NCBI RefSeq assembly: GCF_900105135.1
Contig: NZ_LT629741.1
Location: forward strand, 1,922,001 to 1,986,000
Source: Gramella sp. MAR_2010_147
Lineage (GTDB): Bacteria; Bacteroidota; Bacteroidia; Flavobacteriales; Flavobacteriaceae
DNA length: 64,000 nucleotides
Reading direction: 5' to 3'
The notes beneath the pieces were generated by a model that saw only the letters and a program-made list of their open reading frames with translations, had not been told where the DNA came from and did not search any database. A program made the translations under genes and the position numbers. Below, piece after piece: positions 1 through 64,000 of this stretch. How positions within the stretch are numbered: the stretch's first letter is position 1; every line of letters starts with the position of its first letter.

Positions 1-3000
1 TTACCATCGATGCTATTGGAGATGCTACCGTAAATGAGAACAGTGCCTATACCGGGCCTGCTCCGAGTTTATCAGGTGATGCTCCTGTTGGAAGTGTGAC
101 CTATACCATCACCGGGGCTGATGCTGCCCTGTTCGAGGTCAATGAAGATACCGGCGTGGTCACTATGACCGAAAAGGATTTTGAGAACCCCGCCGATGCC
201 AATTCCGATAATGTATATGAAGTAACCCTGGTAGCGACCGATAGTGACGGGAATACCGATGCTGAATCATGGAGTGTCACGGTTGAAAATATAGCTGAAG
301 CGGTAAGCTTTAGCATTGATCCGATTGCCGATGCTACCGTAAATGAGAACAGCGCTTATACCAGTGAGACCCCATCCATTACCGGAGGTCCTATTGGAAG
401 TGTAACCTATAGCCTGAGTGGTGATGATGCTGATGACTTTACCATCAACGCCAGTACCGGGGTGGTAAGTATGATCGCCAGAGATTTTGAGTCTCCGGTG
501 GATGCCGATACCGATAATGTATATGAAGTAACCATTACCGCGACCGATTCTGACGGGAATAAAGATTCTGAATCCTGGAGCGTAAGTGTGACCGATCAGA
601 CGGAAGCAGCTGATTTTACTATCGATGCTATTGCGGATGCTACCGTAAATGAGAACAGTGCCTATACCGGGCCTGCTCCGAGTTTATCAGGTGATGCTCC
701 TGTTGGAAGTGTGACCTATACCATCACCGGGGCTGATGCTGCCCTGTTCGAGGTCAATGAAGATACCGGGGTGGTCACTATGACCGAAAAGGATTTTGAG
801 AACCCGGCCGATGCCAATTCCGATAATGTATATGAAGTAACCCTGGTAGCTACCGATAGTGACGGGAATACCGATGCTGAAGCATGGAGTGTCACGGTTG
901 AAAATGTTGCTGAAGCAGTAAGCTTTAGCATTGATCCGATTGCAGATGCCAGTATAGCAGAGAACAGCGCTTATACCAGTGAGACCCCATCCATTACCGG
1001 AGGTCCGATTGGAAGTGTAACCTATAGCCTGAGTGGTGATGATGCTGATGACTTTACCATCAACGCCAGTACCGGGGTGGTAAGTATGATCGCCAGAGAT
1101 TTTGAAGCTCCGGTGGATGCTGATACCGATAATGTATATGAAGTAACCATTACCGCGACCGATTCTGATGGAAATACTGATTCTGAATCATGGAGTGTAA
1201 GTGTCACCGATCAGACGGAAGCAGCTGACTTTACCATCGATGCTATTGGAGATGCTACCGTAAATGAGAACAGCGCCTATACCGGGCCTACTCCGAGTTT
1301 ATCAGGTGATGCTCCTGTTGGAAGTGTGACCTATACCATCACCGGGGCTGATGCTGCCCTGTTCGAGGTCAATGAAGATACCGGGGTGGTCACTATGACC
1401 GAAAAGGATTTTGAGAACCCCGCCGATGCCAATTCCGATAATGTATATGAAGTAACCCTGGTAGCGACCGATAGTGACGGGAATACCGATGCTGAATCAT
1501 GGAGTGTCACGGTTGAAAATGTTGCTGAAGCAGTAAGCTTTAGCATTGATCCGATTGCAGATGCCAGTATAGCAGAGAACAGCGCTTATACCAGTGAGAC
1601 CCCATCCATTACCGGAGGTCCGATTGGAAGTGTAACCTATAGCCTGAGTGGTGATGATGCTGATGACTTTACCATCAACGCCAGTACCGGGGTGGTAAGT
1701 ATGATCGCCAGAGATTTTGAAGCTCCGGTGGATGCTGATACCGATAATGTATATGAAGTAACCATTACCGCGACCGATTCTGACGGGAATAAAGATTCTG
1801 AATCCTGGAGCGTAAGTGTGACCGATCAGACGGAAGCAGCTGATTTTACTATCGATGCTATTGCGGATGCTACCGTAAATGAGAACAGTGCCTATACCGG
1901 GCCTGCTCCGAGTTTATCAGGTGATGCTCCTGTTGGAAGTGTGACCTATACCATCACCGGGGCTGATGCTGCCCTGTTCGAGGTCAATGAAGATACCGGG
2001 GTGGTCACTATGACCGAAAAGGATTTTGAGAACCCGGCCGATGCCAATTCCGATAATGTATATGAAGTAACCCTGGTAGCTACCGATAGTGACGGGAATA
2101 CCGATGCTGAAGCATGGAGTGTCACGGTTGAAAATGTTGCTGAAGCAGTAAGCTTTAGCATTGATCCGATTGCAGATGCCAGTATAGCAGAGAACAGCGC
2201 TTATACCAGTGAGACCCCATCCATTACCGGAGGTCCGATTGGAAGTGTAACCTATAGCCTGAGTGGTGATGATGCTGATGACTTTACCATCAACGCCAGT
2301 ACCGGGGTGGTAAGTATGATCGCCAGAGATTTTGAAGCTCCGGTGGATGCTGATACCGATAATGTATATGAAGTAACCATTACCGCGACCGATTCTGATG
2401 GAAATACTGATTCTGAATCATGGAGTGTAAGTGTCACCGATCAGACGGAAGCAGCTGACTTTACCATCGATGCTATTGGAGATGCTACCGTAAATGAGAA
2501 CAGCGCCTATACCGGGCCTACTCCGAGTTTATCAGGTGATGCTCCTGTTGGAAGTGTGACCTATACCATCACCGGGGCTGATGCTGCCCTGTTCGAGGTC
2601 AATGAAGATACCGGGGTGGTCACTATGACCGAAAAGGATTTTGAGAACCCCGCCGATGCCAATTCCGATAATGTATATGAAGTAACCCTGGTAGCGACCG
2701 ATAGTGACGGGAATACCGATGCTGAATCATGGAGTGTCACGGTTGAAAATGTTGCTGAAGCAGTAAGCTTTAGCATTGATCCGATTGCCGATGCTACCGT
2801 AAATGAGAACAGCGCTTATACCAGTGAGACCCCATCCATTACCGGAGGTCCGATTGGAACTGTAACCTATAGCCTGAGTGGTGATGATGCTGATGACTTT
2901 ACCATCAACGCCAGTACCGGGGTGGTAAGTATGATCGCCAGAGATTTTGAAGCTCCGGTGGATGCTGATACCGATAATGTATATGAAGTAACCATTACCG

Positions 3001-3350
3001 CGGCCGATTCTGATGGAAATACTGATTCTGAATCATGGAGTGTAAGTGTCACCGATCAGACGGAAGCAGCTGACTTTACTATCGATGCTATTGGAGATGC
3101 TACCGTAAATGAGAACAGCGCCTATACCGGGCCTACTCCGAGTTTATCAGGTGATGCTCCTGTTGGAAGTGTGACCTATACCATCACCGGGGCTGATGCT
3201 GCCCTGTTCGAGGTCAATGAAGATACCGGCGTGGTCACTATGACCGAAAAGGATTTTGAGAACCCCGCCGATGCCAATTCCGATAATGTATATGAAATAA
3301 CCCTGGTAGCTACCGATAGTGACGGGAATACCGATGCTGAAGCATGGAGT
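1..3350. repeat. Nested tandem repeat: 615-bp units inside a 1230-bp period
   Basis: The same sequence recurs at a strict 615-bp spacing (for example from 98, 713, 1328, 1943, 2558 and 3173). Each 615-bp unit encodes two related ~102-residue domains. Alternate units share private variants, giving a 1230-bp higher-order period: bases 601-660 recur unchanged at 1831-1890. The array begins before the window. Such near-identity points to recent unequal crossing-over or gene conversion. Confidence 0.95.
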
Positions 3351-6026
3351 GTGAGTGTAGAGAACTTTGACGAACCTACTACAATAAATGATGACAATCC
3401 TTCAACAAATGAGGATACTGCGGTTGATATCACTGTACTCGCCAATGATACCGATGTGGATGATAAATCCCCGGTAACCAGCGTGACTCAGCCAACTAAT
3501 GGCGTAGTAAGCATCAATGATGATGGCACAGTGAAATATACTCCTGAAGAAAACTTCAACGGTATAGATTCTTTCACGTACACCAATTCAGAAGGCAACA
3601 CCGGAACGGTGACTATAACAGTAAACTCTATAGACGATGAAGCGATCTATACCATCGCTGATGCTAAGCCGATCAATGAATATGACAATGAGGATGTACT
3701 GGCAACGGTTTCTGATGCTGATGGAGACATTGTAAATGCAGTACTGACCGACGGCTCTCTTCCGGCAGGTGTTACTTTAAACGCTGATGGAAGCCTTTCA
3801 GTTGAAAATGCTGATCTATTAGAGGCCGGTGATTATAGTTTCGAGATCACTACTACCGATGAGAATGGTGGAATTACTGTTCAGACTATTGTGTTGAGTT
3901 TCGGAGCCGATTCTGATTCCGAAGCGATCTATACCATCGCTGATGCTAAGCCGATCAACGAATATGACAATGAAGATATACTAGCAACGGTGTCTGATGC
4001 TGATGGAGACATTGTAAATGCAGTACTGACCGACGGCTCTCTTCCGGCAGGTGTTACTTTAAACGCTGATGGAAGCCTTTCAGTTGAAAATGCTGATCTA
4101 TTAGAGGCCGGTGATTATAGTTTCGAGATCACTACTACCGATGAGAATGGTGGAATTACTGTTCAGACTATTGTGTTGAGTTTCGGAGCCGATTCTGATT
4201 CCGAAGCGATCTATACCATCGCTGATGCTAAGCCGATCAACGAATATGACAATGAAGATATACTAGCAACGGTGTCTGATGCTGATGGAGACATTGTAAA
4301 TGCAGTACTGACCGACGGCTCTCTTCCGGCAGGTGTTACTTTAAACGCTGATGGAAGCCTTTCAGTTGAAAATGCTGATCTATTAGAGGCCGGTGATTAT
4401 AGTTTCGAGATCACTACTACCGATGAGAATGGTGGAATTACTGTTCAGACGATCGTGTTGAGTTTTGGAGCCGATTCTGATTCCGAAGCGATCTATACCA
4501 TCGCTGATGCTAAGCCGAGCAATGAATATGATAATGAAGATATACTGGCGACGGTGTCTGATGCTGATGGAGATATTGTAAATGCAGCACTGACCGACGG
4601 ATCTCTTCCGGCAGGTGTTACTTTAAATGCTGATGGAAGTCTTTCAGTTGAAAACGCTGATCTGTTAGAAGCCGGTGATTATAGTTTCGAAATCACTACT
4701 ACTGATGAGAATGGTGGAATTACTGTTCAGACGATCGTATTGAGTTTCGGAGCAGATTCTGATTCCGAAGCGATCTATAACATCGCTGATGCTAAGCCGA
4801 TCAATGAATACGACAATGAGGATATACTGGCAACGGTGTCGGATGCTGATGGAGACATTGTAAATGCAGCACTGACCGACGGTTCTCTTCCGGCAGGTGT
4901 TACTTTAAATGCTGATGGAAGTCTTTCAGTTGAAAATGCCGATCTATTAGAAGCCGGTGATTATAGTTTTGAGATCACCACAACCGATGAGAATGGTGGA
5001 ATTACTGTTCAGACCATTGTCTTGAGTTTCGGAGCAGATTCTGATTCCGAAGCAATTTATACCATCGCTGATGCTAAGCCGATCAATGAATACGAAAATA
5101 ATGAGGTACTCGCAACAGTTTCTGATGCTGATGGTGATATTGTAAATGCTGAAGTAACAAATGGTAATCTTCCTCCGGGTGTGATTCTGAATGAAGATGG
5201 AAGTCTTTCAGTTGAAAATGCTAACCTATTGGAAGCCGGAGATTATAGTTTCGAGATCACTACTACTGATGAGAATGGTGGAATTACTGTTCAGACGATC
5301 GTGTTGAGTTTTGGAGCCGATTTAGACCTGGATAATGACGGTTTGTTTAACGAGGAAGAAATAGCTTTAGGAACAGATCCGGAAAATGCAGATTCTGATA
5401 ATGATGGTTTAACCGACGGAGAAGAGGTGCTTGTAATTGATGATGACTCAACCGAATTAGTACCTGAAAATGTTAGTGATCCTCTAAACATCTGTGATCC
5501 ATTGCAAACTTCTGCTACCTGCGATCCTGATAATGACGGACTGATCAATGAAGAAGAGGCTTCAGCAGGAACCGACCCTAATGATGCAGATACAGATAAT
5601 GACGGACTGAACGATGGTGAAGAAGTGAACGGAATCGATGATCCTTCAACAGAAACAATTGCAACCGGAGTAAGTGATCCGTTGAACATTTGTGATCCAA
5701 ATCCAGTTTCTACCGACTGCCTTGAAGATGGACCCGAAATTATTCAGAAACTATCTCCGAACGGTGACGGTACTAATGATTTCTTTATGATAGAAGGCCT
5801 GGAGTTATATGAAGAGAATACCCTGGAAATTTTCAATAGATGGGGTGTACTTATATATGAGGCTAAGGCTTATGGAGAAAACGGAAATCTTTTTGGAGGG
5901 ATCTCAGAAGGAAGATTAACCGTTAGAAAAGGGGAAGAACTCCCTGCAGGAACTTATTTCTATGTATTGAGATATAAAGACGGAGAATGGAAATCTAAAT
6001 CTGGTTACTTATACCTCACACGTTAA
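1..6026 (+). CDS. Giant cadherin-like repeat adhesin, T9SS type B secreted (5' end outside window)
   Basis: The frame is open from the first bases, so the true start and signal peptide lie upstream; about 2,007 codons are visible. In order: alternating ~102-residue cadherin-like domains (to ~3350), with repeated NENSAYT and DNVYEVT motifs; one Ig/cadherin-like linker domain (~3366-3638, TPEENFNGIDSFTYT); six 94-residue repeats (3639-5330); two acidic DxDNDGL-type calcium-binding (thrombospondin type 3-like) blocks with paired Cys (~5322-5715); and a C-terminal gliding-motility/CHU_C domain (~5746-6026, motifs SPNGDGTNDFF and IFNRWG). That last domain is the type B sorting signal of type IX secretion, so the protein is probably exported to the surface as a filamentous adhesin. 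A PorP/SprF gene follows after 9 bp, the usual arrangement. The repeat DNA is visibly richer in GC than its neighbours. The ligand is unknown. Confidence 0.93.
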   Translation, partial: TIDAIGDATVNENSAYTGPAPSLSGDAPVGSVTYTITGADAALFEVNEDTGVVTMTEKDFENPADANSDNVYEVTLVATDSDGNTDAESWSVTVENIAEAVSFSIDPIADATVNENSAYTSETPSITGGPIGSVTYSLSGDDADDFTINASTGVVSMIARDFESPVDADTDNVYEVTITATDSDGNKDSESWSVSVTDQTEAADFTIDAIADATVNENSAYTGPAPSLSGDAPVGSVTYTITGADAALFEVNEDTGVVTMTEKDFENPADANSDNVYEVTLVATDSDGNTDAEAWSVTVENVAEAVSFSIDPIADASIAENSAYTSETPSITGGPIGSVTYSLSGDDADDFTINASTGVVSMIARDFEAPVDADTDNVYEVTITATDSDGNTDSESWSVSVTDQTEAADFTIDAIGDATVNENSAYTGPTPSLSGDAPVGSVTYTITGADAALFEVNEDTGVVTMTEKDFENPADANSDNVYEVTLVATDSDGNTDAESWSVTVENVAEAVSFSIDPIADASIAENSAYTSETPSITGGPIGSVTYSLSGDDADDFTINASTGVVSMIARDFEAPVDADTDNVYEVTITATDSDGNKDSESWSVSVTDQTEAADFTIDAIADATVNENSAYTGPAPSLSGDAPVGSVTYTITGADAALFEVNEDTGVVTMTEKDFENPADANSDNVYEVTLVATDSDGNTDAEAWSVTVENVAEAVSFSIDPIADASIAENSAYTSETPSITGGPIGSVTYSLSGDDADDFTINASTGVVSMIARDFEAPVDADTDNVYEVTITATDSDGNTDSESWSVSVTDQTEAADFTIDAIGDATVNENSAYTGPTPSLSGDAPVGSVTYTITGADAALFEVNEDTGVVTMTEKDFENPADANSDNVYEVTLVATDSDGNTDAESWSVTVENVAEAVSFSIDPIADATVNENSAYTSETPSITGGPIGTVTYSLSGDDADDFTINASTGVVSMIARDFEAPVDADTDNVYEVTITAADSDGNTDSESWSVSVTDQTEAADFTIDAIGDATVNENSAYTGPTPSLSGDAPVGSVTYTITGADAALFEVNEDTGVVTMTEKDFENPADANSDNVYEITLVATDSDGNTDAEAWSVSVENFDEPTTINDDNPSTNEDTAVDITVLANDTDVDDKSPVTSVTQPTNGVVSINDDGTVKYTPEENFNGIDSFTYTNSEGNTGTVTITVNSIDDEAIYTIADAKPINEYDNEDVLATVSDADGDIVNAVLTDGSLPAGVTLNADGSLSVENADLLEAGDYSFEITTTDENGGITVQTIVLSFGADSDSEAIYTIADAKPINEYDNEDILATVSDADGDIVNAVLTDGSLPAGVTLNADGSLSVENADLLEAGDYSFEITTTDENGGITVQTIVLSFGADSDSEAIYTIADAKPINEYDNEDILATVSDADGDIVNAVLTDGSLPAGVTLNADGSLSVENADLLEAGDYSFEITTTDENGGITVQTIVLSFGADSDSEAIYTIADAKPSNEYDNEDILATVSDADGDIVNAALTDGSLPAGVTLNADGSLSVENADLLEAGDYSFEITTTDENGGITVQTIVLSFGADSDSEAIYNIADAKPINEYDNEDILATVSDADGDIVNAALTDGSLPAGVTLNADGSLSVENADLLEAGDYSFEITTTDENGGITVQTIVLSFGADSDSEAIYTIADAKPINEYENNEVLATVSDADGDIVNAEVTNGNLPPGVILNEDGSLSVENANLLEAGDYSFEITTTDENGGITVQTIVLSFGADLDLDNDGLFNEEEIALGTDPENADSDNDGLTDGEEVLVIDDDSTELVPENVSDPLNICDPLQTSATCDPDNDGLINEEEASAGTDPNDADTDNDGLNDGEEVNGIDDPSTETIATGVSDPLNICDPNPVSTDCLEDGPEIIQKLSPNGDGTNDFFMIEGLELYEENTLEIFNRWGVLIYEAKAYGENGNLFGGISEGRLTVRKGEELPAGTYFYVLRYKDGEWKSKSGYLYLTR
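3639..5330. repeat. Six tandem 282-bp repeats (94 codons each)
   Basis: Copies start at 3639, 3921, 4203, 4485, 4767 and 5049, always exactly 282 bp apart. Each encodes a 94-residue domain running from EAIYTIADAKP to LSFGAD(S/L)D. Copies 1-3 are nearly identical, copies 4 and 5 slightly diverged, and copy 6 clearly more diverged (ENNEVLATV, NGNLPPGVILNEDG), as expected when an array grows from one side. Confidence 0.95.
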
Positions 6027-6035
6027 AAACCTACT

Positions 6036-6944
6036 ATGAAAAGATATATATTTTTATTACTAAGTATTATAAGCCTGGGGGGATATGCTCAGCAGGACGC
6101 GCAGTACACCCAATATATGTACAATACAGCCTTGTTCAATCCGGCCTATGTAGGATCGGAGGATTTTCTCAAAATATCGGGAGTATATAGGTCTCAATGG
6201 GTAGGCCTGGATGGCGCTCCCGAAACCTTATCTTTCAGTATCAATGATCGCATCGGAAAAAAAGTTGGATTGGGAGGTTCTGTTATTTCAGATAAAATAG
6301 GACCTAGTAGTGAAACTATCATTAACGCCGATTTTTCTTATACCCTTGATTTTGAAAACACAGCACTGGCCTTTGGTTTGAAAGCCAGTGCAAATTTACT
6401 TAATGTGGATTTCACTCAGCTCTCAGGACCCGATGACCCCGATTTTAATCAGAATATCGATAATAGATTTACTCCAAACATAGGAGCTGGTGTCTATTAT
6501 TACAGTAATAAGTTCTATGTAGGTTTCTCGGTACCACAATTGCTGGAGACGGAGCATTATAAGAACAATGAGAATTCTGATACTTTTCTGGCAAAAGAAC
6601 GTTTTCACACCTATTTTATGGGAGGATATGTTTTTGACCTGAACCCTGGGCTTAAATTAAAACCAGCCTATTTATTGAAAGTAACAGATGGTGCTCCCCT
6701 ACAGGTAGATATTTCTGCCAACTTATTGTTTTCTGAGAAGTTCACCCTGGGGGCTTCTTATAGATTGAATTCAGCAGTGAGTGCACTGGCAGGTTTTCAA
6801 ATATTCGATTCGGTTTTTATTGGATATTCATATGATGCCGATACCACCAGATTAAGAACGTATAATGACGGTTCTCACGAGATCGTTTTGAGATTTGACA
6901 TACGGGATGCAATGAAATATGTAAGTTCACCAAGGTTTTTTTAA
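6036..6944 (+). CDS. PorP/SprF family type IX secretion membrane protein
   Basis: A 302-residue outer-membrane protein with a signal peptide (ends near GGYAQQ) and the family N-terminal signature QYTQYMYNTALFNPAYVGS. The C-terminal half alternates short beta strands ending in VLRFDIRD, typical of this family. PorP/SprF proteins are partners of the type IX system and are commonly encoded next to large proteins carrying a type B (CHU_C) sorting domain, as here with a 9-bp gap. It therefore probably serves export or anchoring of the upstream adhesin, and the two genes are likely co-transcribed. Ligand specificity is not visible. Confidence 0.93.
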   Translation: MKRYIFLLLSIISLGGYAQQDAQYTQYMYNTALFNPAYVGSEDFLKISGVYRSQWVGLDGAPETLSFSINDRIGKKVGLGGSVISDKIGPSSETIINADFSYTLDFENTALAFGLKASANLLNVDFTQLSGPDDPDFNQNIDNRFTPNIGAGVYYYSNKFYVGFSVPQLLETEHYKNNENSDTFLAKERFHTYFMGGYVFDLNPGLKLKPAYLLKVTDGAPLQVDISANLLFSEKFTLGASYRLNSAVSALAGFQIFDSVFIGYSYDADTTRLRTYNDGSHEIVLRFDIRDAMKYVSSPRFF

Positions 6945-7093
6945 AACCCTATCGGAATACTTTAAACATAAATTAAAGGCGATTAAATTCTTATCAACTA
7001 TATCTAATATGTAGGGAATACCGTTAAATCTGGAGAATTGAATATTTTGAAGAAACGATAAATATTATTAAAGGAATATCATCTGTGATAAGC

Positions 7094-7528
7094 TTAAAAA
7101 ATCCCATATTCAGAATCGCTGAAGTCAGATAAGATCAGGTGCGTCGTAGGCTCTCCAAAAAGCAAAAGCCGGTCTATGAATTGCTGAAGATGCGACTGAT
7201 CTTTCAGCACTACTTTCATAAAAATATTATGTGGTCCGGTAATTCTAAACAACTCTTTAATCTCCGGAAAATCATGCACCTGCTTATTAAAATCCTTTAA
7301 TTTCCCGCTGAACATTTTTAACATGATCATCACTTCCAGCCCATACCCCAGTTTATTATAGTTCAGCTGAATTTTATAAGCCTTGATCACATTCGTCTCT
7401 TCAAGTTTTTGTACCCGTTCCCTAACCGAAGAAGGTGAAAGGCCTATTTGCTTTCCAATTTCAACAAAGGATGCTCTTGAATTTAACTGAAGTCTGCTTA
7501 TAATTTTAAGATCTATTGCGTCTACCAT
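7094..7528 (-). CDS. Lrp/AsnC family transcriptional regulator
   Basis: 144 residues, the usual Lrp length. The N-terminal winged helix opens with DAIDLKIISRLQLNSR and has the recognition segment IGLSPSSVRERVQKLEE; the C-terminal half is the RAM/AsnC ligand-binding domain (LGYGLEVMIMLK, FRITGPHNIFMKVV). It is divergently arranged with a TauE/SafE exporter gene, 105 bp apart, so the exporter is the obvious candidate target, as in many Lrp-exporter pairs. The effector is not predictable from sequence. Confidence 0.93.
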   Translation of the reverse strand: MVDAIDLKIISRLQLNSRASFVEIGKQIGLSPSSVRERVQKLEETNVIKAYKIQLNYNKLGYGLEVMIMLKMFSGKLKDFNKQVHDFPEIKELFRITGPHNIFMKVVLKDQSHLQQFIDRLLLFGEPTTHLILSDFSDSEYGIF

Positions 7529-7548
7529 AAAATAACCTGTAAAAAGTT

Positions 7549-7578
7549 TAAAATTATATTTTTATGCGGAAAAATCAA
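7549..7578 (-). promoter_or_regulatory. Predicted promoter of the Lrp gene
   Basis: On the minus strand TTG (7578-7576) is followed after 19 bp by TAATTTTA (7556-7549), one mismatch from the Bacteroidota -7 box TAnnTTTG. A CGGA...TCCG inverted pair (7567-7570 and 7585-7588) overlaps the -33 region and could be part of an operator. Confidence 0.45.
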
Positions 7579-7633
7579 ATAAAATCCGTTGAATCAATTT
7601 TAAAGACTATCCATCTACAAGTACTTTTACGCT

Positions 7634-8347
7634 ATGGATGTGATGCTTTTATTATTGATAATTGGAATATTTGTCGGGTTTTTTATTCAAACCATTATTG
7701 GCTTTGCAGGCGCGCTCATTGCCCTTCCTTTTTTACTCTTTGTTATGCCTTTGCCCAGCGCCATCGCGTATCTGTCTATTTTTTATTTGATCTCCACCCC
7801 TTACTACGTTTATAAAGAGCGCCATAATATTGACAAACAATTATTAATGAGACTGGCGATCTCCTCGCTTATTGGAGTGGTGGCGGGAATTATCCTGCTA
7901 GTCTATACCAAACCTGTTATATTAAAAAAAGCACTGGGAGTATTTATCATTCTGTTTGTATTAAACAGTTTGAGACCAAAAGGCGATCTGCAACTGGGCA
8001 CTAAGATGAAATACCTCTTTGGGTTTTTGGGAGGTTTCTTTTCCGGAGTTTTCTCTACGGGAGGCCCGTTATACGTGATGATCGTAAAAAATGCCACACC
8101 AGATGTACGAACTTTCAGGGCTACCATGTTTGGTGTTTTGGGCCTGGTCACCCTTATTAGAATTCCCGCCCTGGCCATCGGTGGGATTCTCACTTTAGAA
8201 CAGGTATATAACGCTCTATTCGTAATTCCTTTTTTTATTCTTGCTATTTTCCTCGGAAAAATAGTCTATAAAAAACTAAATGAAAATGTGTTGAAAAAGG
8301 TAATTCTTGGACTTTTATGCCTTTCAGGAATTATGCTTATTTTCTAA
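7634..8347 (+). CDS. Sulfite exporter TauE/SafE family permease
   Basis: 237 residues, strongly hydrophobic, about seven or eight predicted membrane helices. The N-terminal half has IGFAGALIALPFLLF and the C-terminal half the repeated FLGGFFSGVFSTGGPL pattern typical of TauE/SafE (DUF81) permeases, which export sulfite, sulfonates or other small organic anions from the cytoplasm. The ATG at 7634 is chosen because an overlapping frame starting at 7564 shows no protein character. It is divergent from the Lrp regulator, its probable controller. The substrate is unknown. Confidence 0.88.
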   Translation: MDVMLLLLIIGIFVGFFIQTIIGFAGALIALPFLLFVMPLPSAIAYLSIFYLISTPYYVYKERHNIDKQLLMRLAISSLIGVVAGIILLVYTKPVILKKALGVFIILFVLNSLRPKGDLQLGTKMKYLFGFLGGFFSGVFSTGGPLYVMIVKNATPDVRTFRATMFGVLGLVTLIRIPALAIGGILTLEQVYNALFVIPFFILAIFLGKIVYKKLNENVLKKVILGLLCLSGIMLIF

Positions 8348-8403
8348 AATCAGGGTCACAAAAATTTTTATCAGGAGATCTTTTCAGTCAAAAGAAAAAT
8401 TCG

Positions 8404-8432
8404 TTGATTCAAACATAATATATGTAATTTTA
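8404..8432 (+). promoter_or_regulatory. Predicted promoter of the Crp-like regulator
   Basis: TTG (8404-8406), 18-bp spacer, TAATTTTA (8425-8432), one mismatch from TAnnTTTG. The coding start is 36 bp downstream. Confidence 0.45.
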
Positions 8433-8467
8433 ATTCCTGAATTGGGATCAGCATCAAAACCACAGGA

Positions 8468-9037
8468 ATGTTTCAGCAAATAGCCACACATATACAACAG
8501 CACATTCAGCTGGATAAAGCTGAAATGGATGAATTCCTTAGCCTTCTGGCAGAAAAAAAAGTCTCAAAAAAGGATTACCTCATCAAACCAGGACAGGAAG
8601 TTCAATATGAATATTTTGTAGTGAAAGGTTGCTTAAAAGCTTATTACCTGGACAAAAAAGGAAACAAGCATATTTTGCAATTTGCTATAGAAGACTGGTG
8701 GATAAGCGATTTTGAAGCATTTTTCAAGAATGAACCTGCTTCTTTACATATTGAAGCCATTGAAGATTCCTATTTACTCGGCATTAAAAAGGAAATTCTG
8801 GAACCTTTGTATGAGCGCATTCCTAAATTTGAACGCTTCTTCAGGATCAAAACCACCAATGCTTTTGTGGCTTTGAGAAGTAGAATCCTTTCCAGCCTGC
8901 AATTGGATGCCCGTGAACGCTATCTTGACTTCTGCAACACCTACCCTTCCATAGAAAAGAGGATTCCCAATTACCATATCGCGAATTACCTGGGCATTAC
9001 TCCGGAAAGCCTTAGCCGTATACGAAAATCCATATAG
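8468..9037 (+). CDS. Crp/Fnr family transcriptional regulator
   Basis: 189 residues. Residues ~20-110 form a cyclic-nucleotide-binding-like jelly roll (YLIKPGQEVQYEYFVVKG, LQFAIEDWWISDFEAF); the C-terminus ends in a short helix-turn-helix (IANYLGITPESLSRIRK). This short form is the common Bacteroidota branch of the family and usually lacks the residues that bind cAMP, so the signal is unknown. The old yellow enzyme gene starts 93 bp downstream in the same direction with its own -7 box and is a plausible target. Confidence 0.9.
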   Translation: MFQQIATHIQQHIQLDKAEMDEFLSLLAEKKVSKKDYLIKPGQEVQYEYFVVKGCLKAYYLDKKGNKHILQFAIEDWWISDFEAFFKNEPASLHIEAIEDSYLLGIKKEILEPLYERIPKFERFFRIKTTNAFVALRSRILSSLQLDARERYLDFCNTYPSIEKRIPNYHIANYLGITPESLSRIRKSI

Positions 9038-9099
9038 CACTTAACAAGCTTTAACGATTCAGATTAACCTATATCAATTTCTAAAAGCAGGCTTTCCAG

Positions 9100-9107
9100 T
9101 ATTTTTG
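9100..9107 (+). promoter_or_regulatory. Candidate -7 box of the old yellow enzyme gene
   Basis: TATTTTTG matches TAnnTTTG, 23 bp before the ATG. No TTG sits at the expected -33 distance, so activation by a regulator such as the adjacent Crp-like protein would fit. Confidence 0.4.
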
Positions 9108-9130
9108 TATTCAATTTTGAAGAAAAAAAC

Positions 9131-10246
9131 ATGAGTACACAAGCACTTTTAAAAACTTATAAATTAGGCGATTTAGAATTAAAGAACCGTGTAGTAATGG
9201 CCCCTATGACGCGTGGCCGTGCAGATAACGAGGAGAAAAAACCTTCCCGTGAACTACATGCAGAATATTATAAGCAGCGTGCAAGCGCAGGTCTTATCAT
9301 TTCTGAAGGTTCACAGATCTCTAAAGATGCCGTTGGTTATATAAATACACCCGGGATCCATTCTCAGGAGCAGGTTGAAGGATGGAAAGAAGTTACCTCA
9401 GCGGTTCACGAGGCCGATGGAAAAATCTTTATTCAGCTCTGGCATGTGGGCAGGATGTCCCATCCAGATTTTCACGGCGGTGAGTTGCCCCTGGCCCCTT
9501 CCCCGGTAAATCCAAACGCCAAATCTTTTACTCCGGAAGGCTTTAAAGATACGGTGGCGCCAAGAGAAATGACCATTGAAGACATTCAGCAAACGATCGC
9601 AGATTTTAAACAGGCTGCCAGGAATGCCATGGACGCTGGTTTTGACGGAGTAGAAATTCATTCTTCTAACGGATATCTTTTTCACCAGTTCTTTAATGCA
9701 ACTTCCAATCATAGAAATGATGAGTATGGCGGAAGCATAGAGAACAGGGCAAAAATTCTTTTTGAGGTGCTGGATGCTGTTAAAGAAGTGATGCCAGAGA
9801 ATCGTATTGGAATTCGTTTAAATCCTTCCATGCACGGAATTTTCGGGATGACGATGGATGAAGAAACAATTCCAACCTTCGATTATATCGTTAAGAAACT
9901 GAATGAATATGATCTTTCTTACCTGCACCTTTCAGAACCTTTTACAGATGTTTCAGACATTTCTTTTGCTGAAACAGATATTGCTAAACGCTATCGCCCG
10001 ATCTATAACGGAACCTTGATGATTAATTCCAATTTTGATCAGCAAAAAGGGAATACAGTTATTGAAGATGGAGAAGCAGACCTTGTGGCCTTTGGAAAAC
10101 CATTTATTTCCAATCCAGATCTAGCTGAAAGATTCGCTCAGAATGTAGAATTGGATGCATGGGATGAGGATACTTTTTATTCTGGTGGTAAAAAAGGATA
10201 TACAGATTATAAAGTAAAAACAGAAAGAGAAGGAGTTCTTAATTAA
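9131..10246 (+). CDS. Alkene reductase, old yellow enzyme family (NemA-like)
   Basis: 371-residue FMN-dependent TIM-barrel oxidoreductase of full family length. Visible family segments: the N-terminal FMN site (LKNRVVMAPMTRGRA), IQLWHVGRMSHPDFH, the substrate-binding His-x-x-Asn in VEIHSSNGYLFHQFFN, the NRAKILFEV stretch and the C-terminal phosphate site (DLVAFGKPFISNPDLAERF). These cytosolic enzymes use NAD(P)H to reduce activated C=C bonds, quinones or nitro compounds, often for detoxification. It follows a Crp-like regulator gene and ends 24 bp before a terminator hairpin. Physiological substrate unknown. Confidence 0.93.
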   Translation: MSTQALLKTYKLGDLELKNRVVMAPMTRGRADNEEKKPSRELHAEYYKQRASAGLIISEGSQISKDAVGYINTPGIHSQEQVEGWKEVTSAVHEADGKIFIQLWHVGRMSHPDFHGGELPLAPSPVNPNAKSFTPEGFKDTVAPREMTIEDIQQTIADFKQAARNAMDAGFDGVEIHSSNGYLFHQFFNATSNHRNDEYGGSIENRAKILFEVLDAVKEVMPENRIGIRLNPSMHGIFGMTMDEETIPTFDYIVKKLNEYDLSYLHLSEPFTDVSDISFAETDIAKRYRPIYNGTLMINSNFDQQKGNTVIEDGEADLVAFGKPFISNPDLAERFAQNVELDAWDEDTFYSGGKKGYTDYKVKTEREGVLN

Positions 10247-10263
10247 TTTTAAAATATCAGTTA

Positions 10264-10302
10264 TAAAAAAGTCTTTTAGATCATTTCTAAAGGACTTTTT
10301 TT
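10264..10302 (+). terminator. Bidirectional intrinsic terminator after the old yellow enzyme gene
   Basis: An 11-bp stem (AGTCTTTTAGA 10270-10280 with TCTAAAGGACT 10286-10296, two G-U pairs) has a 5-nt loop, an A-tract before and a U-tract after, so it can work in both directions. Confidence 0.85.
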
Positions 10303-10317
10303 ATAGGTCTACATATT

Positions 10318-10397
10318 CGTCAAGCTGAACTTGATTCAGCTTCTAATTGAATTTGATTTTCAATTTGGTGAGATCCTGAAGTAAATTCAGGATGACA
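10318..10397. repeat. Paired-hairpin intergenic repeat, copy 1
   Basis: An 80-bp element that begins CGTCA and ends TGACA. It holds two perfect 8-bp hairpins: AAGCTGAA/TTCAGCTT (10322-10342) and ATCCTGAA/TTCAGGAT (10373-10393). Copy 2 lies 140 bp further on in the same orientation. It looks like a REP/MITE-type interspersed element and codes for nothing. Confidence 0.85.
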
Positions 10398-10457
10398 TTG
10401 TTTATGATGGCATAAGACTTTGCAGATAACTAAACATACTATAAAAAAGTTTCTAGT

Positions 10458-10537
10458 CGTCAAGCTGAACTTGATTCAGCTTCTAATTAAATTTCATCAA
10501 CAATTAGATGAGATCCTGAAATAAATTCAGGATGACG
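10458..10537. repeat. Paired-hairpin intergenic repeat, copy 2
   Basis: Same element and orientation as copy 1, with the outer inverted pair CGTCA/TGACG intact. About 50 bp of flanking sequence after each element (10398-10448 and 10538-10588) also matches, so the duplicated block is about 130-140 bp and runs into the A-tract of the second terminator. Confidence 0.87.
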
Positions 10538-10582
10538 TTGTTTATGATGTTACAAGACTCCACAGTTAACTAATCATACTAC

Positions 10583-10620
10583 AAAAAAAGTCCTTTAGAT
10601 CATTTTCTAAAGGACTTTTT
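10583..10620 (-). terminator. Bidirectional intrinsic terminator after the SDR gene
   Basis: A perfect 11-bp stem (AGTCCTTTAGA 10589-10599 with TCTAAAGGACT 10606-10616) with flanking A- and U-tracts. Its sequence is almost that of the terminator at 10264-10302; together they close the two converging genes. Confidence 0.85.
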
Positions 10621-10649
10621 CATTGTACAATTCAAACTATTTCAAAAAT

Positions 10650-11396
10650 CTAGAATTCCTGAACCGTTGGTCTAATCACGATCTCATTCACATCTACATC
10701 GTTCGGTTGTTCAATTGCATAAGCAATAGCTCTGGCAATAGAATCTCCGGGGATCGCCTGCTTGTAAAATTCCTTTACATTCTCTGAACTTTCATCATGG
10801 CTGCTTCCAAATTTCAATTCAGAATCTATAGCTCCAGGTTCAATGGTAGTAGTTCTAATATTTCCACCAACTTCATGTCTTAATCCTTCAGAAATTGCTC
10901 TTACCGCATACTTGGTTCCGCTATATACAGTTCCGCCCGGGCTAAATACTTTAATCCCCGCAACTGAAGACAGGTTGATAAAATGTCCGTGTCCCTGCTC
11001 CTGGAATACCGGCAATGCAGCAGAAATTCCGTAAAGCACACCTTTCACATTGATGTCTATCATTTTATCCCACTCTTCTACTTTATCCTCTGCTATTGGT
11101 GCGATAGACATTAAGCCGGCATTGTTGATAAGCACATCAATTTTTCCCAATTCTTTTTTGGCGGTATCTATAAGGTTTTTCACTTCCTTTCTATTAGTCA
11201 CATCGGTTTTCACTACCAATGCTTCCCCTCCGTTTTTCTTAATGTCTTCGGCAATAGCTTCCAGTTTTTCCTTACGTCTGGCAGCGATGACTACTTTAGC
11301 TCCTTTAGAAGCTAAATGTCGGGCGGTATCTTCTCCTAGTCCACTACTTCCTCCAGTTATAATTACTACTTTCCCTTTAATATTATCTTCCATCAT
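10650..11396 (-). CDS. SDR family NAD(P)-dependent oxidoreductase
   Basis: 248-residue classical short-chain dehydrogenase: Rossmann glycine motif TGGSSGLG, cofactor-selecting AARR after strand 2 (favours NADP), NNAG, catalytic Ser in INLSSVAG and YSGTK for the Tyr-x-x-x-Lys pair. The GTVYSGTKYAVRAISEG stretch is common in the YdfG/serine-dehydrogenase-like subgroup, but the substrate cannot be fixed. Translation may begin at either of two adjacent Met codons. It stands alone, convergent with the old yellow enzyme gene, with a -7 box 34 bp before its start. Confidence 0.92.
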   Translation of the reverse strand: MMEDNIKGKVVIITGGSSGLGEDTARHLASKGAKVVIAARRKEKLEAIAEDIKKNGGEALVVKTDVTNRKEVKNLIDTAKKELGKIDVLINNAGLMSIAPIAEDKVEEWDKMIDINVKGVLYGISAALPVFQEQGHGHFINLSSVAGIKVFSPGGTVYSGTKYAVRAISEGLRHEVGGNIRTTTIEPGAIDSELKFGSSHDESSENVKEFYKQAIPGDSIARAIAYAIEQPNDVDVNEIVIRPTVQEF

Positions 11397-11429
11397 TCTA
11401 AAATTTTAATTTATGATTCCTTGAGAAGT

Positions 11430-11437
11430 CAAAATTA
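11430..11437 (-). promoter_or_regulatory. Candidate -7 box of the SDR gene
   Basis: Reads TAATTTTG on the minus strand, a full TAnnTTTG match, 34 bp before the start codon; no clear -33 TTG. Confidence 0.45.
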
Positions 11438-11726
11438 GGGCTCAGATATCAGGAATTCGGGCTAATAGTGATGATTATAAATAGTTTAACCTGTTTCCTT
11501 AACCTAGATCAAGAAGAATCCTTAAGAGGGTTTTAAATAAATGAAATTTCGGCTCTGGATTGGCAGGCGGAAACTAACAGAAGAAACTAGATCCTGTTTA
11601 CGCTGAAGATTTTGTAGTTTCGGTTTTTCCTTTTAGACGAAGGTTTCCGTCAAATTCTATATCGAGGCTGAAAATTTTTAAAAAAGCATATTGTTTATTT
11701 GCAATACCATTGCATTTTGTAATTCC

Positions 11727-11734
11727 TATATTTG
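11727..11734 (+). promoter_or_regulatory. Candidate -7 box of the metal-efflux operon
   Basis: TATATTTG fits TAnnTTTG; the nearest TTG (11710-11712) is only 14 bp upstream. The box lies immediately before the GTG start at 11739, so the transcript would be nearly leaderless, or the true start or promoter differs. Confidence 0.35.
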
Positions 11735-11738
11735 TAAC

Positions 11739-12044
11739 GTGAAATTACTAAGCATCATATTATCCATTTATTTGATAGGACTTACTGTAGTTCCTTGTGA
11801 GGATGATGCCAATAAAGAAGAAATTAGTATTGAACAGGTTTCAAGTCTTGAATCGGAACAGGAAACCGGTGCAGATCTCTGCTCCCCCTTTTGCCAGTGC
11901 CACTGTTGCCATATTCATATACTGAAGATTGACACCATGGAATCTGAAGAGCTTGATATTCAGGCTTCAACTTTAATTATTGAAAGAAATTCAGAATCTG
12001 GAATAGAAATTCCAGACACACACTTTCAGCCTCCGCGTATTTAA
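11739..12044 (+). CDS. Small Cys/His-rich exported protein (DUF6660-like) of the efflux operon
   Basis: About 101 residues from GTG 11739; the frame stays open upstream to 11691, but from 11739 the product begins with a clean hydrophobic signal segment (LLSIILSIYLIGLTVVPCE). The centre has a dense metal-binding cluster, CSPFCQCHCCHIHI, and the ends are acidic. Small proteins like this precede CzcA genes in many flavobacteria (I recall the name DUF6660). It is probably periplasmic or membrane-anchored and may bind or sense the metal passed to the pump, which is inference. The gene is followed by two hairpins with U-tracts before czcA. Confidence 0.7.
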   Translation: MKLLSIILSIYLIGLTVVPCEDDANKEEISIEQVSSLESEQETGADLCSPFCQCHCCHIHILKIDTMESEELDIQASTLIIERNSESGIEIPDTHFQPPRI

Positions 12045-12056
12045 TTCAGTTTTATA

Positions 12057-12079
12057 GGACAGCTATGTCCATTTTTTTT
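12057..12079 (+). terminator. Hairpin with U-tract between the small protein and czcA (first of two)
   Basis: GGACA (12057-12061), 4-nt loop, TGTCC (12066-12070), then A and eight T. The stem is short, so it may be a partial terminator or attenuator inside the efflux operon. Confidence 0.5.
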
Positions 12080-12080
12080 A

Positions 12081-12097
12081 GGAAAATTTTCCTTTTT
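12081..12097 (+). terminator. Palindrome with U-tract (second of two)
   Basis: GGAAAATTTTCC is a perfect 12-bp palindrome followed by TTTTT, directly behind the first hairpin. It is AT-rich and weak alone, but the pair suggests attenuation or mRNA processing upstream of czcA. Confidence 0.35.
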
Positions 12098-12129
12098 AAG
12101 CAGATTTACTGAATTCAAATCAAAATTTT

Positions 12130-15100
12130 ATGATCAACAGAATCATTGATTTTTCAATCAATAATAAATTTATTATTGGGTTGTTAACCTGCGTTTTGAT
12201 CGTCGCAGGAATATGGAGCATGATTAAAGTCCCTATAGATGCTCAACCCGATATTACCAATAATCAGGTACAGGTGATCACCCAGGCACCTAATCTTGGA
12301 ACCCAGGATATTGAACAGTTTGTCACCTATCCTGTAGAGATCGAAATGAGCAACCTACCCGGGGTAATGGAAATTAGATCGGTATCCCGGTTCGGACTTT
12401 CTGTAGTTACTATCGTTTTTGAAGACGATATGGGAACCTATCTTCCACGGCAACTGGTAAGTGAAAAACTAAACAGTGTTCGGGAAGAAATTCCCAAAGG
12501 ATTTGGGCAACCTTCCATGGGGCCAATTTCTACGGGTCTTGGCGAAATATTCCAATATACTCTTGAAGTTGAAGAAGAATTTAAAGATGAATATTCTCCT
12601 ACGGAACTAAGGACCATTCAGGACTGGATCGTAAAACGACAAATGGCCATGGTTCCCGGCGTGGTTGAAGTCAATGGCGTTGGAGGCAAGATCAAGCAAT
12701 TTGAAGTTGCCGTTAATACTGAAGAATTACGAGCTATTGGTTTAACAATCTCCGATGTATTTACGGCCCTCGAAAAAAATAACCAGAACACTGGTGGCGC
12801 TTATATTGAAAAGAACCATCAGGCAAACTTTATTCGTGGTGAAGGCCTGGCCAGAAACATTTCAGATATAAAAAATATCGTAATCCAGAATTCTGAAGGG
12901 ATTCCTATCACCATAGATAATATCGCGGAAGTAAAAATTGGCAGCGCCGTTAGATATGGAGCGCTAACCAAAAACGGACAGGGAGAAACTGTGGGCGGAA
13001 TGGTGATGATGCTGAAAGGAGCAAATTCTAATGAAGTTGTTGAAAATGTGAAAGACAGGATCACTCAGATTCAAAAATCACTGCCAGACGGAGTTTCCAT
13101 AAAACCATTTCTGGACAGGAGTGAGCTCATTTCGGATACTACCTCAACAGTTACCCAGAATTTAATTGAAGGGGGACTTATTGTGATCTTTGTTCTCATC
13201 ATTTTGCTCGGAAACTGGCGCGGCGGATTAATCGTTGCCTCCACGATCCCACTATCGCTACTATTCGCATTCATTTTAATGAATGTCTTTGACGTCTGGG
13301 CCAACCTTATGAGTCTGGGTGCTATCGATTTTGGAATTATTGTGGATGGCGCCGTGATCATTGTGGAAAGCACCGTCTTTATTATTTCTCAAAGAATTGG
13401 AAGGAATAAAAAGATCAATCAAAAAGATCGGGATGAGATCGCAGCCTCTTCCTCCAAAAAGATGATGAATTCAGCATTTTTTGGTCAGCTTATTATCCTG
13501 ATCGTTTTTCTACCCATTTTAGCCTTAGAAGGTGTTGAAGGAAAAATGTTCAGACCTATGGCATTAACCTTTATTTTCGCCATGATCGGGGCTATGATCC
13601 TTTGTCTTACCTATGTTCCAATGGTTTCAGCGATGTTTTTAAAGGAAAGTAAAAACACTAAAAAGTCATGGGGAGACAGAGCAATTCTCTGGCTTCAGAA
13701 CAAATATGAACCTGTTCTTAAATGGTCGCTGGGGCATGCAAAAATTCTTGTAGGAGCTGCTCTAGGCTTATTATTGATCAGCGTTTTAATATTTACCAGA
13801 ATGGGAGGAGAATTTATTCCCCAACTTGATGAAGGCGACATTGCCTATCATATTATTCAAAAACCCGGGAGCTCTTTAACTGAAGGTATCAAAACCTCTA
13901 CTAAAATCGAGGCTCTTTTGTTAGACGAATTTCCTGAAATTGAACAGGTAGTCACCAGGTTTGGTGTCTCAGACGTGCCGACAGATCCTATGCCAATGGA
14001 TATTGGGGATAGTTTTATCATTTTAAAACCAAGATCTGAATGGGTCTCTGCAGAAACTAAAGATGAACTGATTTCCAAGATCAAGGAGAAACTGAAAACT
14101 GTTCCGGGAGTTAGTTATGAATTCACGCAACCTGTGGAGATGCGTTTTAACGAATTACTTACCGGAGTTCGGGAAGATATTGCCGTCAAACTTTATGGAG
14201 AAGATTTAAATGTCCTTGCTGAAAAGGCCCAAGAAATGGGTTCTTTAATTAGTCAGGTTGAAGGTGTTGGCGATATGAAGGTAGAAGCAACTGTTGGCTT
14301 ACCACAGATCACGGTAGATTATAACCGAAATAAGCTCGCCCAGTACGGCCTGAATGTAAATGAGTTGAATTCATTGATCCAGTCGGCATTTGCGGGCGGA
14401 AAAGCCGGAGTGATCTTCGACGGGGAAAAGAAATTTGATCTGGTGGTGCGTCTTACCGAGAGTCAGCGAAAAGATATCCGCAATATTCGAAATCTATATG
14501 TAAGTCTGCCGTCCGGTAGTCAGATCCCACTTAAAGAGGTAGCCGAAATAAGTTACCTGCCCGGCCCCATGCAGATAAGTCGTGATAATACCCAGAGAAG
14601 AACTTATGTTGGGGTTAACATCCGTGATCGTGATGTAAAATCTGTAGTAGAGGATATTCAGGAAAAACTGGATGCAGAATTGCAATTACCGCCCGGCTAT
14701 TATATAAGGTACGGTGGAGCGTTTGAGAATTTTGAAAGAGCCAGTAAGCGATTACAACTCGTTGTTCCCATAGCGCTGCTGCTTATTTTCATTTTTATTT
14801 ATTTCGCATTAAAATCTTTTAAGCAAACTACCATGATCTATATGGCCATTCCTTTGGCGGCAATAGGCGGGGTATTTGCGCTTTGGCTTCGCGGCATGCC
14901 TTTCAGTATTTCTGCCGGAGTCGGTTTTATTGTTCTTTTTGGAGTAGCTGTTTTAAACGGACTCGTTTTAATTAGCGGTTTAAATGAATTGAAAGCCGAT
15001 GGTGTGAACGATCTCGGGGAAAGAATACGCCTGGGAACCAAAAGAAGAATAAGACCCATTATGCTCACTGCACTTACGGATGTTCTCGGATTTTTACCAA

Positions 15101-16464
15101 TGGCGGTTTCAGCTTCGGCAGGTGCAGAAGTGCAACGACCTCTGGCTACAGTGGTTATTGGAGGATTGATCACTTCAACACTTCTAACCCTTATTATTTT
15201 ACCTATCCTTTATAAATGGATCGAAGAAAATTCAGGAAAGATGAAAATTAAAAAACCGGTTTTAGCTGGAGCGATGATCTTATCCTGCTTATTGATCCCT
15301 AATAAATTCAATGCTCAGGAAACTTCATTAGAGATAAGTAGAAAGGATGCCGTGAGCAAAGCCATAGAAGATTATCCATTACTTCAGAAAAAAAGACTGG
15401 AAATAGAACGTCAAAAAGCTAATAAGATCAGTGCCTGGGACCTGGGGAATACTCAGATATTTACCGGTGGTGAAGAACTGAACGATGATGTTGGGATTTA
15501 CACAAAAATCGGCTTTCAGCAACAGGGAATCGATATTTTTGGGATTGCACCAAAATCAAAACTTCAGAAAGAAAAAGTGCGGCTTACAGAATCGGCTTTT
15601 GACCTTTCAAAGCTTGAAGTTACCAAACAGGTTCAAATTACATGGACCACTGCTTATTACGCCAAACGTAAATATTTGCTTCTAAAGAGACTGGATTCGG
15701 TTTACCAGAAATTTCAAAAAGCAGTTGATCTAAGATATGAGGTTGAAGCAATTTCGAATCTGGAACGGTTAACCGCTACCAATAAAGCCAAAGAGATAAG
15801 TTTGGAGACGAATCAGGCTTTAAATGAATACCAGGCTGCATTGACGAATCTCCGACTCTGGTTTGCCGATGATACGAAATATACAATTCCGAATACCTCT
15901 AATTTCGAGAAAGAAGAATTGATGATTGAAGATAAAAATGACTTTAGGAATCATCCAGTTTTGAATATTTCTCAACAAAAGATAAAGGTTACAAAAGCGG
16001 AAAAAACAAAAGCGGCTGCTGAATTTTTGCCAGATCTAAATTTACAATATGGCATACAAGAGGTAAACAACAATTCAGGATTCAGAAGCTTCCAGGCAGG
16101 AATTTCTATTCCGTTACTTTCAGGAGAAAGCTATGCAGCGGTAAAAACTTCAAAACTTGATAGACAAATAGCCGAAACCGAACTGGAATATCACAAAAAA
16201 AGGATAGAAAGTGAATATGCCATCGCCATTCAGAATTATAAGAAGTGGCAGGAAACCTGGAGCTATTACCAGAATGAGGGGCTTGAATTGGTTAAAGAAC
16301 AGATCAGCGGTTCCCTGCTGGCTTTTAATGAAGGTGCCATCTCGTATGTTTCCCTGATACAGAATCTTGATAGCGCTTTGCAAACCGAATTAAAGGCTCT
16401 CGAAGCCCTTAAAAATTACGGGATTGCCCTTGCCGAATTAGAATATTTCCAAAGCAACAAATAA
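12130..16464 (+). CDS. czcA: CzcA-type heavy-metal RND efflux pump fused to a TolC-like outer-membrane channel
   Basis: 1444 residues in two modules. Residues 1-1037 are a complete HME-RND inner-membrane pump, with the proton-relay motif DFGIIVDGAVIIVE (Asp400, Asp406, Glu413) typical of pumps for divalent cations (Zn, Co, Cd) rather than Cu/Ag. From Met1038 a new hydrophobic segment (AGAMILSCLLIP, then NAQ) resembles a signal peptide, followed by a ~390-residue coiled-coil TolC/OMF domain. This arrangement is common in flavobacteria. Because the modules belong to different membranes, the chain is probably cut at the internal signal sequence, or the channel is also made from the ATG at 15241. 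The adaptor gene follows after 7 bp. Confidence 0.93.
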   Translation: MINRIIDFSINNKFIIGLLTCVLIVAGIWSMIKVPIDAQPDITNNQVQVITQAPNLGTQDIEQFVTYPVEIEMSNLPGVMEIRSVSRFGLSVVTIVFEDDMGTYLPRQLVSEKLNSVREEIPKGFGQPSMGPISTGLGEIFQYTLEVEEEFKDEYSPTELRTIQDWIVKRQMAMVPGVVEVNGVGGKIKQFEVAVNTEELRAIGLTISDVFTALEKNNQNTGGAYIEKNHQANFIRGEGLARNISDIKNIVIQNSEGIPITIDNIAEVKIGSAVRYGALTKNGQGETVGGMVMMLKGANSNEVVENVKDRITQIQKSLPDGVSIKPFLDRSELISDTTSTVTQNLIEGGLIVIFVLIILLGNWRGGLIVASTIPLSLLFAFILMNVFDVWANLMSLGAIDFGIIVDGAVIIVESTVFIISQRIGRNKKINQKDRDEIAASSSKKMMNSAFFGQLIILIVFLPILALEGVEGKMFRPMALTFIFAMIGAMILCLTYVPMVSAMFLKESKNTKKSWGDRAILWLQNKYEPVLKWSLGHAKILVGAALGLLLISVLIFTRMGGEFIPQLDEGDIAYHIIQKPGSSLTEGIKTSTKIEALLLDEFPEIEQVVTRFGVSDVPTDPMPMDIGDSFIILKPRSEWVSAETKDELISKIKEKLKTVPGVSYEFTQPVEMRFNELLTGVREDIAVKLYGEDLNVLAEKAQEMGSLISQVEGVGDMKVEATVGLPQITVDYNRNKLAQYGLNVNELNSLIQSAFAGGKAGVIFDGEKKFDLVVRLTESQRKDIRNIRNLYVSLPSGSQIPLKEVAEISYLPGPMQISRDNTQRRTYVGVNIRDRDVKSVVEDIQEKLDAELQLPPGYYIRYGGAFENFERASKRLQLVVPIALLLIFIFIYFALKSFKQTTMIYMAIPLAAIGGVFALWLRGMPFSISAGVGFIVLFGVAVLNGLVLISGLNELKADGVNDLGERIRLGTKRRIRPIMLTALTDVLGFLPMAVSASAGAEVQRPLATVVIGGLITSTLLTLIILPILYKWIEENSGKMKIKKPVLAGAMILSCLLIPNKFNAQETSLEISRKDAVSKAIEDYPLLQKKRLEIERQKANKISAWDLGNTQIFTGGEELNDDVGIYTKIGFQQQGIDIFGIAPKSKLQKEKVRLTESAFDLSKLEVTKQVQITWTTAYYAKRKYLLLKRLDSVYQKFQKAVDLRYEVEAISNLERLTATNKAKEISLETNQALNEYQAALTNLRLWFADDTKYTIPNTSNFEKEELMIEDKNDFRNHPVLNISQQKIKVTKAEKTKAAAEFLPDLNLQYGIQEVNNNSGFRSFQAGISIPLLSGESYAAVKTSKLDRQIAETELEYHKKRIESEYAIAIQNYKKWQETWSYYQNEGLELVKEQISGSLLAFNEGAISYVSLIQNLDSALQTELKALEALKNYGIALAELEYFQSNK

Positions 16465-16471
16465 GAAAAAA

Positions 16472-17656
16472 ATGAAAATAAGATCATTAATATTAATCGC
16501 ACTCCCTTTTTGGATCTTCATTGCATGCGGAGAGAAGAAAGAAGCTGAAAACACTGAAAATTCCTCGAAAAAAAAGGAAAACACTTCAGCATCAACTCCT
16601 ACGGAAGTTATGATTAGCCAGGAGCAATATGAGGCTTTAGATATCAAGAAAGGCAGTCTCCAAGGAAGGGTAATGAGCGGATATGTAGAGGTAAATGGCG
16701 AACTTGAAGTACCACCGCAGAGCGAAGCAAGCGTTACTACTGTTTTTGGTGCTAACATTACCAAAATTCTGGTGATAGAAGGAGAAAATGTAAAAAAAGG
16801 ACAGGTTCTTGCTTATATTTCACATCCTGATATTTTTGAAATTCAAAGTGAATTTCTGAATTCCTTCAACGATATGGAACTGAAAGAAAAGGAATTTGAA
16901 AGACAGGAAAAACTTTACGAGGCAGGTGTAGGTTCAGGAGAATTATTTCAAAGATCTGAAGCCAGTCTTAAGAGTGCTCAAGGGAGGTATAACGGACTAA
17001 GATCGCAGGTAGAAATACTGAATCTAAACCCCTCTTCTATTTTAAGCGGAAATATTCAGAAAAACGTTCCCCTAGTAAGTCCTATAGAAGGGGCTGTTCA
17101 AAAAGTAAATATCAAAACAGGACAATTCGTAGAGGCCCAAACCAATTTATTTGAGATTGTTAACACCCATCATGTTCATGTAGATCTTATGGTATTTGAA
17201 AAAGATGTTTCAAAAGTAAAACAGGGGCAAACCGTCAAATTTACCGTGGAATCTCTTCCGGGAACCGAATTGACTGCGGAAATCCTATCCATAAGTAAGA
17301 CCTTCGAAAACGATCCCAAGGCGCTCCATGCCCATGCTGAAATTAAGGACAAACCTGAAAATCTTATTCCGGGAATGTATGTAAGAGGGCGTATTCTCAT
17401 CCAAAATGAGGAAACAACAGCATTGCCAGAAGATGCTATTGTACGAGATAATGGAAAGCATTTTATTTTTACGGTTGAAAAAGAAGGAAACGACTGGAGT
17501 TTTAAACCTGTGGAGGTAAGAATCGGTGCGGAAGATTCTGGCTGGATACAGGTAGATTTATTAAACCAGGTAGCGGAGCAAGCCGAGATAAGCTATAACA
17601 ATGCTTACTATTTAATGGCTGAAATGCAAAAAGGTGAAGGCGGTCACAGTCATTAA
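16472..17656 (+). CDS. czcB: CzcB-type periplasmic adaptor of the metal efflux pump
   Basis: 394-residue membrane-fusion lipoprotein. The lipobox FIAC puts the lipidated Cys at residue 19, followed by a charged low-complexity linker. Then come the barrel-sandwich/lipoyl half-motifs (VFGANITKILVIEGENVKKG and SPIEGAVQKVNIKTGQFV), a coiled-coil hairpin between them, a beta-barrel (FEKDVSKVKQGQTVKF) and a membrane-proximal domain. A His-containing tail (GEGGHSH) may touch metal. It links the pump and channel modules encoded 7 bp upstream, completing a three-part export system in one operon, which ends at the hairpin at 17684. Confidence 0.93.
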   Translation: MKIRSLILIALPFWIFIACGEKKEAENTENSSKKKENTSASTPTEVMISQEQYEALDIKKGSLQGRVMSGYVEVNGELEVPPQSEASVTTVFGANITKILVIEGENVKKGQVLAYISHPDIFEIQSEFLNSFNDMELKEKEFERQEKLYEAGVGSGELFQRSEASLKSAQGRYNGLRSQVEILNLNPSSILSGNIQKNVPLVSPIEGAVQKVNIKTGQFVEAQTNLFEIVNTHHVHVDLMVFEKDVSKVKQGQTVKFTVESLPGTELTAEILSISKTFENDPKALHAHAEIKDKPENLIPGMYVRGRILIQNEETTALPEDAIVRDNGKHFIFTVEKEGNDWSFKPVEVRIGAEDSGWIQVDLLNQVAEQAEISYNNAYYLMAEMQKGEGGHSH

Positions 17657-17683
17657 TTTAAACCCAAAGTTTCTCAAGAATAG

Positions 17684-17713
17684 TAAAGCCGGCTTAATTA
17701 AGTCGGCTTTTTT
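17684..17713 (+). terminator. Intrinsic terminator of the metal-efflux operon
   Basis: Stem AAAGCCGGCTTA with TAAGTCGGCTTT (one mismatch pairing as G-U) directly followed by a T-tract, 28 bp after the czcB stop codon. Confidence 0.88.
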
Positions 17714-17779
17714 GTATTTTGTAATTTCTTAAATCTAGAGATCCTGCAAATATTTTACTTCCCAAAATGGCGACAATTA

Positions 17780-19390
17780 TTGGTCCTCAGTATGTTTTTT
17801 ATAAGCTTTATAAGTTTCTGTCAGCAAAATACTTCGGAGAGAAAACTTCCCAACGTCGTTTTTATTCTTGCCGATGATGTTGGTTATACCAATCTGGGGA
17901 TTGATGGCGGCACTGTACCCACTCCTAATATTGATAGCCTTGCAAGAATGGGAATGCGTTTTACAGATGCTCATTCACCAGCTGCATTATGTGCACCATC
18001 AAGATTTAGTTTATTAACCGGAAGTTATCCCTATAGAAATGGCAGACCGGGCGGATCCTGGGATGTAAACAATAGTTCAGCATTTAGTGTAAATGGCGAC
18101 AGAACCAAAGCAGGAAGACATATTACCGTTGGGGAGATCATGCAGAATGCAGGTTATAAGACAGCTTTCTTCGGAAAAATGCATTTAGGTGGTGACGTTT
18201 ATGATACTGATGGAAATCTTATTAGGGAAAAGGAAAAAATAAATACCATGGATTATAGCCGTGGGGTTGAAGACGGGTTAAACAAGCACGGTTTTGATTA
18301 CTGGTTGGGACTTCTTAGCGGAATTCAGCATGAACCTTATGCGTATTTCGAAAATGGTAAATACCGCCCTGTAGATCCTGATAATCCGGCCACCAATGAA
18401 AGTACCAGGTTATTGAAGAATGGCTTTTACAAGGTGAGCGGCAACGGACTTTCAGAAATTGTAGAAGCCGGCAGAGTTCCCGCCAGAGGAGATGAAGATT
18501 ATGATTCGAGCCAGGCCGGCATCATTCTTTCCAATGGAGCAGTCAATTTTATAGATCAACATTTAACGACAAATAAAGAGAGTGGAAATGATCAACCCTT
18601 TCTTCTATATTATTCTTCTCAGGCAATTCATGTTCCTCATTCTCCCCCATTCGATTTTGATGGAAATCCGGAAAACATCGATGAGCAGGTTTATGGGAAG
18701 ACTGGCGCCATGACTTCAGACGTACTTTACGAACTGGATTTGCAGGTTGGGAAGATCATGAATAAATTAAAAGAGGAAGGAATTCTGGAAACTACACTCA
18801 TTATTTTCACCAGCGATAATGGGGCTTTATGGCCAAACGTTACCCATTATGGTAATCCCGAACACGACAATAATGGTGTTCTTAGAGACTACAAAGCTTC
18901 TATTTATGAAGGAGGGCACCGTGTTCCGTTTATCGCAAGCTGGGGTGATGGAACCTCCGAAGGATCTGTTATAAAACCCGGAACAGTTTCAGACCAAACA
19001 ATAATTGGTCACGACTGGGTAGCCACCATGTATGAGTTTACCCAACAGAATATGCAGGAAGATCAGGCGAAAGACAGCTCTTCCTTAATGTCCATTTTTA
19101 CCGGAAAACAATCTGAAGAAGATCCTCTTCATGATTTTATAATCTACCAGGCAGGTTTCGCATTCACAGGAGCAATAAGACAGGGCGATCTCGTACTTGT
19201 GGTGGATCGGGATAATAAGGCAACAGAACTTTACGATCTATCTAATGACCTTTCTCAGGAACAAAATCTTATTGAAGATGAGAATTATTCAGAAACAGTA
19301 AAACGTTTAAGAACAAAATTTTTAAAATATAATGATCATGACACTGAAACTATTGAACCCAGGACTACAAAGGCTTTTAAGGTAAGATAA
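17780..19390 (+). CDS. Secreted sulfatase (formylglycine-dependent, Cys type)
   Basis: About 536 residues. The activation motif CAPSR (Cys71 from the TTG at 17780) is the site of formylglycine formation; NVVFILADDVGY supplies the metal-binding Asp pair, with GKMHLGG, IFTSDNGALWPN and the C-terminal subdomain (ATELYDLSNDLSQEQNL) also present. It would remove sulfate esters from polysaccharides or small molecules outside the cytoplasm; a sulfatase-maturing enzyme must be encoded elsewhere. The start is uncertain: only TTG 17780 or ATG 17792 is in frame, while the ATG at 17767 is one base out of frame with a good signal-peptide n-region (WRQLLVLSMFF). No SusCD or glycoside hydrolase gene is adjacent, so the substrate is unknown. 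Confidence 0.9.
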   Translation: MVLSMFFISFISFCQQNTSERKLPNVVFILADDVGYTNLGIDGGTVPTPNIDSLARMGMRFTDAHSPAALCAPSRFSLLTGSYPYRNGRPGGSWDVNNSSAFSVNGDRTKAGRHITVGEIMQNAGYKTAFFGKMHLGGDVYDTDGNLIREKEKINTMDYSRGVEDGLNKHGFDYWLGLLSGIQHEPYAYFENGKYRPVDPDNPATNESTRLLKNGFYKVSGNGLSEIVEAGRVPARGDEDYDSSQAGIILSNGAVNFIDQHLTTNKESGNDQPFLLYYSSQAIHVPHSPPFDFDGNPENIDEQVYGKTGAMTSDVLYELDLQVGKIMNKLKEEGILETTLIIFTSDNGALWPNVTHYGNPEHDNNGVLRDYKASIYEGGHRVPFIASWGDGTSEGSVIKPGTVSDQTIIGHDWVATMYEFTQQNMQEDQAKDSSSLMSIFTGKQSEEDPLHDFIIYQAGFAFTGAIRQGDLVLVVDRDNKATELYDLSNDLSQEQNLIEDENYSETVKRLRTKFLKYNDHDTETIEPRTTKAFKVR

Positions 19391-19593
19391 TTGACATGTT
19401 ATATTAAATTTTAATGAACTTTTCATGAAATTAATGACATTTCCAACACACAATATGGGGTTTAAAACATCTGGAAATGGCAAAGGTCTTCAGAATTTGA
19501 GGGATAGAAATAGATATCAAAAAAGTCTGCCCGAAATTAGATAAAAAAGTTAGCATTCATCCCAAACCTACTTTCTGGCTTCAGTATTTTCAA

Positions 19594-19995
19594 TTATTTT
19601 ATGCGAACTACGTTTTCCTTACTGAAAAGAGTTTTTCTAAATTCATCCGGCTTTTTCTCATTTAAAAGATCCAAACTTCCTTTGGCTTTGATAAGTTCAG
19701 CAAAATGCTTTTCCCTAAGATCATATTGCTCCTTCCCGGCATAGGTAGTGATTAAAATAAAACTAATGGGATATTCTAAACCTGGAGATGTTTCCAGCAT
19801 TTCAAAAGATGAAATATATCCTTCTTTTACTGCGCTTTCACGAAGTTCTTTCCAGTTTTTCTGATAATAAAACAATGCTTCTTCTTTATGATCATTTAAA
19901 ACCTCCACAAAATCTATCGTTGAAATTTCTGAAGTTTTCTGTGAATAGCTAAAAACACTTATCAGGCCAATTAGAATGAATATGATAATTCTCAT
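19594..19995 (-). CDS. Small exported protein of unknown function
   Basis: 133 residues with a clear signal peptide (FILIGLISVFSYSQ, cleavage near residue 19). The mature part is charged and mostly helical with no Cys, and has a conserved-looking centre (SFEMLETSPGLEYPISF and YDLREKHFAELIK). I do not recognise the family. It stands alone between a sulfatase gene and another secreted-protein gene and looks genuine because of its start, signal peptide and coding composition. Confidence 0.7.
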   Translation of the reverse strand: MRIIIFILIGLISVFSYSQKTSEISTIDFVEVLNDHKEEALFYYQKNWKELRESAVKEGYISSFEMLETSPGLEYPISFILITTYAGKEQYDLREKHFAELIKAKGSLDLLNEKKPDEFRKTLFSKENVVRIK

Positions 19996-20282
19996 TTTAG
20001 GAATATTTAAATGAATTAGAAGATCATGTTCTGAAGATAGTCATATTTGCTTTTTTATTCTTATGCCTCGGCATATTTATCGAAAATCACCTTATATCTA
20101 CTGCTTTTCTCATCTTGATACTGGTTGCCTAAACACACACAAGTATCTAACTTACAGCCGCTTAATTAGTTTTTAATCAAGAAAAAAGACTAAATTAGAC
20201 AATCCCTATTTTATTTATCTGATTTACAGGTTTCTACCCCGAACATTTCCCTACGATATTTTACCAACCAAAATATTTAATA

Positions 20283-20756
20283 ATGAAAACAAAAACTACA
20301 ATTCTAATTTTATTCATTAGTCTAATTTTTATCAGTGAACATCTTAACGCTCAGGGAAACCCGGTTAAAATTAATCTGATGGTCAATACCCAGGAGATCA
20401 ATCAGGAAAACATCAACACGATGAGCAATTTTGGTCAACCCAATGATATTAGCAACGAAGAATATACTACTAATGTGAGAATGGGTGATATGGTGATATG
20501 GCAAGCCAGATCTGAAAATGGTAATGGTGACCACGTATATATTAAGGCCATAATTTATGAAGACGGGACCAGCCTTTTTGAAAGTAAGAGGTTAACCGAT
20601 AATAATACTCCGGGAGCTGTTGTGGGTATCATTGTAAATGGAAATCCCGGTGATTATGAAAAATACATCATAAAATTTGAGGTAGTTAAGAGAGGCCAGC
20701 AGTCCGGGAATATTTATAGAATAGATCCAAAGCTCAAACTTGTACCTCAAGAATAA
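20283..20756 (+). CDS. Small secreted protein of unknown function, paired with the adenylate cyclase
   Basis: 157 residues with a signal peptide ending LNAQG. The mature protein (about 135 residues) looks beta-rich and contains GDMVIWQARSENGNGDHVY and VNGNPGDYEKYIIKFEV, reminiscent of small periplasmic beta-sandwich proteins; no family is recognised. It ends 13 bp before the ATG of the TPR-adenylate cyclase, so the two are probably one transcript and this protein might act with the cyclase's periplasmic TPR part (inference). Confidence 0.72.
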   Translation: MKTKTTILILFISLIFISEHLNAQGNPVKINLMVNTQEINQENINTMSNFGQPNDISNEEYTTNVRMGDMVIWQARSENGNGDHVYIKAIIYEDGTSLFESKRLTDNNTPGAVVGIIVNGNPGDYEKYIIKFEVVKRGQQSGNIYRIDPKLKLVPQE

Positions 20757-20769
20757 CAAGCATTTATTG

Positions 20770-22620
20770 ATGATTAATACATCTGGATCACATACCTGTA
20801 CATTCAATAATTGGATTAATTTAGTCCTGTTTTGCTTAAATATCCTGTTACCCATAGCTTCTTATTCTCAGGATCAAACACGTGCAGATAGTATTGAAAA
20901 AATTTATAATTCCAGTAATAAAGCAAAACAGGATCTAAAAGTTTTAAAAGGCCTTGCCGAAAATACAATAGCTCCCTACATGAAATTAAAGTTTTCGAAG
21001 GAGCTACTTAAACATGCGAAAAAACAAGACTCTTCCAGCTATTTATATTCGGGGTATTTACAAAAAGGGAATGCCCTGGCATCTAGAGGAGATTTTAGCG
21101 ATGCCCTTGAAAGCTACTTTAAAGCAGCTTCAGTAGCAAAAAATGAAAAAGAGTTAGGCCTGATAAAGGTCACTCTTGGAGATGTCTATTCCCTTACTAA
21201 GAACCACGACAGGTCTATCAACTATTATAATGAAGCAATTGAAATTTTTAGAAGAACAAAGGATTCTTTGACGCTAGGTTCTGTAATTTTTAATGCCGGG
21301 GATGGCTATCTAAAAAATAATGAAATTGATAAAGCCATTTCATACTTAGAAGAAGCTGAAGTAATATTCGAAAATATCAATTTTAGCCTGGGCCTGGCAT
21401 ACTGTTCCGGCACTTTAGGACTTGCCTTTGCAAAATTAGGCAGAAATGAAGAAGCTGAAAAGAATATTAAACAAGCCATTCAAACGCTGGAAAAAGAAGA
21501 AGATTATTCTCCAATTTGTGAGTTTTTAAATGGAATGTCTGATATCTATACTGAAAAAGACCAGGACTCTACCGCCATAGAATTCGCAAGTTTAAGCAGA
21601 GAATTAGCAAAAATGTACGGTTTTAAAAATGAAGTTAGAGAAGCCAATTTAAAACTTGCCCAACTTTACGAAAAGACGGGTAATATGTCTGAAGCTTATT
21701 ATTTCTACAAAGAATACATTGTATATAAAGATAGTGTACTCAACGTTTCTACCGCACAAAATATGGCCGGCCTCAGGGCAGATTATGAAGTAGCTCAAAA
21801 ACAGGCCGAAGTTGATCTGTTAAGTGAACAGCGAAAAAATCAGCAGTTGGTAGTAATATCTATTGCCATAGCTTCTTTTTTAATTTGTTTGCTGGCTTTC
21901 GGACTTTATCGCAGAAACCGGTTTATTAAAAGAACCAGCGCGATCATAGAAAAAGAGAAAAACCGTTCTGAACTATTGTTATTGAATATCCTTCCTGAAG
22001 AAACTGCCCGGGAATTAAAGAAAAATGGAAAAGTTCGCGCGAAGAAATTTGAATCTGTTACTGTACTTTTTGCAGATTTTAAAAGATTCACACTAGTAGC
22101 AGAAAAACTTACTCCAGAAAGACTTATAAAAACAATAGATTACTATTTCTCCAAATTTGACAAGATCATGGAGAAATATGATATTGAAAAAATAAAAACC
22201 ATTGGAGACAGTTATATGGCTGCCAGCGGACTTCCATTTCCAAATCCAGATCACGCCTCCAGAATCTTGATGGCTGCCTTCGAAATGATTCAATTTGTAA
22301 AAGAAACCAAGGAGAACTCTCTTTATGATGATGCCGATTTTGATGTAAGAATTGGTTTAAATTCAGGTCCGGTAGTTGCCGGTGTTGTGGGCACTAAAAA
22401 ATTTGCATACGATATTTGGGGCGATACTGTGAATATCGCTGCTCGTATGGAATCTCACTCAGATATTGGCAGGATAAACATCTCAGAAAACACTTATGAG
22501 CTTATAAAAAGAAAGTTCGATTGTGAATACCGTGGAGAAGTAGAAGTTAAAAACGGCAGAATTTTAAAAATGTATTACGTTCACCATGCTAGAGAAAAAG
22601 AAAACAAAATAGCTGGTTGA
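20770..22620 (+). CDS. Membrane adenylate cyclase (class III) with periplasmic TPR repeats
   Basis: 616 residues from ATG 20770 (an in-frame TTG at 20740 would overlap the upstream gene). A signal peptide (ILLPIASYSQ) leads into about six TPR-like repeats (residues ~50-330), a coiled-coil stretch, one transmembrane helix (VVISIAIASFLICLLAFGLY) and a cytoplasmic cyclase domain (~430-605). Metal-binding Asp436 (LFADF) and Asp480 (TIGDSYM), purine-selecting Lys476 and Asp548 (YDIWGD), and Asn555 and Arg559 are all present. Lys plus Asp indicates ATP rather than GTP. It probably turns an envelope signal into cAMP; the Crp-like regulator in this window may or may not respond. Confidence 0.92.
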   Translation: MINTSGSHTCTFNNWINLVLFCLNILLPIASYSQDQTRADSIEKIYNSSNKAKQDLKVLKGLAENTIAPYMKLKFSKELLKHAKKQDSSSYLYSGYLQKGNALASRGDFSDALESYFKAASVAKNEKELGLIKVTLGDVYSLTKNHDRSINYYNEAIEIFRRTKDSLTLGSVIFNAGDGYLKNNEIDKAISYLEEAEVIFENINFSLGLAYCSGTLGLAFAKLGRNEEAEKNIKQAIQTLEKEEDYSPICEFLNGMSDIYTEKDQDSTAIEFASLSRELAKMYGFKNEVREANLKLAQLYEKTGNMSEAYYFYKEYIVYKDSVLNVSTAQNMAGLRADYEVAQKQAEVDLLSEQRKNQQLVVISIAIASFLICLLAFGLYRRNRFIKRTSAIIEKEKNRSELLLLNILPEETARELKKNGKVRAKKFESVTVLFADFKRFTLVAEKLTPERLIKTIDYYFSKFDKIMEKYDIEKIKTIGDSYMAASGLPFPNPDHASRILMAAFEMIQFVKETKENSLYDDADFDVRIGLNSGPVVAGVVGTKKFAYDIWGDTVNIAARMESHSDIGRINISENTYELIKRKFDCEYRGEVEVKNGRILKMYYVHHAREKENKIAG

Positions 22621-22671
22621 ATAATGGAATGAGTTAATTTTACTTTGAAGCCTTTTTGAATAAGACTTTTA

Positions 22672-22854
22672 TTATGACCTAATCCTGGATCTTCTAACTT
22701 TTGAGTCTACCATAAATCTCCCTGTAATAAGCCATCCTATTCCAAGCCCAATGAGCATTCCAGATAACAAATGCACATCTGTTCTATTAAAAAAATAACC
22801 GATAACAATTCCAACGATCAGGCTCCCTACACCCACGATCCTTACTTTATTCAT
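22672..22854 (-). CDS. Small two-helix membrane protein, unknown function
   Basis: 60 residues: two hydrophobic Gly-rich segments (GVGSLIVGIVIGYFF and LLSGMLIGLGIGWLITGRF) around a short loop, with a basic tail (SKVRRSRIRS). The composition is typical of a real small membrane protein and a downstream stop is present, but no family is recognised and no operon partner is close. Confidence 0.55.
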   Translation of the reverse strand: MNKVRIVGVGSLIVGIVIGYFFNRTDVHLLSGMLIGLGIGWLITGRFMVDSKVRRSRIRS

Positions 22855-23129
22855 GACTTAGCGTTTACAGGTCTCTGCAATACAATGCGGAGTAGGGACA
22901 ACATTTTATAGATAAGACCAAATTCGGGTAGTAAACTTAAAGAAATATTTAAATATTTAATGCGTTTTTGAAATAAAATTCACAAAAAAGCACCGCTTAT
23001 ATATTGAAAATCAGCTCTCCATTGCAAAATTACCTTTCTCAACACCTTAATTGTTGGCAATATTAAATAATGATCGTTTTTACGACTGTGCAATAAGCCT
23101 AAGAAACCGCTTTAAGTTAGCACTTAATA

Positions 23130-23765
23130 TTAATTCAAATAAAATCCTGCTCCTATTTCAGCTACCATAATATCATAGCCATCATTAATTTCATTGAAAT
23201 TTGCATTAGAAAGATGACGATACCCCATTCTTAAATCTATATAGAAGTTATTCAGTTTTTTGCTTGCGCCAAAGCCTATATTATCAGAAAAACCAATTCC
23301 TTTTGCCATTCTCTCTGTAGTGCGCTCAATATATCCAGGGCCTATACTTGCCAGGAAATAGACATCTAAATCTTTTCTAATGCTCTTTCGTAAGATCATT
23401 CCAAAATTCATAAAATACTCATTGAAAGATTTCAAAGTTTTCATTTCCTCCCTTCTTTCGTAGAGCAGGTGACCTCCAACGATAAATCTATCGCTTGTAA
23501 GCTGGTGTCTTACAAAATTCACTTCTGGCTGGAAGATAAACTCATAATCAAAGACACTTCCCGACTTTATTCGATAATAAATTTGAATTTTTCTTAAATG
23601 AACTTCGTAAAAATAGTCATCATCATAAAAAACAGGATTATCTACCGACCCAAAGCCCATATTTAATCCCATCTTATAAAATTTACCGTCATAAGGACGG
23701 TCTTCCTGAGCCTTTATAAGTGATATTCCTCCAATCAACAGAAGAATGATTAGAATATTTTTCAT
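23130..23765 (-). CDS. PagL-like acyloxyacyl hydrolase (lipid A deacylase) family outer-membrane protein
   Basis: 211 residues with a signal peptide (GGISLIKAQ) and a predicted eight-stranded beta-barrel ending GAGFYLN. Near the C-terminus the motif GYRHLSNANFNEINDG matches the PagL signature: His184 and Ser186 correspond to the catalytic pair, Asn194 to the conserved Asn eight residues later, and Asp198 sits where PagL has its acid. PagL enzymes remove the 3-O-linked acyl chain of lipid A in the outer membrane. The rest diverges strongly, so deacylase activity is inferred. Monocistronic. Confidence 0.72.
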   Translation of the reverse strand: MKNILIILLLIGGISLIKAQEDRPYDGKFYKMGLNMGFGSVDNPVFYDDDYFYEVHLRKIQIYYRIKSGSVFDYEFIFQPEVNFVRHQLTSDRFIVGGHLLYERREEMKTLKSFNEYFMNFGMILRKSIRKDLDVYFLASIGPGYIERTTERMAKGIGFSDNIGFGASKKLNNFYIDLRMGYRHLSNANFNEINDGYDIMVAEIGAGFYLN

Positions 23766-23982
23766 TTATGAGATCTAGGGTTCTGAATGTTTAGGAAACT
23801 GCAATTCATCAACAACGGTTAGGTATATAATATATAAAAGCCATACAAGTATTTTAAGGAAATAAACTCTGAGATTTCTTTTCAAAAATTATATTGTTAC
23901 TCTTTCACTAAAGTTAGCAAGTCTGTTATATAATGACCTGAAACTACAATTTTTAATTTATACTTTTCAGAATACATCCTAT

Positions 23983-24609
23983 TCACTTAGTATTCAGAAG
24001 TTTTTGAAATTTATCTATGAACAGTCCAACATGATACCCATCCATGAGCGCGTGGTTCACGTGTACCGAAACAGGCATGATCTTTTTATGACCATCATCT
24101 GTTAGCTTGCCAAATGAAATTTTAGGACAACTATCGTCTTTTCCCAAAGCCCTTGAATGTGACAGGGAAGAAAATTTAAGCCACGGCAATGCAGAATAGT
24201 GCACTTCATTCTGACGGATCTTGTCCAGCATTAATCCCTTTCCTGCTCTCACACGTTTGATCTCTTTTTCAGCATTCTTAAGAAAAATGTCCAGGTCATC
24301 ATCAAAAACAATATGTGAAAAACCGAAAGTATGATCGTCCCTGCTAACGGTAGCAGATGCGTTGATCTTTTCGTAAATAAAAACCTTATCATCTTCTATT
24401 CTATATTTAAATGGCTCTATAGAATTAACGGCTTTAGAAGAAAGGTATAGATAATAAAGAAAAAAAGAGATGCCCTCCTTTTTACTTTTTTCATACGCAA
24501 GGCTACAATCAACATCTACGGTAATTCCAAAAAATGATTCTTCAAATTTTGAAAAAAACTCGAAATGCTCCTTCCTGTTCCAGGTGGAAATATCTAATTC
24601 TGTCTTCAT
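23983..24609 (-). CDS. Chloramphenicol acetyltransferase-like (CatA family) O-acetyltransferase
   Basis: 208 residues, full CAT length. The catalytic motif is VNHALMDGYHVG: His186 and Asp190 match the CAT His195/Asp199 pair, with Asn in place of the preceding His. The N-terminal WNRKEHFEFF and FGITVDVDC are also family-like. Such proteins transfer acetyl from acetyl-CoA to a hydroxyl group; chloramphenicol is only one possible acceptor. The gene stands alone in a chromosomal setting with no mobile element nearby, so it may be an intrinsic enzyme with another substrate. Confidence 0.87.
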   Translation of the reverse strand: MKTELDISTWNRKEHFEFFSKFEESFFGITVDVDCSLAYEKSKKEGISFFLYYLYLSSKAVNSIEPFKYRIEDDKVFIYEKINASATVSRDDHTFGFSHIVFDDDLDIFLKNAEKEIKRVRAGKGLMLDKIRQNEVHYSALPWLKFSSLSHSRALGKDDSCPKISFGKLTDDGHKKIMPVSVHVNHALMDGYHVGLFIDKFQKLLNTK

Positions 24610-24644
24610 CTTTCGCTTAAATTTTCAGCTTTATTATGAAGTTG

Positions 24645-24652
24645 CAAAATTA
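24645..24652 (-). promoter_or_regulatory. Candidate -7 box of the CAT-like gene
   Basis: Reads TAATTTTG on the minus strand (full TAnnTTTG match), 36 bp upstream of the start codon; no TTG at a normal distance. Confidence 0.4.
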
Positions 24653-24692
24653 TGATTTTGAACAATATTTAAACTATCTTAAATATGCTTTT

Positions 24693-25580
24693 TCAAATTC
24701 GTTTGAAATTTCTGACTATCTCATCTCCGCTCCCGTAATAAGTTGATTTTTTAAGCAATACTTCCCCGCCAGTTTTAAGATCGAACTGCAGGCGCTCATA
24801 CATGCCTTCCGGAAGCCCGTCATATTCAAAAGTGTTTTTTCCGGTATAAGTGAACACTTTACCAAAAACATCATTTCTAATCCATAGATCTCCATCTTTT
24901 TTAAAGAACTCATTAATCTCACCGGTATCCACATTTCTGAACTTCCCAATAATACTTTCCAGTGCAGTATTGGTTGGCTTTAACTTGTCATTCATATTAC
25001 AGTCAAAAACTATTTTATGGATTTCTTCACTATCGTCTATTTTCAAAATTCTTCGTTTTGCGCGTGGACTTAGCGTAGAGGGGTCTTCATCTAAATGATC
25101 ATCTCCCTCAAAATAAATTTGGGTGATCAAACTTTGATATCCGGGCGCAGAAAACATCATATGGAAATGAGCCGGCCTTATTTCCCCTCCTCCAACATCA
25201 TAGGGAACCGGCATTTGAGTAGTAAACTTATACTTTCCGCTGTCATTACAATACGTGGTTCCTCTATACTTGAATTCTTCACTTGTATTATCGTACACCT
25301 CCTCATTAGAACAATGCCACAATTCTACTTTTGCATTTTTGTAGGGAGTACTACAGTCTTTATGTCTCACGACTCCTGAAAGTTCAACGACCTCTCCAGG
25401 CATGTCTTTAATCACCAGATTATTTCTAACCGGACTATCTGGTCTATAGAAAGGTCCTAAAATATCTGACGTAGTTTCGCAATCCCCGGCATAACCCAAT
25501 CCGTCAAATTTAATAAATCCTGAAGCTGAAATGGCGATCATACTGAGACCTGCCAGTTTTGTAAATTTTCTCCGTTTCAT
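24693..25580 (-). CDS. Exported intradiol ring-cleavage dioxygenase-like protein
   Basis: 295 residues. The N-terminus KRRKFTKLAGLSMIA resembles a twin-arginine signal. The core (~35-200) is the intradiol dioxygenase beta-sandwich, and all four non-haem iron ligands can be placed: Tyr96 (EEVYDN), Tyr127 (PVPYDVGGG), His138 and His140 (RPAHFH). These enzymes split catechol-type rings between the hydroxyls. A C-terminal extension of about 90 residues (WIRNDVFGKVFTYTGKN, GLPEGMYERLQFDL) is unusual for the family. No aromatic-degradation genes are near, so an envelope substrate is likely but unknown. Confidence 0.87.
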   Translation of the reverse strand: MKRRKFTKLAGLSMIAISASGFIKFDGLGYAGDCETTSDILGPFYRPDSPVRNNLVIKDMPGEVVELSGVVRHKDCSTPYKNAKVELWHCSNEEVYDNTSEEFKYRGTTYCNDSGKYKFTTQMPVPYDVGGGEIRPAHFHMMFSAPGYQSLITQIYFEGDDHLDEDPSTLSPRAKRRILKIDDSEEIHKIVFDCNMNDKLKPTNTALESIIGKFRNVDTGEINEFFKKDGDLWIRNDVFGKVFTYTGKNTFEYDGLPEGMYERLQFDLKTGGEVLLKKSTYYGSGDEIVRNFKRI

Positions 25581-25745
25581 AATTGTAGTTTTTAATTGAT
25601 AATTATGTTTACCGGATAAGTAGCGGAAAGGAAAAAATCTGAAGGGCGTCTCTTATAATTATCAATTTACAACAAATATTCAACTAACTGTGATACAACA
25701 CTTAACATTTAAAAACTAAACAAAAATGTTACATTAACTACCAGA

Positions 25746-26297
25746 TCAAACCTTTAGAGAACCTCTAAAACCTCTGCCCGCATAATACGACTCTGCACCA
25801 TTGTGATAGACAAAGACCTGCCCATATCGAAAATCGGCAAAAATAGCACCACCCAAATTCCTTATTTTAGAGGGAGTTTTTAACCAGCTTGAAGTTTTTG
25901 TATCAAAACTACCTGTAGCTTGCAGCTTTCTATATTCAGCTTCATTTAATATTTCAACACCCATAATTTTTGCTATTTCCATGGCGCTGTTTCTAGGCTT
26001 GTGTTTTTTCCTTGCCTTTAACGCCTTCTCATCATAGCAAAGACTTCTACGCCCATCCGGGCTTTCTGCGGAACAATCAAAAAAAATATACTGCTCACTT
26101 TCAGAATCAAAATCCACAACATCTGGGTCCCCACCTGTTATTTCCATTTCCTGTAAAGACCATAGTTTTTCAGGGTTCTTTTTCAATTTCATTTCAATAG
26201 GATCCCATTTAAGATCTTTATGCCGATGCCTGTTTTCTTCAAAACGAATTTTTAAGGTATTTAAGATTTCAGCTTGTTGCGCATTGGTTAATTTCAT
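25746..26297 (-). CDS. DUF4256 family protein
   Basis: 183 residues, soluble, matching my recollection of DUF4256: SLQEMEITGGDPDVV, FFDCSAESPDGRRSLCYD, NSAMEIAKIMGVEIL and the C-terminal GGAIFADFRYGQVFVYHNG. Function unknown; no catalytic set is evident. The lipoprotein gene downstream on the same strand begins within 540 bp upstream of this one's end in genomic order but forms a separate unit. Widespread in Bacteroidota and Firmicutes as a single-copy cytosolic protein, from memory. Confidence 0.8.
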   Translation of the reverse strand: MKLTNAQQAEILNTLKIRFEENRHRHKDLKWDPIEMKLKKNPEKLWSLQEMEITGGDPDVVDFDSESEQYIFFDCSAESPDGRRSLCYDEKALKARKKHKPRNSAMEIAKIMGVEILNEAEYRKLQATGSFDTKTSSWLKTPSKIRNLGGAIFADFRYGQVFVYHNGAESYYAGRGFRGSLKV

Positions 26298-26318
26298 TTT
26301 CTAAAAATTTAATCCGGC

Positions 26319-26816
26319 CTATTTTTTATATTCAAATTCAACAAAGTCACCGCTATCCTTTAAGAGAAGGAAACCCGGGAAAAATGATTTGGAACCTGCA
26401 TAATAAATCTCACGTCCTTTTTTTTCACCCGCATCTAGAGTTAAGATTTCTTTTGCATGTGCATCAATGGCAGATTTAATATCAAACCTTACAGGTGGCA
26501 GACAGTTTTTATTCTTATCACACAGTAGAATATTTTTTAGATCAACAGATTTCACTTCCTTTGATTTATTCCTGATCTCCAGCGTTGCTAAATATAATTT
26601 CCCAAATTCACCAGTTGAAGTGTTTTTAGAACTTTCGTTAAAAATAAGCCCATAGCTGTTCATTTGATTGTTCTGAGAAACAACTAACAATTCATATTCA
26701 ACATTATTAGACACTATCTTAAGATCGGGATTCCTTTCCATTAATCTGTTAGAAAAACAAGCGGAAAATCCAATAAGAATTAAGACTATAAAAATAGATT
26801 TTTTGAAAGTAAACAT
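26319..26816 (-). CDS. Lipoprotein of unknown function
   Basis: 165 residues. A type II signal peptide with lipobox FSAC (Cys at 20) shows lipid anchoring. The mature part looks like an Ig-like/DUF4352-type beta-sandwich (YLATLEIRNKSKEVKSVDL, CDKNKNCLPPV with two Cys, EILTLDAGEKKGREIYY). It lies 21 bp before the DUF4256 gene on the same strand, so the two may be co-transcribed. No function can be named. Confidence 0.72.
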   Translation of the reverse strand: MFTFKKSIFIVLILIGFSACFSNRLMERNPDLKIVSNNVEYELLVVSQNNQMNSYGLIFNESSKNTSTGEFGKLYLATLEIRNKSKEVKSVDLKNILLCDKNKNCLPPVRFDIKSAIDAHAKEILTLDAGEKKGREIYYAGSKSFFPGFLLLKDSGDFVEFEYKK

Positions 26817-26849
26817 GATTTGGGTGTACTACGAAAGCCTTTTAATTAC

Positions 26850-27752
26850 TTATTTAGCGCTAACGGGATTCATAAAAAGACTTAGAAGTTTTTCAGAAAT
26901 CTCGGGATTTGCACCTTCTTTGGCTGCCACCAGTGCTCCTACGGCACAAGCCTTATCTAAAGCCTCTTGTGGCTTCTCTCCCTGTAAAAGCTTTGCCAGC
27001 AAAGTTCCAAGAAAAGAATCTCCTGCGCCAACAGTATCTTTCACTTTAACCTTGTAACCCGAGTTATAATACATTTTTTTATCATGCAATAATACTGCTC
27101 CATGCCTTCCCTTAGTCACACAAATAGTTTTTGCATTCGATTTAACAGCCATGAAGAGTAGGTTTTGTTCTAAAGAATTGTATTGAGAACCCATCATTTT
27201 GGTTATTTCAAAAAGTTCATCATCGTTGAATTTCAAAAATTCAGCATGCTGCATGAGCTCCAGTAAAAGTTCCATGCTATAATGTGGTGGACGCAAATTA
27301 AAATCGAGAACTCTGTATTTCGCTTTTGGAATTAACTGAAACAGCGTTTTCCTATTCACCTCATCCCGGCAAATCAGACTTCCAAAAATAAAAGCATCTG
27401 AATTCTTAACCGAATTGATCATGGAATCTGTCAATTCAATTTTATCCCATGCTGAAGGATACGTAATCTCATAAGTCGCCGAACCACTTGCTGAAAGATT
27501 CACCTTCACCATCCCTGTAGGATGCTTTTCATCCTTTAAAATATTTCCTGTTTCTATATTTCTTGAACGTAGATAGTTCAGTAGTTCATTTCCCTTTTCA
27601 TCAACACCAATTTTACTGATCATTTCAGTATCTACTCCCATACTACTCAACCTGCTAGCTACGTTTAACGGTGCGCCACCAATTCTTTCCATATCAGGAA
27701 AGATATCATACAATATCTCTCCAAAACAAACTGCTTTTATTTTTTTACTCAT
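26850..27752 (-). CDS. PfkB-family sugar kinase, probably fructokinase
   Basis: 300 residues. N-terminal substrate-binding GEILYDIFPDMERIGGAPLN and the C-terminal PfkB signature DTVGAGDSFLG with catalytic Asp245. The IGGAPLNVA variant is typical of bacterial fructokinases. It is the third gene of a minus-strand operon after a sugar porter and a GH32 enzyme (gap of 15 bp), so it most likely phosphorylates the fructose released from sucrose or fructans to fructose 6-phosphate in the cytoplasm. Confidence 0.88.
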   Translation of the reverse strand: MSKKIKAVCFGEILYDIFPDMERIGGAPLNVASRLSSMGVDTEMISKIGVDEKGNELLNYLRSRNIETGNILKDEKHPTGMVKVNLSASGSATYEITYPSAWDKIELTDSMINSVKNSDAFIFGSLICRDEVNRKTLFQLIPKAKYRVLDFNLRPPHYSMELLLELMQHAEFLKFNDDELFEITKMMGSQYNSLEQNLLFMAVKSNAKTICVTKGRHGAVLLHDKKMYYNSGYKVKVKDTVGAGDSFLGTLLAKLLQGEKPQEALDKACAVGALVAAKEGANPEISEKLLSLFMNPVSAK

Positions 27753-27767
27753 ATCTACCGTTACTTT

Positions 27768-29372
27768 CTATTTAAATTTAAGTTCATAAGCCTCTATACC
27801 ACTTACAGTGAAGGTTTCATTTACCGAGCTTAGAGAAAATTCAGTCCATGGTTGATTGGGAAAGAAAATTTCTGTCATCACCGTTGTTCCATTATCGAAG
27901 AACATTTCTATAGAAGTTTTATCAATAATGAGAACCACCTCCATATCTTCTGAATCAGAAATGCGTGGAGCCGTTGAATCCTTGTCTGAAAATTTATCTG
28001 AAAAATCTGTCTGTCCGGCATGAGCCCTGTTCACATTAAATTGTTTCTTAGAATGATTATAGGAAACAATAAATTCTTCCCCAACAGAATTGGAAAGTCT
28101 GAAATTATAGGTAGTCTCCTTCAGATTATTTATTTTAAATTTAATCTCGGCCTTAGCAAGGTCAATTTCAGAAGAATCAACTAACACCCTATTCCAATCT
28201 ACCTGTAGATTATCCTTTTTTATATCTGAAGATCGATATTTTTTTAGTTCCTCAACGGGACTAGAAGTCACCAGATATGTATCATTCTTTTTGACTAATT
28301 TCAATTCTCTTGCGATCGTCATCGCGCTTCTCCAGGTTTTAGTTGGTACCTCTTCAGCATAAAGCCAGTTAGACATCCATCCCATAAATAGCTTTCTATC
28401 ATCCTTTTCAGGAATATTTGACCAGGTTACACCGGCATAATTATCTCTTCCAAAATCTATCCAGAATTTATGTTTTTCTTGCAAAGTTTTCATGTTCTCC
28501 TCAGGCGTAAATGTCTTCCCGTCAAAATTCCCAACAAAATACTGGGTTCCAGAACCGCCGTTATAACCTCCAGGATTCAGGCTCTGTATTAGAACCCATT
28601 TTGTTTCATTGGTTCCCTCAACCCTCATGGGAAAGAAATCGGGACATTCCCACACACCATCATGAGCACCTGTTCCAGATCCAAATTCTGAAACTTTCTT
28701 CCATTCTTTCAAGTTCCGGGAGGTGTAAAAAAGTGTTTTCTCTCTGGTGGCAAGCGCCATTAACCACTGTTTATGAATATCGTCCCAGGTAACTTTTGGA
28801 TCTCTAAAATCTATAATTCCGGGATTTGGAATCACGGGGTTACCCTTATACTTTGTCCAGGTCATCCCTTCATCCAGGCTGTAAGCAATGGCCTGAGACT
28901 GGTAATCTTCCTCTTTATTTTCAGCACCTACAGGATCGTGATAGGTAAACATTGCGACCACAGGAGTTTTCCCATCTTCACCAAAACCTGAAGTATTGTT
29001 TTTATCAACTACGGCGCTTCCAGAGAATATATAGCCTTTTTCATCAGGGTAAAGTGCGATCTCCTGCTCTTCCCAGGTGATCATATCTTTACTGGTCGCG
29101 TGTCCCCAATGCATTGGCCCCCATACATTGTCATCTGGATAATACTGAAAGTATAAATGATAGGTGCCGTCTAAATAGAACATCCCATTGGGATCGTTCA
29201 TCCAGTTCTTTTCAGGAGTAAAGTGAAAATTTGGCCTAAAATCTTCGTCGCTCTGTGCTTTTGCAATTTTCTCATCGGTGGTTTTTTCGGTATTTTTAGT
29301 ATCGTTCTTACAGGAGATCACAAAAAAACCAAATACTGCAAACAAGATTACTGTCTTGATATTCTTTCTCAT
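27768..29372 (-). CDS. GH32 glycoside hydrolase lipoprotein (levanase/invertase type)
   Basis: 534 residues. Lipobox VISC places the anchor at Cys21. The five-bladed propeller carries the three GH32 catalytic motifs: NWMNDPNG with nucleophile Asp60, DFRDPK (transition-state stabiliser) and WECPDFF (acid/base Glu); a beta-sandwich domain follows (~370-534). It cleaves beta-fructosidic bonds in sucrose, levan or inulin outside the cytoplasm. One base separates it from the MFS porter gene, and a fructokinase follows, making a compact fructose-polymer utilisation operon. Exo or endo action cannot be told from sequence. Confidence 0.94.
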   Translation of the reverse strand: MRKNIKTVILFAVFGFFVISCKNDTKNTEKTTDEKIAKAQSDEDFRPNFHFTPEKNWMNDPNGMFYLDGTYHLYFQYYPDDNVWGPMHWGHATSKDMITWEEQEIALYPDEKGYIFSGSAVVDKNNTSGFGEDGKTPVVAMFTYHDPVGAENKEEDYQSQAIAYSLDEGMTWTKYKGNPVIPNPGIIDFRDPKVTWDDIHKQWLMALATREKTLFYTSRNLKEWKKVSEFGSGTGAHDGVWECPDFFPMRVEGTNETKWVLIQSLNPGGYNGGSGTQYFVGNFDGKTFTPEENMKTLQEKHKFWIDFGRDNYAGVTWSNIPEKDDRKLFMGWMSNWLYAEEVPTKTWRSAMTIARELKLVKKNDTYLVTSSPVEELKKYRSSDIKKDNLQVDWNRVLVDSSEIDLAKAEIKFKINNLKETTYNFRLSNSVGEEFIVSYNHSKKQFNVNRAHAGQTDFSDKFSDKDSTAPRISDSEDMEVVLIIDKTSIEMFFDNGTTVMTEIFFPNQPWTEFSLSSVNETFTVSGIEAYELKFK

Positions 29373-29373
29373 A

Positions 29374-30714
29374 TTAGTTAGTTGTAGTTGAAATTTGTTC
29401 TTTAAAAGAAAGCTCCTCAGCTAATTCTTCTAAGGATTTACCTTTAGTTTCGGGCATCATAAACAGGACGAAAAGTAATTGGAGTACCATCATAAATGCA
29501 AAAAATGCAAACACAAATCCTGGTCCTATAGTGGAAAATAAAAATGGAATGGAAGACGGAATGATGGCTGCAAGCACCCAATGGGTGGAACTACCAAAAG
29601 CCTGTCCCGATGCGCGTAGACGATTAGGAAATATTTCAGATATAAAAACCCAGATCACCGCTCCCTGGCCAATAGCATGTGAAGCAATAAAAAGGAACAG
29701 GAAAACAGGCACCCATAAACCGCCCCAATTCAGAAAAAATGCAGCTGCTACCAGTGATAAAGAAATTATGTATCCAATAGAACCGTAAAGCATTAATTGT
29801 TTTCTACCCAGCCTATCTATAAGAAATACACCTAAGAGAGTAAATAATAAATTTACAACTCCAATCCCTATACTACTTAAAAGCGCTGTACTTGCACCCA
29901 GTCCCGCCGACTCAAATATTCGCGGCGCATAATATAGAAAGGCATTGATTCCTGAAAGTTGATTAAAAAAAGCAATTAGAAAAGCCAGGATAAGTGGGAA
30001 TCTGTACTTTTTCATAAAAATATGCTCTCCTGTTTCTTCTATGTCATCCTGATGTTTGATCTCAGCAACTTTAGTCGTAACATCAATACCCGGGTTTATA
30101 AGCTGCAGAACTTTTTTAGCTTCTTCCATCCTTCCTTTAGAAATAAGCCATCGTGGGCTTCTGGGGATAAAAAGAACAAATACACAATAGATCAAAGCCG
30201 GAATTGCCTCTACACCCACCATCCATCTCCAGGGCTCGGTCCCGGTATTTCTAAGAAGGTAATTGGAGAGAAATGCGATTAAAATCCCCAGTACAATATT
30301 AAATTGATAAAGAGACACCAGTTTTCCTCGTTGATTGGCAGGCGCGATTTCAGAAACATATGCCGGTGCTGCAATCGTCGATGCACCTACGCCAAGGCCG
30401 CCAATAAACCTGAAAACTGCAAAAGTAATGGGATCATCTACCAGGGCTGAACCTAATGCCGAGACAAAATATAAGATTCCTATCACCAGGAGGGTGTTCT
30501 TTCTACCAAATTTATTGGTTGGTATTCCCCCAAATATGGCCCCGACGACAGTTCCCCAAAGGGCCATGGCCATCACTACAGAACCATGAAAAGCATCTGA
30601 AGTATTCCATAATTCCTGAAGTTGTTTGTCTGCTCCTGAAATTACCACGGTATCAAAACCGAAAAGGAAACCGGCAAGCGCAGCACTTATGGACCAGGTA
30701 AGGATTTTGTTCAT
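29374..30714 (-). CDS. MFS sugar porter (probable fructose/sucrose importer)
   Basis: 446 residues, 12 predicted helices. Sugar-porter signatures: FGFDTVVISGA in helix 1, NKFGRKNTLL, PRSPRWLISKGRMEEA after helix 6, DRLGRKQLM in the second half and PETKGKSLEEL after helix 12. Located in the inner membrane; first gene of the operon with GH32 and fructokinase, so it probably imports the fructose or sucrose made by the exported GH32 enzyme, by proton symport. No SusCD pair is present, which favours small substrates over long fructans. Confidence 0.92.
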   Translation of the reverse strand: MNKILTWSISAALAGFLFGFDTVVISGADKQLQELWNTSDAFHGSVVMAMALWGTVVGAIFGGIPTNKFGRKNTLLVIGILYFVSALGSALVDDPITFAVFRFIGGLGVGASTIAAPAYVSEIAPANQRGKLVSLYQFNIVLGILIAFLSNYLLRNTGTEPWRWMVGVEAIPALIYCVFVLFIPRSPRWLISKGRMEEAKKVLQLINPGIDVTTKVAEIKHQDDIEETGEHIFMKKYRFPLILAFLIAFFNQLSGINAFLYYAPRIFESAGLGASTALLSSIGIGVVNLLFTLLGVFLIDRLGRKQLMLYGSIGYIISLSLVAAAFFLNWGGLWVPVFLFLFIASHAIGQGAVIWVFISEIFPNRLRASGQAFGSSTHWVLAAIIPSSIPFLFSTIGPGFVFAFFAFMMVLQLLFVLFMMPETKGKSLEELAEELSFKEQISTTTN

Positions 30715-30889
30715 ATTTAAATTAATTAAAATGGAATAAAAAAGGAAGGATTATTTAATACTCTACAACAATCAATATTTGTATTTAGATATCTGAAATA
30801 ATTTGCAGTAGAATTTATAAATTTTTTAAGGAATATGCGTCTCAAAGCGAGATATTTAAGCAAATTATTATTGTTTTACCTAAAACATC
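30715..30889. other. AT-rich leader region of the fructan operon
   Basis: 175 bp between the MFS start codon and the broken membrane-protein gene. It must hold the operon promoter, but I find no clean TTG/TAnnTTTG pair on the minus strand and no convincing operator. Confidence 0.4.
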
Positions 30890-31324
30890 CTAGGATAAAG
30901 GCAGGTTTTCAATAATTAAATAAGTCATGAAGACTATGCTTAGCAGTAATCCGGACAGAAGTATTAAAAGGTTGAGCCATTTGTAGTTCACAAAAGTTTT
31001 TGGCCTATTTCTGAAACCAATCCAGGCCAAAGCATTTAAAAAAACAGCAATCAAAGGGCCTCCTAATATTAAAAATCTTAGTAACCAATTTAATAATGAA
31101 ACATCTCCATATTTACGATCGCTCTCTATTGTCCATTCATAAACCCCTGTAAGAATTAAGAAATCTATCTACAGGTACTGTTTTAGAATGAGTCCTATAA
31201 AAAATAGAAAAGGAAAAATCAGGAATAAGATTCCGCTGTAGAAAGCTGTTTTTGGATCTATTCTGAAAGTGGAAAGAAGGCTTCCAAAGCTATCCTGAAA
31301 CTTATGTGGTTCTGAGGCTTTCAT
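30890..31324 (-). pseudogene. Small membrane-protein gene interrupted by one in-frame TAG
   Basis: Reading from ATG at 31324, 51 codons (DSFGSLLSTFRIDPKTAFYS, then GILFLIFPFLFFIGLILKQYL) run into TAG at 31171-31169. The same frame then stays open for 92 more codons (VYEWTIESDRKYGDVSLLNW, a Gly/Leu-rich helix, IGFRNRPKTFVNYKWLN, a further helix) to the TAG ending at 30890. The second part has no early start codon. The whole would be a ~144-residue protein with three membrane helices. A single nonsense mutation (or recoded stop) explains it best; family unrecognised. Confidence 0.7.
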
Positions 31325-31452
31325 TCTGATCCGATAAAAATCTGCTATTATAAATTTAAGAATTTAAATTGAGAATCACAGGCTACAAAATTTATTAGTA
31401 TATTCATAACCGGCCAATAATCAAATGTTTAAGCAACCAAAAAGTTCAGGAA

Positions 31453-31473
31453 CTGAAGCTACAGTAGCTTCAG
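31453..31473. promoter_or_regulatory. Perfect 21-bp palindrome just upstream of a membrane-protein gene
   Basis: CTGAAGCTAC, one central A, GTAGCTTCAG: two perfect 10-bp arms ending 14 bp before the ATG at 31488. There is no U-tract, so it is more like an operator or a translation-blocking hairpin than a terminator. Confidence 0.5.
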
Positions 31474-31487
31474 ATTAATTCTTATGA

Positions 31488-31976
31488 ATGAAAAAGATTA
31501 TTTTATTGCTGCTTTTGGTGTTGCCTACTCATGTTTTTGCCCAATACTGGCTTACTCGTGAAGACACTTATTTCTTTGTAAGCACTGGTTTAGACCTGCG
31601 AAATGCAACTTTTGGAGGCACCGTAAATCCTGCGGCTTACGATGGTACCTGGACGGCCGGCTACCGCAATGAAAATTTCAGCATTCTAGCTTATTACGAA
31701 ACTTTTTCAGCCATACGATATGAATCTATGGGAGTAAATCCAGGTTATGTTTTCAGACCGGGAAAAATGCTTGTTCCTGTGGCAGACATTTCCCTCTCCT
31801 TTATTAGGAGACCCTGGAAAACTTTTCCCTCGCTAGCCCTGAACAGCAGGTTGGAATTTCATTTTTCAAGGTTTTTTATCTATTTGCGCGGAGAAAATCG
31901 TTGGCGAACCGATTATGATTTTTTCCAGATTTCAGTCTACGGTGGTGTTAGCTACAAGTTTGGATTTCCAAAATAA
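31488..31976 (+). CDS. Small exported, probably outer-membrane beta-barrel protein
   Basis: 162 residues with a strong signal peptide (IILLLLLVLPTHVFAQ). The mature part is rich in alternating aromatic strands (YFFVSTGLDLRNATFGG, FSRFFIYLRGENRWRTDYD) and ends ISVYGGVSYKFGFPK, which suggests a small barrel, though the family is unknown. ATG 31488 is chosen because it begins the KK-plus-hydrophobic signal. A perfect palindrome sits 14 bp upstream. Monocistronic, ahead of the TerC gene, which has its own promoter. Confidence 0.7.
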   Translation: MKKIILLLLLVLPTHVFAQYWLTREDTYFFVSTGLDLRNATFGGTVNPAAYDGTWTAGYRNENFSILAYYETFSAIRYESMGVNPGYVFRPGKMLVPVADISLSFIRRPWKTFPSLALNSRLEFHFSRFFIYLRGENRWRTDYDFFQISVYGGVSYKFGFPK

Positions 31977-32017
31977 AATTCCATACTTTTTCGTAGAGCC
32001 TTTGTCAAAAATTTAAC

Positions 32018-32046
32018 TTGAACTCATCGAAAATTATATAATTTTG
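32018..32046 (+). promoter_or_regulatory. Predicted promoter of the TerC gene
   Basis: TTG (32018-32020), 18-bp spacer, TAATTTTG (32039-32046): a full match to the Bacteroidota -33/-7 pattern, 22 bp before the ATG. The clearest promoter in the window. Confidence 0.7.
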
Positions 32047-32068
32047 AAGCATAGCCAACCAATATACT

Positions 32069-32788
32069 ATGGAAATCTTTTTACAACCAGATACCTGGGT
32101 AGCCTTACTGACCCTTACATTTTTAGAAATCGTTCTTGGGATAGATAATATTATATTTATCTCACTTGTAGCCGGAAAAGTACCGGAAGAAAGTCAGAAA
32201 AAAGCCAGAGTGGGAGGACTTTCCATAGCATTGATCATGCGAATCCTTTTACTTTTAAGTATCACCTGGATTATTGGCTTAACAAAACCGGTACTTACCG
32301 TAGCAGATTTTGAACTGAGTTGGCGTGATATTATATTAATTGCCGGGGGAATCTTTTTACTGGTAAAAAGTACTTTAGAAATTCATCATAAAGTAGAAGG
32401 CCAGCATGAGGAATCACAAAATGGTAAAAGAACGAAAAAGACTATTTCCTTTTCTTCAGCTATTCTCCAGATCGTTTTACTGGATCTTGTATTCTCATTT
32501 GATTCGATCTTAACCGCCGTTGGACTTACAGATCAAATTATATTAATGGTTATTGCTGTAGTTGTAGCCATTATAGTTATGATGATCTTTGCAAAACCCG
32601 TTGGAGAATTCGTGAATAATCATCCAACCATCCAGATCCTTGCGCTCTCTTTTTTAATTCTAATTGGCGTCATGCTAATCGTGGAAGGCGCTCATTACCA
32701 CGTTCCAAAGGGATATATCTATTTTGCAGTTTTCTTTTCTTTAGCCATAGAAATGCTAAATATGCGATATCGCAAAAAGAATGTTTAA
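32069..32788 (+). CDS. TerC family integral membrane protein
   Basis: 239 residues, about seven helices. Signature acidic helix segments are present: LTFLEIVLGIDNIIFISL near the start and LLDLVFSFDSILTAVGL in the middle, the paired ExxLxxDN/DxxFSxDS motifs of TerC. These proteins are linked to tellurite resistance and, in relatives, to manganese export from the cytoplasm or loading of exported enzymes. It converges with the DUF1989 gene, overlapping it by 4 bp at the stop codons, and has its own promoter. Confidence 0.93.
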   Translation: MEIFLQPDTWVALLTLTFLEIVLGIDNIIFISLVAGKVPEESQKKARVGGLSIALIMRILLLLSITWIIGLTKPVLTVADFELSWRDIILIAGGIFLLVKSTLEIHHKVEGQHEESQNGKRTKKTISFSSAILQIVLLDLVFSFDSILTAVGLTDQIILMVIAVVVAIIVMMIFAKPVGEFVNNHPTIQILALSFLILIGVMLIVEGAHYHVPKGYIYFAVFFSLAIEMLNMRYRKKNV

Positions 32789-33384
32789 TCAATGATCTCG
32801 TAATGTATAGGTTTAAAGCTTCCACCGTTGCTGTCTTCAGCTGAACAAGCAGTTAGCCCAACTATAAGATCCATTCTGGCTTCAAATAGAATATAGTCTC
32901 CGGCCTTTGTTTTTGGAGGCTTTACAGAGATCTTTCCAAATTTGTCAAACTGGACGTTCATAAAAATATTGAAGGCAGTTGGAATATCATCTGGTTCAAT
33001 ATCAAATTTTTCAAGACTGGTATATAGATTTTCAAAACAGCTGGGATGGTATTGCTCGTTTTTGTACATGATCTTAAAGGTCTCCGGACTACAGGGAGCA
33101 AGAAGAAAGTCGTTACGCCCATTAGTATCTTCAAGAATCTCCATCATTTTATTGCTTCGGTTGCTCCAAATATAATTTGCCTTGGTAATGAGAATGCTCT
33201 CTTCAAAATCCATGGTCTTTCCGCTGGAGATCTTTTCCCGCTTATCTTCGGTATTAAAAAGAACCATATCGCTCACCTGCTCTCCTTGGGGATCTATTAC
33301 TTTTAGAAGCTGACCTTTATTGAGTTTAAAAGCTGCTCCGCTTTGTTTCTGAATTATTTCCATTTTAAATTTCGATCTATTCAA
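32785..33384 (-). CDS. DUF1989 / urea carboxylase-associated family protein
   Basis: 199 residues (192 if translation begins at the Met at 33363, which avoids an 8-bp overlap with paiB). Family landmarks: DPQGEQVSDMVLF, the N-terminal half ending TNGRNDFLLAPCSPE, FNIFMNVQFD, and GDYILFEARMDLIVGLTACS. DUF1989 proteins accompany urea/guanidine carboxylases, and a related pair (CgdAB) is known as a carboxyguanidine deiminase. Here there is no carboxylase gene; the protein ends a tight three-gene operon with PaiB-like and YqcI/YcgG proteins, so it may hydrolyse a guanidino compound (inference). Confidence 0.85.
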   Translation of the reverse strand: MNRSKFKMEIIQKQSGAAFKLNKGQLLKVIDPQGEQVSDMVLFNTEDKREKISSGKTMDFEESILITKANYIWSNRSNKMMEILEDTNGRNDFLLAPCSPETFKIMYKNEQYHPSCFENLYTSLEKFDIEPDDIPTAFNIFMNVQFDKFGKISVKPPKTKAGDYILFEARMDLIVGLTACSAEDSNGGSFKPIHYEIID

Positions 33385-33994
33385 TCTTGTTTTCTTTTCT
33401 AATGGCTTCTGAAAGATCTCTTTCCACTGAATTTTGAGACTCCTTTAGCTTGTTAATCGTTCTTTTTACATCATATTCTGGATATCCCTGATGCAATTTG
33501 GCAATCCCTTCTACTTTAAATGGCTCTAGCCAGAAACCGGTAATAAGAGGTAGATGATCTTCGAGTATTTGCGTAGGGATCTCTTTATAATACAGAGGGT
33601 TTTCCTGATCTTTCTCAAATCTTTCTACAAGTTGATCTAGTGAATTTTCAAGCTCTTCTTTAGTTTGCAATTTTACCCTGGCATTCACATGCACTGCCGA
33701 ATAATCCCAGGTGCTTATATCTTTCTCCTTATACCAGGAAGATGAAATATAGGCATCTGCCCCCCGAAAAATAAGTAAAGCTTCTGCCCCATCTTTTAAG
33801 AATGTTTTCTGTTCATTATGGTTGGCAATATGAGAATACAACCTCCAACTCCCGGCATCGCCCTGCGTCATCACCGGAATATGGGTTGCGATCAGGTTCT
33901 CACCGCTCATCACAAAAGTGGCGAAAGGATGATCCTGAATGAATGAAAATATGAATTCTTTATCATCTTTTCGGTACTTCGAAGGTCTGTACAT
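33377..33994 (-). CDS. PaiB-like FMN-binding split-barrel protein
   Basis: 205 residues. The start MYRPSKYRKDDKEFIFSFI and the segments ATHIPVM, LYSHIANHNEQ, FRGADAYISSSWY and GFWLEPFKVEGIAKLHQG are those of PaiB (called FMN-binding negative transcriptional regulator). The fold is a flavin/haem-binding split barrel with no visible DNA-binding domain, so a redox role is equally possible. It lies 4 bp after the YqcI/YcgG gene and just before the DUF1989 gene, implying a shared function. Confidence 0.9.
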   Translation of the reverse strand: MYRPSKYRKDDKEFIFSFIQDHPFATFVMSGENLIATHIPVMTQGDAGSWRLYSHIANHNEQKTFLKDGAEALLIFRGADAYISSSWYKEKDISTWDYSAVHVNARVKLQTKEELENSLDQLVERFEKDQENPLYYKEIPTQILEDHLPLITGFWLEPFKVEGIAKLHQGYPEYDVKRTINKLKESQNSVERDLSEAIRKENKIE

Positions 33995-33998
33995 TTAT

Positions 33999-34739
33999 CT
34001 AGTCTTTACGGTGAAAAGGGCATTTCCATTCCTTCCCGATATTTCTACCACTATACTGTTTGGCTTCACTGCTATTTCCAAAGTCTTCAAGCATTGGGTT
34101 CATGTTTCCCTGCAAAGCTTTGTCTCTATCCCTTATTCTATCACGAACAGTTTCGTAACTTCCCATCTCTCTCAGCTTCTCAAACTGCCAGTGTAAATTA
34201 AAAGCTATAGCCGGGTAAGGACTTTGCCTTGCTTTTCGGGATGAATTGGGATGCATTCCCACTACATAAAAAGCTTTACCCGCAATGCTGAAACTAAAAT
34301 TTTCATTTTCGGGATCATCACTTACCTCCGGGTCCCAATTAGAATGATCCAGTTTATGAATATGCTCTAGCTGTTTCCAAAGAAGCTTTTCGAAACCAAT
34401 TTCGGAATATTTAGGAGAATCAGGAAATACCGCCAAAAATGTTTTAAATTCATTTGATTCAAAATCATAATCTGCAAGATATTCCTTCAAATTTTCCAGA
34501 ATTTTTTTTGCCGTACTTTCGGCTCCAAAATTTGTATAAGTAAACAAATTTACCTGATCCATACTAAAAACTGTCTTCGCCATGATACATGGATGGTCCT
34601 GAGTCAGAATGAATTTTTCAAAGTCTCTCCTTACCTCAGCATTCTCTGGAACATCACGCTTCGTTTCCTTCTTTACATCTTTATATATTACTTTCATAAT
34701 TTTTAGATTTTCGTTATTTTCATAGTTGCTAATCTTCAA
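33999..34739 (-). CDS. YqcI/YcgG family protein (GntA-like haem-dependent N-hydroxylase family)
   Basis: 246 residues as drawn; the Met at 34697 gives 232 and leaves 45 bp for a divergent promoter, so it is preferred. Family marks: ILTQDHPCIMAKTVF, HKLDHSNWDPEVSDDPEN, FSIAGKAFYVVGMHPNSSRK, PYPAIAFNLHWQFEKLR and the C-terminal KEWKCPFH. The family includes GntA, the haem-dependent enzyme that N-hydroxylates a guanidine in guanitoxin biosynthesis. It is the first gene of an operon with PaiB-like and DUF1989 proteins. The substrate here is unknown; N-hydroxylation of an amino or guanidino group is the family-based inference. Confidence 0.85.
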   Translation of the reverse strand: MKISNYENNENLKIMKVIYKDVKKETKRDVPENAEVRRDFEKFILTQDHPCIMAKTVFSMDQVNLFTYTNFGAESTAKKILENLKEYLADYDFESNEFKTFLAVFPDSPKYSEIGFEKLLWKQLEHIHKLDHSNWDPEVSDDPENENFSFSIAGKAFYVVGMHPNSSRKARQSPYPAIAFNLHWQFEKLREMGSYETVRDRIRDRDKALQGNMNPMLEDFGNSSEAKQYSGRNIGKEWKCPFHRKD

Positions 34740-34742
34740 CCT

Positions 34743-35174
34743 ATGGAACTTTTTAAGGTGGTAATTGCCGGACTGCTGGGAACTATATTTATGACGAGTT
34801 TCAGCTACATCGTTTCAATAATTACTTCCCGCCAGTTTAAAGAACCTAGATTGCTGAATATGATCCTGAGAAGATCCAATCATGAGCACATGAATCCTTC
34901 AAACAATTCGATAATTGGATGGGTATTGCATTTCTCAATTGGTATTATTTTAATGACATTATTTAACCTGTTTCGTCTTTTTTTCTCTTTCAATATTTCT
35001 TTAATCTCCTTAATAACTTATGGAATCATTTCAGGAATCCTGGCCATACTTAGCTGGCATCTTATGTTCTATATTTCTTCCAGACCACCCGATATAGCTC
35101 TTAAAGGGTTCTATATTCAACTTTTTTTTGCGCACATCCTATTCGCATTTGGAGCCATCATTTTTATGTACTAA
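34743..35174 (+). CDS. Four-helix membrane protein of unknown function
   Basis: 143 residues with four hydrophobic segments (VVIAGLLGTIFMTSFSYIV, WVLHFSIGIILMTLFNLF, ISLISLITYGIISGILAI, FFAHILFAFGAIIFMY) and a conserved-looking cytoplasmic loop (SRQFKEPRLLNMILRRSNHE). No family is recognised. It is divergent from the YqcI/YcgG operon and overlaps the SemiSWEET gene by 4 bp tail to tail. Confidence 0.72.
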   Translation: MELFKVVIAGLLGTIFMTSFSYIVSIITSRQFKEPRLLNMILRRSNHEHMNPSNNSIIGWVLHFSIGIILMTLFNLFRLFFSFNISLISLITYGIISGILAILSWHLMFYISSRPPDIALKGFYIQLFFAHILFAFGAIIFMY

Positions 35175-35440
35175 TCGCTGTCTCTATACTTCAGCATTAA
35201 ATACATCATAAAGGAATTTAATCCCAGAGAGATCCCATTGGTCGCTATTATAGGAATATCGCCTTGAGTGACTCCGTAAATTACCCATAAGCAAACTCCG
35301 ATTAATAAAATTGTGAACATAAAAGGTGAAACATCTTTCACTTTTTTCGTTTTCCAGGATTTAATAATTTGAGGAATTACAGCAATAGTGGTACAGATAC
35401 CAGCTACCAGACCTAATATTTGCTCCCATCCAAACTCCAT
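35171..35440 (-). CDS. SemiSWEET-type small sugar transporter
   Basis: 89 residues, three helices, one PQ-loop/MtN3 triple-helix bundle. The PQ motif is in TTIAVIPQIIKSWKTKKVKD, followed by VSPFMF and the conserved Asn in TNGISLGLNSFMMYL. SemiSWEETs work as dimers to equilibrate mono- or disaccharides across the inner membrane. It is the last gene of the SDR - YetF - SemiSWEET operon (6-bp gap), a set that reads like envelope/osmotic stress rather than a catabolic pathway. Confidence 0.9.
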   Translation of the reverse strand: MEFGWEQILGLVAGICTTIAVIPQIIKSWKTKKVKDVSPFMFTILLIGVCLWVIYGVTQGDIPIIATNGISLGLNSFMMYLMLKYRDSD

Positions 35441-35446
35441 ATCGCT

Positions 35447-35968
35447 TTATCGATCAACATCTTTTAATAACCAATCCTCCAGTTCCTCATTATCATCACC
35501 CGTATGTAAGACTGAAATATCTCCTGTAGCTTCAAAAATAACAGCTCTTACTTCTTTTAACCTTATGACGTTTGCTTCCCTAAGTTTAGATCTCAAATCA
35601 GACTCGGTTACCCTTGCTTTCTTTAAATTCTCCTCAAAAATCTCCTCGCCCTCCATTAAAAGAAGTGGAGCATTATCCACCATTTTCTGTACTACCTGAA
35701 ACCTTCTTAAGAGCGCGACCGAAATTTGCAGGATATAAATAATCCCAAGACCCACAACTCCGTCCCAAAGACTTACACTTTTTGATAATACCGTCGTGGC
35801 AATCATCGATCCTAGGGCCACAGTCATTGCAAAGTCAAAACTTGACATTTTGGAAAAGCTTCGTTTTCCAGCTATTCTTGTAAAAATTATAATCGCTATA
35901 TAGATCCCTATAGCCGTTAAGAGAATAGCGATCATTGAGTTCCATTCAAAAGCAAACCATTTTTCCAT
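35447..35968 (-). CDS. DUF421 (YetF/YcaP-like) membrane protein
   Basis: 173 residues: three N-terminal helices with the family stretch IFTRIAGKRSFSKMSSFDFA, MTVALGSMIATTVLS, then the soluble YetF domain (APLLLMEGEEIFEENLKKAR, ESDLRSKLREANV, VRAVIFEATGDISVL). Function unknown; relatives are linked to envelope and spore stress in other bacteria. The gene is 9 bp after the SDR gene and 6 bp before SemiSWEET. Confidence 0.9.
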   Translation of the reverse strand: MEKWFAFEWNSMIAILLTAIGIYIAIIIFTRIAGKRSFSKMSSFDFAMTVALGSMIATTVLSKSVSLWDGVVGLGIIYILQISVALLRRFQVVQKMVDNAPLLLMEGEEIFEENLKKARVTESDLRSKLREANVIRLKEVRAVIFEATGDISVLHTGDDNEELEDWLLKDVDR

Positions 35969-35977
35969 AATTAAATT

Positions 35978-36826
35978 TTATCCTCCTATTATTTCTCCTC
36001 CGTTAATGTGAATCACCTGTCCTGTCATGTAGCTGCTATCGGTACTGGAGAGAAACACGTAAGCGGGACCTACCTCACTAGGCTGTCCTGCTCGCCCCAT
36101 AGGTACTTTTTTTCCAAAGTCTTCGATATTATCAAAAGTTGAAGGAATAAGCGGAGTCCAAATTGGTCCCGGCGCCACCGCATTTACCCTGATATTTTTA
36201 TCCACCAGCATTTTAGATAGCGATCTGGTATAACTAACAATTGCACCCTTGCTACTGGAATAATCCAAAAGATGTTCACTTCCGCGATAAGCGGTGACTG
36301 AAGTGGTGTTTATTATAACACTTCCTTTTTTTAGATGTTCAAGACAGTTTTTTACAACGTAGAAATATGGAAAAAGATTCGTATCAAATGTTTTTCTGAA
36401 TTGAGCATTGCTAATATCTTCAATATTATCTTTGGGAAATTGCATAGCAGCATTATTTACGAGGATATGTAATTCTCCAAAATGCTTTACAAAAATATCT
36501 ACCAGTTCTTTACAGAATTTTTCCTCTTTTAAATCTCCATGAATTAGAAGACACTGTTTACCTTCCTTTTCTACCAGTTCTTTAGTTTTAGCCGCATCCT
36601 CATTCTCCTCCAGATAAACAATACCCACATCTGCGCCTTCTCTCGCAAAATGAACCGCTACACTTCTACCTATCCCGCTATCACCTCCTGTTATTAATGC
36701 TGTTTTTCCCAGAAGTTTCTCACTGCCTTTATAATCATTTCTTATAATTTCAGGTTCAGGCTTCATCTTATATTCATCTCCCGGTTGCTCCTGATTCTGA
36801 GTCGGAAAGGTTTTTTTCTTATTCAT
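35978..36826 (-). CDS. SDR family oxidoreductase, general-stress (YhdG/YghA-like) subgroup
   Basis: 282 residues. A hydrophilic ~40-residue extension (TQNQEQPGDEYKMKPEPEII) precedes the Rossmann core, as in the stress-induced YdaD/YghA group. Core motifs: TALITGGDSGIGRSVA, ILVNNAA, Ser in NTTSVTAY, catalytic YSSSK, and the C-terminal SSYMTGQVIHINGG. It probably reduces carbonyl compounds with NAD(P)H; the substrate is unknown. First gene of a three-gene operon, divergent from the GDPD gene. Confidence 0.92.
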   Translation of the reverse strand: MNKKKTFPTQNQEQPGDEYKMKPEPEIIRNDYKGSEKLLGKTALITGGDSGIGRSVAVHFAREGADVGIVYLEENEDAAKTKELVEKEGKQCLLIHGDLKEEKFCKELVDIFVKHFGELHILVNNAAMQFPKDNIEDISNAQFRKTFDTNLFPYFYVVKNCLEHLKKGSVIINTTSVTAYRGSEHLLDYSSSKGAIVSYTRSLSKMLVDKNIRVNAVAPGPIWTPLIPSTFDNIEDFGKKVPMGRAGQPSEVGPAYVFLSSTDSSYMTGQVIHINGGEIIGG

Positions 36827-36980
36827 CGCATTAAGCTAATTAATATTCATCGAAAAACTAAATTAAACAGGAACCTATCTAATTAAATGTTAAGCACTCA
36901 TAATCATTTGTAAATCTTAAAGCATTAAAATCGATTGCGTTAAAAAATAGTTGAAACAGATTATTTGAATATTTTTGAAT

Positions 36981-37694
36981 ATGAACGAATTTCTTAAAAT
37001 AGGTCATAGGGGTGCTAAGGGACATTTAGCGGAAAACACACTGGAAAGCATCCAAAAAGCCCTGGATATTGGTGTAGACATGATAGAAATTGATGTGCAC
37101 AAATGTGCAAGCGGTGAGCTTTGGGTGATCCATGATTTTACGCTTGACCGCACTACCGACGGAAGCGGAGAAATTGCCAAAAAATCTGCTTCAGAACTTA
37201 AAAATCTTAAAGTGGAAGGGCATTTTAAAATACCGCTGCTAACCGAAGTCCTTGATCTTATTGAAGGAAAATGTACGATAAATATTGAGCTTAAAGGATT
37301 AAATACTGCCCTGCCTGTATGTAATTTAGTTCAACATAAAATTGCCACAGGAAAATGGAAATATTCAGATTTTATTATTTCAAGTTTTCAGAAAAACGAA
37401 CTTTTCGAAGTTCGTAATAATAATGATCAGGTTCCCATCGCCGTTCTTAGCAAGGCCAGTGTCCCGGAAGCAATAGAATTAGGAAAACATCTCAAAGCTC
37501 TGGCTATTCACCCATCTTTAGGAATTATAACCAGGGACAATACCAAACTGAGCCAGGATAATGGATTTAAGGTCAACGTCTGGACGGTAAATGAACGAGA
37601 AGACATCAGGAGAATGATAGATTTCGGGGTTGATGGTATCATTTCAGACTACCCTAACAGGCTGCATAATCCTGTTCTAAATTTGAATCCTTAA
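36981..37694 (+). CDS. Glycerophosphodiester phosphodiesterase
   Basis: 237 residues from ATG 36981 (a TTG two codons earlier is less likely). GDPD motifs: IGHRGAKGHLAENTLESI with the catalytic His, VDMIEIDVH and VIHDFTLDRTTDGSG with metal-binding Glu/Asp, INIELKG, and the C-terminal NVWTVNE and GVDGIISDYPNRL. No signal peptide, so it acts in the cytoplasm, releasing glycerol 3-phosphate from phospholipid-derived diesters. A TATTTTTG lies 3 bp before the ATG and would make a leaderless transcript if used. Confidence 0.93.
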   Translation: MNEFLKIGHRGAKGHLAENTLESIQKALDIGVDMIEIDVHKCASGELWVIHDFTLDRTTDGSGEIAKKSASELKNLKVEGHFKIPLLTEVLDLIEGKCTINIELKGLNTALPVCNLVQHKIATGKWKYSDFIISSFQKNELFEVRNNNDQVPIAVLSKASVPEAIELGKHLKALAIHPSLGIITRDNTKLSQDNGFKVNVWTVNEREDIRRMIDFGVDGIISDYPNRLHNPVLNLNP

Positions 37695-37756
37695 GATCGG
37701 GGTTCAGAATCACTTAATATCTCCCTATTTTTACCTCAGGTTTAAAGAAGCGAAAT

Positions 37757-38986
37757 TTGGAACAATTTGATATTATTATCGTTGGTGGAGGTGCCGCAGG
37801 ATTTTTCACTGCAATTAATGCTGCTGAAAATAACCCTGAACTTAAAATTATGATCCTTGAACGAGGAAAGGAAGTGCTCACAAAAGTAAGAGTCTCTGGT
37901 GGTGGAAGATGTAATGTTACTCACGCCGAATTTATTCCTTCTGAACTTGTAAAACGGTATCCTCGGGGAGAAAAAGAACTTCGCGGACCGTTTCACAAAT
38001 TCATGACCGGTGACACTATCGCCTGGTTTGAATCCCGCGGAATTGAATTAAAAACCGAAGAAGACGGAAGAATGTTTCCCGTTTCTAACAGTTCCCAAAC
38101 TATTATAGATTGTTTCAAAAGTGAATGCACAAAGCTAAATATTGAAGTTAGAAAAGGTCAGAGTTTGAATACCTTTCATAGAAACGAGGGTTTCTGGGAT
38201 GTATTCACAAATAAAGATAGCTTTAGAACAAAAAAACTAATGCTGGCTACAGGGAGTAATTCAAAAGTCTGGAATTTACTGAAAAAAATTGGGCATGAGA
38301 TTGTCCCTGCAGTGCCGTCCCTGTTTACCTTTAATATTAAAGATAAAAGAATTGAGGGTCTGGCGGGAATTGCCTCAGATGCAGAAGCTGCTATTATTGA
38401 CGAAAATCTGGAAAGCTCTGGCCCGTTATTGATCACACACTGGGGAATGAGCGGTCCGGGAATTTTAAAATTATCGGCCTGGGGGGCGAGGCAGCTAAAT
38501 GGCCTAAATTATAACTTTAAGATCCAGGTAAACTGGATTCCAGGTAGTTCTTTCCATGAAATATTAGAAGAAATAAAAGAATTAAAATTTTCATTCTCAA
38601 AGCAACAGGTATCCACCAGGCCTCAATTTGAGCTTCCAAAAAGACTTTGGCAGAATATTGTTTCAGCTTCAAAAATAAAACAGGAAACTAAATGGGCAGA
38701 TCTAAATAAGGATCAGCTTAAAAATCTTTCTAAAGAACTCACATCAGCAATATTCACGGTAAATGGAAAAAGTACTTTTAAAGAGGAATTTGTAACTGCC
38801 GGGGGGATAGATCTTAAGGAAGTTGATTTTAAAACCTTTGAAAGTAAGCTTCACAAAAACCTCTATTTTGCAGGGGAAATTCTAAATATTGATGCCATCA
38901 CAGGAGGATTCAATTTTCAGAATGCATGGACGGGTGGATTCCTGGCGGCAAAGGCTATGGGTTCAAACGCCAGATCTCAAAATTAA
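37757..38986 (+). CDS. HI0933-like (YhiN/BaiN family) FAD-dependent oxidoreductase
   Basis: 409 residues, starting at TTG 37757; no in-frame ATG or GTG lies nearby and the FAD motif begins six residues in (IIIVGGGAAGFFTA). Other family marks: KVRVSGGGRCNVTH, HKFMTGDTIAWFESRGI, ATGSNSKVW, LITHWGMSGPGILKLSAWG and the C-terminal LYFAGEILNIDAITGGFNFQ. The reaction is not established for this family; relatives have been proposed as reductases. It overlaps the convergent tspO gene by 32 bp. Confidence 0.9.
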   Translation: MEQFDIIIVGGGAAGFFTAINAAENNPELKIMILERGKEVLTKVRVSGGGRCNVTHAEFIPSELVKRYPRGEKELRGPFHKFMTGDTIAWFESRGIELKTEEDGRMFPVSNSSQTIIDCFKSECTKLNIEVRKGQSLNTFHRNEGFWDVFTNKDSFRTKKLMLATGSNSKVWNLLKKIGHEIVPAVPSLFTFNIKDKRIEGLAGIASDAEAAIIDENLESSGPLLITHWGMSGPGILKLSAWGARQLNGLNYNFKIQVNWIPGSSFHEILEEIKELKFSFSKQQVSTRPQFELPKRLWQNIVSASKIKQETKWADLNKDQLKNLSKELTSAIFTVNGKSTFKEEFVTAGGIDLKEVDFKTFESKLHKNLYFAGEILNIDAITGGFNFQNAWTGGFLAAKAMGSNARSQN

Positions 38987-39434
38987 AGACAATTGCAAAA
39001 AGAACCCAGACTGCATAGGGAACCAATAAATATGCCGCCCTATTATTTACAATCTTAAACCATTTAATGGTGAAAAGAATAACAATAAATAGCACTATAA
39101 GATCAAGGAATGCAAGAAAAGGCTTCTCAAGAGCAAAAAAAAGCACAAACCAGAATCCATTAAGCAGAATTTGAAATCCAAAATGGAATAGTGCAGTTTT
39201 TACCCATTTGTGATAAAAGCCTTTACTCCAAACAATTCCGGCAGAAACACCCATTAAAACATACATAAATATCCAAATGGAGTTAAAAAGATCTTCATCT
39301 AGATGAAACCAGGGTTTTTTAAGCGTGGGATACCAATTGGCAATACCCGTTTGAGTGGCCACGGCACCCATAAAACCAAAGATGAGACAAACCATCACCG
39401 CAAAGGAACTTCTTATGAATAGTTTTTTAGTCAT
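38955..39434 (-). CDS. tspO: TspO/MBR family protein
   Basis: 159 residues, five helices. The TspO signature is clear: NWYPTLKKPWFHLDEDLFN after helix 1, then the conserved Trp in SIWIFMYVLMGVSAGIVW, LLNGFWFVLFF and VPYAVWVLFAIVFNFEIWRLN. TspO binds porphyrins and sterol-like ligands in the membrane and is tied to stress and tetrapyrrole handling. Its 3' end overlaps the flavoprotein gene by 32 bp, tail to tail. Confidence 0.94.
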   Translation of the reverse strand: MTKKLFIRSSFAVMVCLIFGFMGAVATQTGIANWYPTLKKPWFHLDEDLFNSIWIFMYVLMGVSAGIVWSKGFYHKWVKTALFHFGFQILLNGFWFVLFFALEKPFLAFLDLIVLFIVILFTIKWFKIVNNRAAYLLVPYAVWVLFAIVFNFEIWRLNP

Positions 39435-39507
39435 TACTGCCCGGTTGAATATACTAAAATAGGAATTAATTTGGATTGTAACGACTGGATTGAAAGAGAG
39501 AAAAGTT

Positions 39508-39515
39508 TAACTTTG
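39508..39515 (+). promoter_or_regulatory. Candidate -7 box of mvaD
   Basis: TAACTTTG fits TAnnTTTG; a TTG at 39490-39492 is 15 bp upstream, slightly short. The position argues for translation from ATG 39531 rather than the upstream TTG at 39471. Confidence 0.45.
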
Positions 39516-39530
39516 ACAAAAAATTTGAGG

Positions 39531-40610
39531 ATGACTCCAAAGGATTTTATTCCTATACAAGAACCTAAAATGATCTCATCAGGTAAGGTGACCTGGCAAT
39601 CTCCAAGCAATATTGCGCTGGTAAAATATTGGGGAAAAAAGGAAAATCAAATCCCGGCAAACCCTTCCATCAGTTTTACGCTCAACCATTGCAAGAGTAC
39701 TACTACGCTTAAATTTAAGAAGAGGAAAAAAACCGATGATTTTGCTTTCAATTTTTTCTTTGAGGGCAAGGAAAAAGAAGATTTTAAACCTAAGATCGAG
39801 AAATTCTTTGAACGTATAGAATCTTATTGCCCTTATCTTAAGGAATATGAATTTGAGATATATAGCGAAAATTCGTTCCCGCACAGTAGTGGAATAGCCT
39901 CATCTGCCAGTGGCATGAGTGCAATTGCGCTTTGTTTAATGAGTCTTGAAAAAGAACTATTTCCTGAAATTGAAGAAGAATACTTCAATAAAAAAGCTTC
40001 TTTTCTGGCCCGACTTGGATCTGGGAGTGCCTCCAGAAGCATAGCCGGTGGACTTGTAGTTTGGGGGACACATGAAAATATTGAAGGTTCTTCAGATTTA
40101 TTTGGCGAGCAATTTCCTTATAAAGTCAATAAAATTTTTAAGAATTATCAGGACACGATCTTACTGGTAGATAAAGGAGAAAAACAAGTGAGCAGCACCG
40201 TTGGACATGATCTTATGCATGGACATCCATTTGCTGCGCAACGTTTTCAACAAGCCCATGATAATTTAAGTAAATTAGTTAATGTCCTTGAGTCTGGCGA
40301 TACTTCAGAATTTATAAAGATCGTGGAAAGTGAAGCACTAAGTCTTCACGCAATGATGATGAGCAGCCAGCCGTATTTTATTTTAATGAAACCAAATACC
40401 TTGGAGATCATCAATAAGATCTGGGTATTTAGAAAGGAAACCGGTATCCCGGTGTGTTTCACTCTAGATGCAGGTGCTAACGTTCATGTCTTATATCCTG
40501 AAGATCAAAAAGATAATGTTTTAGAATTCATTAAGAATGAGTTAGTTGTATATTGTCAAAACGGACAGTATATTTGCGACCAGGTTGGTAGTGGAGCAAA
40601 AATATTGTAG
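39531..40610 (+). CDS. mvaD: Diphosphomevalonate decarboxylase
   Basis: 359 residues from ATG 39531 (ATG 39570 is another option). GHMP-superfamily decarboxylase marks: WQSPSNIALVKYWGK, the phosphate loop FPHSSGIASSASGMSAI, LARLGSGSASRSIAGG and the catalytic Asp in CFTLDAGANVHVLY. It makes isopentenyl diphosphate from diphosphomevalonate with ATP, the last mevalonate-pathway step, in the cytosol. Followed by mevalonate kinase (50 bp) and a UbiA prenyltransferase, so isoprenoid supply and use are grouped. Confidence 0.95.
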   Translation: MTPKDFIPIQEPKMISSGKVTWQSPSNIALVKYWGKKENQIPANPSISFTLNHCKSTTTLKFKKRKKTDDFAFNFFFEGKEKEDFKPKIEKFFERIESYCPYLKEYEFEIYSENSFPHSSGIASSASGMSAIALCLMSLEKELFPEIEEEYFNKKASFLARLGSGSASRSIAGGLVVWGTHENIEGSSDLFGEQFPYKVNKIFKNYQDTILLVDKGEKQVSSTVGHDLMHGHPFAAQRFQQAHDNLSKLVNVLESGDTSEFIKIVESEALSLHAMMMSSQPYFILMKPNTLEIINKIWVFRKETGIPVCFTLDAGANVHVLYPEDQKDNVLEFIKNELVVYCQNGQYICDQVGSGAKIL

Positions 40611-40660
40611 ATTTAGTACGTTGACAGCCTAACATTTACCGGTAAGAATCATTTATACCT

Positions 40661-41599
40661 ATGAAAGGACCTCTATTTTACTCGAAAATCCTTCTCTTTG
40701 GAGAATATGGGATCATTAAAGATTCCAAGGGTTTATCCATTCCTTATAATTTCTATAATGGCGCACTTAAGCTCGATGAGAATCTGGATAAGGTAGCTAC
40801 GAAATCTAATGAGAATCTTAGAAAGTTCGCTGCATACCTGGAAGCTCTTGAAGATAATAATCCAGAATTGGTGCAATTTGATCTTGGGAAATTAAGAGAA
40901 GACATTTCTAATGGAATGTATTTTGATTCCAGTATTCCTCAGGGCTATGGCGTAGGGAGTAGCGGAGCTTTAGTGGCAGCTATCTATGATAAATATGCTA
41001 CAGATAAGATCACGGTACTTGAAAATCTCACCAGGGATAAATTATTAAAACTGAAAAAGATCTTTGGAGAAATGGAATCTTTCTTCCATGGAAAATCTTC
41101 AGGTCTGGATCCGCTTAATTCTTATTTAAGCATTCCCATCCTTATCAATTCAAAAGAAAATATTGAACCTGCCGGGATACCTTCTCAAACTGAAAACGGC
41201 ACCGGAGCAGTATTTTTACTGGATAGTGGCATTACCGGAGATACAGCTCCCATGGTAAGTATTTTCATGGAAAATATGAAACAGGAGCCTTTCAGGAAAA
41301 TGCTGAAAGACCAGTTTGTAAAACAAACAGATGCCTGTGTGGATGATTTCCTGAAAGGAGATGTAAAATCTTTATTCTCTAACGTTAAGAAACTTTCTCA
41401 TACCGTTCTGGATAACTTCAAACCAATGATTCCTGCCAAATTCCATAAACTTTGGAAAAAGGGAATCGAAACCAACGATTACTATTTAAAACTTTGTGGT
41501 TCTGGTGGCGGAGGTTATATTCTTGGGTTTACCGAAGATATAGATAAAGCCAGAAAAGCCTTAAAAGATTACAATTTAGAAGTAGTATATAACTTCTAA
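40661..41599 (+). CDS. Mevalonate kinase-like GHMP kinase
   Basis: 312 residues. GHMP pattern: YSKILLFGEYGIIKDSKG at the start, the phosphate loop PQGYGVGSSGALVAAIYD, SFFHGKSSGLDPL with the catalytic Asp, and the C-terminal LKLCGSGGGGYILGF. The FGEYGIIKDSKGLSIPY start and its place between mvaD and a prenyltransferase fit mevalonate kinase (ATP-dependent phosphorylation of mevalonate) or, less likely, phosphomevalonate kinase. The prenyltransferase gene begins 7 bp later. Confidence 0.87.
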   Translation: MKGPLFYSKILLFGEYGIIKDSKGLSIPYNFYNGALKLDENLDKVATKSNENLRKFAAYLEALEDNNPELVQFDLGKLREDISNGMYFDSSIPQGYGVGSSGALVAAIYDKYATDKITVLENLTRDKLLKLKKIFGEMESFFHGKSSGLDPLNSYLSIPILINSKENIEPAGIPSQTENGTGAVFLLDSGITGDTAPMVSIFMENMKQEPFRKMLKDQFVKQTDACVDDFLKGDVKSLFSNVKKLSHTVLDNFKPMIPAKFHKLWKKGIETNDYYLKLCGSGGGGYILGFTEDIDKARKALKDYNLEVVYNF

Positions 41600-41606
41600 T
41601 TAGCTT

Positions 41607-42512
41607 ATGGCGTCTACTGCTAACAAGCGCTTACTACTAAAGATATTCAGTCTTTTTTCTGTAGTTAGGGGCTACAATATTTTGGTTGTTGTTATAGCCC
41701 AGTATCTCACTTCTGCTTTTATACTTGCTCATGACAAGCCGTTACGGGAAGTACTTTTTGACGCCAATTTATTTTTTTTAATTCTTGCATCTTCCAGTGC
41801 GATCGCTTCAGGTTACATCATCAATAATTTTTACGATAGCGAAAAAGACCTCATCAACAGGCCTAAAAAAACGATGCTGGATAGAATTGTTAGCCAGCGA
41901 ACAAAGCTTTCGGTTTATTTTATCCTTAATTTTGCTTCGATCTTTTTTGCGAGTTATGTTTCCTTTAGAGCCGTAGTATTTTTTTCTATCTACATTTTTG
42001 TGATATGGCTCTATTCCCACAGGCTTAAGAAAATATTATTTTTGGGCAACCTGGTCGCTTCTATCCTTACGATCACTCCTTTCTTTGTGATTTTTATTTA
42101 TTATAAAAACTTTGAAACGGTCATTTTTATACACGCCACTTTCCTTTATCTAATGATCGTGATGCGCGAATTGGTGAAAGACCTGGAAAATATGCAGGGT
42201 GATCTGGCACAGAATTATAAAACCATTCCATTGGTTTATGGAGAAAAATGGAGTAAATTTTTTCTTGGAGTATGTACCATCCTTGCGATTATCCCAATAT
42301 ATCTGTTAGTTACCAGGTTCGAGACGGGATATATGGATTATTATTTTTATTCTTCATTCTTACTTTTAGTAATTTTTCTTTTAATGCTTTATTTCAGCAA
42401 AGCGAAATGGCAATATCTTTTACTGCATAATATTCTGAAACTGATCATCGTTGCCGGAGTTTTTAGTATTCTCCTTATAGATTTTGACGAAGTTTTAAAT
42501 CGTGTTTTTTAG
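41607..42512 (+). CDS. UbiA-family prenyltransferase (geranylgeranylglycerol-phosphate transferase-like)
   Basis: 301 residues, eight or nine helices. Two Asp-rich motifs bind Mg-diphosphate: NNFYDSEKDLINRP and MRELVKDLENMQGD. In Bacteroidota such proteins are usually named geranylgeranylglycerol-phosphate geranylgeranyltransferase, by similarity to archaeal ether-lipid enzymes; menaquinone or haem transferases are alternatives. It directly follows the mevalonate-pathway genes that supply its donor. Inner membrane. Confidence 0.85.
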   Translation: MASTANKRLLLKIFSLFSVVRGYNILVVVIAQYLTSAFILAHDKPLREVLFDANLFFLILASSSAIASGYIINNFYDSEKDLINRPKKTMLDRIVSQRTKLSVYFILNFASIFFASYVSFRAVVFFSIYIFVIWLYSHRLKKILFLGNLVASILTITPFFVIFIYYKNFETVIFIHATFLYLMIVMRELVKDLENMQGDLAQNYKTIPLVYGEKWSKFFLGVCTILAIIPIYLLVTRFETGYMDYYFYSSFLLLVIFLLMLYFSKAKWQYLLLHNILKLIIVAGVFSILLIDFDEVLNRVF

Positions 42513-42546
42513 ATAACCCGCTCATTCTAAAACTTTTCTCAAATAC

Positions 42547-42578
42547 TTGGCTTCCTCATTGGGGATGATGTATCTTTG
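42547..42578 (+). promoter_or_regulatory. Predicted promoter of rluB
   Basis: TTG (42547-42549), 21-bp spacer, TATCTTTG (42571-42578), a full TAnnTTTG match 14 bp before the ATG at 42593. Confidence 0.55.
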
Positions 42579-42592
42579 CAAAAATTTTAGCA

Positions 42593-43432
42593 ATGAGTAG
42601 AAACGACAGATCTTCAGGCAAAAAGTACAGCGGAAGGCAAGGTGGAGGACAAAAGAAGAAATCCCATGCACGTGGAAATGCGCCCATTAAACCGAAAATG
42701 GAGAAAAGTCCGTTGTCTAACACAGAAGGGATTCGTCTCAACAAATATATCGCCAATTCAGGAGTTTGCTCACGCCGGGATGCCGATATGTATATCGCTG
42801 CTGGTAATGTAACCGTAAATGGTAAATCTATTACTGAAATGGGATACCGTGTTAAACTGGAAGACGATGTTCGTTTTGACGGTAGAAGACTAAATCCTGA
42901 AAAACCAGAATATATTCTATTAAATAAGCCAGGCGGATTTTTTGTAACAGGAAATCCAGAAAAAGGAGGAAGAACAGTAATGGAATTGATTTCCAGAGCT
43001 ACTTCAGCAAAAGTAAGTCCTGTAGGTAAACTGGATAATCAGGCAAAAGGCCTTTTACTATTTACTAACGACGGGACCCTTGCTAAAAAACTTGCCAAAC
43101 CTAAAAATGGGATAAGACAGATCTATCAGGTTACTCTGGATAAGACAATGAGTAAAGAAGATCTTGAAAATATTTCAAAAGGTGTTTACATTGAAGGTTC
43201 CAAGGTAATTATCACCAGCATTAGCTTTATTGAAGACAAACCTCACAATGAGGTAGGAATTGAACTATACAGCATTAAAGAGCATATTGTAACCCGTATC
43301 TTCAAAAGTTTGGGTTATGAAGTGGAAAGTCTTGATCGTGTAGTTTTTGGCGGGCTTACCAAGAAAGATCTAGCTCGCGGAAGACATCGCAACCTTACTC
43401 AACAAGAGGTAATTAACCTGGGAATGCATTAA
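42593..43432 (+). CDS. rluB: 23S rRNA pseudouridine synthase (RsuA/RluB family)
   Basis: 279 residues: a basic, Gly-rich extension (1-45; SSGKKYSGRQGGGQKKKS) usual in Bacteroidota, an S4 RNA-binding domain (IRLNKYIANSGVCSRRDADM), then the RsuA-type catalytic domain with active Asp in VGKLDNQAKGLLLFTNDG and the C-terminal HIVTRIFKSLGYEVESLDR. It isomerises a uridine in the 23S rRNA peptidyl-transferase region (RluB is the likely member; RluE/F or RsuA not excluded). Own promoter. Confidence 0.9.
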   Translation: MSRNDRSSGKKYSGRQGGGQKKKSHARGNAPIKPKMEKSPLSNTEGIRLNKYIANSGVCSRRDADMYIAAGNVTVNGKSITEMGYRVKLEDDVRFDGRRLNPEKPEYILLNKPGGFFVTGNPEKGGRTVMELISRATSAKVSPVGKLDNQAKGLLLFTNDGTLAKKLAKPKNGIRQIYQVTLDKTMSKEDLENISKGVYIEGSKVIITSISFIEDKPHNEVGIELYSIKEHIVTRIFKSLGYEVESLDRVVFGGLTKKDLARGRHRNLTQQEVINLGMH

Positions 43433-43819
43433 ATATTATTTTAGGTTTTTCATTCCGTTTTTTTAATACATTTACTTCGTCAAAAACCGAAGCAGTCTTT
43501 CAAGGTGGAAAAACGTCATCTTTAGTTTATTTCAGGAATTTAATGGTTTTGTTAATTAAAACAAGACGAGAAGCTGAAATAAATTAAGCCAGACTAAATA
43601 CTTACTTTGAAGACGGTTTCTTTTCGATTTTCAGGTAATTGAACAGAAAACCATTTTATAAGTCTGAAATCTTTTCAGCATCTCAAATTCAGCATGATCA
43701 TCTATTCCTTGATCTAACCGCTGGGTTGTCAAATTTTATTCTTAACATTAATTTACCAGTCGATTCTTTTGACCCTATAAATTATTCTCTAATTTTTAGC
43801 CTTAAATCTCTTTAAGAAA
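43433..43819. other. Intergenic region between rluB and the arginine decarboxylase gene
   Basis: 387 bp. It holds a decayed copy of the paired-hairpin repeat (43514-43594) and, near its right end, the promoter region of the polyamine operon (TAATTTTT near 43790, one mismatch from the -7 pattern). No gene found. Confidence 0.6.
43514..43594. repeat. Degenerate, inverted copy of the paired-hairpin repeat
   Basis: Aligned to the reverse complement of 10458-10537 it shares CGTCAT, TTTATTTCAGGA, AGAAGCTGAA and a terminal GAC with nearly the same length (81 against 80 bp). The internal stems have decayed, so it is an old copy. Confidence 0.55.
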
Positions 43820-45223
43820 TTGAATACCAAGTACAGCGATCTAATTGACCAGACTTATTACTTCCCGCAGGAAGAATTTACACTGGAAGGAACAGAATTA
43901 AAATTTCATGACATAGACCTCATGGAGTTGGTAAAAAAATATGGTGCTCCATTAAAATTCACCTATCTGCCTAAAATATCCCAGAATATCAATCGTGCGA
44001 AAGGCTGGTTTAATTCGGCTATTGAAAAGCATGACTACCAGGGAAAATATAACTATTGCTATTGCACTAAAAGTTCCCATTTTGAGCATGTTTTAAATGA
44101 AGCCCTTAAGAACGATATTCATATAGAAACTTCTTCAGCTTTCGATATCAACATCGTTGAAAAACTTAAAAAAGCAGGTAAAATTTCCAACGAACAATGG
44201 GTGATTTGTAATGGTTTCAAAAGAGATCAATATATTGAGAATATTAGTCGGTTATTGAACGGCGGTCACAAAAATTGCCTTCCGGTAATAGATAACTACG
44301 AAGAATTAGACCTACTTTCAGAAAAGATAGATGATAAGTTCCAGGTTGGAATTCGAATCGCTTCAGAAGAAGAGCCAAAATTTGAATTCTATACTTCAAG
44401 ACTTGGAATTGGTTATAAAAATATAGTTCCTTTTTATAATAAGCAGATCAAAGAGAACGACCAGGTAGAATTGAAAATGTTGCATTTTTTCATCAATACC
44501 GGGATACGTGATACCGCCTATTACTGGAACGAACTTAATAAATGTTTAAAGGTTTATATCGCATTAAAAAAGGTTGCGCCTCATTTGGACAGTCTTAATA
44601 TTGGCGGCGGATTTCCAATTAAGAATTCCCTGGCATTTGATTATGACTATGCCTATATGGTTGATGAAATCATCAATCAAATCAAGCTTACCTGTGAAGA
44701 AGCCGAAGTTGATGTTCCAAATATTTTTACTGAATTCGGAAGTTTTACCGTAGGAGAAAGCGGTGGCGCCATTTACGAAGTCCTGTATCAAAAACAACAA
44801 AATGATCGTGAGAAGTGGAATATGATCAATTCATCTTTTATTACCACATTGCCAGATACCTGGGCGATCAGCAAGAAATTTGTAATGCTGGCCGTAAATC
44901 GCTGGAACGATGAATATGAAAGAGTGCTTCTGGGTGGTTTAACCTGTGATAGTGATGATTATTATAATTCAGAACAACATACAAACGCGATTTACCTTCC
45001 AAAATTTAAAAAAGAAAAGCCCTTGTATATTGGGTTTTTCAATACCGGAGCTTACCAGGATACAATTGGCGGATTTGGTGGATTACAACACTGTCTTATT
45101 CCGCAGCCAAAACATATCTTGATAGATAAAGGTGAAAATGGTGAAATTAATACCCGCCTTTTCAGTGAACAGCAAAATCATGAAGATATGCTTAGCATTC
45201 TGGGGTACGATAGAAACAATTAA
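43820..45223 (+). CDS. speA: Biosynthetic arginine decarboxylase (PLP fold III)
   Basis: 467 residues, starting at TTG 43820; the product begins NTKYSDLIDQTYYFPQEEF, which I recognise as the usual flavobacterial start. PLP-binding Lys84 lies in YCYCTKSSH, a Gly-rich phosphate site in LNIGGGFP, and the Cys/Asp catalytic segment in GLTCDSDD. This is the short Bacteroidota form, lacking the ~160-residue insertions of E. coli SpeA. It converts arginine to agmatine, the substrate of the next gene (47 bp downstream). Cytosolic, first step of polyamine synthesis. Confidence 0.9.
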   Translation: MNTKYSDLIDQTYYFPQEEFTLEGTELKFHDIDLMELVKKYGAPLKFTYLPKISQNINRAKGWFNSAIEKHDYQGKYNYCYCTKSSHFEHVLNEALKNDIHIETSSAFDINIVEKLKKAGKISNEQWVICNGFKRDQYIENISRLLNGGHKNCLPVIDNYEELDLLSEKIDDKFQVGIRIASEEEPKFEFYTSRLGIGYKNIVPFYNKQIKENDQVELKMLHFFINTGIRDTAYYWNELNKCLKVYIALKKVAPHLDSLNIGGGFPIKNSLAFDYDYAYMVDEIINQIKLTCEEAEVDVPNIFTEFGSFTVGESGGAIYEVLYQKQQNDREKWNMINSSFITTLPDTWAISKKFVMLAVNRWNDEYERVLLGGLTCDSDDYYNSEQHTNAIYLPKFKKEKPLYIGFFNTGAYQDTIGGFGGLQHCLIPQPKHILIDKGENGEINTRLFSEQQNHEDMLSILGYDRNN

Positions 45224-45269
45224 TTTTTTATAACTTTAAAAATCAACTAACTAATCAATTCAATTAGCC

Positions 45270-46145
45270 ATGAGCAAAAAGAATTATGCCGGGATACCCG
45301 ATAAACATGCTCGTATTGACGAAGCAAAAGTGGTATTGATTCCTGTTCCCTACGATGGTACCAGTACCTGGCAAAAAGGCGCCGATAAAGGCCCGGAAGC
45401 ATTTTTGAATGCCTCCGAAAATATGGAGCTTTACGACATTGAAACCCGAACTGAGGTTTACAGACAGGGTATTTATCTTGCTCCTCCGGTAACCGAAGAT
45501 TCCTCTCCTGAAAAGATGGTGGAAGCCGTTTACAAGACGACAAAAAACTATATTAAACAGGATAAGTTCGTAACATTATTTGGGGGCGAACATTCTATTT
45601 CAATTGGGAGCATCAAAGCTTTTAATGAGTCTTTTGAAGATCTTACCGTAGTGCAATTAGACGCTCATGCAGATCTTAGACCGGAGTACGAAGGTTCTAG
45701 TTGTAATCACGCGTGTGCTATGCACGAAGCTAGCAAAACAACCAATTTAGTACAGGTAGGAATTCGTTCTATGGATGTTTCAGAAAACGACCATATGGAT
45801 GAAAACCAGGTCTATTTTGCTCATGATCTATATGAAGACTGGCAGGAAGATGCCATTGGACAAATGACACCGAATGTATTTATCACGATAGACCTTGATG
45901 CTTTTGATCCAAGTATCATGCCTTCTACAGGAACTCCGGAACCGGGAGGATTGTTCTGGTATGAAACACTGGAGTTTCTAAAAATGATGTTCAAGAAAAA
46001 GAACGTAGTAGGATTCGACATTGTAGAACTTTGCCCGAATAAAGATGAAAAATCATCAGATTTTCTTGCGGCAAAACTCTATTATAAAATGTTGAGCTAC
46101 AAATTTAAATATCAAAATTACAACGAAGAAGACGAAGATGAGTAA
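45270..46145 (+). CDS. speB: Agmatinase (ureohydrolase family)
   Basis: 291 residues. All Mn-binding motifs are present: GGEHS (His108), DAHAD (131-135), and TIDLDAFDP (Asp208, Asp210). The N-terminal VPYDGTSTWQKGADKGPEA is ureohydrolase-like. It would hydrolyse agmatine to putrescine and urea, following the arginine decarboxylase gene. Its last 8 bp overlap the deoxyhypusine-synthase homologue, implying translational coupling. Confidence 0.94.
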   Translation: MSKKNYAGIPDKHARIDEAKVVLIPVPYDGTSTWQKGADKGPEAFLNASENMELYDIETRTEVYRQGIYLAPPVTEDSSPEKMVEAVYKTTKNYIKQDKFVTLFGGEHSISIGSIKAFNESFEDLTVVQLDAHADLRPEYEGSSCNHACAMHEASKTTNLVQVGIRSMDVSENDHMDENQVYFAHDLYEDWQEDAIGQMTPNVFITIDLDAFDPSIMPSTGTPEPGGLFWYETLEFLKMMFKKKNVVGFDIVELCPNKDEKSSDFLAAKLYYKMLSYKFKYQNYNEEDEDE

Positions 46146-47109
46146 AGGACAGATATCTCAATTCATTGAGAAGTACTATTTACATTTTAATGCTGCAGCC
46201 CTTGTAGATGCTGCTAAAGATTACGAAAAACAGCTTGAAGGAGGTTCTAAAATGCTGGTTTCCCTTGCCGGTGCAATGAGTACGGCTGAAATAGGGAAGA
46301 TCTTTGCTGAGATGATCCGCCAGGATAAAGTTCATATCGTTTCCTGTACCGGTGCAAACCTTGAGGAGGATGTGATGAACCTTGTGGCACATTCTCATTA
46401 CAAAAGAGTTCCTAATTACCGGGATCTGACTCCGCAGGACGAATGGGATCTACTGGAAAAAGGATTAAATCGTGTAACCGACACCTGTATTCCTGAAGAG
46501 GAAGCCTTCAGAAGAATTCAGGAGCATATTTTTAAAATATGGAAAGATGCTGAAGAAAAAGGGGAACGCTATTTCCCGCATGAATTTCTTCATAAGCTTT
46601 TATTAAGCGGTGTGATGGAAGAGCATTACGAAATTGACCTGAAAGATTCGTGGATGTATGCTGCAGCTGAAAAGAACTTACCCATGGTAGTTCCAGGCTG
46701 GGAGGATTCTACGCTTGGCAATATTTTCGCCTCATACGTTTTAAAAGGTGAATTGAAAGCAAGCACTATGAAGTCTGGGATTGAATACATGACTTTCCTG
46801 GCCGACTGGTATACCGATAATTCTGAAAATGGAATAGGTTTCTTCCAGATTGGTGGCGGTATCGCCGGAGATTTTCCAATTTGCGTTGTACCTATGTTAT
46901 ATCAGGATATGGAAAGACCTGATACTCCTTTCTGGAGTTACTTCTGCCAGATATCAGACTCAACCACCAGTTATGGATCATATTCTGGAGCTGTACCTAA
47001 TGAAAAGATCACCTGGGGTAAATTGGATATTGATACTCCAAAGCATATTATAGAAAGTGACGCAACGATTGTCGCCCCTCTCATTTTCGCATATTTGCTT
47101 GACATGTAA
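46138..47109 (+). CDS. Deoxyhypusine synthase-family protein (probable polyamine aminobutyl/aminopropyl transferase)
   Basis: 323 residues. The DHS fold marks are present: VSLAGAMSTAEIGKIFAEMI, SCTGANLEEDVMNLVAHS, GIGFFQIGGGIAGDFPICVV, and near the end TWGKLDIDTPKH followed by SDATIVAPLIFA, where Lys295 matches the catalytic enzyme-intermediate Lys of eukaryotic DHS. Bacteria lack eIF5A, so the butylamine acceptor is probably a polyamine; homospermidine synthesis is the best-known offshoot of this family. Placed after speA and speB with an 8-bp overlap, which fits a third polyamine step. Confidence 0.9.
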   Translation: MSKGQISQFIEKYYLHFNAAALVDAAKDYEKQLEGGSKMLVSLAGAMSTAEIGKIFAEMIRQDKVHIVSCTGANLEEDVMNLVAHSHYKRVPNYRDLTPQDEWDLLEKGLNRVTDTCIPEEEAFRRIQEHIFKIWKDAEEKGERYFPHEFLHKLLLSGVMEEHYEIDLKDSWMYAAAEKNLPMVVPGWEDSTLGNIFASYVLKGELKASTMKSGIEYMTFLADWYTDNSENGIGFFQIGGGIAGDFPICVVPMLYQDMERPDTPFWSYFCQISDSTTSYGSYSGAVPNEKITWGKLDIDTPKHIIESDATIVAPLIFAYLLDM

Positions 47110-47133
47110 TTAACAAAGAATTACAGGAAGTTA

Positions 47134-47178
47134 AGGCTGTTCAATGTATCTTATTGATTAATATTGGGCAGCTTTTTT
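47134..47178 (+). terminator. Terminator of the polyamine operon
   Basis: A 12-bp stem with three G-U pairs (47134-47145 with 47163-47174), a 17-nt loop and a U-tract, 25 bp after the stop codon and just before the LAB_N gene. Confidence 0.6.
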
Positions 47179-47191
47179 ATTTATTGAATTT

Positions 47192-47842
47192 ATGCAAGAC
47201 TGGCCCATTTTCACAATCGGTTTTTTAGCCCAATTATTATTCTCTGCCAGACTGATTAGTCAGTGGTTTCTTTCTGAAAAATCAAAAAAAGTAGAAACAC
47301 CTGTTTTATTCTGGAAACTCAGTTTACTTGCTTCCATTCTACTATTCACTTATGGTTATTTACGTGAAGATTTTGCGATTATGCTTGGACAATTCTTAAT
47401 CTATGGAATTTACTGGCGAAATCTTAGTTTAATGGGTGAATGGCAACCAAGAAATATTTTCTTTAAAACTCTTATCATAATATTTCCTCTTGGTATTGCG
47501 GCTTACATCCTCTTTCTTGGAACTCTCACCTGGGCAGATGTTCTCCTTGATACAGGGACTATTCCCGGATGGCTCATAGGTCTTGGAATTCTAGCGCAGA
47601 TAATTTATACTTCAAGATTTTTTTATCAGTGGTATTATTCTGAAAAGACTCATGAATCTTCCCTACCTATGGGATTCTGGATTCTTAGTCTAATTGGTTC
47701 TGTCCTGTTATTCACCTACGGAATATTTAGACATGACCCGGTGCTTATCGCTGCACATTTCTTCGGCTCTATCATTTACATGAGAGATATGTATTTATTG
47801 AAAAAAACTGAAACACAGGTTGGTGAAAAATTTGAAGCTTAA
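47192..47842 (+). CDS. Membrane protein with two LAB_N (lipid A disaccharide synthase N-terminal) domains
   Basis: 216 residues, about six helices in two homologous halves. Half 1 (5-80) has FLAQLLFSARLISQWFLSEK and LFTYGYLREDFAIMLGQFL; half 2 (~122-205) has ILAQIIYTSRFFYQWYYSEK and LFTYGIFRHDPVLIAAHFF. Each is a LAB_N domain, otherwise found alone or fused to LpxB, usually near undecaprenyl-phosphate glycosyltransferases, where a flippase-like role is suspected. It converges (4-bp overlap) with a glycosyltransferase gene cluster. Confidence 0.88.
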   Translation: MQDWPIFTIGFLAQLLFSARLISQWFLSEKSKKVETPVLFWKLSLLASILLFTYGYLREDFAIMLGQFLIYGIYWRNLSLMGEWQPRNIFFKTLIIIFPLGIAAYILFLGTLTWADVLLDTGTIPGWLIGLGILAQIIYTSRFFYQWYYSEKTHESSLPMGFWILSLIGSVLLFTYGIFRHDPVLIAAHFFGSIIYMRDMYLLKKTETQVGEKFEA

Positions 47843-49203
47843 GCAGAAACCTGACTCTTTCCCTTATAAAACTCATAGATCATAAAACCTATGAGAGCAA
47901 TATATTCTATAGCCACCAGCCACATATTCTCCTGATATTCTGGATTGGAATAAGCATAATAACTGAGCATTATCACTGCTGACCATATCAATATATATTT
48001 AAATTCGGTAAAAACGCTTAGAATCAACGGAATTGCCAAGTACCAGGGATGCACAGTGGTTGAAAGTAACAGATAAGCCGTTACCGCAAATAGCATGTTG
48101 GTTATAAGTTGTTTGGTGCTCTGAAATCTTCGGAAAAAGCTTAATCCAAGTATGACTATAATGCTAATAATGGGAAGTATTTTTCCAGCAGTTTCGATTA
48201 TATTATAACCTTTCACCTGGAAACCAATCCATCGCACGAGATAATAAATACTCGCATTAAATTCGAATTTCCCAAACCATAAACCTATACTGCCTAAGAA
48301 ATTAGAAACTACTTCAGCTGAATAGAACGGCAGAAAGGAAATGATTCCCGTAAGAATACAAACCAAATAGTATATAATTAGTTTTCTAAGGCCGAGTTGC
48401 TCTTTAGATCTATTGAAATATTTGAAGAGCAATGGCAAAAACAGCAATGGAAGTAATTTTACCGATATGGAAAGACCGAAAATAACAGCACTCCAAAACC
48501 ATTTTCGCTGATGTAACAAATACAATGACCAGATTAAAAAGAAAACCATGACAGACTCGAAATGGAGATTTCCAGTCATTTCAATTATAATAAATGGATT
48601 AAGAATATACCAGAAAATCTGATGTTCTGGCAATCCCATTGATTTCAATAATTTTCTTCCGAAGAATAACGTTCCAAGATCTGCCAAAATTATGATGATC
48701 CTGAAAATGATCACCGATCCCAGGATGCTTGAAGAAGAAATCCAGCCGGCAATGGTAAATATCAACTGGTTTAATGGAGGATAATTTGAAAAGTGGCCAG
48801 CGCTTAAATTCCCCATTCCCATAACTAATTCTTTAGACTGAGCAATGCTGAAGTTCTCAAGATTTATGAGCTTGTCTGGAATGTATTGATACGGATTCCA
48901 TCCTTCCGCCACCAGTCTCCCATCCCAGATAAACCTGAAATAATCCTGTGAAAGATTGGGCAGAGCAAACAGAAATATTAGCCGGAAAAGCACTGCAAAA
49001 CCTATTAAAAGTCGAAGATCTGCTTTTAGCATATTTACCAGCTTATAACTTAGAAAGCACAGCGCAGTATATAGTAAAATTAGTCTTGGAAAATCTGACC
49101 GCTCCAATCCATAACCAAAAGAAAAGTAAAATGCGAGACAGGAAAGCGCCAGTAGAACGGGAAACTTATAAAGTTTAAGAAATTTCAAATCCATGAAGGG
49201 CAA
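47839..49203 (-). CDS. GT-C type membrane glycosyltransferase (mannosyltransferase-like, GT87/DUF2029)
   Basis: 454 residues with about eleven helices. A loop after helix 2 has the Asp-rich GT-C pattern (LSQDYFRFIWDGRLVAEGWNP), and FSNYPPLNQLIFTIAGW is the matching PxxPP-like segment. These enzymes move a sugar from a polyprenyl-phosphate donor to an acceptor on the periplasmic side. It lies 26 bp after the cellulose-synthase-like GT2 gene and is last of three glycosyltransferase genes; a polyprenyl-phosphate sugar made by the first could be its donor (inference). Confidence 0.87.
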   Translation of the reverse strand: MPFMDLKFLKLYKFPVLLALSCLAFYFSFGYGLERSDFPRLILLYTALCFLSYKLVNMLKADLRLLIGFAVLFRLIFLFALPNLSQDYFRFIWDGRLVAEGWNPYQYIPDKLINLENFSIAQSKELVMGMGNLSAGHFSNYPPLNQLIFTIAGWISSSSILGSVIIFRIIIILADLGTLFFGRKLLKSMGLPEHQIFWYILNPFIIIEMTGNLHFESVMVFFLIWSLYLLHQRKWFWSAVIFGLSISVKLLPLLFLPLLFKYFNRSKEQLGLRKLIIYYLVCILTGIISFLPFYSAEVVSNFLGSIGLWFGKFEFNASIYYLVRWIGFQVKGYNIIETAGKILPIISIIVILGLSFFRRFQSTKQLITNMLFAVTAYLLLSTTVHPWYLAIPLILSVFTEFKYILIWSAVIMLSYYAYSNPEYQENMWLVAIEYIALIGFMIYEFYKGKSQVSA

Positions 49204-49229
49204 CAGGCTTTTGGCTAAAATATAAAAAT

Positions 49230-50696
49230 TTAAGCTCTTAGGCTTTTAAAGAATACAAAGCCAAAGCCAGTAAATAGCATTAGGTGAAAGATTAACAATC
49301 CAAAATCATTCAGTTTAAAAGCACTCCATATCGCAAAACCAAAATACAGGAACAGGAGTCCCTCAAGGATTACATTCTTAGAAAACCTATTGGTTAAATA
49401 AGTGTTTCCTTTCCAGGAATCTTTTATAGAATTAATATTGAACTTAGGGGTCCTGATGAATTCAGACCTTTTCCCAAAATGACCTTCCAGAACGGCCAGT
49501 GAGTTATGCACCGAAAAACCCATAGCAATAGAAAAGAAGGTAATGAACATTCCCACAAATTTGAAAAAACTCTTTATGCTTTTTCCGTGAATTTTCGCAT
49601 AGGCAACATAATAACAGGCAAAGAATATAAAGGTGCTAATGGCAAAACCCGCCATCACATTAAAATACCAGTGAAAGTTAGGGTTGCCATGTTTTATATA
49701 TAATACCGGTACGCTTAGCACTGCCAGTAACAGCACAATTAAAAACATACTGGAGTTCAACAAATGAAAAAAGCCATGAAACTTGGTACTAAAAGAAACC
49801 GATTTATCCCTTAATAATTTTCCGTAATTTTTTCTGAAATTTTCAGCGGCTCCTTTGTTCCATCTAAACTGCTGACTCCTTGCCGCGCTAATTACCACGG
49901 GAAGTTCTGCCGGAGTTTCCACATCCTCCAGATATTTGAATTCCCAGTTCTTCATCTGGGCACGATAGCTAAGATCAAGATCTTCCGTTAAAGTGTCACC
50001 ACTCCAATTCCCGGCGTCGAGAATACATTCTTTTCGCCAGATCCCCGCAGTACCGTTGAAATTAATGAAGTTCCTGCCAAAATTTCTACCGGTTTGTTCC
50101 AGTATAAAATGAAAATCAAGTGCAAAAGCCTGAATTTTTGTAAGCAGGGAATAATCTCTATTTAAATGTCCCCAACGGGTTTGCACCACTCCAATTTTAG
50201 GATTTTTAAAATATGGGAGCGTTTCCATAAGCCAGTTTTCACCCGGAACGAAGTCAGAATCAAAAACAGCTACAAACTCGCCTTTGGCTATTTTTAGCCC
50301 TTCTTTTAATGCGCCCGCTTTAAACCCGGTTCTGTTCTCCCTTCTTATATGCTGAATATCGAGTCCCGAATTTTGAAGCTCCAGAATGATTCCTGAAGTT
50401 TTCTCGATAGAATGATCTGTAGAATCGTCTAAAACCTGGATTTCCAGTTTATCCAGTGGATAGTTGATTTTCCCAATATTCTTCAATAATCGCTCTACAA
50501 CATAATATTCATTATAAAGTGGCAATTGAATAGTAACCATTGGCAATTCTTCTTCTGAAAAATCAAATTTCTCAGAATGATCGGTAGCTTTAGTCGACTT
50601 AAGGTAATTGATTAGTAAATGAAGCTGGGAAAGGCTATAGATAAAGATAACGAGCAGTGCCAGAGTATAAATTAGAATTACCGCAAAATCGATCAT
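49230..50696 (-). CDS. Processive-type membrane GT2 glycosyltransferase (cellulose/glucomannan synthase-like)
   Basis: 488 residues. An N-terminal helix is followed by the GT-A domain with LPLYNEYYVVERLL, DDSTD, VFDSDF (DxD), TEDLDL (catalytic base region) and QFRWNKGAAENFRKN (QxxRW), and then four C-terminal helices. This full D,D,D,QxxRW set marks a synthase that extrudes a beta-glycan or glycosylates a lipid at the membrane; it resembles CslA-type mannan/glucomannan synthases. Starts 4 bp inside the end of the upstream GT2 gene. Confidence 0.9.
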   Translation of the reverse strand: MIDFAVILIYTLALLVIFIYSLSQLHLLINYLKSTKATDHSEKFDFSEEELPMVTIQLPLYNEYYVVERLLKNIGKINYPLDKLEIQVLDDSTDHSIEKTSGIILELQNSGLDIQHIRRENRTGFKAGALKEGLKIAKGEFVAVFDSDFVPGENWLMETLPYFKNPKIGVVQTRWGHLNRDYSLLTKIQAFALDFHFILEQTGRNFGRNFINFNGTAGIWRKECILDAGNWSGDTLTEDLDLSYRAQMKNWEFKYLEDVETPAELPVVISAARSQQFRWNKGAAENFRKNYGKLLRDKSVSFSTKFHGFFHLLNSSMFLIVLLLAVLSVPVLYIKHGNPNFHWYFNVMAGFAISTFIFFACYYVAYAKIHGKSIKSFFKFVGMFITFFSIAMGFSVHNSLAVLEGHFGKRSEFIRTPKFNINSIKDSWKGNTYLTNRFSKNVILEGLLFLYFGFAIWSAFKLNDFGLLIFHLMLFTGFGFVFFKSLRA

Positions 50697-51397
50697 TTAA
50701 AACTATATTTAAAAATCCAACCTAGAATCTTTACGCCTGCAAAGATAGCACCTTTGATGGTTCCTGAAACTTTAGACACGCCAATCCTGTTCCTGTAATG
50801 AACCGGGACTTCTGCATAACTTAGTTTTTGTCGTAAAGCTTTGAGTTGCATTTCAACCGTCCATCCATAAGTTTTGTCTTCCATATTAAGCTGAAGCAGT
50901 TTTTCATACTTAATTGCCCTGAATGGGCCAAGATCTGTAAACCTGGATTTGAAGAGCAATTTCATTAAGGTGGTAGCCAGTTTGTTTCCAAATAGCTGCG
51001 GGAATGTCATGGAACCTTTTTCTCTCCATTTACCTACTCTAGCTCCAACTACAAAATCTTTATCATCTTCTAATATGGGCTGAATAATTTTGTTCAACTC
51101 ATTCGGGTAATCACTATAATCACCATCCAGAAATACGATAATATCAGTTTTTTGGTTTTGCCTGGAAATATAATCCATTCCTTTTAAGCAGGCATATCCA
51201 TAACCTTTTCTTGATTCTGAAAGCACTGTAGCTCCGGCCTTTTCAGCATTAACTCCAGTATCATCGGTAGAATTATTGCTCACAACAATTACTTCTTCTA
51301 CAATATCTGGAATTTCAGAAATAACATGCGAAATAGATTCAGCTTCGTTAAATGCTGGAATAATAACCTTAATAACTGGGGGCACTGCGGTATGCAA
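50693..51397 (-). CDS. GT2 glycosyltransferase, dolichol/undecaprenyl-phosphate sugar synthase-like
   Basis: 234 residues, soluble or peripheral. VIIPAFNEAESISHVI at the start, NNSTDDTG, the DxD motif in FLDGDYSDYP, GARVGKWREKGSM and the C-terminal TYGWTVEMQLKALRQ, YAEVPVHYRNRIGVSKVSG are those of DPM1/Alg5-like enzymes, which load a sugar on a polyprenyl phosphate. It is 47 bp downstream of the FeS-protein gene on the same strand and overlaps the next GT2 gene by 4 bp. Confidence 0.9.
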   Translation of the reverse strand: MHTAVPPVIKVIIPAFNEAESISHVISEIPDIVEEVIVVSNNSTDDTGVNAEKAGATVLSESRKGYGYACLKGMDYISRQNQKTDIIVFLDGDYSDYPNELNKIIQPILEDDKDFVVGARVGKWREKGSMTFPQLFGNKLATTLMKLLFKSRFTDLGPFRAIKYEKLLQLNMEDKTYGWTVEMQLKALRQKLSYAEVPVHYRNRIGVSKVSGTIKGAIFAGVKILGWIFKYSFK

Positions 51398-51444
51398 ATT
51401 CAGAATTTATTAGGGAGTGTGTAAATAAACTTAATCCTTACAGA

Positions 51445-53040
51445 TTATTTGGTCTTTTGGTTGATAAGGTCCAAAAGATCCACATTGTCACCTAAAATTC
51501 CATCTTCAGAACTAATTCTGTTATCCCTTGATCCGTTTTCGAGTTTTAAAACTCCTCTAGGGCAAACCGCTGAACAAATTCCGCAACCTACACAACTTGA
51601 TCTTACGATATTCTCTCCCTTCTGCGCATACGCCCTGACATCTATTCCCATTTCACAATAAGTAGAACAATTTCCACAGGAAATACATTGACCTCCATTT
51701 GTTGTAATTCTGAATTTTGAGAACAATCTCTGTTGCATTCCCAGAATTGCCGCCATTGGGCAACCAAACCTACACCATACTCTGTTACCGAAAATTGGGT
51801 AAAAACCGGTTCCTATCACTCCGCTAAATATTGCCCCTATAAGAAATCCGTAGGATGCTCTTAAACTTTCAGCATTAAAGAGGAATAAATTTGTTCCGCT
51901 AAAATAGTGGAAACCTATCAGGGCAAGGATAATTACCAGATAACCTATCGCTCCATACCTGGCGTCTTTTTCAAGTTCTTCTCTTTTAAAATACCATATC
52001 CCGGCAAATAGTAAGGTTAGAAAAATCCCAACTCCAATTAGAAAGACATCTCTTGTTAACCAGTATTTCGAAGCATCTTCACCTAAATAAGAATAGATAA
52101 CCGCTGTGGTCATTAAGACTACAAAAACCAGTACACTATGCACAACCCATCTTTCTACTTTCCAGGCAAACTGACTTTTATCTGATAAATGTCTATAAGG
52201 ATCCCCGGCTGTTTCGGCTAATCCACCACAACCACAAACCCAGCTACAGTACCAGCGTTTTCCATATTTATAAGTTAAAATTGGAGTGATGATAAAGATA
52301 GAAACTATTCCGAAGAGCAATAAAGCAATGCCAATAGTTCCGGCAGAAATAAAATCGTCTACCCTATATTGTTCAAAATTATAATAATTGAGCGGCCAGA
52401 TATTCTTAAGGTCATAATAGGGCAGGGAAAAGCCTTTTCCGTTTAACCTGGCCATAAATTCAGGAATTAGGAAGGCAAAAGATGTCTGGAAAAACATCAC
52501 TGAAAAGGTTCTGAGCCTTTCATAGCGATTATGCCGGTATTTATAGAGAAATTTTACACCAAATGCGGTAATTGCAATGGTATATAAAGTTCCATAAACA
52601 AACCACTGACTGGCTGGATTACCGCTTAATAATTTACTTAAAGGATCAAATAAGGCAATTAAACCTACATTATCACCTTCGGCACGCAGCCCTATAAACT
52701 GCGGATAGAAGTAAAGAACAACATAAAACCCTGTAAGGGATATACCGGCAAGCCAGGCCAGGTAACCTCTATTTGTCATCGATTTAAACCAGACACCATC
52801 GTTCTTAATACCAGGATGTTTACCTGTATATGCCGCCTTCGCAAACCATACGATCCCGGCAAAAATCGAAATTAATGAGATACTTAACCACAATGTTTTA
52901 TTCGGGAAATTTAAATTAAAACTTGCTAGCAAAAGAATTATAAGGCCCGACATTCCTAAAAAAGTGGCTAGTTTTTGTTGTGTATTAATAGATGCCGGGG
53001 CATCTCCGGTAAGCGCCATATTATGTTCTATTCTGCTCAT
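51445..53040 (-). CDS. Polytopic membrane ferredoxin-like protein with four Cys clusters (NapH/NosR-like)
   Basis: 531 residues, about ten or eleven helices. Two membrane-border Cys groups (CSWVCGCGG and CRFGCPMAA) are typical of NapH/NosR/RdxA-type electron-transfer proteins, and the C-terminal domain carries two 4Fe-4S binding motifs (CISCGNCSTYC and CVGCGICSAVCP). It probably passes electrons between the membrane pool and a cytosolic or periplasmic enzyme. Its start codon overlaps the stop codon of the flavoprotein gene (TAATG), so the two very likely work together. Not a radical-SAM protein: no CxxxCxxC with phi-C. Confidence 0.87.
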   Translation of the reverse strand: MSRIEHNMALTGDAPASINTQQKLATFLGMSGLIILLLASFNLNFPNKTLWLSISLISIFAGIVWFAKAAYTGKHPGIKNDGVWFKSMTNRGYLAWLAGISLTGFYVVLYFYPQFIGLRAEGDNVGLIALFDPLSKLLSGNPASQWFVYGTLYTIAITAFGVKFLYKYRHNRYERLRTFSVMFFQTSFAFLIPEFMARLNGKGFSLPYYDLKNIWPLNYYNFEQYRVDDFISAGTIGIALLLFGIVSIFIITPILTYKYGKRWYCSWVCGCGGLAETAGDPYRHLSDKSQFAWKVERWVVHSVLVFVVLMTTAVIYSYLGEDASKYWLTRDVFLIGVGIFLTLLFAGIWYFKREELEKDARYGAIGYLVIILALIGFHYFSGTNLFLFNAESLRASYGFLIGAIFSGVIGTGFYPIFGNRVWCRFGCPMAAILGMQQRLFSKFRITTNGGQCISCGNCSTYCEMGIDVRAYAQKGENIVRSSCVGCGICSAVCPRGVLKLENGSRDNRISSEDGILGDNVDLLDLINQKTK

Positions 53041-54329
53041 TACTTAGTTTCTTGTAGATTATTTTTAAAACTTTCAAAAATTTCCTTTTCGTGGGAATCG
53101 TAAAATTCAGGATCAAAATTGGCGAGTTTCAAATTTGCCAGAACATGGTCTATTTTTCGATTCTCATTTAACCATAAGTCAAAAATTTCCTGTCTCATTC
53201 GAATTCCGAAAGTATTTATACCCAAAAACTCATTGGTCTCAGTATTGTATGAGATCGTGATTGCCTTTAGATCTGTTTCATGCCTCCAGTGAAAATGTTG
53301 CTCGTTTTCTTTAGGTTTAGCCCAAACCCAACCATAAGTTTGATATTCTATATCAAAGAATTTCGCCGAATTAAACCAATTCCCGGGTTGATACGCAGTT
53401 CGATCTCCTGTTAAAGTCTTTGCAAGCGTCTCACCCATGATCCTTCCTGTATACCACACCGCCTCAACAGGTTTTCTTAAACCGATGGCAGTTCTTTGTT
53501 GCGCACAGTCTCCAATAGCATATACCTCAGGGATATTAGTCTCTAAAAATTCGTTGACCAAAATGCCCTTATCGGTTTCAAGATCAGAATCTTTCAGGAA
53601 ATCTATATTAGGCCTTACTCCTGCACAAAGTCCCACCAATTGGCATTCTATCTCTTCTCCGCCTTTAGTTCTTACCGCTTTTACCCTTCCATCTTCATCT
53701 GGAATTATTTTTTCCAGCTCTGTATGGTGTCTAAGATCTACACCATGGGAAGAAATATGTTCCGAGATCATTTTAGCTTCCGGCAACGGTAATACATTAC
53801 TCCAAAATGCCTCTTCCCGCACCAGGAACGTCACCTCTATATTTCGTGTTCTAAGCATTTCAGCCAGCTCTACCCCAATCAAACCACCACCAATGATCAC
53901 TGCTTTTTTTGTGAAAGCAGTATTCTCTTCAAGCTCAATAAGATCCTGTTTAGTAACCAGGCCCTGAACTCCGTCCAGCTCTTCTCCTTCCCAACCAAAT
54001 TTATTATAAATAGAACCTGTTGCGATCACCAACTTATCATACCCCAGAGGCTCACCAGATGAAAAACGAAGTTTCTTTTTATCAAAATCGATCTGCTCTA
54101 CCCAGGCTTTTTTTAATTCTATCCTGTTCTTTTCCCAAAACCAGTTCTCATAAGGTTGTAAATGATCCCATTTCATGTGCCCCATATACACATACATTAG
54201 TGCAGTACGGGAAAAAAAATAGTCAGATTCGCCTGAAATCACAGTGATCCTGTGATCGGAAAGTTTCCGGATGTGCCTTGCCGCAGTAATCCCCGAAATT
54301 CCGTTTCCAATTATAACAATATGCTCCAT
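53040..54329 (-). CDS. NAD(P)H/FAD-dependent oxidoreductase (rubredoxin/nitrite reductase-like)
   Basis: 429 residues from ATG 54329; a longer reading to 54530 would overlap the divergent gene and adds only a hydrophobic stretch. FAD motif IVIIGNGISGITAARHI at the very start, NAD motif AVIIGGGLIGVELAEML (~145), and the C-terminal FAD site VYAIGDCAQ. This is the class-I pyridine-nucleotide disulfide-type fold without redox cysteines, as in NADH:rubredoxin or nitrite-reductase flavin subunits. Translationally coupled to the downstream FeS membrane protein, forming a probable electron-transfer pair. Confidence 0.88.
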   Translation of the reverse strand: MEHIVIIGNGISGITAARHIRKLSDHRITVISGESDYFFSRTALMYVYMGHMKWDHLQPYENWFWEKNRIELKKAWVEQIDFDKKKLRFSSGEPLGYDKLVIATGSIYNKFGWEGEELDGVQGLVTKQDLIELEENTAFTKKAVIIGGGLIGVELAEMLRTRNIEVTFLVREEAFWSNVLPLPEAKMISEHISSHGVDLRHHTELEKIIPDEDGRVKAVRTKGGEEIECQLVGLCAGVRPNIDFLKDSDLETDKGILVNEFLETNIPEVYAIGDCAQQRTAIGLRKPVEAVWYTGRIMGETLAKTLTGDRTAYQPGNWFNSAKFFDIEYQTYGWVWAKPKENEQHFHWRHETDLKAITISYNTETNEFLGINTFGIRMRQEIFDLWLNENRKIDHVLANLKLANFDPEFYDSHEKEIFESFKNNLQETK

Positions 54330-54429
54330 TAATTTATTTAATTTGGCTGAAGGCCGGACAGCACTTAAGTAAAGAACGCTGAAAATAGCCAGAATCCCAA
54401 TTATATCAAGGATTTTATGCCTCAAACAA

Positions 54430-55461
54430 ATGTCTAGCAATTCAAGATTACCATACGCAACAATGATCATTTTAACGATCACGTTCCTGATGTTGTCGTG
54501 CCAGGCAGAGATTCCTTCCAGGAAAATCAACGGAATAAGTCTCGTAGCATCCAGAGACAGTCTAAATCCAGCTCAAATAAACCAACTTACCAGGGTTAAT
54601 GCTAACGCTATTGCTCTAATGCCGTATGCGTTTATGGGCAATAAAAAAGAGCCGGAACTCATTTATAATATCGAAAGACAATGGTTTGGAGAAAGAGCAG
54701 AGGGCATAGAACAGGCTATTTTACTTTTAAAGGAACAGGATTTGAGAATCATGATGAAGCCCCATATCTGGTTGAGAAATGGAGATTTTACCGGTGATCT
54801 TCAATTTTCTACAGAAGCTGAATGGGAAAGATTTGAGACGTCCTATAAAAAATACATTATGCTCTATGCAAAAATCTCAGAAAAGCATCATATTGAGATT
54901 CTATGTATTGGAACGGAATTATACCATTTTGTAAGTTCCAGGCCTGAATTCTGGAAAGAACTTATTAGTGATATACGAAAGATTTACAAAGGGAAACTGG
55001 TATACGCAGAGAACTGGGATAAAGTAGATCTGGTAAATATATGGGATGATCTGGATTTCATTGGAGTTGATGCCTATTTTCCTTTAAGCGAAAAGGTTTC
55101 TCCTTCTGAAGATGAAATCAGAAATGGATGGCAGAAGCATAAAAGTATGCTTAAAAGTCTTTCTTCTAAACATGAAAAACCGATACTTTTTACAGAATAC
55201 GGATACAGAAATATAGACTATGCGTTAAAAGAACCCTGGAATTCGAATAGAGATATTTCAGGAACAAATCATGGTTTACAAGCGAGAGCCCTGCAAGTTT
55301 TATATGAAGAATTTTGGACTCAAAGCTGGTTTGCCGGCGGTTATATTTGGAAATGGCACCAACATGAGGATTCTGGCGGATTAGAAAATGATCGTTTTAC
55401 TCCTCAAAATAAACCTGCTGAAAATATAGTAAAAGAATACTATCAAAAATTCAGGAACTAA
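54430..55461 (+). CDS. GH113-like glycoside hydrolase lipoprotein
   Basis: 343 residues. Lipobox LMLSC (Cys24) shows lipid anchoring. The rest is a TIM barrel like GH113 beta-mannanases: GISLVASRDSLNPAQ, IMMKPHIWLRNGDF, acid/base Glu163 in CIGTELYHF, FIGVDAYFP, and nucleophile Glu256 in LFTEYGYR, with WFAGGYIWKWH near the end. It would cleave beta-mannosidic or related links in the envelope. It is divergent from the flavoprotein/FeS/GT genes, and its 3' end overlaps the TIGR04283 transferase by 11 bp. Confidence 0.87.
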   Translation: MSSNSRLPYATMIILTITFLMLSCQAEIPSRKINGISLVASRDSLNPAQINQLTRVNANAIALMPYAFMGNKKEPELIYNIERQWFGERAEGIEQAILLLKEQDLRIMMKPHIWLRNGDFTGDLQFSTEAEWERFETSYKKYIMLYAKISEKHHIEILCIGTELYHFVSSRPEFWKELISDIRKIYKGKLVYAENWDKVDLVNIWDDLDFIGVDAYFPLSEKVSPSEDEIRNGWQKHKSMLKSLSSKHEKPILFTEYGYRNIDYALKEPWNSNRDISGTNHGLQARALQVLYEEFWTQSWFAGGYIWKWHQHEDSGGLENDRFTPQNKPAENIVKEYYQKFRN

Positions 55462-56137
55462 GCCTTTTGTAGTAGTGGCTGTAGAGTTCTTCAGGTGAAG
55501 CTCCACGTCTCCTTTTCCAGTAAATCTCAATAAAAAGCCACTGTGTATTCCAAACTCCCATTGTTTCGTAGAGTCTTGCAGAGGTTGTTATCCAACTTTT
55601 AATAACCGTAAACTGTTTCTTTTTATAAAGTCTTCTAATAATTTCATTGTCTTCATAAACCTTATAAGATTCATTAAATCCACCAATTTCATTAAAAAGG
55701 CATTTTTCAACAAACAGGGATTGATCACCCCCTCTGCAGGTAATATGATTCACTTTCGTAAACTGTCCCATTAAATTAAGCCACCAGTGATTTTTATCAA
55801 ATTTCATTTGAAAACAGCCCGCCTTCTTCCCTTTTCTCAATTCATTTACAATTAGCGAATCAAAATTTTGTGGCGGTAAGCTATCGGCATGTAAAAAATA
55901 AAGAATATCGGCTTTAGCGTTCCGGGCTCCGGTGTTCATTTGAACAGCCCTGCCTTTTGCTGAAGACACATATTTAGCATTGCTGGATTTTTGTACAATT
56001 TCAGCAGTTCCATCGGTACTTCCGCCGTCCACGATCAATATTTCAGTCACATACCCTGAAGAAGTTGCTTCCAGGTGTCTTAGCAGGCCTGGAAGCTGTT
56101 GTTCTTCATTATATGCCGGAATAATAATACTGATCAT
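55451..56137 (-). CDS. TIGR04283-type GT2 glycosyltransferase (arsenosugar-associated)
   Basis: 228 residues. The GT2 fold begins ISIIIPAYNEEQQLPGLL with VDGGSTDGT and LHADSLPP; the family-specific VNHITCRGGDQSLFV and the FNESYKVYEDNEIIRRLYKK segment are present. TIGR04283 transferases sit with TIGR04282 transferases, ArsM and radical-SAM ArsS in arsenosugar loci. It is the last gene of the arsenosugar-type run, 6 bp after DUF547, and may add the glycerol- or sugar-like aglycone to the ribofuranoside (inference). Confidence 0.9.
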   Translation of the reverse strand: MISIIIPAYNEEQQLPGLLRHLEATSSGYVTEILIVDGGSTDGTAEIVQKSSNAKYVSSAKGRAVQMNTGARNAKADILYFLHADSLPPQNFDSLIVNELRKGKKAGCFQMKFDKNHWWLNLMGQFTKVNHITCRGGDQSLFVEKCLFNEIGGFNESYKVYEDNEIIRRLYKKKQFTVIKSWITTSARLYETMGVWNTQWLFIEIYWKRRRGASPEELYSHYYKRLSS

Positions 56138-56143
56138 TAACGA

Positions 56144-56935
56144 TTATTTAGCCTCGTTCAGGTCCCAGTTGTAATCTTTATACGTGATAGAGGTTCCTGA
56201 ACTTATCTTTGTATTTGAATACTGGTTTACATAATCTATTACGGTTCCATTTTCTTTAAAATCTTTTTTATACCAGTCGAAAATTGAAGATAATTTAGCT
56301 GAATTTTTTGAGATCTCATTTTTATCAGAATTGATAAATTCTTTGGTTACTCTTTCTAATTGTTCCTCAATCTTATTTGCAGTATAAGCTTCATTCAGAA
56401 GTTTTGGGCACGAGATAGAGGCGCAATTGATCGCAAAATGAATACGAGGTTCGTTCATTTTTCTTAGCACGCTGTTTTCAATGCCTCCAAGAGAAATTTC
56501 AGTATCGCCTACTTTCACGAATTCGCTAGTCCAGGGACTATCTATATCTTTAATGCTCTTTACCGGATAATTTCTTAGAATAAGATCTACCGTATAAGCA
56601 TTGTAAAGATTGATGTAGTAAGCAAGTAATTCATTTGCTCCCCAGTCATTCGTAGGTTCTTGTGCAGACAACATTTTTAAATATTTGTCCAGTTTTTCAC
56701 GGTCATTCTTAAAACCTTTATAATCCACCATTCCGCTTGCACTTACGTGTTTTTGAAGCAAATCATCCCATATCTTGTGATCCATAACTTGATCCACATC
56801 AGATGAAGTTTGTTCAGAAGCATCCGGGGTTGGCAAACCTTTACTGTTCAGGCCCGCGCTGGAAATAAGATTACAGGAAGCAAACATACATGCTCCTGAT
56901 ATTAGAATTGCAAAACTTAAAAATAACTTTTTCAT
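56144..56935 (-). CDS. DUF547 lipoprotein
   Basis: 263 residues. Lipobox FASC (Cys21) gives lipid anchoring. The DUF547 core has WDDLLQKHVSASGMVDYKGF, LLAYYINLYNAYTV, FAINCASISCPKL (His-less papain-like relatives share the Cys region) and IFDWYKKDF. DUF547 proteins resemble cysteine-peptidase/transglutaminase folds; their role is unknown, but they recur in arsenosugar loci. Located 16 bp after arsM and 6 bp before the TIGR04283 gene, it is part of this operon. Confidence 0.9.
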   Translation of the reverse strand: MKKLFLSFAILISGACMFASCNLISSAGLNSKGLPTPDASEQTSSDVDQVMDHKIWDDLLQKHVSASGMVDYKGFKNDREKLDKYLKMLSAQEPTNDWGANELLAYYINLYNAYTVDLILRNYPVKSIKDIDSPWTSEFVKVGDTEISLGGIENSVLRKMNEPRIHFAINCASISCPKLLNEAYTANKIEEQLERVTKEFINSDKNEISKNSAKLSSIFDWYKKDFKENGTVIDYVNQYSNTKISSGTSITYKDYNWDLNEAK

Positions 56936-56951
56936 AGTTTAAATTTTAAAA

Positions 56952-57920
56952 TTAACAGCAGCCACCACCATCATAATGAAAAGTAGACTCACTGATATAA
57001 ATATCATCACGACCTAAAACTGCCAATGCATTTGCGGTCTTATCACAAATTGCCAGTGGTTGATTTTTTAATAGAATATGCCCTTTTTTATCATCAAAAT
57101 GATCTCCTTCCCCATAATAAATGGCCGCCTTTCCTGTAAAAATACAGGGGCCATCCTCTGGCATAGGGTCTTTGATTGCCGCAACTTCTATAGATTCTAT
57201 ATATACGAGTTCATCGGTTGGATAGTTTTTTGGATCCAAGATTCTGTATGGTTTTCTTGCCCTAATTTCAATAGTACCAAAACCTGCGTCGGTTAACGCC
57301 TTTACATAATCTTTAATAGAAAGGCTTCCACTTAGGCATAGTGCACGTAGTCTTTCGTCATTTCTCAATTCTTCATTCATCTCCTGCTCACAGGTAGGAT
57401 CACTCATCACAAGCTTCCCGTGAGGTTTTAAAACACGATACATTTCCTTTAAAGCCTTTGTTAATTCTTCGGTTTTGAAGATATTAAAAAGACAATTTTG
57501 GGCTGCCACATCAATAGAATTGTCTTCCACAGGAAGTTCTGTCGCATCTCCTTTTTTAAGATCAACAAATTCAGATTTGAACCAAGGGTTCAATTCCTCT
57601 GCTTCTTTAAAATTCTTCCTGGAAGCTTCCAGCATTTCATCTACTACATCTATCCCTACAACCCCTGATTTTTGTCTGGAGAAATAAGCGAATTGAAGTA
57701 ATTCCATTCCTCCACCTACACCTACATAGAGAATTCGGGGATCGTTAGTGAGATCTCTTGCATGCACGGTAGTCCCACAGCCATAGTTCATCTCCTGCAT
57801 GATCTTAGGAATCTTTAAGCCCGGTAATTCCCAAATAGGATTGGTAGTACAGCATAATCCAACATCTGGAGTTAATGCCGCGTCTCTGTATACATCTTTA
57901 GTAGTTTCTAAATAGCTCAT
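56952..57920 (-). CDS. arsM: Arsenite methyltransferase ArsM (arsenosugar type)
   Basis: 322 residues from ATG 57920, one base after the PNP stop; a longer start at 58016 would lie inside pnp and is rejected. SAM motif I is ILYVGVGGGMELLQ (63-76). Thiolate candidates are the pair Cys23-Cys24 (VGLCCTTNP), Cys48 (NYGCGTTV), CGTT-adjacent residues and the C-terminal pair in HYDGGGCC (321-322). The GLCCTTNPIWELPGL and GGGCC features are those I associate with ArsM of arsenosugar loci. It would methylate As(III), using SAM, to mono- and dimethylarsenic, the substrate for arsenosugar building. Confidence 0.92.
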   Translation of the reverse strand: MSYLETTKDVYRDAALTPDVGLCCTTNPIWELPGLKIPKIMQEMNYGCGTTVHARDLTNDPRILYVGVGGGMELLQFAYFSRQKSGVVGIDVVDEMLEASRKNFKEAEELNPWFKSEFVDLKKGDATELPVEDNSIDVAAQNCLFNIFKTEELTKALKEMYRVLKPHGKLVMSDPTCEQEMNEELRNDERLRALCLSGSLSIKDYVKALTDAGFGTIEIRARKPYRILDPKNYPTDELVYIESIEVAAIKDPMPEDGPCIFTGKAAIYYGEGDHFDDKKGHILLKNQPLAICDKTANALAVLGRDDIYISESTFHYDGGGCC

Positions 57921-57921
57921 G

Positions 57922-58734
57922 TTATATTTTCTGAAGTAATTCTTTAAATAGTTTAACCATATCTGGCTCTGCCCTGGCGGCGTTGGCGAGTATATTCTGA
58001 ATATCCACTTTTTCAAGATTATCGGGATCTCCCTGATCGGTGATCACTGAAATTGCAGAAACCGGGATTCCCAAATGATTCGCCACAATAATTTCCGGCA
58101 CCGTACTCATTCCTACCGCGTCTGCACCGATAATTTTCAAATATCGATATTCTGCCCTGGTTTCAAGTTGCGGTCCAACAACCGAAGCGTATACTCCCTT
58201 ATGTAAGGTGATATTCTGGTTTTTGGCAGATTCTTCAAAAATTTGGTTCATGGTAGCATCATAAGGCTGGCTCATGTCTACAAATCGTTCACCTAATTTT
58301 TCTACTCCATGAAATGCCAATGGTGATCCTCCCTGCAGGTTAATATGATCATCGATCAGCATTAATTCACCTTCTTTAAAATCAAGATTAATGGCTCCGG
58401 ATGCATTTGAAACCAGTAATTTCTGCATCCCCAGACGCTTCATTACTCTTACAGGATAAGTTACATCAAAAAGACTATAGCCCTCATAAAGATGAAATCT
58501 TCCCTGCATTACTACCACTTTTTTCCCCTGGAGTGTTCCAAAGATGAGTTTTCCTTTATGGAATTCTACCGTTGCGGTTGGAAAGTAAGGGATATGGTTG
58601 TAACTGGCTTCTACCTCAACCTCTACATCGCCAATAAGTTTTCCCAGGCCTGTTCCCAGGATGATACCAACTTCAGGCTCTCCAAAGCCTTTAGATTTTA
58701 AATAATCTACAGATTCGTTTATTCTATCTGTCAT
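57922..58734 (-). CDS. Purine nucleoside phosphorylase
   Basis: 270 residues, the usual trimeric PNP length. Motifs: GIILGTGLGKLIGDV (phosphate loop), MQGRFHLYEGYSLFDV, SNASGAINLDFKEGELMLI, GVYASVVGPQLETRAEYR and MSTVPEIIVANHLGI, with a C-terminal VITDQGDPDNLEKV base-binding region. It releases the base from nucleosides by phosphorolysis. Between tigr04282 and arsM (overlap of 4 bp and gap of 1 bp), it probably removes adenine from an arsenic-bearing 5'-deoxyadenosine, which is inference; general purine salvage is the alternative. Confidence 0.93.
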   Translation of the reverse strand: MTDRINESVDYLKSKGFGEPEVGIILGTGLGKLIGDVEVEVEASYNHIPYFPTATVEFHKGKLIFGTLQGKKVVVMQGRFHLYEGYSLFDVTYPVRVMKRLGMQKLLVSNASGAINLDFKEGELMLIDDHINLQGGSPLAFHGVEKLGERFVDMSQPYDATMNQIFEESAKNQNITLHKGVYASVVGPQLETRAEYRYLKIIGADAVGMSTVPEIIVANHLGIPVSAISVITDQGDPDNLEKVDIQNILANAARAEPDMVKLFKELLQKI

Positions 58735-59348
58735 ATTGTTATATATTTTTGAAATGCAGGATGGTCTTTTATATCATCCAATAGATCTACATCGTTGCGG
58801 GTTTCCAGTAATTTGACGTCTTTGTTCTTAAGATCTTGCAGAGTATCCTGTAATACACTGGAAGTTCCCCACTCTTTATTTTTGAATACATCAGAATTTA
58901 AGGATTTCATACCGAATAGATAATACCCGCCATCCTCGGCAGGGCCAATCACATACTCATGATTTTCCAAATCCTGAAAAGCATTTTCAATATCAGTAGA
59001 ATCGATATCATACATATCGGTTCCTATGATAATTATTTTTTTATAATTCTCTTCAAATCCATTTTGAAAAGCATTCTGCATGCGTTCCCCAAGATCTTCC
59101 CCTAATTGCTTCTTTTTAGAATAAAGTTCGTTATTCCAAATATCGTCCTTATTAACGGAATCGGAATAATAGACCTGTTTCGTTGCATTTACGGCAGCAG
59201 TAAATTTTGCTGAATGATTCAGTAAAAATTTATAGATTTCGAGTGCTTTCTCATTCCCAAGGTCTTTTGCCAGTCTGGTCTTTACCTTTCCAGCAACGGG
59301 ATTTTTAGTAAATATGAGAAGTAATTTATCTTTTATAGTTTCAGTCAC
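58731..59348 (-). CDS. TIGR04282-type transferase (arsenosugar-associated, nucleotidyltransferase-like fold)
   Basis: 205 residues. N-terminal LIFTKNPVAGKVKTRLAKDL, the acidic IGTDMYDIDSTDIENAF, and GPAEDGGYYLFGMK, followed by WGTSSVLQDTL, are the TIGR04282 signature (rSAM/selenodomain-associated transferase 1). The fold is like MobA/GT-A enzymes that bind a nucleotide-activated substrate. It follows the rhodanese gene with no gap and overlaps pnp by 4 bp. Its likely role is activation or transfer on the arseno-ribose after adenine removal. Confidence 0.92.
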   Translation of the reverse strand: MTETIKDKLLLIFTKNPVAGKVKTRLAKDLGNEKALEIYKFLLNHSAKFTAAVNATKQVYYSDSVNKDDIWNNELYSKKKQLGEDLGERMQNAFQNGFEENYKKIIIIGTDMYDIDSTDIENAFQDLENHEYVIGPAEDGGYYLFGMKSLNSDVFKNKEWGTSSVLQDTLQDLKNKDVKLLETRNDVDLLDDIKDHPAFQKYITI

Positions 59349-59849
59349 TTAATATATTTTTTCGCCTTTTTCCAGGTATTTCGCCCAATTTCTGGAGAAC
59401 GTATGTACTTTATTGGTCTCTTTTCCATTAGAGAATACCTCAAAACCTGTATTTTTCCATGCAAAGATTCCCCCATATAAATTTGAAACATTCGTATAAC
59501 CGGCTTTTTGAAGCTTATTGCCAATATTTTCTGAACGAATTCCAATAGAGCAATATACCACGATAGGAGCAGATTTGTCTTTAAACTTCTGTGAAAATTG
59601 GTCTTCTGAAAAATTAGAATAGCCTACAAATATTGCTTCAGGGAGATGACTCACATCATATTCTATTTTTTCTCTTGCATCTAAAATAACAACAGAATCT
59701 TTTAAACGATTCATCTTCAACTCTTCCACAGATATATATGGAACATCCGTTTTATTATATTTAGATAATAATTTATCTAAAGGCTCGTTCTGTCCTGAGA
59801 CAATTGAGCATCCAAAAATTATCAATATTAAACTTAGTAGGTTTTTCAA
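59349..59849 (-). CDS. Exported rhodanese-like protein
   Basis: 166 residues. A hydrophobic signal segment (LLSLILIIFGCSIVSGQ) shows export; IFGC is a poor lipobox, so a soluble or lipidated form is possible. The rhodanese domain has VVILDAREKIEYDVSHLPEA and the active-site loop VVYCSIGIRSENIG with Cys100, then VSNLYGGIFAWKNTG. Active-site Cys plus an Arg at the loop end suggests sulfur transfer or arsenate-reductase-like chemistry (rhodaneses and Cdc25/Acr2 arsenate reductases share the fold). Directly precedes the TIGR04282 gene. Confidence 0.88.
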   Translation of the reverse strand: MKNLLSLILIIFGCSIVSGQNEPLDKLLSKYNKTDVPYISVEELKMNRLKDSVVILDAREKIEYDVSHLPEAIFVGYSNFSEDQFSQKFKDKSAPIVVYCSIGIRSENIGNKLQKAGYTNVSNLYGGIFAWKNTGFEVFSNGKETNKVHTFSRNWAKYLEKGEKIY

Positions 59850-59903
59850 TGTGATTCTTTCTTCTATTTACGAAATTAATGGAACACGAGATGTTATCGT
59901 TTT

Positions 59904-60728
59904 CTAAAGATTTATACCAAATCCCTGTAAACCGCTTTCCAGACCCGGTAAAATTTCGGTGTTATCCCAAATTCCTGTAATTAACGTACGAGCATATTCT
60001 TGCGGCAAATGGTTCTTCATCATAAGTGAACTTGCCAGTTGATGATCATATTTTAAGGAATGATGCTTAAAAGTAATTTCCTTTTCTGAATCCAGGATCG
60101 CATACCAGGTTTTAGGAGAACCATCATTTGCGGGCATCCCAATTACCCCGGGATTTATCCAAAGTTTTTCTTCTTCTGAATCTGAGAAAGGCAACCCACA
60201 ATGTCCTGCAATAATAACGTCAGTTTCGGTTTCGATGAAATTGCGCTTTTTAACTGACCAATCAGTCGACTTAAAAATAAATTCTGAAACATGAAATGCA
60301 GAACCGTGAACTACCTGAACTTTCTTTCCGGCATAATTAAATCTAATATGCAAGGGCAATTCTTTCATCCAGTCTATGGAATCCTGTGAAAGATGAATCT
60401 TCGCATAAGGGTACCATTGCTTTGAAAAATCATCACAGCGGGAGCCTTCACGAAAGTCGCACCCACAATCTGCCTTGTCTTCAGCCAGCTGAATTTCCAC
60501 ATTCCCCGCAATGCTATGAGCACCCCATTCTCTGAAAGCCTGCACCGTTTCTTCCGGTTGCGCACAGTAGCCAACAATATCTCCTGTACAAATACAATTT
60601 TCAGGAGGAATTCCTAAAGATTCTGCTTTTAAAATGAGTTCCTGTAAAGCCTGCAAATTGCTATAGACACCACCAAAAACAAGAACCTTCCCTTTAATTT
60701 TATTTAGATCGATTACTTTTTTAGCCAT
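59904..60728 (-). CDS. Metallophosphoesterase-like protein with altered first metal motif
   Basis: 274 residues from ATG 60728. Later phosphoesterase motifs are kept (CICTGDIVGYCAQPEETV, VVHGSAFHVSE, IIAGHCGLPF, WINPGVIGMP), but the first motif, normally D-x-H, reads VFGGVYSNLQALQ, so the Asp and His that bind metal are Gly and Tyr, and the GNHD motif is GNVE. It may have lost or changed its hydrolytic activity. A cluster of Cys (DKADCGCDFREGSRC) is also unusual. It starts 16 bp inside the end of the SSS symporter gene. Confidence 0.85.
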   Translation of the reverse strand: MAKKVIDLNKIKGKVLVFGGVYSNLQALQELILKAESLGIPPENCICTGDIVGYCAQPEETVQAFREWGAHSIAGNVEIQLAEDKADCGCDFREGSRCDDFSKQWYPYAKIHLSQDSIDWMKELPLHIRFNYAGKKVQVVHGSAFHVSEFIFKSTDWSVKKRNFIETETDVIIAGHCGLPFSDSEEEKLWINPGVIGMPANDGSPKTWYAILDSEKEITFKHHSLKYDHQLASSLMMKNHLPQEYARTLITGIWDNTEILPGLESGLQGFGINL

Positions 60729-62065
60729 TTCGGGATCAAATATAGGATTAAACAACTAAGAATTCCCCATATATTAATCCACAGTAGATCAGCATATGGA
60801 CCTTCCGTAAAAATTAAAGATTGAGGGAAAATATCAAAAACTAGCAAAAACCCGAAAACGAGTCCGCAAAACACGCTAAGATAAAAACTGATCTTAGGCA
60901 CCTTCATTTTCCAAAATATAAAAATAGGAGTTAAGCCAATTACCATGGTTCCTGAAATTGTTGTTGCTGAAAGAATTTCAGCATTTAGAAAAACTGGAAT
61001 AGTCCCCAGAATAGCTACTATAATCATGGCTACTCTACCCGATCTTATCGTTTTTCCAAACTTTAGATCTAGTGTTAACAATTTTGAAGAAGATGAAAAA
61101 GTAGAATCCAGGGTAGATGCGGCAGAAGTGATCATGATAAAATTGATCACCAACAAAATAACAACTCCAAATGATTTTCCAACCTCTACCGCCGCCTGGC
61201 CTTCCATTCCATTTTTTTGAGCATATATCCCAATGATGCTGAAAAAAATAATACAAATTCCGCCAAATATACTGGCAAGTATAAAACTTCGAAGGGTCGT
61301 TTTGGGTTTACTAATAAAACCTCTATCAGTTAGTACAGGGTCATGAAACGGGTAACTAAAAGACTGTAAAACCGCTGCAAAGAGTAAATTCATCCCAGTA
61401 GCCATGGTCCAGTTACCAGAGTTTACAACTTCTTTCACTTCCATCTCTCCAATGTTGAAAATATTCCACAAAATCACACATAATAAGATGGAAAATAAAC
61501 CCATTTGGATAACATCGGTAAAAATGGAACTACTTAACCCTCCTTTTAAGGCATAAGCCAGTGTTAATAATGTGAACACCAGAATAGACCAGTAAAAGGA
61601 AGATGAACCAATTTCTCCAAAATAGCTTCCAATTACCATGGTATTAGACCAAACCTCATTAAAAAGCCGAATACTGATAAGAATCGAGAAAATAATAATC
61701 GCTCCTCTTCCAAACTTTTCGATAAGAAACTGGTGAATGCTTTTGAAACCTCCTTTTACCCGCATTAAATAAATAATGATCCCGGCGACCGCAAAAGAAA
61801 GATAATATCCTGCATAGGCGACTCCGCCTACAATCCCAAAATCAAGCCCAAGATTTGCAGCATTGGTAATGCTTTTCGCAAAAATCCAGGAAATTATAAG
61901 GCTGCCTGTAAGCATGCCTGCACTTGGAGCTTTATTCCGAAAGGTGGCTTTGAAAAACTGTGCTTTCGTCTTTGCCCACGGAGACAATATTAAAAATGCC
62001 AAACTGGATATTACAAGCAATCCCCATTGCCAATAAACCGGTTCTATTTTAGAAAAATCAATCAA
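60713..62065 (-). CDS. Sodium:solute symporter (SSS) family permease
   Basis: 450 residues, about 12-13 helices. Matches to the SSS family: SAGMLTGSLIISWIFAKSI, VSGGVAYAGYYLSFAV-like helix 2 region, YALKGGLSSSIFTDVIQMG (the Gly-rich helix 5 region typical of this family) and ITSAASTLDSTFSSSSKLL, the Ser/Thr Na-site helix. It would import a small anionic or neutral solute with Na+. It follows SusD by 21 bp and overlaps the phosphoesterase gene by 16 bp, so it probably brings the SusCD cargo across the inner membrane. Confidence 0.88.
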   Translation of the reverse strand: MIDFSKIEPVYWQWGLLVISSLAFLILSPWAKTKAQFFKATFRNKAPSAGMLTGSLIISWIFAKSITNAANLGLDFGIVGGVAYAGYYLSFAVAGIIIYLMRVKGGFKSIHQFLIEKFGRGAIIIFSILISIRLFNEVWSNTMVIGSYFGEIGSSSFYWSILVFTLLTLAYALKGGLSSSIFTDVIQMGLFSILLCVILWNIFNIGEMEVKEVVNSGNWTMATGMNLLFAAVLQSFSYPFHDPVLTDRGFISKPKTTLRSFILASIFGGICIIFFSIIGIYAQKNGMEGQAAVEVGKSFGVVILLVINFIMITSAASTLDSTFSSSSKLLTLDLKFGKTIRSGRVAMIIVAILGTIPVFLNAEILSATTISGTMVIGLTPIFIFWKMKVPKISFYLSVFCGLVFGFLLVFDIFPQSLIFTEGPYADLLWINIWGILSCLILYLIPKWLKK

Positions 62066-62086
62066 TTAATTCATTTTTATATTTAT

Positions 62087-63526
62087 TCATTCATCCCACC
62101 ATACCGGGAAATTGATACTATTTCCATTAGTAGCAGCGGCCGTTGCTTCATAATTTTCAGCATTTAGTGCCGCTTCCTCTGTAGGATATGGCATTCTAAC
62201 AGGAATCATGTCATTATTCAGACTTGCCGATATAGGTTTTAAATCTGGATACCCGGTTCTTCTCCATTCTATCCATCCTTCATACCCATTGATCATATTC
62301 CCAATCCATTTTTGAGTAATTATTTGTTCTAAATTATTTCCAGTTGTGCCATAAGCTGCAGTTCCGTTTAAATAATCTTCGGGAAAAGGAGTGTTCCAGT
62401 AATCAAAACTTTGTTCTACAGCTGTATTATAAAGCATTTCAGGATCTGCCGAGATCATTCCTCTTTCAGCTGCTTCTGCCAGCCAGAAATTGGTTTCCCA
62501 TGCGGTAAGAAAATTGGCATCTAAAACACCCGTATTTTCTCTAAAAATCATTCCTGCATACGAATAATTTGCAGGAGAAATAGAGGTTTGAGAAGCATCA
62601 ATTCCATTTATCAGCCCATTATATTGTGTCGCATCATTTGCCGTTGGCCTGAATAAAACCTCTATTCTGGGATCATTCAATTCTGAAAGTATTTCTTCTA
62701 TCGTTTCAGACATGACGAAATTATTAAAATCTCCAACTCTTAATTGTTGCATTCTAAAGCTATTTGGTTCTCCTGAAGTAAAGTTGAAGACTGCATTTTG
62801 AGCGTTTGTTTCTATATAATTTACTTCAGAATAAAGCTGTTGTAATTCGGCTGAAACATTTACCCGGGCAGAAATTCGCATCAAATATTTAATCTTTAGA
62901 GAATTTGCAAAACGAACCCAATTATCCAGATCCCCTTCAAAAAGTATGTCTCCTTCCAACGAAAAATTGCCATTATACGCTTCTATTGCTGAGATTCCAT
63001 TATCCAGATTATCTAAAATTCCTCCTTCAGACATATAAATATCTTCCTGGGAATCGTAAACCGGTGTCGTAGTCACTTCTTTCCCCTGAAAAGCCTGAGC
63101 ATAAGGAACATCGCCAAAAAGATCGGTTAAAGTGGCAGCCATATAGGCTTTTAGAATCAATGCCGGACCTTCATAAACACGAAAAGCTTCATTTTCCCTT
63201 GATTTATTCAGGATAATTTGATTGTCGCGAAGATTGGTATACAGAACTGGCCAGGGATTTCCTCCTAGTTGGGGAGACTTCAATGCATGGCGGTCAAAAA
63301 GGTTAAAATCTAATGCGGTTAAATACTGTCCCAGCAAATTACCGGCAACAAAACCCTCATAAGACATCTGCTCTCCATAATCGTAGATTACCTGCCTTAG
63401 TAACAAACTGGGCTGAACTTCTACCGGGGCATTGGGATTTGTATTCTTTTCCTTAAAATCCTGGGTACAGGAAAGCATGGCGAAAATTGCCAAAATCAAA
63501 CCAGCAATATTTTTATACTTTTTCAT
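62087..63526 (-). CDS. SusD/RagB family nutrient-binding lipoprotein
   Basis: 479 residues. Lipobox MLSC with the anchoring Cys near residue 20. The SusD-like_2 form: NTNPNAPVEVQPSLLLRQV, YGEQMSYEGFVAGNLLGQYL, LRDNQIILNKSRENEAFRVY, AYMAATLTDLFGDVPYAQAF, and the C-terminal MIPVRMPYPTEEAALN, VRMPYP being typical. It is the surface lid that captures substrate for the TonB-dependent channel SusC encoded just upstream (stop 63620). The set continues into a sodium symporter gene and the arsenosugar run. Confidence 0.93.
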   Translation of the reverse strand: MKKYKNIAGLILAIFAMLSCTQDFKEKNTNPNAPVEVQPSLLLRQVIYDYGEQMSYEGFVAGNLLGQYLTALDFNLFDRHALKSPQLGGNPWPVLYTNLRDNQIILNKSRENEAFRVYEGPALILKAYMAATLTDLFGDVPYAQAFQGKEVTTTPVYDSQEDIYMSEGGILDNLDNGISAIEAYNGNFSLEGDILFEGDLDNWVRFANSLKIKYLMRISARVNVSAELQQLYSEVNYIETNAQNAVFNFTSGEPNSFRMQQLRVGDFNNFVMSETIEEILSELNDPRIEVLFRPTANDATQYNGLINGIDASQTSISPANYSYAGMIFRENTGVLDANFLTAWETNFWLAEAAERGMISADPEMLYNTAVEQSFDYWNTPFPEDYLNGTAAYGTTGNNLEQIITQKWIGNMINGYEGWIEWRRTGYPDLKPISASLNNDMIPVRMPYPTEEAALNAENYEATAAATNGNSINFPVWWDE

Positions 63527-63546
63527 CTTTTAATATTTTATAATTA

Positions 63547-63588
63547 CGTCATTATGAACTTGAGAAATGAAACAAGTCCAACTTGACG
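63547..63588. repeat. Short inverted repeat related to the paired-hairpin element
   Basis: Between the SusC and SusD genes. It starts CGTCA and ends TGACG; its left arm resembles CGTCAAGCTGAACTTG from the repeats at 10318 and 10458, and the reverse complement of its right arm (CGTCAAGTTGGACTTG) resembles the same sequence, so two half-copies face each other. Confidence 0.45.
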
Positions 63589-63619
63589 AATTCTTTAGTT
63601 TATAAACGGCCATTATAGC

Positions 63620-64000
63620 CTAAAAATTAATCCCGGCTTTAAACCCAATACTTCTGGTAGTCGCATAAGACATATCTTCAACCCCGCTAATAAAACCCTG
63701 ACCCTGTACGGCAAGCTGTTCAGGATCAAAATGCGGAATTTCACTCAGGGCAAATAAATTTCTGCCTATTAGCGAAAGATTTACCGTACCCCCCTGCTTC
63801 ATAAACCCAAGAAAATCATTCTTAAGATCAAAAGTATATCCAAGAGAAAACTGCCTTAATTTCAAATAAGAAGCGTCATAGATATTATTTTCTTCGTGAT
63901 TACGATCATAGAACTGACGATAGTATGATTCTGCCCAAACTGCGGTTGTATTTTGTACATACTCAGGATTTTCTTCAGTCCCAACATTCACTACACCTTC
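63620..64000 (-). CDS. SusC/RagA TonB-dependent transporter, C-terminal part (5' end outside window)
   Basis: The reading frame is open to the window edge at 64000, and only the last ~126 residues are seen. They form the final barrel strands: YDASYLKLRQFSLGYTFDL, VNLSLIGRNLFALSE, IPHFDPEQLAVQG and the end SIGFKAGINF, with a terminal Phe as in outer-membrane barrels. NLFALSEIPHFDPE is typical of SusC-like proteins. It pairs with the adjacent SusD gene (93-bp gap) for TonB-driven uptake; the plug domain and N-terminus cannot be judged. Confidence 0.9.
   Translation of the reverse strand, partial: EGVVNVGTEENPEYVQNTTAVWAESYYRQFYDRNHEENNIYDASYLKLRQFSLGYTFDLKNDFLGFMKQGGTVNLSLIGRNLFALSEIPHFDPEQLAVQGQGFISGVEDMSYATTRSIGFKAGINF

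Follow-up and report, generated by a model that had tools for sequence, protein, structure and literature searches.

The minus strand of the window, by which we mean the whole stretch of 64,000 nucleotides analysed from Gramella sp. MAR_2010_147, carries a run of ten open reading frames leading from a SusC gene to a TIGR04283 transferase (55451..64000; Table 1). A sequence-only reading of this DNA had described ten minus-strand genes with mostly tiny gaps or overlaps, and both the open reading frames and the distances agree with this description. With the likeliest start codons, the genes of the sodium:solute symporter-type protein (SSS) and of the calcineurin-fold protein (MPE) overlap by 16 bp, and those of TIGR04282 and the purine-nucleoside phosphorylase (PNP) by 4 bp. 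The gaps are 0 bp for rhodanese/TIGR04282, 1 bp for PNP/ArsM, 21 bp for SusD/SSS, and 93 bp for SusC/SusD; the ArsM start was placed by position 1 of the profile and the 1-bp gap. SusC is truncated by the end of the window. The full gene extends from 63620 to 66835 in extended coordinates and corresponds to a frame of 1071 aa. To the right of the window, the same run continues with the remainder of SusC, a second DUF2064 protein (DUF2064b), ArsS (TIGR04167, 441 bits, cut-off 300), and an AhpD-like arsenosugar peroxidase-like gene (TIGR04169, 200 bits, over cut-off). SusCD lies between the ArsS and rhodanese genes and thus inside the arsenosugar set. The comparison of gene order called for by the sequence-only reading showed that this order recurs in other genera; the co-direction of the run is thus not due to chance.

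Table 1. Features of the minus-strand gene run in the window.
Feature	Position	Strand	Evidence
SusC/RagA TonB-linked outer membrane protein, C-terminal part	63620..64000 (gene to extended 66835)	-	TIGR04056 43 bits, below whole-protein cut-off; C-terminal part scanned
SusD-like lipoprotein, 479 aa	62087..63526	-	SusD-like_2; PF12771 314 bits, PF12741 201 bits
SSS, sodium:solute symporter-type membrane protein, 450 aa	60713..62065	-	TIGR00813 29 bits, below cut-off; SLC5A7 match
MPE, calcineurin-fold protein, metal site partly lost, three invariant cysteines	59904..60728	-	PF12850 (Metallophos_2) 41 bits
Rhodanese-domain protein	59349..59849	-	NF045521 207 bits
TIGR04282 arsenosugar-associated transferase	58731..59348	-	TIGR04282 217 bits
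Purine-nucleoside phosphorylase (PNP)	57922..58734	-	NF006054 336 bits
ArsM arsenite methyltransferase, arsenosugar type	56952..57920	-	NF038099 571.5 bits, cut-off 400
DUF547 lipoprotein	56144..56935	-	PF04784 92 bits
TIGR04283 arsenosugar-associated glycosyltransferase	55451..56137	-	TIGR04283 248 bits

Separate promoters or terminators between SusD and SSS or between SSS and ArsM, combined with a lack of co-occurrence in related genomes, had been named beforehand as evidence against the coupling. The scan of the minus strand from 55300 to 64000 identified five terminator-like sites, all within genes and none between SusD and SSS. A sigma-70-like site is located in the SusC/SusD gap (63580-63551); such sites are not enriched (21 found versus 28.9 expected in shuffles). 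Scans of the locus for sigma-70 and Bacteroidetes-type promoters yielded no useful promoter. The second of these scans found none 5' of the AhpD-like gene either and must therefore be considered insensitive. The outcome of a tree test for recombination was at most suggestive.

ArsM, ArsS, TIGR04282, TIGR04283, and the peroxidase-like TIGR04169 all score above their NCBIfam cut-offs, and in these five members the locus corresponds to an arsenosugar biosynthesis cluster. ArsM, PNP, both transferases, and DUF547, grouped earlier as an arsenosugar-type set, each match the family named for them. We take dimethylated arsenic to be the product of ArsM and the substrate of ArsS; PNP presumably acts downstream of ArsS, towards the arsenosugar. 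In contrast to the known cluster, the locus additionally contains an uptake module for the outer and the inner membrane. Its SusC/SusD pair (SusD Pfam models over cut-off, C-terminal TIGR04056 match of SusC) is a feature shared with polysaccharide utilisation loci and with SusCD systems for the uptake of a specific nutrient. Unlike in the latter, polysaccharide enzymes are missing and the partner is the arsenosugar pathway. A simple polysaccharide utilisation locus was rejected, as none of the 13 genes of the run encodes a glycan-degrading enzyme and the GH113 gene (54430-55461) lies on the opposite strand.

The match of SSS to TIGR00813 is weak (cut-off 184 bits) and a Pfam scan gave no match at 0.001; the similarity to the choline transporter SLC5A7 in the PDB has an E-value of 1.9e-5. 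The fold of MPE is indicated by PF12850, which is over cut-off, and by PDB entry 3rqz (E 7.9e-13); its structure model has a pLDDT of 86.6. Complete calcineurin-like phosphoesterases possess the motifs DxH, GD, GNH, H, and GHxH. In 95 of 95 MPE sequences, the first motif has both its Asp and its His replaced (GxY), the catalytic His of GNH is a Val or Cys (GNV/GNC), and the last His of GHxH is a Gly. MPE thus lacks the full set of metal-binding and catalytic motifs; three invariant cysteines are kept. As the catalytic site is partly missing, there is little support for a phosphate-bearing substrate. SusCD systems for phosphate utilisation are named PusCD. The locus resembles them in having SusCD beside a gene with a phosphoesterase fold, and it differs from them in the degraded site and in the arsenic genes as partners. 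It is quite improbable that the module scavenges phosphorus and is placed here because arsenate enters under phosphate scarcity. Such a function would fit the fold of MPE, the phosphorus-tied SusCD systems of Bacteroidetes (PMC8115612), and a Roseomonas homolog of MPE (42% identical) that follows a PhnCDE-type ABC transporter and has radical SAM, TIGR04282, and DUF547 genes alongside, but it is at odds with the motif residues replaced in every MPE sequence, and the need for phosphate leaves the inverse relation to ArsM described below unexplained.

The accessory module DUF2064b-SusC-SusD-SSS-MPE is present in three of the 24 genomes of the host genus. A search of genome contigs yielded 346 relatives of SSS; judged by genus name, their hosts include many marine genera. 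SusC, SusD, and ArsS occur together in 72 of the 80 named SSS loci, and the distance between SSS and ArsS is at most 7.1 kb in 19 of 48 SSS genomes, those with an ArsS place among the matches listed. Of 298 Flavobacteriaceae genomes, 44 contain a SusD ortholog; ArsS and SSS are found in all 44 of these, and SusD in none of the 59 genomes without ArsS. The coupling of SusC/SusD and the symporter to arsenosugar genes, which had been proposed from the sequence alone, is thus confirmed. The three radical-SAM and five C-terminal cysteines of ArsS are kept in 76 of 76 frames from named loci. Furthermore, ArsS is the constant neighbour of the module where the other core genes are out of view, namely in ten Maribacter loci and in G561 and G572, which together with G462 are the three module genomes outside Flavobacteriaceae. 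One genome (G239) possesses an SSS relative and no ArsS, and an SSS homolog from Marinobacter (45%) is surrounded by unrelated genes.

This distribution makes it unlikely that the module imports intact algal arsenosugars or their glycerophospho forms for remodelling by the cluster. ArsS would then be dispensable, yet it accompanies SusD in all 44 genomes with its cysteines kept, and the module still adjoins it where the core is reduced; MPE, moreover, lacks a normal phosphoesterase site. These observations outweigh, in our view, the proximity of the module to arsenosugar genes, the many hosts in nominally marine genera, and the fact that SusCD systems usually take larger molecules. By this last measure, DMA would be an unusually small cargo. 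The NanOU sialic acid system shows, however, that SusC/SusD pairs can serve small solutes (PMC3969230).

The module is inversely related to ArsM. Among the ArsS genomes of Flavobacteriaceae, it is present in 25 of 35 without and in 19 of 204 with ArsM, where absence means that neither ArsM family is over cut-off, so that an unrelated arsenic methyltransferase may escape, and where the Fisher tests treat the genomes without correction for phylogeny. Collapsed to genera, the values are 17 of 25 versus 17 of 148. Among 82 genera represented by two ArsS genomes each, six pairs differ in both traits, all six in the opposite direction; in five genera the module differs and ArsM is constant. Neither trait is found in ten ArsS genomes, and ArsM is kept in 19 of the 44 SusD genomes, including that of Gramella sp. 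MAR_2010_147. It is quite improbable that this relation is a by-product of lineage history, with the module as an old family trait and ArsM lost for other reasons in some of the same lineages. Both traits are indeed shared along lineages, the tests are uncorrected, and 19 genomes carry both; however, the within-genus contrasts in both traits all point the same way and the association survives the collapse to genera.

Of the 53 named SSS loci without arsM, 47 belong to genomes without any at E<=1e-15. Of the 24 ArsS genomes that have neither SSS nor the NF038099 ArsM, 14 contain a canonical ArsM over cut-off, compared to 0 of 25 SusD-positive ones. Two genomes counted as ArsM-less and SusD-positive (G168, G318) reach 66-71 bits to canonical ArsM (cut-off 263), and three named SSS genomes, two of them with SusD, have ArsM-like matches of 95-98 bits. 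Outside the family, such matches occur in G462 (116 bits) and G572 (91 bits) and not in G561. A substitute methyltransferase at the position of ArsM was rejected: in the one example scanned, the ORF recurring at this site is a member of the fatty acid hydroxylase family (PF04116). Relocation of ArsM was rejected as well, on the basis of the genome-wide searches given above. Nor is ArsM pushed out by the module, as four genomes (G000, G006, G009, G035) have the module between ArsS and rhodanese and ArsM in place.

In 25 of the 44 SusD genomes, ArsS is kept and an over-cut-off ArsM is missing, a further difference from the known cluster; this pattern suggests that the substrate enters ahead of ArsS. 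We therefore give about an even chance to the reading that the locus is an arsenosugar biosynthesis cluster with a dedicated uptake module for a dimethylated arsenical that would enter between ArsM and ArsS. An algal arsenosugar, a nucleoside, or a phosphate-bearing compound, as initially considered in the sequence-only reading, fits less well with this pattern and with the degraded MPE site, whereas the coupling to arsenosugar genes stands. From gene order, conservation, linkage to ArsS, the inverse relation to ArsM, the ArsS cysteines, and the altered MPE site, we infer the direction of transport, the substrate, and a role for MPE as follows. A scarce organoarsenical would pass the outer membrane through SusC/SusD and the inner membrane together with sodium through SSS; its handling in the cytoplasm would fall to MPE. 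What is imported would most likely be the source of dimethylated arsenic, either dimethylarsinate itself or a compound releasing it. Adenosylation of the arsenic by ArsS would follow, and PNP together with both transferases would lead onward to the arsenosugar. The reading is also favoured by the position of the Roseomonas MPE homolog behind a PhnCDE-type transporter with radical SAM, TIGR04282, and DUF547 genes alongside, and by the response of Pelagibacter phnD to DMA described below. It is weakened by the SusD genomes that keep ArsM, the ArsS genomes with neither trait, the five genera in which the module varies and ArsM does not, the low-scoring ArsM-like matches, the SSS relatives of G239 and Marinobacter, and the small size of DMA.

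The distribution of the module suggests that its bearers, often devoid of ArsM, import methylated arsenic from seawater. More tentatively, and less likely than not, many marine Flavobacteriaceae may have given up arsenic methylation and may now rely on methylated arsenic that phytoplankton release, scavenging it via dedicated SusCD and symporter proteins, with a thiolate phosphoesterase-fold protein delivering it to ArsS. As the module tracks ArsS and is commonest where ArsM is missing, the proposal is directly testable with named strains of Polaribacter, Winogradskyella, Maribacter, and Christiangramia. In our judgement, it bears on two questions: the arsenic source of the arsenosugars of heterotrophic marine bacteria, and whether these bacteria can draw on phytoplankton for methylated arsenic as a resource. 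If the proposal is true, arsenic metabolism would be shared between species, and the module would be without a precedent known to us as an uptake system dedicated to methylated arsenic. No publication tying SusCD to arsenosugar genes was among the matches listed in literature searches, which covered the subscription literature sparsely. Pelagibacter is likewise a marine heterotroph that metabolises methylated arsenic: according to PMC6426599, it demethylates DMA, phnD is up about two-fold on DMA, and PhnD has been proposed to participate in uptake. In contrast to this demethylation, DMA would feed ArsS in the locus described here.

The ten minus-strand genes from SusC to the TIGR04283 transferase, with their small gaps and overlaps, are present as described in the sequence-only reading. 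The host genome, which holds the window, is one contig of 3.16 Mb. Past the window end, the same strand carries the remainder of SusC, a second DUF2064 protein (DUF2064b), the radical SAM enzyme ArsS and an AhpD-like protein. ArsS lies on the far side of the SusCD pair, and the sequence-only reading therefore saw the arsenosugar set minus its radical SAM enzyme. A neighbouring set of genes (GT87-like, two GT2, NapH-like Fe-S, FAD oxidoreductase) follows the cluster, whole or in part, in many relatives; these genes may act in the cluster's pathway. A DASS-type sodium/anion symporter is encoded close to the cluster in several Christiangramia genomes.

Features around the cluster (L002, stretch to the right of the window; L167, a locus used for comparison)
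Feature	Position	Strand	Model match
Neighbour gene set	window 47839-54530	minus	
DUF2064b	beyond window	same as run	TIGR04282, 109 bits (below cut-off 134)
ArsS	beyond window	same as run	TIGR04167, 441 bits
AhpD-like protein	beyond window	same as run	TIGR04169, 200 bits
AraC-type gene	beyond window	divergent from run	
DASS-type symporter	L002:6691-8256		
PF04116-type gene	L167:12592-13485		

Arsenosugar-type arsM was sought in 59 genomes, the window genome included, and exceeded the cut-off in 32; the 31 other arsM-positive loci were then compared. Their usual core order is AhpD-ArsS-rhodanese-TIGR04282-PNP-ArsM-DUF547-TIGR04283. DUF2064b-SusC-SusD was found in four of the 31 loci. In three of the four, the set separates ArsS from the rhodanese gene. 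In the fourth (G033) the set is placed after ArsM and followed by the symporter-type protein SSS and the phosphoesterase-fold protein MPE. The G025 locus contains SSS-MPE only (1/31), and the module was not seen in 26 of the 31 loci, some of which are short contigs. A SusD ortholog occurs in three of the 24 genomes of the genus, two of the 24 being less than 75% complete. SusD identity is at least 65% in G000, G006 (C. forsetii), G009 (C. flava), G033 and G035, and at most 42% in the rest of the 59 genomes.

In the ArsS tree, the window genome and C. forsetii group with the module-free G011 (support 94/88). This grouping is rejected by the rhodanese gene adjoining the module (p-AU 0.008; groups for these tests were named after the first tree had been inspected). 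A single clade of the three module-bearing Christiangramia is rejected by neither ArsS nor rhodanese (p-AU 0.27 and 0.29) and recovered in neither tree. These trees give hints that the module may have been exchanged together with its neighbour gene.

Searching named genomes with the symporter as query yielded 346 relatives, of which the best 80 were kept. These loci contain MPE (80), SusC, SusD and ArsS (76 each) and DUF2064b (72); SusC, SusD and ArsS occur all together in 72. Three of the four loci lacking ArsS (L067, L071, L111) end at contig ends, and the fourth is from Aquimarina algiphila (L124). The three radical-SAM and five C-terminal cysteines of ArsS are kept in 76/76 frames of named loci. 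Among 298 Flavobacteriaceae genomes (completeness floor 95%), ArsS was found in 239, arsenosugar ArsM in 189, SSS in 48 and SusD in 44. All 189 ArsM genomes possess ArsS, all 44 SusD genomes possess both ArsS and SSS, and SusD occurs in none of the 59 ArsS-negative genomes. The SusD start lies within 2.1 kb of SSS in 44/44 SusD genomes, and SSS starts no more than 7.1 kb from ArsS in each of the 19 SSS genomes (of 48) with an ArsS position among the matches listed. Outside the family, SusC-SusD-SSS-MPE was found in three of 296 genomes sampled from the phylum (G462, G561, G572; 51-61% identity); ArsS is within the same locus in two, and the third locus is on a 17-kb contig.

The relation to ArsM is inverse. 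The search for canonical ArsM (NF008823) covered the 50 ArsS genomes that lack the arsenosugar-type enzyme; matches exceeded the cut-off in 14/24 without SSS versus 1/26 with SSS. The single SSS genome (G146) is without SusD; the SusD genomes G168 and G318 gave matches of 66-71 bits, below the cut-off of 263. SusD is found in 25/35 ArsS genomes without either ArsM above cut-off versus 19/204 with one (Fisher 2e-14), and after collapsing to genera in 17/25 versus 17/148 (7e-9); neither p value takes account of phylogeny above genus level. Among 82 genera with two ArsS genomes, both traits differ in six, each time in opposite direction. The module alone differs in five with ArsM constant, and ArsM alone in four without the module and in one with the module constant. 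In the named genomes, arsM is absent from 53 of the 80 kept SSS loci, and genome-wide none was found at E<=1e-15 in 47 of these 53, some being draft or metagenome-assembled. Of the other six, three have arsenosugar-type arsM elsewhere and three have 95-98 bit matches of the kind given by canonical ArsM (compare G030). Outside the family, ArsM-like matches reached 116 bits in G462 and 91 bits in G572, with none found genome-wide in G561.

ArsM is retained in 19 SusD genomes, the window genome among them; the module is therefore not simply a replacement. Ten ArsS genomes of the family sample have neither ArsM nor module; rhodanese and TIGR04283 were not seen in the seven stretches examined of these, one (G290) at a contig start. 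ArsS, rhodanese, TIGR04282 and PNP are in the locus of 32 of 45 ArsM-less module genomes. Ten of the remaining 13 loci are from Maribacter, where the module adjoins ArsS and other core genes are not in view. Flavivirga jejuensis (L074) carries an intact arsM and a second, broken copy, which would fit surplus ArsM copies decaying in a genome that has the module. In many arsenosugar clusters, a protein of the fatty acid hydroxylase family (PF04116) is encoded between PNP and DUF547; such a gene is present in L167 and 42 of the best 80 named SSS loci, and its product may act on an arsenolipid.

The substrate of ArsS is probably dimethylarsinous acid, and import is the direction of transport expected from the transporter families. 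ArsM is often missing with the module and ArsS never in the family sample, a gene content which suggests that the imported compound should enter the pathway after ArsM and before ArsS. SSS is, by sequence models, a distant member of its family, and the choline transporter SLC5A7 is its one relative of solved structure at E<=0.1. Among the papers listed in literature searches, none ties SusCD to arsenosugar genes. In oxo-arsenosugar biosynthesis, a radical SAM enzyme is described as adenosylating arsenic (PMC12159101). Phytoplankton-made DMA is reported to build up in water, and phnD to rise about two-fold on DMA in Pelagibacter, which was assayed with 14C-DMA (PMC6426599).

The MPE alignment comprised 95 sequences (93 loci, the window and Roseomonas). 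In all 95, the first phosphoesterase motif has Gly and Tyr in place of its Asp and His, and the final His of GHxH is Gly; the His of GNH is Val in 94 and Cys in one. Asp59, Asn85, His150 and His185 are retained. Cys97, Cys99 and Cys107 occur in every sequence, Cys186 in 88. With thiols at those three positions throughout the alignment, MPE would be suited to a trivalent arsenical. The AlphaFold model of MPE is good (pLDDT 86.6).

In Roseomonas, the MPE homolog is the last gene of a PhnCDE-type operon, beside two radical SAM, TIGR04282 and DUF547 genes; thus MPEs of this kind have two unrelated types of transporter as neighbours. By model score, neither of the two radical SAM proteins is an ArsS (the better one 61 bits, cut-off 300), and an ArsM annotation is absent among the products of the 33 kb stretch. 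This ABC operon (L190), on plasmid p546-1 of Roseomonas haemaphysalidis, may be a second kind of system, for organoarsenic compounds or phosphonates.
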